From a virus, in the IMG/VR virus record IMGVR_UViG_3300022602_000332, positions 1-27,640 of that record: a DNA stretch of 27,640 bases; one strand, given 5' to 3'. The notes below the pieces were generated by a model. That model saw nothing but the letters and a program-made list of their open reading frames with translations, made no database searches and was not told the origin of the DNA. A program made the translations under genes and the position numbers. Shown piece by piece: positions 1-27,640 of the stretch (positions within the stretch are counted from its first letter, which is position 1; each line of letters starts with the position of its first letter).

Positions 1-34
1 AAGCGGAAGATAAATATTTTACTCATCATACAAA

Positions 35-220
35 ATGAAAAAATTTATAGTTCTACTGTTGCCAATATTTTTATGGGGTTGTTTTGAAGACAGATATCGC
101 TACCATTGCCAAGACCCTAAGAATTGGAATGCGGAAGACTGTAAACCACCTCTCTGTGTTGCCTCTCAAAATTGTCCCGAATTTTTTAATAAACCGAAAA
201 ATGGCGCACAAAACCCCTGA
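35..220 (+). CDS. Small cysteine-rich lipoprotein, function unknown
   Basis: This encodes 61 residues with a lipoprotein signal: two lysines, a hydrophobic run and a lipobox LWGC with the lipidated cysteine at residue 16. The mature part is only about 46 residues and holds four more cysteines (25, 36, 41, 47), so disulfide bonding in the periplasm is plausible. It is the first gene of the lysis block and overlaps the holin candidate by 20 bases, which suggests translational coupling. No strong Shine-Dalgarno precedes the ATG. I do not recognise an established function. The size and lipidation would also suit a superinfection-exclusion lipoprotein, but that is inference. It is not an Rz1 protein, because it lacks the proline-rich mature part and a true Rz1 candidate lies downstream. 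Confidence 0.7.
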   Translation: MKKFIVLLLPIFLWGCFEDRYRYHCQDPKNWNAEDCKPPLCVASQNCPEFFNKPKNGAQNP

Positions 221-665
221 ACAAGTTGACATCGAAACCAAGGCGTTTATCCTAAAGACGTTTTGCTTTATCCTTGTCCTAGTAACAGTGCTGTTTTCAT
301 ACAGTATTGTGTTCATTGAACAGCCACTTTTTACTGAAGCGCCTGCTGATAAGGCCATCCTAGCGATTTTATCCATGGCCATGGCTCAGATATTCACCGT
401 GGTGAGTTTGGTTTTAACTGGTAAATCCAGTAGTCCACCCCCACCGACCATGCCGATGAACCCTTGTTATGGGCCTCAGCCGATGCAAGGGGGCTATGCT
501 CCAATGTCCTTTACGCCCAACCTGAACAACCCTATGGGTGGTTTTAGCATAGACCCTAGTAGTGCATGGACTCCTCCTCCACCCCCGTCTGGGCCACCAG
601 TATTGGAGTCGGATGAGGAGAGAGAGAGAATGGCACAAGCTAGGCATGAGGCGAAAAATGCTTGA
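201..665 (+). CDS. Two-helix membrane protein, holin candidate
   Basis: This encodes 154 residues when read from the ATG of MAHKTPEQVD. An earlier in-frame ATG at 84 lies deep inside the lipoprotein gene and would add a basic, non-hydrophobic leader, so the later start is preferred although its ribosome binding site is weak. Two hydrophobic segments (about residues 15-38 and 50-72) are separated by a short loop. They are followed by a proline-, glycine- and methionine-rich tail ending in a charged Glu/Arg helix. Position next to the spanins and endolysin, small size and two membrane helices fit a holin, which would form the inner-membrane hole that releases the endolysin. The long proline-rich tail is unusual for a holin. 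Another small membrane protein remains possible. Confidence 0.6.
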   Translation: MAHKTPEQVDIETKAFILKTFCFILVLVTVLFSYSIVFIEQPLFTEAPADKAILAILSMAMAQIFTVVSLVLTGKSSSPPPPTMPMNPCYGPQPMQGGYAPMSFTPNLNNPMGGFSIDPSSAWTPPPPPSGPPVLESDEERERMAQARHEAKNA

Positions 666-1218
666 GTTTTTTGCTAATATTTTTCTCTATATTGCCTATT
701 GTGTACTAATTTTGGCTATTTTGGTACACGTTGTGTCCTATGTGTTTCCGTTGGGTACATATAAGTTCCCAGTACAGATTGTCAGTCTGATCTTAATTCT
801 TTTAGGAGGTTACTATGTCGCAGATCATCATGGTTATCAAAGGCGTGTTGCTGAAGATCAAGCAGAAATTGACAGACTTAATGCAGAAGCAAGAGCCAAA
901 GAAGCCGAGCTGAACAAAAAGCTCTCGGGCGTAACCACTGCACTTGTAAAGGCGAGAAACGATGTTAAAACAAAGCAGTCTAGTATTAACTCTAGGATTG
1001 ACTCTGGCGAGTTGCGCCTCCCCTCCAGTTGTCCCGTTCAAGCCTCCACAGATGCCACCTCTGCCAGAGGAGATACAACCAATGACGGCCAATCTGAGCG
1101 AGAGACTCTTAAAGCTATTGCAGCCATCGCAGCAGACGGGGACATCGCAATCACCCAGCTCAACGCCTGTATCGACACCTACCAAAAAGTAATGGAGACG
1201 GTTAATGTTAAGCCCTGA
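658..1218 (+). CDS. Rz: Inner-membrane spanin (Rz-like)
   Basis: This encodes 186 residues from the ATG at 658, chosen because GAGG lies 8 bases upstream and the start overlaps the end of the holin candidate by 8 bases. Two hydrophobic segments (about residues 3-30 and 35-55) are followed by a charged coiled coil (about 58-110) and a periplasmic-type C-terminal part with two cysteines. Rz proteins sit in the inner membrane and pair with Rz1 across the periplasm to fuse inner and outer membranes at the end of lysis. The main support is that a lipoprotein gene of Rz1 type is wholly embedded in another reading frame, as in lambda. Classical Rz has one membrane helix, so the extra N-terminal helix is atypical. 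It may be a longer signal anchor, or the true start may lie further downstream. Confidence 0.8.
   Translation: MLEFFANIFLYIAYCVLILAILVHVVSYVFPLGTYKFPVQIVSLILILLGGYYVADHHGYQRRVAEDQAEIDRLNAEARAKEAELNKKLSGVTTALVKARNDVKTKQSSINSRIDSGELRLPSSCPVQASTDATSARGDTTNDGQSERETLKAIAAIAADGDIAITQLNACIDTYQKVMETVNVKP
815..913 (+). CDS. Possible embedded 32-residue cationic peptide
   Basis: A Shine-Dalgarno of AGGAGGT at 804-810 sits 4 bases before an ATG in the +1 frame relative to the spanin gene. The reading frame gives 32 residues, with hydrophobic positions and seven lysines arranged as an amphipathic helix, then a stop at 911-913. The same frame later carries the Rz1 start at 962. The spanin frame has no start codon at a suitable distance from this Shine-Dalgarno. 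The purine-rich string may simply encode the Gly-Gly of the spanin membrane segment, so this is a candidate only. Confidence 0.2.
   Translation: MSQIIMVIKGVLLKIKQKLTDLMQKQEPKKPS
962..1192 (+). CDS. Rz1: Outer-membrane spanin lipoprotein (Rz1-like)
   Basis: This encodes 76 residues entirely inside the inner-membrane spanin gene, in the +1 frame. It has a basic N-terminus, a hydrophobic stretch and a lipobox LASC with the lipidated cysteine at residue 18. The mature part begins with a dense proline run (PPVVPFKPPQMPPLP), the hallmark of Rz1 proteins, which lie in the inner leaflet of the outer membrane and bind the C-terminus of Rz. Lambda shows the same embedded arrangement. The mature length of about 59 residues is within the usual range. 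The gene ends 12 bases before the endolysin start. This feature is the clearest sign that the host has an outer membrane. Confidence 0.88.
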   Translation: MLKQSSLVLTLGLTLASCASPPVVPFKPPQMPPLPEEIQPMTANLSERLLKLLQPSQQTGTSQSPSSTPVSTPTKK

Positions 1219-1801
1219 GAAGCTCAATCAGCTCGGGATAGGTGCTGAATGGTCAGAGCCATTGACTACGACTTTTACTACGTTTGGGATGAACGATGTC
1301 AAGAAGCAGGCAGCTTTTATCGGACAGTGCAGCCACGAGTGCAACCATTTCAAAACACTGGAAGAAAACCTCAACTATCGAGCCGAAACCTTACAAAAGC
1401 TCTTTGGACACAAGTTTCAACCCGATGAGTTTGCCCTTTACGCCCACCAGCCCGAGAAGATTGCCAACAGAATTTACGCCAATCGAATGGGAAACCGTGA
1501 TGAAAAATCAGGAGATGGTTGGCGGTTTCATGGTCGGGGCTGTATTCAGTTGACTGGACACGATAACTATTACCACTTTGGGCAGTCAGTCCAGAGGGAT
1601 ATGGTCAAAGACCCGCAACTTGTTGCGACCCCTATGTATGCTGCTTTGTCTGCTGGGTGGTTCTGGAAGACTCATGGATGTAATGATCTGGCTGAAGCGC
1701 AGAACTGGGAGGGCTTAACAAAACGCATAAATGGTGGTACATTTGGTCTTGAAGAACGTATAAAATTAACCCAACACGCCCTTTCCGTTTTAGGCGGTTA
1801 A
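1205..1801 (+). CDS. GH19 chitinase-like endolysin
   Basis: This encodes 198 residues with glycoside hydrolase family 19 features. The first acidic residue is in SHECNHF (Glu45), a second acidic patch is LEENLNY (Glu53/54), then YANRMGNRD, the GRGCIQLTG signature (residues 110-118) and INGG (176-179). GH19 phage endolysins cut the glycan strands of peptidoglycan. No signal peptide or membrane segment is present, so release should depend on the holin. The start at 1205 has GGAGA nearby and overlaps the spanin end by 14 bases. The length matches a single catalytic domain with no cell-wall-binding domain, as is usual for phages of Gram-negative hosts. Confidence 0.92.
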   Translation: MLSPEKLNQLGIGAEWSEPLTTTFTTFGMNDVKKQAAFIGQCSHECNHFKTLEENLNYRAETLQKLFGHKFQPDEFALYAHQPEKIANRIYANRMGNRDEKSGDGWRFHGRGCIQLTGHDNYYHFGQSVQRDMVKDPQLVATPMYAALSAGWFWKTHGCNDLAEAQNWEGLTKRINGGTFGLEERIKLTQHALSVLGG

Positions 1802-1802
1802 C

Positions 1803-3878
1803 ATGCCATTTTCGAAAATAATCTTCAAACCTGGGGTGAATAAAGAAAATACCCGCTACTACAATGAAGGCGGGTGGTATGAGAGCCAGTGGGTCAGATT
1901 CCGTCAAGGAAGTCCAGAGAAGATTGGTGGCTGGACGCAGTATTCTCCAAACACATTTTTAGGCGTTTGCCGTTCCCTTTGGAACTGGATCACGCTGTCA
2001 TTTCTAAACTTGGTAGGTGTGGGTACTAATTTAAAGTACTACCTCACTTACGGCACAGCTTATTACGATATCACCCCAATAAGAACCACATTGACCTTGG
2101 GTTCAAATCCGTTTGCAACGGTTTCTGGGTCAAACATAGTCACTGTTACAGCCGCATCTAATGGCGCAATTATCAATGACTTTGTGATATTCAGCGGTGC
2201 TACAGCCGTAGCGGGGCTTACCATCAACGGTGAGTACCAGGTTCTTACGACACCAACGACCAACACGTTCACAATCAATGCGGGATCAAACGCATCATCC
2301 ACCACAACAGGTGGCGGTAGCTCTGTGGTTGCACAGTTTCAAATTAACACTGGCCCTGCCACGCAGACTCCTTTCAATGGATGGGGTGCTGGTAACTTTG
2401 GCCTTGGGCCTTGGGGTACAGGTCAGACTGTTAAGAATAACTTACAGATTTGGAACGCCTACAACTTTGGTGAGAACTTGATCTTTGGCCCCCGTGGTGG
2501 TGGTATTTATTATTGGACTGCTTCTAGCGGCGTCACAACCCGAGGCGTGCTTCTTAATAGTATAGGTGGTTCAGTCACGATCTCTTATGCTTCCCCTGCG
2601 GTAGTTGTGTCTGGCGTTACCCTACCCAACAATAGCGCCATACAGCTTGGAGTTACGGGCGGCAGCTTGCCCAGTGGTCTATCTACAAATACCACATATT
2701 ATGTGATTAACGTATCTGGTACACAGTTTAATCTTTCCGCCACTCAAGGCGGTTCAGCCATTAATACAAGCAGTGCAGGTTCTGGTACGTTTTACATTTC
2801 TGATCTAGTGGATGTTCCGTTGTACCAAAACTATTTACAGGTTTCTGATGCATCTAATTTTGTAATTGTGTTTGGAACCAACGGGATTGGTACGAATACG
2901 CTAGACCCCATGTTGATCCGCTGGTCTGACCAACAAAATCCTTTGGTATGGTATCCAGATATTACCAACCAAGCAGGGGATGTGCGCTTGTCTCACGGCT
3001 CCCAGATCGTCACTGCCATTCAAACCCGTCAAGAGATATTTGTATTGACTGATGCGGCTTGTTACTCCCTTCAATATCTTGGCCCTCCTTATGTGTGGGG
3101 TACGCAGTTACTAGGCGAAAACACCACCATTATCGGCCCCAATGCGGCTGTTTATGCATCTGGCGTTGTGTACTGGATGGGTATTGACAAGTTCTATATG
3201 TACGATGGACGGGTGCAAACGCTTAATTGTGATTTACGCCGCTTTGTCTTCCAAAATCTTAACTACAACCAGAATCAACAAGTTTACTGTAGCACCGTAG
3301 AAGGGTTTAACGAAGTCTGGTGGTTCTATGTCTCGGGTACTGGAAACCAATGCAATGCCTATGTTGTCTATAACTATATTGAAAAGAATTGGTACTATGG
3401 CTCTATTGGCAGGACTGCTTGGTTAGACACCACACTCCAGAGTAATCCGATTGGCGCTACCTACAACGGGTATCTTTGCAACCAAGAAAGCGGCGTAGAC
3501 AATAATGAAACAGGCACAATCCAGTCAATAGATGCCTATATATCTTCTGCCGAGTTTGACATTGGAGACGGAGACCATTTTGTCTTTATTGACAGGATAC
3601 TCCCAGACTTGACTTTTGCGGGCTCATCAAACTCACCCACGCCAGCCACAACAATGACGTTGATTGCCTTGACCGACTCAGGCTCGGGTGCTACCCAAGC
3701 CAAAGACAACACGGTCAACTACACCTCAACTTACAACATTACCGAAGAATTTACGGGGCAGGTGTATACCCGTATCCGTGGTCGCCAGATGATCTTCAAG
3801 ATGGAGTCCAATCAGATTGGAACGCAATGGCAGTTGGGCGCCCCTCGCTTTAATATTAGACCCGATGGACGCAGATAA
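1803..3878 (+). CDS. P22 gp10-like tail hub / packaged-DNA stabilisation protein
   Basis: This encodes 691 residues. The N-terminus (FKPGVNKENTRYYNEGGWYE, then VRFRQGSPEKIGGW) and the aromatic, glycine-rich body resemble a large family of phage structural proteins related to P22 gp10, a beta-rich hub that plugs the tail channel after packaging. The block from about residue 400 (QEIFVLTDAACYSLQY, then ASGVVYWMGIDKFYMYDGR) matches the gp10-type pattern of a test for a fixed value followed by repeated blades. Two Ser/Thr/Gly-rich stretches (about residues 100-182 and 248-336) look like small beta domains inserted into that body, and the second carries LSTNTTYYVINVSGTQF. P22 gp10 is about 470 residues, so the insertions account for the extra length. 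The gene starts 2 bases after the endolysin and shares one base with the next gene. Confidence 0.7.
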   Translation: MPFSKIIFKPGVNKENTRYYNEGGWYESQWVRFRQGSPEKIGGWTQYSPNTFLGVCRSLWNWITLSFLNLVGVGTNLKYYLTYGTAYYDITPIRTTLTLGSNPFATVSGSNIVTVTAASNGAIINDFVIFSGATAVAGLTINGEYQVLTTPTTNTFTINAGSNASSTTTGGGSSVVAQFQINTGPATQTPFNGWGAGNFGLGPWGTGQTVKNNLQIWNAYNFGENLIFGPRGGGIYYWTASSGVTTRGVLLNSIGGSVTISYASPAVVVSGVTLPNNSAIQLGVTGGSLPSGLSTNTTYYVINVSGTQFNLSATQGGSAINTSSAGSGTFYISDLVDVPLYQNYLQVSDASNFVIVFGTNGIGTNTLDPMLIRWSDQQNPLVWYPDITNQAGDVRLSHGSQIVTAIQTRQEIFVLTDAACYSLQYLGPPYVWGTQLLGENTTIIGPNAAVYASGVVYWMGIDKFYMYDGRVQTLNCDLRRFVFQNLNYNQNQQVYCSTVEGFNEVWWFYVSGTGNQCNAYVVYNYIEKNWYYGSIGRTAWLDTTLQSNPIGATYNGYLCNQESGVDNNETGTIQSIDAYISSAEFDIGDGDHFVFIDRILPDLTFAGSSNSPTPATTMTLIALTDSGSGATQAKDNTVNYTSTYNITEEFTGQVYTRIRGRQMIFKMESNQIGTQWQLGAPRFNIRPDGRR

Positions 3879-4204
3879 TGGCCACAAAACCAATTAACCC
3901 TGCGCCACCGAACCTGCCCCTTGCGCCCGATCAATACGACAGGCAGTACGGGGATAAGCTCAATAACGTCTTGCGTTTGTTTTTTAACCAGTTAAATGAT
4001 ATCTTGACTACGCTGGTTTCAACGTACATCACCAACACATCTATAACTACAGTGTCTAAACTGCCCACCGCATCCATGACCAATGCAGGAACAAGAACCT
4101 TTGTGTCGGATGCAACAGCTACGACTTTTGGTTCAACGGTAGTCGGCGGCGGTACAAATACTGTGCCTGTTTACTCGACAGGTACTAGCTGGAAGATAGG
4201 TTAA
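3878..4204 (+). CDS. Small tail-associated structural protein
   Basis: This encodes 108 residues, starting with the last base of the preceding stop codon (TAATG), so translation is probably coupled to the hub gene. The N-terminus is proline-rich (PINPAPPNLPLAPDQYD) and is followed by a helix with aromatic and asparagine residues. The C-terminal 40 residues (RTFVSDATATTFGSTVVGGG, ending in a Trp-Lys-Ile-Gly) resemble the end segment found on many phage tail-fibre and tip proteins. Its role is likely as a minor virion component at the tail, judged from that segment and from its neighbours. No enzymatic motif is visible. Confidence 0.65.
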   Translation: MATKPINPAPPNLPLAPDQYDRQYGDKLNNVLRLFFNQLNDILTTLVSTYITNTSITTVSKLPTASMTNAGTRTFVSDATATTFGSTVVGGGTNTVPVYSTGTSWKIG

Positions 4205-4238
4205 ATGGTAAACTGGAACATATTCTTGGAGCACTTCC

Positions 4239-7223
4239 ATGTCTGATATTTTTAGCAACGCCCTCAATGGCCTATCCGATGCCATCCATAGCGCAGGCAA
4301 AAGCTCCCTTGGCCAGCTTGCCGAGACAGCCGCGCTCACTTATTTTCTTGGCCCCGCGGGTGCAGAGCTCAGTATTCCAACAGCCGCTGGCTTGGCAGGA
4401 GGCATCACAAATCTAGTCAATGGCGGCAATATTGGAAGCGCCTTGACTGCGGGGGCTATGAGTTATGGCTTGGGAAGTTTAAGCGGTATTGGTGAGGCCA
4501 ACCCTAATGCAGCCAATGTTCCTGTTGAAGAACGTATTCCTACGCTTGTAAGTGAAATATCACAGGACATGGTTCCTAATGCACCAAACCCTTATGGTAC
4601 TAGCGTTAGTAATTTTGGACAAGGCACGCCTACGGGTTTAAACCCCATGTTTGACAGCCCAAATGCTTCACCTACAACAGCACTAACAACACCAGCAGCA
4701 CCATCAGCACCACCATCACTTGTAGGTAGTGCGCCTCCCCCACCCACATACACTCCCCCACCTTCTGCGCCCTCAACAGGAAAATCTTTGTGGGATTATT
4801 TAACTACTTCTAATCCATCTACCGCAGACACGAGCAAAATGTCTCCATTTGGCAAAGCCGCCAACTGGGTGTCGGACTTATCACCTTTAGCAAAAGCAGG
4901 CTTGGGGCTAGGCGCTGTATCTTTACTTAAAAGCGGGCAAAAACAAGCAGGCGTTAATGTCCCCACATACAGAGGAAAACTTGCTCTTTTTGGCGGTAAT
5001 CCTTACTCTGGCCCTTCTAATATGTACCAGGTTTCAGCCGCTACAGGCGGGCTGGTGGCTTTGGCCAAAGGCGGTGGTGTTCACCATTACGATGATGGTG
5101 GAACGGTTATTGGATATTACGATGATGGTACTCCTCAATACGCATCTGCGCCTGCCGCTCCTGCTGCGCCTGCTGCCCCTGTTACTCCAACCCCTACCCC
5201 GACTGCATCATCAGGTCTTCCTGCTTTAACGTCTAATGCAAGCGCTGCTGATATCGCTGCTGCTATTGGAGCTGACACAGCGGCAGGAATGTCGCAACAA
5301 CAAATGGCGCAACAGTTTACCAACGAAGGAATCTTGGCCCCCCAGGTCATTGCGGCTACAGGAGGCTGGGGATCTCAAAACGCAGGGCTTGTTAATCAAC
5401 TGTTTGGCAACGCAACACCAGCCCCAACAGACATGTCTGGCGCAATTCCTTTGGGTGTTCAGATGTTGAATAAGGATTTGACAGGAGTCACAAATCCTAC
5501 AGTTCAGCAAATGCAAACTGGTGAAGCCAATGTACAAGCTCAGAATCAGGCCGGGAACTATGTCAACAGTTTATTGAGTGGCGGTAACAATGCTGCAAGC
5601 GTAGCGGCATTCCAGTCGGGCAGTGCGGCAGACCAGAACGCTGCAATTCAAAAAGCTGTTAATGATGTGCTTACAGAATACGGCGGTAATACGCCACAAG
5701 CGCAAGCCACTATAGCGCAATTAATGAATGAGTGGAAGGTTAATCCCAATACGCTTAGTTCGGCTATCAATGTGCCTGCTTCAACTGTGCAAGCGGATTA
5801 CAACGCGGCTATGGGTAATTCTGCGCCATACTATGCGCCACTTACAGCGGCGGGCTTGGGTTCTCCAGCCACAGGTATAGATTTATTGGCTATCCAGCAA
5901 GCGGCCACACAAGCGGGTTTGCCCAATCCTCAGTCATACACAAGCATGTCTCAGGTGTTGAATGACATTGCGGCCAAAAAAGCAACGGCCAAACCCGTTA
6001 CACCCACTCCGACCCCTACGCCAACACCCACTCCGACCCCTACGCCGACTCCAGCACCCACGTTGCCTAGTGTTATACCAGTGACACCAACAACACCGAT
6101 GCCTTCTACGCCTGTTCCTGCGGTTGTAGAAAATTACAATACTGGCTATATCAGCAACACAGCAAATCCAACTTCTGCTCCTGGAGTAGCGGGGTCGCAC
6201 GCATTCATTGACCAAAATGGGTATGTAAGCCAACGCGCGCAACAGGTTGGTCAGCCAATCAATCCGCAGGGATTCTTAGATAACTGGACGTCATTGAGCC
6301 AATTAAAAAATGCTTACACCAATGCGGGTGGAAGTTTAGGCGCTACCAATCCCGCCGCTCCTGCGACAACTACAGATGCTGGAACACAGCATTACTTGGA
6401 TATGTTGAATGGCAAGATACCATTCTCAAAAGTCCCATATACACCCACAGGCGAAATAGCCAAGCCATACTATACGTCTGTGATGGGAATGCCTGAGAAT
6501 CCTGTTTATAACGTATCACAACAGTATGTATTTGATCCTGCGTCCAAAACATATGTAAATAATCCTAATTTTGATCAAAACTTTAGTTCAGCCGCACATT
6601 ACATTGGCGCGTATGATCCATCTTATACAGGATCGCCTGTACCAGCCTTGAGTCAAAAAACACTAGACTATTTGGCTGCAAATGGAGTTAACGCGCCCTC
6701 TGCCGCTGCGGCTGCCGCTTCTACGGCAGGAACAACCACGCTTCCTGGAGGAAAAAATGGAACGCCTTTAGCAGCATACCCCGGCTATTACACTTCTAAT
6801 GGAAAATACTATGATAGAAATGGTAATTTAGTAGCCAATAATGATAGTGAATTTCAAAGTTTAATTAATGGCGGTACAAACGGTGCTAATGGTGGTTTGA
6901 TGAGCCTTGCCGCAGGTGGTATGTCTGTGGGACATTTAGGAGGGTACTCAGATGGAGGACGTTTATTGCGTGGCCCTGGCGATGGGGTATCCGATTCAAT
7001 ACCTGCTACTATTGGTTCTTCTGATCCTGAGCCTGCTCGTCTTGCTGACGGTGAGTTTGTAGTTCCCGCTCGGATTGTTTCTGAACTTGGCAATGGCTCT
7101 ACTGAAGCAGGCGCTCGCCAGCTTTATAAAATGATGGATCGCATTCAAAAAGCCAGAGCAAAAACAACTGGCAAAGACCGCGTGGCTACCAACACCAACG
7201 CAAACCAATATTTACCTGCATAA
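4239..7223 (+). CDS. Large Ala/Gly/Pro-rich virion protein with conserved C-terminal module
   Basis: This encodes 994 residues of low-complexity sequence. The N-terminal 100 residues are glycine- and alanine-rich with hydrophobic stretches (LGPAGAELSI, ALTAGAMSYGLGSL) that could insert in a membrane. Pro/Thr/Ala-rich linkers occur at about 150-180, 305-325 and 585-610. A motif of the form GGLxxLAxGG followed by aromatic or His residues and a further GG occurs twice, at residues 270-288 and from 885. The C-terminus (about 895-994) carries a segment shared by many phage structural proteins: GDGVSDSIPATI, then ARLADGEFVVPA, LGNGSTEAGARQLY and a basic helix. Its position after the tail genes and before a transglycosylase-bearing protein suggests an ejection or tail-internal protein. 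The exact role is unknown. GGAG lies 8 bases before the start. Confidence 0.65.
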   Translation: MSDIFSNALNGLSDAIHSAGKSSLGQLAETAALTYFLGPAGAELSIPTAAGLAGGITNLVNGGNIGSALTAGAMSYGLGSLSGIGEANPNAANVPVEERIPTLVSEISQDMVPNAPNPYGTSVSNFGQGTPTGLNPMFDSPNASPTTALTTPAAPSAPPSLVGSAPPPPTYTPPPSAPSTGKSLWDYLTTSNPSTADTSKMSPFGKAANWVSDLSPLAKAGLGLGAVSLLKSGQKQAGVNVPTYRGKLALFGGNPYSGPSNMYQVSAATGGLVALAKGGGVHHYDDGGTVIGYYDDGTPQYASAPAAPAAPAAPVTPTPTPTASSGLPALTSNASAADIAAAIGADTAAGMSQQQMAQQFTNEGILAPQVIAATGGWGSQNAGLVNQLFGNATPAPTDMSGAIPLGVQMLNKDLTGVTNPTVQQMQTGEANVQAQNQAGNYVNSLLSGGNNAASVAAFQSGSAADQNAAIQKAVNDVLTEYGGNTPQAQATIAQLMNEWKVNPNTLSSAINVPASTVQADYNAAMGNSAPYYAPLTAAGLGSPATGIDLLAIQQAATQAGLPNPQSYTSMSQVLNDIAAKKATAKPVTPTPTPTPTPTPTPTPTPAPTLPSVIPVTPTTPMPSTPVPAVVENYNTGYISNTANPTSAPGVAGSHAFIDQNGYVSQRAQQVGQPINPQGFLDNWTSLSQLKNAYTNAGGSLGATNPAAPATTTDAGTQHYLDMLNGKIPFSKVPYTPTGEIAKPYYTSVMGMPENPVYNVSQQYVFDPASKTYVNNPNFDQNFSSAAHYIGAYDPSYTGSPVPALSQKTLDYLAANGVNAPSAAAAAASTAGTTTLPGGKNGTPLAAYPGYYTSNGKYYDRNGNLVANNDSEFQSLINGGTNGANGGLMSLAAGGMSVGHLGGYSDGGRLLRGPGDGVSDSIPATIGSSDPEPARLADGEFVVPARIVSELGNGSTEAGARQLYKMMDRIQKARAKTTGKDRVATNTNANQYLPA
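6001..6048 (+). repeat. 24-base tandem repeat encoding a Thr-Pro linker
   Basis: Two adjacent 24-base copies (6001-6024 and 6025-6048) differ at one base by my reading and encode alternating Thr and Pro inside the 994-residue virion protein. Related Thr/Pro-coding sequence is also present near 5187-5210. It looks like an expandable linker, so copy number may vary between relatives. Confidence 0.7.
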
Positions 7224-7232
7224 GGAACGGTC

Positions 7233-8306
7233 ATGACCACAACAGCAGTTACAGGCGCATCTCCCCTGCCGCAACAAGTTACAGAATACCAAACTGGCTT
7301 TTCTCCTGAAATAGCTCCCTACGGCCAAGCGCTTTTGGGTGAGGCGGCATCGTATGTAAACCCCGCCACAAACCCCTACATGCAGTATCAGGGGCAACAA
7401 ACCGCTGGGTTTACACCTCTTCAACAACAATCATTCAATTCTGCTGGGGCTTTGCAGTCTTCGGGACAGTTGCAAGATGCATCCGCAATGGCCGGAATGG
7501 CGGGGATGGGCGGACTTAATGCAAGTTACAGTTATAGTCCCTATCAAGCAAACAGTTTTACAAATCCTGGGGTAGCGCAAAGCTACATGAACCCATATTT
7601 GCAAATGTCTCTGGCCCCTCAGTTGGCCATGATGAACCAACAGCAAGGCGCAGCACAACAAACAGCAAATGCCCAAGCCACACAAGCAGGAGCTTTTGGG
7701 GGTTCACGTTTTGGTATTCAAAACGCTGCCACAGGGCTTAATAACCAGTTGGCTCAACAGAATTTGATTGGTAATGCGTACAACACCGCGTATAACCAAG
7801 CCGCCAACCAGTTCAATACCGAGCAAGGCGCTAATCAACAAGCCGCTAACCTCAACGCACAGCAAGGCCAGTTTGGAGCCAACCTTGGACTCCAAGGCTT
7901 GAACACAGCCTTACAGAGCGCCAATACGTTGGGCACGCTGGGCAATAACCAGTACAACCAAAACTTGGGCATCATTGGATTGCAGAACCAGTTGGGCGGT
8001 GAGCAACAACAGCAAGTCCAAAATGCAATGAATACGGACTACCAGAACTTCTTAAACCAACAGAATTTCCCGTATCAGCAGATGAACTTCATGTCCAATT
8101 TGATCCGTGGACTACCTATGACGCAACAATCTGCGTCTGTGTATCAAGCGCCCCCAAGTACACTATCGCAAGTCGCTGGCTTGGGTTTGACTGCCGCAGG
8201 TTTGGGAGCATTCAAGTCTAACGCCAAAGGCGGTGCGATCAAAGAGAAAAAATCAAATGGTCTGATGGATTTGGCACTAAAGAAGATGGAGCCTGAGAAT
8301 GTTTAA
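7233..8306 (+). CDS. Gln/Asn/Ala-rich virion protein, probable ejection protein
   Basis: This encodes 357 residues, strongly enriched in Gln, Asn, Ala and Gly, with almost no cysteine and few charges until a lysine-rich end (KGGAIKEKKS). The middle (about 130-260) is predicted by eye to be a long helix with repeated AQQ, NQQ and NAQ triplets. A short hydrophobic glycine-rich stretch occurs near residue 310. AAGGA lies just before the start, and the next gene begins 8 bases before this one ends. Composition and place in the operon resemble the internal ejection proteins of podoviruses (the T7 gp14/gp15 position). That assignment is by context only, with no diagnostic motif. Confidence 0.6.
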   Translation: MTTTAVTGASPLPQQVTEYQTGFSPEIAPYGQALLGEAASYVNPATNPYMQYQGQQTAGFTPLQQQSFNSAGALQSSGQLQDASAMAGMAGMGGLNASYSYSPYQANSFTNPGVAQSYMNPYLQMSLAPQLAMMNQQQGAAQQTANAQATQAGAFGGSRFGIQNAATGLNNQLAQQNLIGNAYNTAYNQAANQFNTEQGANQQAANLNAQQGQFGANLGLQGLNTALQSANTLGTLGNNQYNQNLGIIGLQNQLGGEQQQQVQNAMNTDYQNFLNQQNFPYQQMNFMSNLIRGLPMTQQSASVYQAPPSTLSQVAGLGLTAAGLGAFKSNAKGGAIKEKKSNGLMDLALKKMEPENV

Positions 8307-10350
8307 TGTTCCTCAAATCCAAGCCCGTCTAGCGGGCATGAGTCAGCAACAGCTTTTTCAAGAAGGCCAAGCCAATCAGAATGATGCTTTGATGTTTTCA
8401 TTGGTCAACAATGAGAATATGCGCCGCCAAAAAGCCAAGCAAGCTATGCTGGCACAACAAGCAGGTCAGCAACAGCCTCCTGTCAAAGAGCAAGATTTGA
8501 TGGCCATGGCGCCTACTCCTGCGCCTAACATGGGTTCGGGTATACCACTACAAGGTGCAGGTTCTCCACAACAAATGGCACAAAACCAACTGCCTGAAGA
8601 ACAAGGCATTGGCGCTTTGCCCGCAAAGAACTTGCAGGGTTTGGCGGGGGGTGGGATCACTGGGTACGCTGAAGGTGGTTTGAATAGTTATGCTCCACAG
8701 ATTTTTGCAGAAGCCAAACGTCTGGGTATTGATCCTAATATTGCATTTAATTTATTTAAAACAGAATCTGAGGGCAACAAAAACGCCACTTCTGGTAAAG
8801 GTGCTGCAGGACTAGGTCAACTAATGAAACCAGCCGCACAGGAAATGGGCTTATCTGAAGAAGAGCGCTACGATCCACAAAAGAACATTAGCGCTTCCCT
8901 TGGTTACTTTAAAAAGCAACTAGATCGTTTTGGCTCTTATGACAAAGCCGCCGCTGCATACAACTGGGGGCCCGGTCATTTAAAAGAACATTTAAAGAAA
9001 AATGATGGCGTATTAAATATTAATGGTTTGCCAAAAGAAACGGCCAACTACTTAACAAAATTAATGCCCGGCAGTCAAGCCAATGCCGCAGAAATTCCAC
9101 AAGGAACTGCGCCAACACAAGCGCCTGTTTCTTCAGCATCCATGATCCCCGGCCAATCTGTTCAAGCTCCTGCTGCACAGCCAGAACAAGGCGGTTTTGA
9201 AAATTATTTGCTTAACAAAGGTTATCAACTTTTTGGTACACCCGGACAAGAAGGTGCGCGTAGTGCGTATAATTTATTAAATGCTGCTGCTGGCGCTACG
9301 GGCGCCACTTTTATTCCAAGTTATTTGCCTAAAGCAGGTTTGGGTATTGCTGGATTGGGTGAAAGAATATACAACAAGTTTGCACCGCAAGAAGCTGGAA
9401 CACTTAGTCAAAAAGCTATTTCAGAATTACAAGCAGCTAATAAAGCCGCAAATGAACAAAGCGGTATTGCTTCTTTGGCGCAAAATGCTAAAAATCTTGC
9501 ACAAGAATCTGGTGCTTTACCAGAAGAAGCTGAAGCATTATCACAAAGTGCCGCCGCAGCAGAAAAAGCTAGGTTGGCACAAGTGCCAAGCAAAGCACTA
9601 GAACTTCAAAATGCATCTAATGTAAGACAGGCTACTGAAGCCGCGCGTATGCTCGAAGCCGCTAATGCTGCTAGAGCTACTGCCGCTGGAACAGCGGGGG
9701 TTGCTAATCTTTCAAGTGCGGCAGCACAACCATCTGCTGCTACTCCAATAGGAGGCAACACAGCCGCCCAAACACAAGACATGGAAGACATGGAAGATCC
9801 GGGTTTTGGCCCTAGACCTCAAGGTACACCTACTGCCCCATCTACAAGCGACATTGCTAATACGGTTACACAAACTGCAGGCGGTAAGGGCGGTAGAGAC
9901 TGGAACGACTTCTTGTTGAATATGGGTCTTGGTTTGTTGGCAGGCAAGTCTCCCTATGCACTACAAAACGTAGGTGAGGCAGGGCTTGGCGCGTTGCGTC
10001 AAGAACAAGAAGCCAAAATGCAAGGGCTTAAAGAGCGTCAAGTGGCGGCGGAAGAACGCAAAGCTGCGTCTGAAGAGGCGTACCAAAAAGCTTTGGGGGC
10101 GCACTATGGTGTTACTCCAGAAATTCAATTGGTGCAAGCCATGAAAGATCCAGAGTTTGCTAAACAATACCAAAGTTTGGTTTCTGCAAAAGCCGCTCCA
10201 GCGACTACAAAAGAGTTGATTGACAGTTACATGAAAACTCTTAACGGTAAAACAGGTGATTTCTCAGGTTTCCAAGATTTTGTACAACAAATGTCCCAGT
10301 ATACGGGTACAATGCCATCAGGCGTTAAAGTTACAAAACGTGGTGATTAA
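8299..10350 (+). CDS. Virion protein with lytic transglycosylase domain
   Basis: This encodes 683 residues. Residues about 128-232 form an SLT-type lytic transglycosylase domain. The catalytic glutamate is in KTESEG (Glu156), followed by GAAGLGQLMKPAA, the NISASLGYF helix and AAAYNWGPG (residues 219-226), the standard order for soluble lytic transglycosylases. In phage virions such domains open peptidoglycan locally so DNA and internal proteins can cross, as in T7 gp16. The region before it is Gln-rich with an LAGGGITGYAEGG motif (115-127). The region after it is Ala-rich and helical (about 350-500), and the C-terminal third is charged. The codons for the enzyme domain are visibly more AT-rich than the flanks. 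GGAG lies 8 bases before the start, overlapping the previous gene by 8 bases. Confidence 0.85.
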   Translation: MFNVPQIQARLAGMSQQQLFQEGQANQNDALMFSLVNNENMRRQKAKQAMLAQQAGQQQPPVKEQDLMAMAPTPAPNMGSGIPLQGAGSPQQMAQNQLPEEQGIGALPAKNLQGLAGGGITGYAEGGLNSYAPQIFAEAKRLGIDPNIAFNLFKTESEGNKNATSGKGAAGLGQLMKPAAQEMGLSEEERYDPQKNISASLGYFKKQLDRFGSYDKAAAAYNWGPGHLKEHLKKNDGVLNINGLPKETANYLTKLMPGSQANAAEIPQGTAPTQAPVSSASMIPGQSVQAPAAQPEQGGFENYLLNKGYQLFGTPGQEGARSAYNLLNAAAGATGATFIPSYLPKAGLGIAGLGERIYNKFAPQEAGTLSQKAISELQAANKAANEQSGIASLAQNAKNLAQESGALPEEAEALSQSAAAAEKARLAQVPSKALELQNASNVRQATEAARMLEAANAARATAAGTAGVANLSSAAAQPSAATPIGGNTAAQTQDMEDMEDPGFGPRPQGTPTAPSTSDIANTVTQTAGGKGGRDWNDFLLNMGLGLLAGKSPYALQNVGEAGLGALRQEQEAKMQGLKERQVAAEERKAASEEAYQKALGAHYGVTPEIQLVQAMKDPEFAKQYQSLVSAKAAPATTKELIDSYMKTLNGKTGDFSGFQDFVQQMSQYTGTMPSGVKVTKRGD

Positions 10351-10368
10351 CAATTAGCGAGGTGCGGA

Positions 10369-13300
10369 ATGCCGCAGTATTCAGTTGATATTCCAGGTAA
10401 GGGAACGTTTGATATCGAGTCCCCCACTGATTTAACGGATGCCCAAGCGTACGCGGCAGTTATGTCGCATCTCGAGCCTAAAAAAGAAACACCTAAAGAA
10501 GAACCCAAAAGGGGACTAGGCGCGGCATTTGAACGTGGCCTTGAGTCTTATTTATCTCCCTCCCTGACGGCTCTTCAGGGCCCTTCTGCTGAATCTGCAT
10601 TGGCAGGACTAGAACGTTCTAAGCAACTAGAAGAAAACAACCCAAGTCAAGCATCTTTAGCTAAAGTAAAAGAAGCATTTAAAAAAGGTGTCTTGCCAGG
10701 GATTGGGGAAACTGTTCGTGAAATACCCTATGCCTTGGCTGAACAAGCGCCTAATCTTGTTAGTATGGGTGCGGGTGCTCGACTGGGCGCAATGGCTGGT
10801 GCTCCGTTTGGTGGCGTTGGTGCGCTTGGCGGTGCAGGCTTGGGCGCTCTTGCAGGACAGTTTTTGTCTTCTTACTTGCCTCAAGCAGGGGGCAACATCG
10901 AGGAGCAAGCGCAAGCTCAACAAGCCGCGGGTAAACCTGTTGATATCAATGCATTAAAAGCTTATGGAACTGCGGTTCCAATGGCGGCGGCTGACGTAGG
11001 TTTGATGCACTACATCGGTGGTCGAGGCTTGATGGGTAAGCTACTAGGCGTGCCTGAAGAAGCAATGGCTAAAAAATCTGCGGCTGAAGTTGAAAAGCTT
11101 GCGCAGGAAAAGCTACTGCCAACATTGCTGAAAGGAACCGCCAAGGGTTTTGCGGCTGAAGTACCCACCGAAATACTCCAAGATGTTTTGCAACGCGCAC
11201 AAGCCGGTGAAGACTTAACAAGTCCTGACGCTTTGCAAGGCTATGGTGAGACCGCATTTCAAATGGGTTTGTTGTCTCCGCTTGGCGCGTTGGGGCGTAT
11301 CTCTGAGAAATCAGAAGCGCGGGGGCAGTTGGCCACAAAACAAGCTGAAGAACAAAAACAACAACAAATCCAAGCGCTTAAAGACCAGAAAGCTGCTGAA
11401 GCGAAAGAAGAACAGAGAAAACAAGACCCTGCATACATGCAGTCGTTTATTCAAAACTATGAGTCGCTTGAACAGCAATTCAAAGATTTGCGTAAGCAAA
11501 ATAAAAAACCTAACCTCAAAGAAGCAGTTCCTTCTGAGATAGAACAATACGAACAAAACCGCCAGCAACTGGCGGAGATGAGTAAAAAGTTATCTGCGGA
11601 TGCCAAAGAGTATCAACGCATTCGCCCTATATACAACCAGATTAAAGCGCAACAACAAGCGCAGGCACAACAAGCCCAAGACCAACGCTATCAACAGATG
11701 GAGTTGGAAGGAGCGCAGAATCAGCCTACGGCTGACACGGCATACTATCAAGCTCCTCAAGGCACGTTGCCCGGCATTCAAGCCGTTGAGCAACCACCCA
11801 CGCCTGAGAAAGTTGACACCCGTGCATTGTATGACCGCTTGCAAGTATTGCAACGCGCCAAAGATGCCCACCAAGCCCAAGAAAACGAGATTGCCGCAAG
11901 CGGTGACATGGAAGCTTTGGGTGAATTCTTTAAGCAAAAAGATGCAGTTGATAAAGCCCACGCTGAAACGGCAAAACAACTTAAAGAAGCGGGGGGTTAT
12001 GAACCTGCGCCTGAGCATCCTTCGGTTGTTGCACAAAACGAATACAACAAAGCCGTTGAAAAACTGCAAAGAGAAGCCAAGGTAGGCACATACGCTTACG
12101 ATCCTGCCATTGCAAGAAAACTATACCCGCAAGTTGCTGCGGCAAAAGAGCGACTTGAGAAAACGGTAGCAACCTATGGCCCCGCACCTAGGGGTGAAGA
12201 GCAACAAGGATTTGACTTTGGGCCTGAGTCTGAGTTCTTATCTCCAACCATTACTACCAAAGAACAAAAAGCCGCCAGGTATTACAAGCCGGGCGCTCCT
12301 GAAGCAGAAGCTGAAGAGCAAGCACTCATTGAAGAACAAAAACGTAGAGACGAAGAAGAACGCCAAAGAATTGCGCAGGGGCGCGAAGAGTATGCATTAA
12401 GCCAAGAACCCAAACAACGCTACGAGCGCCTGAATGAGATGGGGCGTGCGGCAGAGTTTGAAGGCCCGCAAATGGGCTTTAATGTTAAACCTGAACTTGA
12501 TACCAGTTCTGCGGCAATGGGGCAGATGCAACAAAGCCTAGAAGGTATTGAGCCAGGCACTGATCTTCTACACACTGCAAAAGAAGAGAAGCCTCGCGAA
12601 TTTAGAAAGTCACCGACGGAACCTTATAGGGGTTTGTACGCATCGCCAACGGAAGAGCCTGACTTTACGCCCGAGCGTAAACAAGAAATGCGTGCTGACC
12701 TTGAGCGTCGTTTGGCAAGCGTCATGTCCAGATATGAGATGCCACAGGGTACATACGACCTCCTGCGCCGCGCAGAGAATGCCTTGGCTGTCCCGAACCC
12801 CGATACTGACTTCATGCGCACGCTTGATGAGCAGTTGAAAGAAATTGAAAGTGGCCGAGAAGGTATGCCCCGCAAAGGCGCGGCTTTGCCTACGCAAGAC
12901 TTGCAGTCATTCCCCGTAGATAAAACGGCTGTAGGTATCCGTGTTCCAAAAGAAACAGAACGCCCTGTGCTTCGTGGCCCAAGCGCCAAACCTGCACCAC
13001 TATCAAGAGAGTCTGAGTTAAGAGACTTTTTGCGCACTAGTGAAGAAGCTAGAGGCGAAGGCCCTGCTGGCACTAAACAAATGCCGTTGTTCCCTGAAGA
13101 GGAAGAAAAGCTGGGCACAGTTCGTGCCAATCCTGCACAGTTCCAACGATTCCTTAATAGCGACAAAGTTAAAAAACTAAGACTTGCGCTGGATAAAGAT
13201 TTAAACGAGCTACAAAAACTCATTACTGTTGACGAACTTAAAGCTCGTGCAGACGCTTTGGCAAAACAAGTCGAAGCTATGGAGTCGGTAAATCTTGAGT

Positions 13301-16300
13301 ATGCCCAAGCCCAGCGTACATTGAGACACCAACGCGATGTTGGCAAGCAAAGACACGACATCAACCAACTGCGTCAAGCTCTTGTCAATGGCGTTCTTAG
13401 GCGAATGGACTTGCAAGGCAAACTTGACGAGCTTATCAAAGCGCGCAACGAGATTGAAGCCCAAGCAAAAGCCAATCAGATTGGTGGTTGGGACGGCTTT
13501 GATCCCGAGTTGTATGCCAACCTTGAGCATGTTCAAGAAGAGTACCAACGCGCTGTCAATGAAGTGGCTGAAATGCAAGGCGCTTTGTCCACGCTTGATG
13601 GCCGTCTAAAAGTTGAAGAAGCTAGGATTAAAATTGCCAAGCTCAACCCCTTGACAACACCCAAAGAAAAGTTAGCGGCTGCAAAAGAAGAGTTGAACGC
13701 AGCGCGAGTTGAATTGGGTGAAGCTCAAAAAGTAACCAATGCTGAACTTGTTGCAAACAAAGCTGAAGAAGGTAAACAACGGCGCGCTGATGAAGCGGTA
13801 GCCAAAGCCAAAGCCGACAAGATAAGAGACGAGATTGCCAAAGAACGGCAAAAACGCCTTGAGGCCGCCTACAACCCCGCTACTAGGGGCGTGGAATATC
13901 CTGCTATTCTTGATGCCCAACGCATGGCTAAAGAGTTGCCTGCCAATGAAAGACGGCCTACATCAGACGCTGAAGAACAAGCCATACGCGGTAACCCAAT
14001 GAAAGTTTTGGGGGGCTATAGAAGCGATGTCACAAAGCTTGAGAAAAAAATTCAGCAGTCGCAGACCAAATCTAAAAATGCTAGGTTGGAAGGACTCTCT
14101 GAGCTACGCAATAAAGCAGACGCGCTAAATAAACAGTATAAAGAAACTGCTTCTTCGGCTGAAAGAGCGCAGCTTTTGCCCCAACTTGAGGCTGCTGAAA
14201 GAGCGTATGACGAAGAGGTTAATAAACTTGTAGATCAACCCATCACATGGGTTGGTATGGCCAAAGATATACGCGATCTAGCCGTTGCTATTAATAGAGC
14301 AGATCGCCTAGAAGCACGCATTGAATCTGGTGATGTAGAAGTGCAGGGCGTGGTACCCGCTAAACAACGCAAAGCCCCTGTTAAAAGCGTTAAGCGTGCA
14401 GAAAAAACGGTCAATGGTATTAAAGATAAAATTGCCGTTGAAAAAGACGAAGCTAAAAAAGCTAAACTAGAAGAGCGTCTTGCCACCGCTGAAAAGTTTT
14501 TGGCTACGGCAAAAGCCGAAGAAGCCCAAAGAAACACTCAAGCAACCAAAGCTGCACAAGAGACTGCGGGCGCGGCTAAGACAACGGAACCTGCGCTCAC
14601 TAAGAGTGAAGTCAAGAAAGCTACCAAGCAAGGTAATACAACATACACCAGCAAAGGTGTAGGCGAAGAAATACAATCTAAGATTGCAAAAGAAGTCAAG
14701 ACAAAAGAGATTGTCGAGAACGATAACAAGTACAAAGCGCTTAAAGAGAAGAAGCCGTCTGAATTAAACGCAATGGAAAAAGCGTTTATTCAAATGTATG
14801 AGTACAAGTACGGCGGTAAGAGTACTGGTTTGGCTGACAAGATATTGGCTGAAGATAAAAAAAAGCCTCAATTATCTAGGGGCGCAACTCCCAACGGACT
14901 AACCAAAGCTGAACTACAAAAAGAACTTGACAAAGCGTTAGGCGAAAAGGGTTTTACAGCGCAAGATCGTTTTGCCACTACAGACAAATACGGAAACCCA
15001 ACGCCATCAAAACTGGGTATATACGAATCAGTTGATGATTTTTTAAAAACAAACCCTGAGTATGAAGGTCTAATACCACAAGACGCCAAAGGTTTTGCGG
15101 AAGGCCAAAACGCATACTTGTTTGCAAACAATATTGAAAAAGGTCAAGCCCTTGGTGTTTTGTTGCACGAAGTTGGTACGCACATAGGCTTTAAAAACTT
15201 TTTTGACGCCAAACAATACAACGATCTTGTCAATACCGTTAAAGGTTGGGCAAAGTTAAACGACGGTTCTATTGAAGCCAAAGTAGGACGCGCTGCAATG
15301 GATCGCGTTACAGAAGCCAATACTGCTGCGGAACATGTAGATGACGAGTTGCTTGCATATGCCGTTGAAGAAGCTGTAAAAGCGGGGGTAAAACCCGAAG
15401 GCATGGGGGTGCTTAAAAATTGGTTGAACAAATTAGTACAAGCATTTAAAAACGCGTTGGCTAAACTCGGTTTTGCCCCAGAAAAACTTTCTGCAGGCGA
15501 CTTGGTTAATTTTGCATACGGATGCGCTAACCTAGAACTTCGTGGCACATGGCACGGATCAGACGCAAAGTTTACAGCTTTTGACAAAACCAAAGCAGGT
15601 ACTGGCGAAGGCGCTTTCGATCGAAGGTTTGATGAATACAATTTGGGCAAAGGCCCTTATGTAACCCCAGATAAAGAATATGGTGAATACTATCAACAGG
15701 CAGTTCCTTTTGGTAAAGCTTCAAATGAAAGCGGGTATGGGCGTTATACATATCAAGATTATGCCGAGTCATTGGCTAAAGTAAGTGGCGCAACACAAGA
15801 AAGTTCTACTGCAGAATTGCAACGCATGTTTGAATCAAACTTGCTACACCGTTATTTAAATAGCTTACTTAATGATGGAAATTTAGACCCGACTAAAAAT
15901 AAAGCTGCTTTAAGCTACATTGATGAATTAAAAAATATTGCGGCTAAAAGAAAAAAAGAAGCGGAAGAAACCCTTGCTTCTCGCCAAAAAAGAAAAGCTA
16001 AACCAGACAGTATTGAAAATGCTCAAAACGAATTAAAGTATGCTGAACGCTTTGAAAAAGCGGCAAACACATTAGATGTTTCAAAAATAAAAGGTTTAAA
16101 AGAACGCCCCGCTAAAGGCAATTTGTATCGTACTCTTGATGACATACCAAGAAAAAATATTTATAGTGTTAATTCAAGTTTTGTTTACGGGGAACGCCCT
16201 GCTTTAGATGCGTTGTTACAGAAATATGGAGATGCTTACGCAAAAAGACAAGTAAAAGAAGATGGTACATATCCAGCAAACGGTTTGTATTATGACATGC

Positions 16301-19026
16301 GTAAAAATTTAGGTATTGAAAAAACAAATCAGTTGCTTAAAGATGCCGGTATTGAAGCCATTGAACAAAAAAATGATAGACGCTACATTGAGCGCGCATA
16401 CATAGATAAAAATCCTGAAATACTTGGCATGAATCTAGAACCTGTAGGCGTTACCAAAGGTTTATTGTTCTCCATAAAGCCTAAATACAACAACGCTGAA
16501 TATGCAAGCATTGGTGCAATAGCTGACAAGTTTATCGCCAAAGAAAAAACTTTCTACGACAAAGTTAAAGCCAATGCCACGGGCTTGGCTTCTGAGACAC
16601 AGTTGGTTGATAGGTTTGCAGGATTTGAGCGCCTAGCCAAGACCATGAATGACCTCAAGGGTCAGCAGATGATGTACTACTTGCGCATGTACGATCAGCG
16701 CATGAACTTTGTAGCCCAATCTGTGGCCAATGGTGCGCTTGGCATTAACGAGAAAACCCGTGCTGATGGTCGCAAAGAGTTTCTTATTGAGAGTAAGACA
16801 GGCCCAAGTCTCAAAGGAACTGTGAACATTCTCAAAGAAGCTACCCCCATCGTGGGCAACGGCGAAGCTGTAAACAGATTGTTTACGCTGTATTTATCTG
16901 CCATTCGTGCCAAAGACAAAGGCTTTGCTACTTTGCACTACGGTAATAACTTGACAGAAGCCGAGCTTAATCAAGCCAAGAAAACAATTGACGATAATAC
17001 AGAACTCAAAGGGATTTTTGATCGTGCGCGAGACGAGTACAACGCGTATAACAGAAACCAGCTAGAGTTTGCGGCTCAAACAGGTGCGTTGTCTAAAGAA
17101 GTAGTTGCGCGCTTATTAAAAGAAAATGATTATATTCCTTGGTATCGCCAACGTAATGGCGTAGCGGAACTCATCATTGGTAATGAAGCCCCCATCAGGG
17201 TTGGAAGTATTGCGGAGCAACCCTATTTGCAAGAACTTGTTGGTGGCGATACGCCAATTTTAGATTTCATGACAAGCTCTGTGCAAAACACAAACATGAT
17301 CGCTGACATGGGGCTACGCAACCTAGCCACTAAGAACGCTGTGTTTGAGCTTGTGGATATGGATTTGGCGCACATTAGTACAAAGAAAATTTCTGGGCCT
17401 GATGTTGTTAAGTTTAAAGTCAATGGCGAAGATCGTTACGCTATGATCGACACTGACAAAGCAGGCGTACCCGCAGACATACTGGTCAAAGGCATGGAAG
17501 GTATTCCTGCACAAATGCCCTTTGCTTTCCGCGTCATGGGCATACCCGCCAGACTGTTGCGTAAGACTGTCACAGCATCCCCCTTGTATGCCGCCAAACA
17601 GTTGTTCCGTGATTCTTTAGCGGCTACTATTTTGTCAGGCGCTGATTTCACACCTGTAATGGGGTCTTTAAAAGAAATCAATAGCGCCACCAAAGCCACC
17701 CTCGAACAACGCGGTATTACTGGCGGTCAAGTATTTACTGGAACAAATGAAGATTTGTCTAAAATACTTAAAGACATTGTGAATGATAAGCCGGGATGGC
17801 TCAATAGCCTGTCCAAGTGGGAAGCCATGTCAATGGAGGCGGATGCTACCACAAGACGCGCTCAATACAACAGCTACATTCAACAAGGTCTTTCTGAGAT
17901 GGAAGCCACGTTGATGTCGTTGGAGTCTATGAACTTCAATAAACGTGGCGCTTCACCAAGCGTGCACATTATTAACTCTTTGATTCCATTCTTTAATGCT
18001 CAGATTCAATCGTTGAACGTGCTGTACAAAGCCATGACGGGCAAGTTGCCCTTCAATGAAAAATTAAAGATTCAAGAAAAGTTGTTGACAAGAGGCGCAA
18101 TGTTGGCCGCTGGTACGCTTGCCTACACCATGATGATGCAAGACGATGAAGCGTATAAAAACGCCACTCCTGATCAAAAGTACAACAACTGGTTTGTGCA
18201 TGTGCCAGGCGTTGACGAGCCTGTGCGTTTGCCAATTCCATTTGAGATTGGGTACATCTTCAAAGCGTTGCCCGAGGCGTTGTACAACACAATGGTCAAC
18301 AAGCATGGTGGCGAAGAAGCTGTCGAAGCCTTTAGCGGGATCATAAAAAATCTGATACCAGGCGGTTCATCCTACGGCATACCGCAGGCTTTGAAACCTG
18401 CAATTGAAGCGGGGCTTGGCAAATCGTTCTACACGGGGCGCGACATACTGACCAAGACAGAACAGAACTTGTTGCCTGAAGATCAGTTTAGAGCGAACAC
18501 GACAGAAGCTGCCAAAGCATTTGGTAAAGCAACTGGCACATCGCCGATCATTATGGAAGAGTTGGTGAGGGGATATACAGGCACGCTGGGTCTTGCGTTC
18601 TTGCAAGCCATAAGCATGGGCGTGCCCAAGGGCAGTACTCCAGAGCAGACCGCAGGGCGGTTGTCGGATTTGCCTGTGGTTGGAGGCGCGTTCCAACCAA
18701 ATGATGCAGGGGGCATCATTAGTAATGTCTACAAGCGCATGGACGATATTAAGAAAATTGCCAACACAGTAGACGAGCGCCTAAGTAAGGGTGAAAAAGC
18801 AGACGCGCTAGACTTGATTCATAGAACAGGCAACGCGTACGCCGCCTCTGAAGTAGCTGACTACTACACAAGCACCATGAAAGACTTAACGTCTTATGAA
18901 AATGCAATCCGTGCTAGCAACATGCCAGCCGAGCAAAAAAGAGAAAAGCTTGACTATGTTAGGCAAATGAAAATTAAGTTTGCCAACAGCGTGCGTGATG
19001 CTACAGATAGAACAGTACCCCGCTAA
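10369..19026 (+). CDS. Giant 2885-residue polyvalent virion protein: zincin, ART-like and LPD-type domains
   Basis: A single open frame with GAGGTG before the start. By eye, residues 1-37 are a small N-terminal module (MPQYSVDIPGKGTFDI). About 100-320 is an Ala/Gly-rich region with a hydrophobic glycine zipper near 135-170. About 320-1500 is mostly charged, Gln/Glu/Lys/Ala-rich coiled coil. About 1500-1720 contains LLHEVGTHIG with His1600, Glu1601 and His1605 plus a later DDELLAY (Glu1660), a pattern of the zincin module in phage polyvalent proteins. About 1725-2015 resembles their ADP-ribosyltransferase module: WHGS (His1729), GTGEG (1744-1748), KGPYVTP (Tyr1764), EYYQ, then KDAGIEAI. About 2036-2885 resembles a large polyvalent-protein-associated domain (probably LPD38), with KRGASPS followed by LIPFFNAQIQ near 2525-2545. 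Placed after the ejection-protein genes, it is probably packaged and injected. Activity of either enzyme module is unproven. Confidence 0.8.
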   Translation: MPQYSVDIPGKGTFDIESPTDLTDAQAYAAVMSHLEPKKETPKEEPKRGLGAAFERGLESYLSPSLTALQGPSAESALAGLERSKQLEENNPSQASLAKVKEAFKKGVLPGIGETVREIPYALAEQAPNLVSMGAGARLGAMAGAPFGGVGALGGAGLGALAGQFLSSYLPQAGGNIEEQAQAQQAAGKPVDINALKAYGTAVPMAAADVGLMHYIGGRGLMGKLLGVPEEAMAKKSAAEVEKLAQEKLLPTLLKGTAKGFAAEVPTEILQDVLQRAQAGEDLTSPDALQGYGETAFQMGLLSPLGALGRISEKSEARGQLATKQAEEQKQQQIQALKDQKAAEAKEEQRKQDPAYMQSFIQNYESLEQQFKDLRKQNKKPNLKEAVPSEIEQYEQNRQQLAEMSKKLSADAKEYQRIRPIYNQIKAQQQAQAQQAQDQRYQQMELEGAQNQPTADTAYYQAPQGTLPGIQAVEQPPTPEKVDTRALYDRLQVLQRAKDAHQAQENEIAASGDMEALGEFFKQKDAVDKAHAETAKQLKEAGGYEPAPEHPSVVAQNEYNKAVEKLQREAKVGTYAYDPAIARKLYPQVAAAKERLEKTVATYGPAPRGEEQQGFDFGPESEFLSPTITTKEQKAARYYKPGAPEAEAEEQALIEEQKRRDEEERQRIAQGREEYALSQEPKQRYERLNEMGRAAEFEGPQMGFNVKPELDTSSAAMGQMQQSLEGIEPGTDLLHTAKEEKPREFRKSPTEPYRGLYASPTEEPDFTPERKQEMRADLERRLASVMSRYEMPQGTYDLLRRAENALAVPNPDTDFMRTLDEQLKEIESGREGMPRKGAALPTQDLQSFPVDKTAVGIRVPKETERPVLRGPSAKPAPLSRESELRDFLRTSEEARGEGPAGTKQMPLFPEEEEKLGTVRANPAQFQRFLNSDKVKKLRLALDKDLNELQKLITVDELKARADALAKQVEAMESVNLEYAQAQRTLRHQRDVGKQRHDINQLRQALVNGVLRRMDLQGKLDELIKARNEIEAQAKANQIGGWDGFDPELYANLEHVQEEYQRAVNEVAEMQGALSTLDGRLKVEEARIKIAKLNPLTTPKEKLAAAKEELNAARVELGEAQKVTNAELVANKAEEGKQRRADEAVAKAKADKIRDEIAKERQKRLEAAYNPATRGVEYPAILDAQRMAKELPANERRPTSDAEEQAIRGNPMKVLGGYRSDVTKLEKKIQQSQTKSKNARLEGLSELRNKADALNKQYKETASSAERAQLLPQLEAAERAYDEEVNKLVDQPITWVGMAKDIRDLAVAINRADRLEARIESGDVEVQGVVPAKQRKAPVKSVKRAEKTVNGIKDKIAVEKDEAKKAKLEERLATAEKFLATAKAEEAQRNTQATKAAQETAGAAKTTEPALTKSEVKKATKQGNTTYTSKGVGEEIQSKIAKEVKTKEIVENDNKYKALKEKKPSELNAMEKAFIQMYEYKYGGKSTGLADKILAEDKKKPQLSRGATPNGLTKAELQKELDKALGEKGFTAQDRFATTDKYGNPTPSKLGIYESVDDFLKTNPEYEGLIPQDAKGFAEGQNAYLFANNIEKGQALGVLLHEVGTHIGFKNFFDAKQYNDLVNTVKGWAKLNDGSIEAKVGRAAMDRVTEANTAAEHVDDELLAYAVEEAVKAGVKPEGMGVLKNWLNKLVQAFKNALAKLGFAPEKLSAGDLVNFAYGCANLELRGTWHGSDAKFTAFDKTKAGTGEGAFDRRFDEYNLGKGPYVTPDKEYGEYYQQAVPFGKASNESGYGRYTYQDYAESLAKVSGATQESSTAELQRMFESNLLHRYLNSLLNDGNLDPTKNKAALSYIDELKNIAAKRKKEAEETLASRQKRKAKPDSIENAQNELKYAERFEKAANTLDVSKIKGLKERPAKGNLYRTLDDIPRKNIYSVNSSFVYGERPALDALLQKYGDAYAKRQVKEDGTYPANGLYYDMRKNLGIEKTNQLLKDAGIEAIEQKNDRRYIERAYIDKNPEILGMNLEPVGVTKGLLFSIKPKYNNAEYASIGAIADKFIAKEKTFYDKVKANATGLASETQLVDRFAGFERLAKTMNDLKGQQMMYYLRMYDQRMNFVAQSVANGALGINEKTRADGRKEFLIESKTGPSLKGTVNILKEATPIVGNGEAVNRLFTLYLSAIRAKDKGFATLHYGNNLTEAELNQAKKTIDDNTELKGIFDRARDEYNAYNRNQLEFAAQTGALSKEVVARLLKENDYIPWYRQRNGVAELIIGNEAPIRVGSIAEQPYLQELVGGDTPILDFMTSSVQNTNMIADMGLRNLATKNAVFELVDMDLAHISTKKISGPDVVKFKVNGEDRYAMIDTDKAGVPADILVKGMEGIPAQMPFAFRVMGIPARLLRKTVTASPLYAAKQLFRDSLAATILSGADFTPVMGSLKEINSATKATLEQRGITGGQVFTGTNEDLSKILKDIVNDKPGWLNSLSKWEAMSMEADATTRRAQYNSYIQQGLSEMEATLMSLESMNFNKRGASPSVHIINSLIPFFNAQIQSLNVLYKAMTGKLPFNEKLKIQEKLLTRGAMLAAGTLAYTMMMQDDEAYKNATPDQKYNNWFVHVPGVDEPVRLPIPFEIGYIFKALPEALYNTMVNKHGGEEAVEAFSGIIKNLIPGGSSYGIPQALKPAIEAGLGKSFYTGRDILTKTEQNLLPEDQFRANTTEAAKAFGKATGTSPIIMEELVRGYTGTLGLAFLQAISMGVPKGSTPEQTAGRLSDLPVVGGAFQPNDAGGIISNVYKRMDDIKKIANTVDERLSKGEKADALDLIHRTGNAYAASEVADYYTSTMKDLTSYENAIRASNMPAEQKREKLDYVRQMKIKFANSVRDATDRTVPR

Positions 19027-19195
19027 GACCGTTCTTAATACCAACTTTGGCTTTGGCGTAGAAGAGGCGGTGCTTTAGCGCTTGTTGGAGACCCTCAGTT
19101 TTGACGGCCTCCGTATCGAGGCAGGGGACAAAGAACCCCTGCCCTCGCTCAAGATGTTTCCAAGGATATCGGATTCGCAGTGGCGATGATGTCAT
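19001..19195 (-). CDS. Small conserved-looking protein, 64 residues, overlapping both neighbours
   Basis: This encodes 64 residues on the - strand with a near-perfect Shine-Dalgarno (GAGGAGGA) about 6 bases before the ATG. The protein reads like a real folded domain: RYPWKHLERGQGFFVPCLD, then a helix, then KVGIKNGLSGVLFYL. It resembles short hypothetical proteins I have seen in phage replication regions, with a Gly-Gln-x-Phe-Phe-Val-Pro core. I know no function for it. It starts inside the last 47 bases of the primase-helicase gene. It also ends 26 bases inside the 3' end of the giant + strand gene, so the two transcription units overlap tail to tail. Composition is basic with two histidines and one cysteine. 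Confidence 0.7.
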   Translation of the reverse strand: MTSSPLRIRYPWKHLERGQGFFVPCLDTEAVKTEGLQQALKHRLFYAKAKVGIKNGLSGVLFYL

Positions 19196-22133
19196 TAGCG
19201 TCCTCCTCGCGACGGCTAATCTTCATAGTACCTACGCGCATTTGTGGGCCGTTGGTCTTGGCCATCATGTCTTTCTTTGGCATGTATGTGACTGTGTAGA
19301 GCTTCTCCATTTGCTTCTTAAAGTCTGTATAACCAAAGCTCATCGAAGAACAGAACGATCTCAAGAGACGCTCTTCAATGTAGAAGTCCTTGCAACCCGG
19401 TGTTACGCCATTCTCTACACGCCCCATGACGTTGGCCTTGGTGGTTGCCCTGTCGATCATGGAGCCGTCACCCATAGCCGCAGACAACCCACCCTTCTCG
19501 CCATAATTAATGATCACAAACTTGCCCCAGTACTCACGAATGAATCCGTTAAGCACGTCCTCGGCACTACGCTTGTTGCCCCTGATGTTGTTGCGCATGT
19601 AGGCAATACGTTTCTTAAGCGCCTCAATGATCTCGTTCATGGGGAACTCAGCAATGTCTGCGTGTTGAGAGTTCATGAGTAGCCCTGCGCTCACCATCGT
19701 GCCAATGCCTGCCATCCAAAAGCGTTCATCGTTGGTCGCGTTAAAGTCTAGGTACATCTGAGTCACAGCGCTTGTCACCATCTTGGCAACGAACGGGGTA
19801 TTATCCACCATGTATTGCGCCAAGAGATGCCCTGCAACCCCGTAGTTGTGAGAGATAGACTTAATGATCTCGATGTCTTCGGGCGACCACTTAAGTTCTT
19901 CATCCATGACAAACTCGATTAAGCGTCTTAACTCACCTTCAGCCGCGTGTTTCCTGTCTCCAGTTAAGGTGTCAACGACGTGGGTATTGGACGACATGAT
20001 TGCTGTGCTCATCCATGTGGACAAGTTCAAGCGCTCCTTGTTAGAGCCTGACTCCATACGCTCCTTGCCTCGGCCTTCAGTCATGTCAAGCAAAAACTCG
20101 GGGAACCACTCAAAGTCGTTGCGGTTCTTGGATGTGATCTCATCCGTTACAAGGGGCAAGCTGTTGAGCAAGCCTAGTCTTTGTTGCATCGCAACAGGAG
20201 AAGTTCCCTTACCCGTACGATAATGAACAGGATGCCCCCATACAGAAGCAGCGCCCTCCAAGGCAAGCGATTTACCTGTACCTGATTCTGTAGAACCGCA
20301 ATGGATTGTCAGCCCGTAGATACCAGTAAAGCGCATAAGCGGTGCACCTGCGCCCATAAGAATGATCGCAAGGTGGTCATACATTTTCTTTCGTATCAAG
20401 AGGTTTACAAAGTTACGGAACGCTTGGAGTTCTCCTGTGGGTTGTGTGTTGTTGACGATGTTCTCCAAGCCTGGCATGGGCACGGCTACTGGCTCTTTGC
20501 CCTTGGAGTAAATCTTTCCTGCAAATACAAAGTCTTCGTTGGCTTGCCAACCATAACTTGCTGGAACTTCGATAGGTGTTTTTTCTGTACTCATTTTTTC
20601 TACGCACGCTCTCACATAGTCTGCTAAGTTTTTATCATTTCCAGACCCAAAGGCGCTCACAATATTTTGTGATGCCAGAGTCTTGACAGTCTCATCCTTG
20701 CTGACCACTACTTTTTGTGGAAGCGTCACAGTCTGTGCGCCTTGTTGTCGTAGTGCAAGCATATGGATTGTGTGTTCATTGCCATTCTTTAGGATGTCTA
20801 CAGGAAACAAATCGTAAGGCAGTATCATGATTTGTTTAACAACCTTGTTGCCATTTGCGTCTAAGTCTTCCTTCTCCATGAAAACCCCACCTCTTTCGCC
20901 ATACGCATAGCCTCTGGGTGTTTCGGGTCTTTTGATTGTGCGGTTCTCCTTTGTGTCTGTAATCTCAATTAGTTTTTCTGTGCGTGTTACTGCGGTGTCT
21001 CTGCCAAGCACCAAGGGATTGGTGATCTTGCCCCAGTGCTTGCATGATGGGCAAACGCCTGGGTTCTCGCTATCCATTTTTATGCAAGGGTAGGGGCCTT
21101 TGATTTGGCTGATCTTGTCGTGCATCCTCTCGTGAGAGTAGGGGTGCATGTCGCTCAACCACACCGATGCTTTCTCTGCGTCTACGCATACCTTAGTCCA
21201 AGACAACAACCCACGCCACAATGGCTCCATACCATCTTCACTAGCGTTGTTGATGTAGTGCTCAAGCTGACCGCACCCTCCGCCTTGCGCTGTGATTTTA
21301 ATAATCTTACCAAACTTGGTTACAGAATTCTCAAAAAGTTTTACAGTCGTGGCGCTAGTAGATGTTGGTGGAGTTCCTTGCAATGCTATGGAATGCGTTG
21401 GCACTGCTTGAGACACCACGTTTTCATACATTGTCCCCACAAGATGCTTGGTTATTATGGCCTTCAAGTCCTCAAAGTTAAACAAGTCGCCTTCATTCAT
21501 GAACCGAACATTGGTGACTTCTCTGACTTGCTTGTTTGCTTTGACCCCTGTGTTGATGGTGGCGGGTACGCGCAAGACTCTAGAAGCATCGCTTGTAATT
21601 GTTGGATCAATGGCCAGCTTCTTTTGAAAGCACAAGCGCTTGAATCCTTCAGCTACAGGCAACCACTCATTTTTGTCTACGGCCTCATGGAAAGGCCAGT
21701 ATGCGTGTACTCCACCGCCCGATGCAACCAACCACGGCTGACCTAAATCACTCAGCCCAATCTCATTGGAAAAATCTATGATCGCTTGAACAGCCAACTT
21801 GGCTGATGCGTACGCCTTTGGTTTAATAAATCCATTCTCATCAGGTATATCTTTAGGATGGTTGCAGTCCACATCCACAGCAATGCACCTGACCATCTGC
21901 ACGTTGGTGGAAGTTCGTGAGTAGTTGGTTTGCTTGTCATTCAACTCATCACCAAACGTGCCAAGCGCAAAATAAACATCGTAGTTCTTTTGCTTCCAGA
22001 GGTTTATTTTCGCTTCGGCTTCTTGTAAAGTATCAACATAAACGTGTTCCTTTTTCTTGGTGAGTTCTACCACGCAATAGCGTCCGTTACCTGGTGGCGG
22101 TAGAACCGCCGCCATAAAATCTAGCGGTTCCAT
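19149..22133 (-). CDS. Primase-helicase (archaeo-eukaryotic-type primase fused to DUF927-like ATPase)
   Basis: This encodes 994 residues. The N-terminal third has primase-polymerase signatures: the metal-binding AVDVDC (Asp87, Asp89), ASGGGVHAYW (138-145, the SGxGxH-type motif) and SDASRVLRVPATIN (181-194). A cysteine cluster follows (Cys350, Cys361, Cys364, with His366), probably zinc-binding. The C-terminal half has a Walker A GSTESGTGKS (613-622) and a Walker B-like LPLVTDEI with Asp664 and Glu665, in the manner of DUF927-type helicases. Such proteins make primers and unwind the replication fork in one polypeptide. GAAGGA precedes the start. It is preceded by the short 61-residue gene, and its end is overlapped by the 64-residue gene. 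Together with the polymerase, helicase and ssDNA-binding genes it gives a nearly self-sufficient replisome. Confidence 0.85.
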   Translation of the reverse strand: MEPLDFMAAVLPPPGNGRYCVVELTKKKEHVYVDTLQEAEAKINLWKQKNYDVYFALGTFGDELNDKQTNYSRTSTNVQMVRCIAVDVDCNHPKDIPDENGFIKPKAYASAKLAVQAIIDFSNEIGLSDLGQPWLVASGGGVHAYWPFHEAVDKNEWLPVAEGFKRLCFQKKLAIDPTITSDASRVLRVPATINTGVKANKQVREVTNVRFMNEGDLFNFEDLKAIITKHLVGTMYENVVSQAVPTHSIALQGTPPTSTSATTVKLFENSVTKFGKIIKITAQGGGCGQLEHYINNASEDGMEPLWRGLLSWTKVCVDAEKASVWLSDMHPYSHERMHDKISQIKGPYPCIKMDSENPGVCPSCKHWGKITNPLVLGRDTAVTRTEKLIEITDTKENRTIKRPETPRGYAYGERGGVFMEKEDLDANGNKVVKQIMILPYDLFPVDILKNGNEHTIHMLALRQQGAQTVTLPQKVVVSKDETVKTLASQNIVSAFGSGNDKNLADYVRACVEKMSTEKTPIEVPASYGWQANEDFVFAGKIYSKGKEPVAVPMPGLENIVNNTQPTGELQAFRNFVNLLIRKKMYDHLAIILMGAGAPLMRFTGIYGLTIHCGSTESGTGKSLALEGAASVWGHPVHYRTGKGTSPVAMQQRLGLLNSLPLVTDEITSKNRNDFEWFPEFLLDMTEGRGKERMESGSNKERLNLSTWMSTAIMSSNTHVVDTLTGDRKHAAEGELRRLIEFVMDEELKWSPEDIEIIKSISHNYGVAGHLLAQYMVDNTPFVAKMVTSAVTQMYLDFNATNDERFWMAGIGTMVSAGLLMNSQHADIAEFPMNEIIEALKKRIAYMRNNIRGNKRSAEDVLNGFIREYWGKFVIINYGEKGGLSAAMGDGSMIDRATTKANVMGRVENGVTPGCKDFYIEERLLRSFCSSMSFGYTDFKKQMEKLYTVTYMPKKDMMAKTNGPQMRVGTMKISRREEDANDIIATANPISLETS

Positions 22134-22148
22134 TCATTTCCTTCGGGT

Positions 22149-22334
22149 TTATTTAAAGAGATCGAGTTGGCCGTTTTGTGGGTAAGGACGCGCGTCTTGC
22201 ACATCGGCTTGCATAAAGCGTTTGAGCAATTCTTTTTGGTAGTCTATGGGCATACCCTCGGGGCGGTACACATAAGTTTCACTGAACCGAATCAACTCAT
22301 CATTGGTTAGGGTTCTAGGTTGTATTCCTGACAT
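22149..22334 (-). CDS. Short phage protein, function unknown
   Basis: This encodes 61 residues when read from the second ATG, which has GGAG 6 bases upstream. An ATG four codons earlier (22346) lacks such a site and would add only MEKN. The sequence is polar (TLTNDELIRFSETYVYRPEG, a basic helix, ending QLDLFK). It shares about 28 bases with the end of the upstream helix-turn-helix gene and lies 15 bases before the primase-helicase gene, so it belongs to the same operon. The terminal QLDLF resembles a clamp-binding peptide (QLxLF), which would fit a replication accessory role, but that is inference from five residues. No other motif is recognised. Confidence 0.6.
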   Translation of the reverse strand: MSGIQPRTLTNDELIRFSETYVYRPEGMPIDYQKELLKRFMQADVQDARPYPQNGQLDLFK

Positions 22335-22585
22335 ATTCTTCTCCATGCTTCGTCTGCTGTTTTTGAGCTAGACATAATTTTTGTTAAAAGTTCAACCCGA
22401 TTCTGATAAGCGACAAACACATCCTTACCCTCAAACCAGTTGTAAACTGTTTGTCGGGTAACGCCAAGTGCGTAAGCGATTTTCGTCACGGGAAAATCCA
22501 AATGAATAGCCCATCGCCCAAGAGTACTACCTAGAGTCTTAGGAGATCGAGCCACAAGGTCTACGATTTTGTCTGAGTATGGCAT
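22307..22585 (-). CDS. Helix-turn-helix DNA-binding protein
   Basis: This encodes 92 residues. Residues 32-52 form a clear helix-turn-helix (PVTKIAYALGVTRQTVYNWF), with the typical Ala in helix 1, Gly-Val in the turn, and the recognition helix RQTVYNW. The flanking helices are short and basic. Proteins of this kind bind DNA as regulators or as replication-associated factors. The gene sits between the ssDNA-binding protein and the short protein, not beside any integrase, so a lysogeny repressor is not indicated. No Shine-Dalgarno lies close to the ATG. The nearest, GGAGGG, is about 25 bases upstream in the loop of an inverted repeat, which may matter for its translation. Confidence 0.75.
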   Translation of the reverse strand: MPYSDKIVDLVARSPKTLGSTLGRWAIHLDFPVTKIAYALGVTRQTVYNWFEGKDVFVAYQNRVELLTKIMSSSKTADEAWRRICQEYNLEP

Positions 22586-22587
22586 TT

Positions 22588-22633
22588 GTTTAGGCGGGGT
22601 ACTCGCTGTATCCCTCCAGCTTTCCCCCTAAAC
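22588..22633 (-). promoter_or_regulatory. Inverted repeat between ssDNA-binding and HTH genes
   Basis: GTTTAGG and its complement CCTAAAC flank a roughly 25-base loop, and the stem is extended by G/C pairs with one bulge. On the transcript the loop contains GGAGGG and the 3' arm ends two bases before the ATG of the helix-turn-helix gene. No U-run follows, so an intrinsic terminator is unlikely. A translational control or RNA-processing element is possible. It was judged by eye only. Confidence 0.35.
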
Positions 22634-22637
22634 TTAA

Positions 22638-23549
22638 TTATTCATCATCCCAGTCGGACACGATGTCAGCAAGTTTGCTTTTCTTGGCAGGCACTGCAGT
22701 AGGCTTGGATGCTTCCTTGCGAACTTCAGGCTCCTCATCGGCCTCGGCTATGGGCGCTACCTTGGGTTTCTTAGCCACAACATCTACGGGCGGTGAGCCT
22801 GCAAGTGCGGGGGCTTGTGGTTTAACTCCATCAACTTGAGCCACAGTCATGCGCACAGCATCAAGTGCTTCTTGCGTTTGAGCCTTGGCTTTAGCTAACT
22901 CGTACTCGACATTGGTGAGCCAACGCACAGGTGCAAAGAGTAACTTGGGCGCTTCAGCCTTAGTATCGAACTTCATTTGCGTCACGATCTTCTCGATGTC
23001 CACAGGAGGTGATGCTAGGGCGAGGTGCTTAACGTATGCTTGCAATGGGCGCTTGTCGCCTTCTTCCTTACCAAAGATGGATGTAGCAGGCAATGTGAGT
23101 TGCAACACATCATCAGGATTGTCCGCAAGCATCACTGCCAAGCGTTGCTGATAACGGCAAGCACGGCTATTACCCTGCCCTGATCCCGCTACGTTTTTCT
23201 CACAACTCATGCAGGTTTGTGCTTGTGGCGCTTTGATGGAAGCGTCAGGCATCTCACCATCGTTAGACCAGCAGTCTGGCCCTGTGATGTTGTCGCCATC
23301 ATAGGACTTGGCGTAGAAGATACGGCTAACTTTGGGGGCAGCTTTGACCACGATGACATCAAGACTGCGATCATCAATAGATGCAATCTCTTTGCCACCT
23401 GCCACGATGCGGAACACGCCACCCTTGATGGAGATGCGTCTGCTCGTGTTGATTGTGCCACCCATGAGGGCTTTGGCTGTGTCGGATAGCTCGCCACCTT
23501 GTGCGAATGTGGGTACGTTTGATGGATTAAATACGGATAGGTTTGACAT
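22638..23549 (-). CDS. Probable phage ssDNA-binding protein
   Basis: This encodes 303 residues. About 30-210 looks like a beta-rich domain with an inserted cysteine cluster (Cys93, Cys113, Cys116, Cys131), probably binding zinc. A proline- and lysine-rich linker follows (240-290), and the protein ends in an acidic tail (DIVSDWDDE). A folded domain, flexible linker and acidic aromatic-containing tail is the usual plan of ssDNA-binding proteins, whose tail binds replication partners. The cysteine cluster with CWSNDGEMPD upstream recurs in phage proteins at this genomic position. The gene follows the coiled-coil gene by 5 bases with no clear Shine-Dalgarno, so coupled translation is likely. A sigma70-like promoter lies before the pair. 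Recombination mediator is an alternative. Confidence 0.65.
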   Translation of the reverse strand: MSNLSVFNPSNVPTFAQGGELSDTAKALMGGTINTSRRISIKGGVFRIVAGGKEIASIDDRSLDVIVVKAAPKVSRIFYAKSYDGDNITGPDCWSNDGEMPDASIKAPQAQTCMSCEKNVAGSGQGNSRACRYQQRLAVMLADNPDDVLQLTLPATSIFGKEEGDKRPLQAYVKHLALASPPVDIEKIVTQMKFDTKAEAPKLLFAPVRWLTNVEYELAKAKAQTQEALDAVRMTVAQVDGVKPQAPALAGSPPVDVVAKKPKVAPIAEADEEPEVRKEASKPTAVPAKKSKLADIVSDWDDE

Positions 23550-23554
23550 GGTTG

Positions 23555-23968
23555 TTACTTAGTTGGTTTAACGACGCGAATCTCATACTCTGAAGAAGAG
23601 TTGAGCCCTGGGGGAACTAGAGAAGGATTTTCCTCTAGAAATTTAGCCATATTAGCCTGTGCGATACGCTTCTCAAGCAAGTCCACGACATCATGCTCCA
23701 CGATAAATCGCTTGAATGAGTCCCAGTCCTGCGTGTTGTAGCGTGTCTTGGTCACAAGGCTGATTGTGCCAAACTCGGTTTTGATCGACGTGGCGCCCTG
23801 CGCTTTCATCTGATCCTTGATCTCAAACTTGACAGCCTCAAGTTCTTCCTTGAGAAGCTCAGTCTGAGTATCGTACTCTTTAGTGAGTTCTTCCATCCGC
23901 AACTTGATCTTGCGGTATATCTTAGCCAATTGTGCGAGAGGGATTACCTCGTCAGTTGTCTGTTCCAT
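23555..23968 (-). CDS. Coiled-coil phage protein, function unknown
   Basis: This encodes 137 residues. Residues 10-55 form a charged coiled coil (LRMEELTKEYDTQTELLKEE). A small beta part follows (TSIKTEFGTISLVTKTRYN), then a helix with WDSFKRFIVEH and a conserved-looking NPSLVPPGLN near the end. Similar proteins are common beside the ssDNA-binding protein in phages and are usually left unnamed. The coiled coil and position recall Gam-type nuclease inhibitors, but I see no diagnostic motif for that. AAGGAAAG precedes the start. It is the first gene downstream of a sigma70-like promoter and is probably co-expressed with the ssDNA-binding protein. Confidence 0.65.
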   Translation of the reverse strand: MEQTTDEVIPLAQLAKIYRKIKLRMEELTKEYDTQTELLKEELEAVKFEIKDQMKAQGATSIKTEFGTISLVTKTRYNTQDWDSFKRFIVEHDVVDLLEKRIAQANMAKFLEENPSLVPPGLNSSSEYEIRVVKPTK

Positions 23969-24003
23969 TTACTTTCCTTTGTTTAATTTACTTTTGTTTT
24001 GTT

Positions 24004-24017
24004 GTCTAGCGTTAGAC
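24004..24017. repeat. Palindrome at the promoter start region
   Basis: GTCTA and TAGAC flank a 4-base loop directly next to the -10 element, covering the likely transcription start. It could be an operator for a dimeric regulator such as the nearby helix-turn-helix protein, or a 5' RNA hairpin. The arms are only 5 bases long, so chance is not excluded. Confidence 0.35.
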
Positions 24018-24045
24018 ATTGTATAACAGTTTTAAGCCATTGCAA
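24018..24045 (-). promoter_or_regulatory. Sigma70-like promoter for the coiled-coil/ssDNA-binding pair
   Basis: On the - strand a -35-like TTGCAA (24040-24045) is separated by 16 bases from a -10-like TACAAT (24018-24023). Transcription would begin near 24011, about 40 bases before the coiled-coil gene. The elements overlap the end of the helicase gene. It is the best match of this kind that I found in the - strand intergenic gaps. Confidence 0.45.
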
Positions 24046-25612
24046 CCTCCTTGTTAATATTTATTTCGTTCTCAAACATTTCGGTAATAAGTAAGTTGTC
24101 GCTCACCTTATTTTCTAGTGCTGTGAACATCTTTTTCTCAATGGGCGAGCCTTGGATGTGGATGACTGTCACCTTGTCCGAGTCTTGCCCCTTGCGGTCT
24201 GCCCTTGCAATGGCCTGTGTGTACTGTTCTACGCTCATCAGGGGGCCGTAGAATATCACGGTGTCGGCTCTTGTCAAGGTGATTCCATGCGCCGTTGCTT
24301 GCGGTTGCATCACTAAGACCCTAGGGTTTTCCTCATTCTGGAATCTCCTAATGATGTCTGCGCGTTTGGGTGGCGTCACTGTGCCATTGATGAATTCCGT
24401 GTTGATACCGCGTTTGTTTAAGTGCGTGTGAATCGTATCAATCGTGGATTTAAAAAGTGCAAAAATAATTACTTTCCGATCAGTTTCCTCAAGTATTTCT
24501 TCTAGCACACCAAGGCGTGGGGCGGAGTCAAACTCAACGACTTCTCGGTCATCGGTGTATGCGGCACCGCAACTAATTTGCAAGAGCTTACTGACGGCTG
24601 CAGCCGCATTGACTGCGCTGATGGTTTCGCCCGATGCTTGCACGAGCATCTTGTCCTTGAGCAAGTTGTAGTACTTGGCTTGTTGTGGGGTGAGGGGTAC
24701 TTCCCGAGTCAGGGTGAGCACTGGCGGTAAATCCAAGCACTGCGCTTTGGTGAACCTGATGGCAGGTTGCAGGGCTTCATGCACCATTGCTTTTGCGTCA
24801 GGCTTTGGAGACCATTTGTACATGGTCATTTTGTTCATGACTTTGTCGCGCCACCCAGTAAAAAACATAGGGACACCCGTTGGATTGACAAGCTTGGCCA
24901 AGCCGTACGCATCTACAGGCGACTGAGACGCAGGCGTTCCCGTCATCATCCACAGATGTGTGTCGGGCTTGATGATGGACTTGAGGGACTTCCATCGCTT
25001 GGTCGTGACTGTCTTGTAGGCGTTGGCTTCATCGACAATGATCAGATCAAAGCGCCCATCGTTATTGATCTCGTTGGCAATGAGGTTGAGCCCGTCATAG
25101 TTTGTGATCACGAACTGGTAGTTTTGTTGGATCATCTCAATCCTTCGGGTAGCTTGCGCGTGGTGGGCGACTATGGCTGACCTGTGGATGATGCTGTTGT
25201 TCAAGTCCGAGAGCCACGCAGACTGCATGATGGACAAGGGGCACAGTATCAAGCACCGCCTGACATCGCCTCGGTTCATCAAATAGTCAGCCGCCCACAA
25301 TGCGGATAGCGTCTTGCCTGTGCCAGGCTCAGAGAACACGAATGCTTTCTTATGCAAGGTAAGGAATGATGCTGTCTCGATCTGATGATGCATGGGTGTG
25401 AATCGCCCTGGCCATGTGTAACGCTTCGTGATTGGTGAAGGCACATTCTTGACCCCAAGGTTTTTAAGAACGCGCACCTCATCCAAGCCCCAGTAGACCG
25501 CTACCTCATAGCCATCATCGTACTCGCCTAGTATTTTGTGTTTAGGAATGATGCTGTATTTGGCTGGGTTCCGCGTACGAAACACCAGCGCTTTGTCTTC
25601 AACGATTTGCAT
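24032..25612 (-). CDS. SNF2-type superfamily II helicase
   Basis: This encodes 526 residues with helicase motifs in order: Walker A SEPGTGKT (94-101), motif II VDEAN (Asp194, Glu195), motif III TGTPA (224-228), then the second RecA-like lobe with VIIFALF (381-387) and motif VI QAIARADRKGQ (466-476). This is the SNF2/SSL2 arrangement of phage helicases that move on double-stranded DNA in replication, recombination or fork repair. Motif II has Asn where DEAH-type proteins have His. AAGGTGA precedes the start. The HNH gene ends 14 bases upstream. Length matches a minimal two-lobe enzyme with no extra targeting domain, and the first 70 residues are a small N-terminal extension. Confidence 0.9.
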   Translation of the reverse strand: MQIVEDKALVFRTRNPAKYSIIPKHKILGEYDDGYEVAVYWGLDEVRVLKNLGVKNVPSPITKRYTWPGRFTPMHHQIETASFLTLHKKAFVFSEPGTGKTLSALWAADYLMNRGDVRRCLILCPLSIMQSAWLSDLNNSIIHRSAIVAHHAQATRRIEMIQQNYQFVITNYDGLNLIANEINNDGRFDLIIVDEANAYKTVTTKRWKSLKSIIKPDTHLWMMTGTPASQSPVDAYGLAKLVNPTGVPMFFTGWRDKVMNKMTMYKWSPKPDAKAMVHEALQPAIRFTKAQCLDLPPVLTLTREVPLTPQQAKYYNLLKDKMLVQASGETISAVNAAAAVSKLLQISCGAAYTDDREVVEFDSAPRLGVLEEILEETDRKVIIFALFKSTIDTIHTHLNKRGINTEFINGTVTPPKRADIIRRFQNEENPRVLVMQPQATAHGITLTRADTVIFYGPLMSVEQYTQAIARADRKGQDSDKVTVIHIQGSPIEKKMFTALENKVSDNLLITEMFENEININKEVAMA

Positions 25613-25626
25613 TTACTCACCTTTGT

Positions 25627-25899
25627 TTATTTTTTATTCTTGCCGTAGATATTGCCGTGTTCGTCACGCCAACTCCTGTTGGTGCTCTTGGGTACTACGC
25701 GCAAGTTCTTGGCTACGTTCTTACCGCCCGCGTCAAGCATTTTGATATGGTCAACTTCTTTGTTATCTCCTTTCTTGACTTTGCCTGCTTTCATCTCAAG
25801 CGCTCGGGCTTTGTTGCGTTCCTCCCTAAGTTTGACTTCTTTGGGACTTGACTCATACTTTTTGTTGTAGGCTAACTTCTCTGGACTTGATTTAGGCAT
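25627..25899 (-). CDS. HNH endonuclease
   Basis: This encodes 90 residues. A basic helical N-terminus (KLAYNKKYESS, EERNKARALE) leads to the HNH core: EVDHIKML (Asp50, His51), a glycine turn, NLRVVP (Asn65) and STNRSW (Asn74). This follows the beta-beta-alpha metal fold in which the first His is catalytic. Free-standing small HNH proteins in phages either help packaging or act as nicking nucleases. Here the neighbours are a helicase and a PD-(D/E)XK nuclease rather than terminase, so a DNA-processing role is more likely. AGGAGG lies about 4 bases before the start. A homing-type HNH is a weaker alternative, since it is not inserted in another gene. Confidence 0.82.
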   Translation of the reverse strand: MPKSSPEKLAYNKKYESSPKEVKLREERNKARALEMKAGKVKKGDNKEVDHIKMLDAGGKNVAKNLRVVPKSTNRSWRDEHGNIYGKNKK

Positions 25900-25907
25900 A
25901 TGCCCTC

Positions 25908-26570
25908 CTAATGTTTTGGATGATGCTCACACGTTGTCACAGGACACCAAGGGCATAGCGCAGATGGTTTGCTATTCCATACGCCTGTCTCATGTGCCTG
26001 TTCGATTCTAGCCACGCGTTGGCGATAATGCCACCACTCAGCTTCGGCCTGCTCCACAGCCATGCTGTGCCTAACCATATCGTCTTTGACGATATACAAA
26101 AGAGCAGAGTTAACTTTCCTGATATGGGGCATATGTGCAAAAACCATCAAAGACATTAGCTTTAGTTGTTCCCTGTCGGGGTACTTGTTGTTGCCCGTCT
26201 TGTAGTCAATCACCCATGCCGTCATGTTCTCATCGTCTATGATCAGCAAGTCAGCAATGCCTCGCACCCATGCATCAGGGCTTGCCCATGCACAAGGCTT
26301 GAGGTCAACTGTCAAGGCCATCTCGTGCTCACACAACTTGCGCCCTTCTTTGCGCTTGAGTGCGTCAAGCGTTGCTTGTGCAAACCCAAACTCGTCAGGC
26401 AAAGCAATGTCGGCTTTGATGTAGTCTTCTGCTGCTTTGTGAAATACCTTGCCATACCTTGTGTGGTCGTTGTCTACAAACGGAAAGTTCTTTAAGACTT
26501 TGACTTCTTGGTATCTGCGCGGGCATCCCTCGTAGTCTTTAAGCGCGCTGTGTGACCATTTGACTTTCAT
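25908..26570 (-). CDS. PD-(D/E)XK nuclease, Cas4/RecB-like, with putative Fe-S cysteines
   Basis: This encodes 220 residues. Motifs of the RecB/Cas4 nuclease family are in order: GKVFHKAAEDY (His44), VRGIADLLI (Asp107), WVIDYKTG (Asp122, Lys124) and REQLKLMSL (Gln135). Cys16 near the N-terminus and a C-terminal trio (Cys206, Cys209, Cys214) form the four-cysteine pattern that holds an iron-sulfur cluster in Cas4 and AddB-type nucleases. The likely role is exonuclease in recombination or host DNA breakdown, working with the nearby helicase. Its start codon shares one base with the stop of the metallopeptidase-like gene. GAGG precedes the start. No cas1 or cas2 gene or CRISPR array is present, so an adaptation role is not indicated. 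Confidence 0.87.
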   Translation of the reverse strand: MKVKWSHSALKDYEGCPRRYQEVKVLKNFPFVDNDHTRYGKVFHKAAEDYIKADIALPDEFGFAQATLDALKRKEGRKLCEHEMALTVDLKPCAWASPDAWVRGIADLLIIDDENMTAWVIDYKTGNNKYPDREQLKLMSLMVFAHMPHIRKVNSALLYIVKDDMVRHSMAVEQAEAEWWHYRQRVARIEQAHETGVWNSKPSALCPWCPVTTCEHHPKH

Positions 26571-26878
26571 TAGAACCTCGCTGATTTAATTGCTTTGGAT
26601 AACCGCTTGGCAAACTCTTCTACAAAACTCTCGCGTTTGTTGAGAGCGTACTCCCCCATGTCCACAAGAATTGCATGTACAAGCTCATGCCAAAAAGTCT
26701 CCCTGATTTCTTCCTCTTTGTACTTGCGCCCAGTGATGTTGCTCTTGGCTCCGATCTTGATCTTTTGCTCAGGGTAAATTACTTTACCCATCTCGCCTTT
26801 GTCCATCATCGCTTCGACAACTTCAACTGAGTACCACTTGAGTCCGATTTTTATTTTGCGTGGTAATTGTTCTACCAT
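26570..26878 (-). CDS. HExxH zinc metallopeptidase-like protein
   Basis: This encodes 102 residues. A basic N-terminal beta part (KIKIGLKWYSVEVVE) is followed by a helix with TFWHELVHAIL (His64, Glu65, His68), the zinc and catalytic motif of zincins, and then a second helix with glutamates at 83, 87 and 88 that could supply the third ligand. It is the size of a minimal metallopeptidase core. Similar short proteins are frequent in phage replication operons, with unknown targets. AAGGAG lies just before the start. It is 9 bases after the polymerase gene and is coupled to the nuclease gene. Proteolytic activity is inferred from the motif only. Confidence 0.72.
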   Translation of the reverse strand: MVEQLPRKIKIGLKWYSVEVVEAMMDKGEMGKVIYPEQKIKIGAKSNITGRKYKEEEIRETFWHELVHAILVDMGEYALNKRESFVEEFAKRLSKAIKSARF

Positions 26879-26887
26879 TACTTCTCC

Positions 26888-27640
26888 TTAGTTCTTTGCT
26901 AACCCATAGCGTCTGTGTGCGCCAACATCAGCATTCAAAGGAATGCCTTGCATGTACCGAGGTTCCATGCACATTTGCTCCAAGACCCAAGTCTTAGCTT
27001 CTTCTACTTCAGCATCTGGCACGACGGCGATTAGCTCATCGTGTACTGTGCCTGCTATGAAGTATCTTTTGGATACTCTAAGCATTCCGTCTGTCATCAC
27101 AATGCGTGCCAACGCCTGCGTGACATTGTTCGTTATCTTTCCTGCGTACAACTTGGTAGCGTCTGGCCCGTATGCATACTGGCTCCTACCTTTGTCGTCC
27201 TTCACAATCCTCAAATTGGGATATAAAAGTTTCATTCCATTGGGCAATTCTATTTCTTCCTTACGGAATGTCAAGCATTTATATTTGCGTTCCTCGCCAT
27301 CGTGTAAGCATTTCTCTAGCATCACGGCACAGATGTCCCAGAACTCAACGACCTTGTACGCAGTCGCTCTATAGATGTCTATGATTCTCTTAGAAGCTAT
27401 AGCGTGTTCCACTAACTCTTGAATAGAACAGGTATGTGGTATGTCTCTGAGCCTTGCCTCGTTATCTTGCCACTCAACAAATTTTTCATAGAACTGGCGG
27501 TTAACACCTAGCGCCTTAGCAAACGCCCTCTCATACCTGATCGGCGGCGCCCCGAGAAACCCTGTGAGTAATTGCGAGGCAAACGATGCCCACCCGAGAC
27601 CATACCCACAGCCAAGTAATGCGCTTTTTGCAGACTGCCT
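26888..27640 (-). CDS. Family A DNA polymerase, C-terminal part (cut by window edge)
   Basis: The frame is open to the window edge and gives 250 residues of C-terminus. It should not be started at the internal GTG (27412), because the conserved sequence continues upstream. The first visible residues match motif B, R-x3-K-x7-Y-G (RQSAKSALLGCGYG), the fingers helix that binds the incoming nucleotide. Motif C is TVHDELIAVV, whose Asp binds catalytic metal. The C-terminus ends with LNADVGAHRRYG, typical of the family. The residue matching Phe762 of E. coli Pol I is Leu. The exonuclease and palm motif A regions must lie beyond the window. This enzyme is the probable replicative polymerase and heads the visible - strand operon. 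Confidence 0.9.
   Translation of the reverse strand, partial: RQSAKSALLGCGYGLGWASFASQLLTGFLGAPPIRYERAFAKALGVNRQFYEKFVEWQDNEARLRDIPHTCSIQELVEHAIASKRIIDIYRATAYKVVEFWDICAVMLEKCLHDGEERKYKCLTFRKEEIELPNGMKLLYPNLRIVKDDKGRSQYAYGPDATKLYAGKITNNVTQALARIVMTDGMLRVSKRYFIAGTVHDELIAVVPDAEVEEAKTWVLEQMCMEPRYMQGIPLNADVGAHRRYGLAKN

What the first reader, a model, noticed from the sequence alone, without database searches (positions are those of the whole stretch)
10369..19026. 2885-residue polyvalent virion protein, probably injected into the host
One gene fills almost a third of the window and joins a membrane-active-looking N-terminus, over 1000 residues of coiled coil, a zincin-like module, an ADP-ribosyltransferase-like module and a large polyvalent-type C-terminal domain. 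It directly follows three ejection-type proteins, one with a transglycosylase. The likely logic is a DNA-ejection machine that also delivers enzymes to disarm or reprogram the cell before any phage gene is expressed. Polyvalent proteins are an established concept, but this domain order and its link to this ejection block look poorly characterised.
Basis: partly seen in the sequence, partly recalled or inferred. Interest (0 to 1): 0.8.

Follow-up and report, generated by a model that had tools for sequence, protein, structure and literature searches.

The report
Giant injected phage protein, swappable enzymes
This is a very large protein that a short-tailed bacterial virus probably carries in its particle and pushes into the host with its DNA; it is a new member of the known 'polyvalent protein' class, and close relatives show that its middle enzyme section is exchanged as a cassette while both flanks stay the same.

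Summary
The 2885-residue gene is real and kept in about 60 relatives. It belongs to the phage polyvalent proteins of Iyer et al. 2017, with LPD38 at the C-terminus (E 5e-31), and lies after a conserved ejection-type block that includes a transglycosylase protein. Zincin (HExxxH plus Glu) and ART (His, Tyr, then Asp or Glu) residues are invariant in 51 relatives, but the ART call stays below Pfam's cut-off and Foldseek found no solved analogue. The 'over 1000 residues of coiled coil' claim is not supported. What is added here is mosaicism: a near-twin phage is 90-92% identical in the N-terminal region and C-terminal module, yet its zincin is only 44% identical and its ART is replaced by an unrelated cassette with a second zincin. 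Three relatives have no cassette. The first ~45 residues are also exchanged. I infer a common carrier (tag, stalk, LPD38) with an exchangeable payload bay. New member of a known kind; the LPD38 fold and the payload's target remain unknown.

The parts
10369..19026 (+). 2885-aa polyvalent protein gene
   Evidence: LPD38; ~60 full-length relatives
10359..10364 (+). Shine-Dalgarno-like gaggtg before the ATG
   Evidence: sequence
10369..10503 (+). N-terminal tag, residues 1-45, exchanged between relatives
   Evidence: 24% identity to L002 against 90% just after it; 53-58% to L039/L077; tags confined to giants
10504..11418 (+). N-terminal region, residues 46-350, with Gly-zipper-like stretch ~131-168
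11419..14865 (+). long A/E/K/Q/R/L-rich stalk, residues 351-1499; no heptad signal
14872..14880 (+). border motif LSR (residues 1502-1504) before the zincin
14866..15531 (+). zincin-like module, residues 1500-1721; HEVGTH at 15166-15183, Glu1660 and Glu1667
   Evidence: invariant in 51 sequences; secondary structure order
15532..16473 (+). ART-like cassette, residues 1722-2035; His1729 (15553), Tyr1764 (15658), Glu2008 (16390)
16465..16476 (+). degenerate border motif LFSI (residues 2033-2036) after the ART cassette
16504..19023 (+). C-terminal carrier module, residues 2046-2885
   Evidence: 152 phage records; BFVD match E 2e-52
18145..18678 (+). LPD38 domain (PF18857), residues 2593-2770
   Evidence: E 4.8e-31
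8299..10350 (+). 683-aa protein with SLT transglycosylase domain (8701-9006)
   Evidence: PF01464 E 8e-23; phrog_342 E 8e-11
7233..8306 (+). 357-aa DNA-ejection-type protein
   Evidence: phrog_4287 E 1e-8; synteny
4239..7223 (+). 994-aa protein, first of the conserved block, function unknown
   Evidence: no family; synteny

Best explanation
A phage-type polyvalent protein that is packaged in the virion and ejected with the DNA. The N-terminal tag and region, the long stalk and the C-terminal LPD38 module form the carrier. Residues 1500-2045 form an exchangeable payload: an HExxxH zincin plus, in this phage, an ADP-ribosyltransferase-like enzyme. Shown here: the gene, its family, the conserved ejection synteny, invariant active-site residues, and payload exchange between close relatives. 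Shown elsewhere, by homology: an LPD38 giant is in virions of phage JC1. Inferred: ejection into the cell, zincin-driven release of the payload, and ADP-ribosylation of a host protein early in infection.
For: [quoted passage not shown] Conserved order 994-aa, 357-aa ejection, SLT, giant in relatives. JC1 gp69, with LT-like and LPD38 domains, found in purified virions with 51 peptides. Zincin H/E/H/E and ART H/Y residues invariant in 51 of 51. ART-PolyVal sub-threshold matches at the right place in 9 of 12 records. Payload exchange between the window and L002: N-terminal region 90%, C-terminal module 92%, zincin 44%, cassette 23%, with DNA breakpoints at 14864 and 16516. Cassette-free relatives L087, L088, L090.
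Against: No virion data for this phage or a close relative. ART never reaches the Pfam cut-off; Foldseek finds no solved analogue for either model. No experimental substrate, cleavage or injection data.
Confidence: 0.75

Rival explanations
1. The protein is purely structural, an enlarged internal or tape-measure-like ejection protein; the zincin and ART regions are decayed relics without activity.
For: No enzyme family above cut-off in Pfam or NCBIfam; no fold match; payload-free relatives exist, so the enzymes are dispensable.
Against: Active-site residues invariant in 51 diverse sequences while the surroundings vary; exchange for another zincin-bearing cassette rather than plain decay.
Confidence: 0.12
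2. The zincin is an effector that cuts host proteins, not a processing enzyme, and the giant stays in one piece.
For: Iyer et al. allow both roles; N4 virion RNA polymerase with an MPTase domain is packaged unprocessed.
Against: Zincins are kept even where no other payload is present (L087, L088, L090), and border motifs flank them; both are only suggestive.
Confidence: 0.35
3. The protein is made in the infected cell and acts there without being packaged.
For: Enzyme-like modules; the gene sits at the end of the late cluster.
Against: Virion detection of the LPD38 giant JC1 gp69; position in the ejection block.
Confidence: 0.06

Closest known systems
Phage-type polyvalent proteins (Iyer et al. 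2017, PMC5512222)
   Same: Large size, disparate domains in one chain, zincin including the HExxxH variant, ART, LPD38, late virion-gene context
   Different: Exact order and the within-lineage payload exchange could not be checked against their supplementary data
Burkholderia phage JC1 gp69 / Bcep22 gp75 ('DarB-like')
   Same: LPD38 near the C-terminus, end of the structural cluster, virion-associated giant
   Different: 4515 aa, transglycosylase-like domain fused at its N-terminus, methylase/helicase payload and LPD3 instead of ART
Planktothrix phage Pag-Yong1 'large polyvalent protein' (UMO75972)
   Same: C-terminal module (25% identity over 27% of the query), similar length 2772 aa
   Different: Different middle; its zincin motifs are HExxH
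T7 gp16 / podophage ejection proteins
   Same: Works like: last and largest member of an ejection block with a transglycosylase; in HTVC034P an LPD38 protein sits after tail tubular A/B and an internal virion B-like protein
   Different: No sequence or fold match of the LPD38 module to gp16; the transglycosylase is on a separate protein here
T4 Alt
   Same: Works like (from Iyer et al.): a virion-borne ADP-ribosyltransferase injected with the DNA
   Different: R-S-E clade and not part of a polyvalent protein; here the residues are His-Tyr-acidic

Membership tests
Phage-type polyvalent protein | Two or more domains of disparate activity in one large chain | tested here: met
   zincin-like, ART-like and LPD38 modules
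Phage-type polyvalent protein | A phage-specific LPD domain | tested here: met
   PF18857 E 4.8e-31 against cut-off 27, score 108.8 bits
Phage-type polyvalent protein | Gene next to late virion genes | tested here: met
Phage-type polyvalent protein | Delivered into the host with the DNA | not testable with these tools
   virion presence known only for the distant homologue JC1 gp69
Zincin-like MPTase of polyvalent proteins | HExxH or HExxxH plus downstream Glu helix | tested here: met
   H1600, E1601, H1605, E1660, E1667 invariant in 51 sequences; helix order in the model
Zincin-like MPTase of polyvalent proteins | Zincin fold match to a solved structure | tested here: inconclusive
   Foldseek found none, but the search used one 545-residue model of mixed confidence
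ART-PolyVal (PF18760), His-Tyr-Asp configuration | Score above the curated cut-off | tested here: not met
   best 22.1 bits against 31.2, in relatives only; window protein itself no hit
ART-PolyVal (PF18760), His-Tyr-Asp configuration | His, Tyr and acidic third residue | tested here: inconclusive
   His and Tyr invariant; third residue Asp in 38, Glu in 12 (window Glu2008), and its place depends on the alignment
T7 gp16 | Sequence or fold match to gp16 family | tested here: not met
   no phrog_342 match for the giant, no PDB match
P1 DarB-type antirestriction protein | Methylase and helicase domains | tested here: not met
   none in Pfam scan
N4 virion RNA polymerase | RNA polymerase module | tested here: not met
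   no polymerase match

The most novel reading that the evidence does not exclude
A self-processing cartridge system: short [FYL]S[RK] motifs at both edges of the zincin-payload block are cut by the zincin after ejection and also act as joints at which payloads are exchanged, while the N-terminal tag and LPD38 serve as the packaging and ejection address. Support: the motif lies at the zincin edge in 52 of 63 and at the payload/LPD38 edge in 55 of 63 relatives, against 2% of random stretches, and it is retained when the payload is absent. Limits: the relatives are not independent; the window's second copy is degenerate (LFSI); and the LPD38-edge copy is seen in only 5 of 15 divergent clusters, all of this lineage.
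Probability: 0.15. Interest if true: 0.8.

Novelty: new member of a known kind. Interest (0 to 1): 0.45.

Why it matters
If right, podophages of this group use one ejected carrier protein with an exchangeable enzyme bay. The near-twin pair (window and L002) and the payload-free forms are ready-made natural comparisons for asking what a phage gains from an injected ART, and the conserved carrier narrows the search for the signal that routes such giant proteins into the capsid and the cell.

Tried and rejected
Whole-protein and profile searches of PDB sequences: nothing relevant. Foldseek of the zincin+ART model and of the C-terminal model against PDB: nothing significant. Coiled-coil claim tested by heptad periodicity with a GCN4 control: not supported. 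T7 gp16, N4 vRNAP and DarB identity rejected (see membership test). N-terminal region and tag of the window in cultured phages: no match, whereas the L002 tag matches the start of LPD38 giants in several marine phages. The tag was looked for on other ORFs of the fetched loci and is essentially confined to the giants. Literature search for the border motif: nothing relevant. Pseudomonas phage Rollin, a replication-module relative, has a 2184-aa giant with HExxH but no LPD38 match. A first alignment-based scan with the 14-sequence C-terminal alignment was too divergent to run.

Full report
The gene. The ORF at 10369-19026 (+) is 2885 codons from ATG, with a gaggtg four bases before the start codon. 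It begins 18 bases after the transglycosylase gene and ends before a convergent replication gene. The window is a 27.6-kb virus record with nothing held beyond it.

Family. Pfam finds one domain, LPD38, far above cut-off; PHROGs finds only phrog_9854, of unknown function. Its AlphaFold2 model (pLDDT 72, pTM 0.68) matches predicted LPD38 proteins in BFVD at E 2e-52, some of them named as lytic transglycosylase (LT_GEWL) proteins, and no solved structure. LPD38 was defined in the polyvalent-protein study of Iyer et al. [quoted passage not shown]

Virion evidence. In Burkholderia podophage JC1 the 4515-aa gp69 has an LT-like domain at 80-192 and LPD38 at 4195-4401 and was identified in CsCl-purified virions with 51 unique peptides and 15.6% coverage (PMC9144972). 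It covers the class, not this phage.

Neighbourhood. Upstream lie a 683-aa SLT protein and a 357-aa 'DNA ejection protein'. In 50 related loci with some upstream sequence, the order 994-aa protein, 357-aa protein, SLT protein, giant is largely conserved: homologues were counted 43, 47 and 27 times respectively. These are phmmer hits at E 1e-5, so the counts are lower bounds, and many loci are truncated upstream. In other podophages the LPD38 giant holds the same place after ejection-type genes (VvAW1; HTVC034P).

Zincin and ART. HEVGTH is an HExxxH motif, a variant that Iyer et al. describe for some polyvalent metallopeptidases. H1600, E1601, H1605, E1660 and E1667 are invariant in 51 sequences. 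The model has the expected order of helix, strands, HExxxH helix and Glu helix, with moderate confidence. The cassette after it has an invariant His (1729) and Tyr (1764). Relatives fall into two subtypes that align by hhalign at 99.5% probability: one ends in NYVDF (Asp), the other, that of the window, in YxERA (Glu2008). PF18760 (ART-PolyVal) matches 9 of 12 virus records, each time at one place inside the giant ORF and over the first two motifs, but below cut-off. I therefore call it ART-like and probably active, not a proven member.

Mosaicism. Aligned to L002, the window protein is 24% identical in residues 1-45, 90% in 46-350, 74% in 351-1499, 44% in the zincin, 23% (background) in the cassette and 92% in the C-terminal module. 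At the DNA level blastn similarity stops at 14864 and resumes at 16516 with 85% over 11 kb; only a 155-base zincin match lies between. L002 has another cassette there, with SRRAFLRG and a second zincin motif HELTH. Conversely, the window's ART is 52-56% identical to cassettes in phages whose C-terminal module is only ~35% identical, while most phages with 63-66% identical C-terminal modules carry the other ART subtype at background identity. L087, L088 and L090 have no cassette, only a 20-residue linker. The first ~45 residues also move independently: L039 and L077 share the tag (53-58%) but not the rest of the N-terminus, and the L002-type tag starts LPD38 giants in Vibrio, Shewanella and Thalassomonas phages (for BA3 the match lies at the start of the giant ORF listed). 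Tag profiles hit almost only giants (the one clear exception, in L057, looks like the 5' part of a split giant). Different parts of the chain thus have different histories; I read this as a carrier with an exchangeable payload bay, which is inference.

Border motif. [FYL]S[RK] sits at the zincin edge in 52 of 63 and at the payload/LPD38 edge in 55 of 63 relatives, against 2% of random stretches. Across the giants examined, [ILVM]x[FY]S[RK] occurs 152 times against 33 in shuffles, while altered versions occur 7-53 times. Relatedness inflates these numbers: at the LPD38 edge the motif is present in only 5 of 15 divergent clusters, and the window's own second copy is LFSI. A processing site is possible, not shown.

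What is not supported. There is no heptad signal beyond chance in the stalk and no strongly hydrophobic segment at the N-terminus. 'Coiled coil' and 'membrane-active' were over-read.

Mechanism. Most likely the giant is packaged with the SLT and 357-aa proteins, leaves the capsid with or ahead of the DNA, and brings the zincin and ART-like enzyme into the envelope or cytoplasm before any phage gene is expressed. Steps shown: gene, family, synteny, residue conservation, exchange. Steps taken from a homologue: virion presence. Steps inferred: ejection, processing, host target.

Verdict. A real, conserved, probably virion-borne polyvalent protein: a new member of a known kind. Its special value is the clean natural exchange of the enzyme cassette inside an otherwise near-identical protein.

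Noticed in passing
L005:4454-14289 (same contig as L020); L049:898-10192; L057:2736-12355: In these relatives the giant is split into two ORFs (for L005/L049 near the start of the LPD38 part, for L057 near the N-terminus): sequencing frameshifts or real splits.
   Followed up: no
L002:5781-7832 (giant residues ~1517-2200): The alternative cassette holds a twin-arginine-like SRRAFLRG segment followed by a second zincin motif HELTH; its function is unknown and L081 has a shorter version of 175 residues.
   Followed up: partly
window 4239-7223: 994-aa protein without family match; its last 78 residues are 42% identical to a Planktothrix phage Pag-Yong1 protein.
   Followed up: partly
window 19149-22133 (-): 994-aa primase/helicase-like protein; the best cultured relative over most of its length is Pseudomonas phage Rollin at 22% identity, so the phage has no close cultured relative in the collection.
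   Followed up: partly
window 562-1801: Rz-like spanin and GH19 endolysin lie upstream of the structural block.
   Followed up: no
L145, L163, L165, L170 and other L100-L179 loci: Other LPD38 giants carry two or three zincin motifs (HEWWHALD-type HExxH and HExxxH) in one protein.
   Followed up: no
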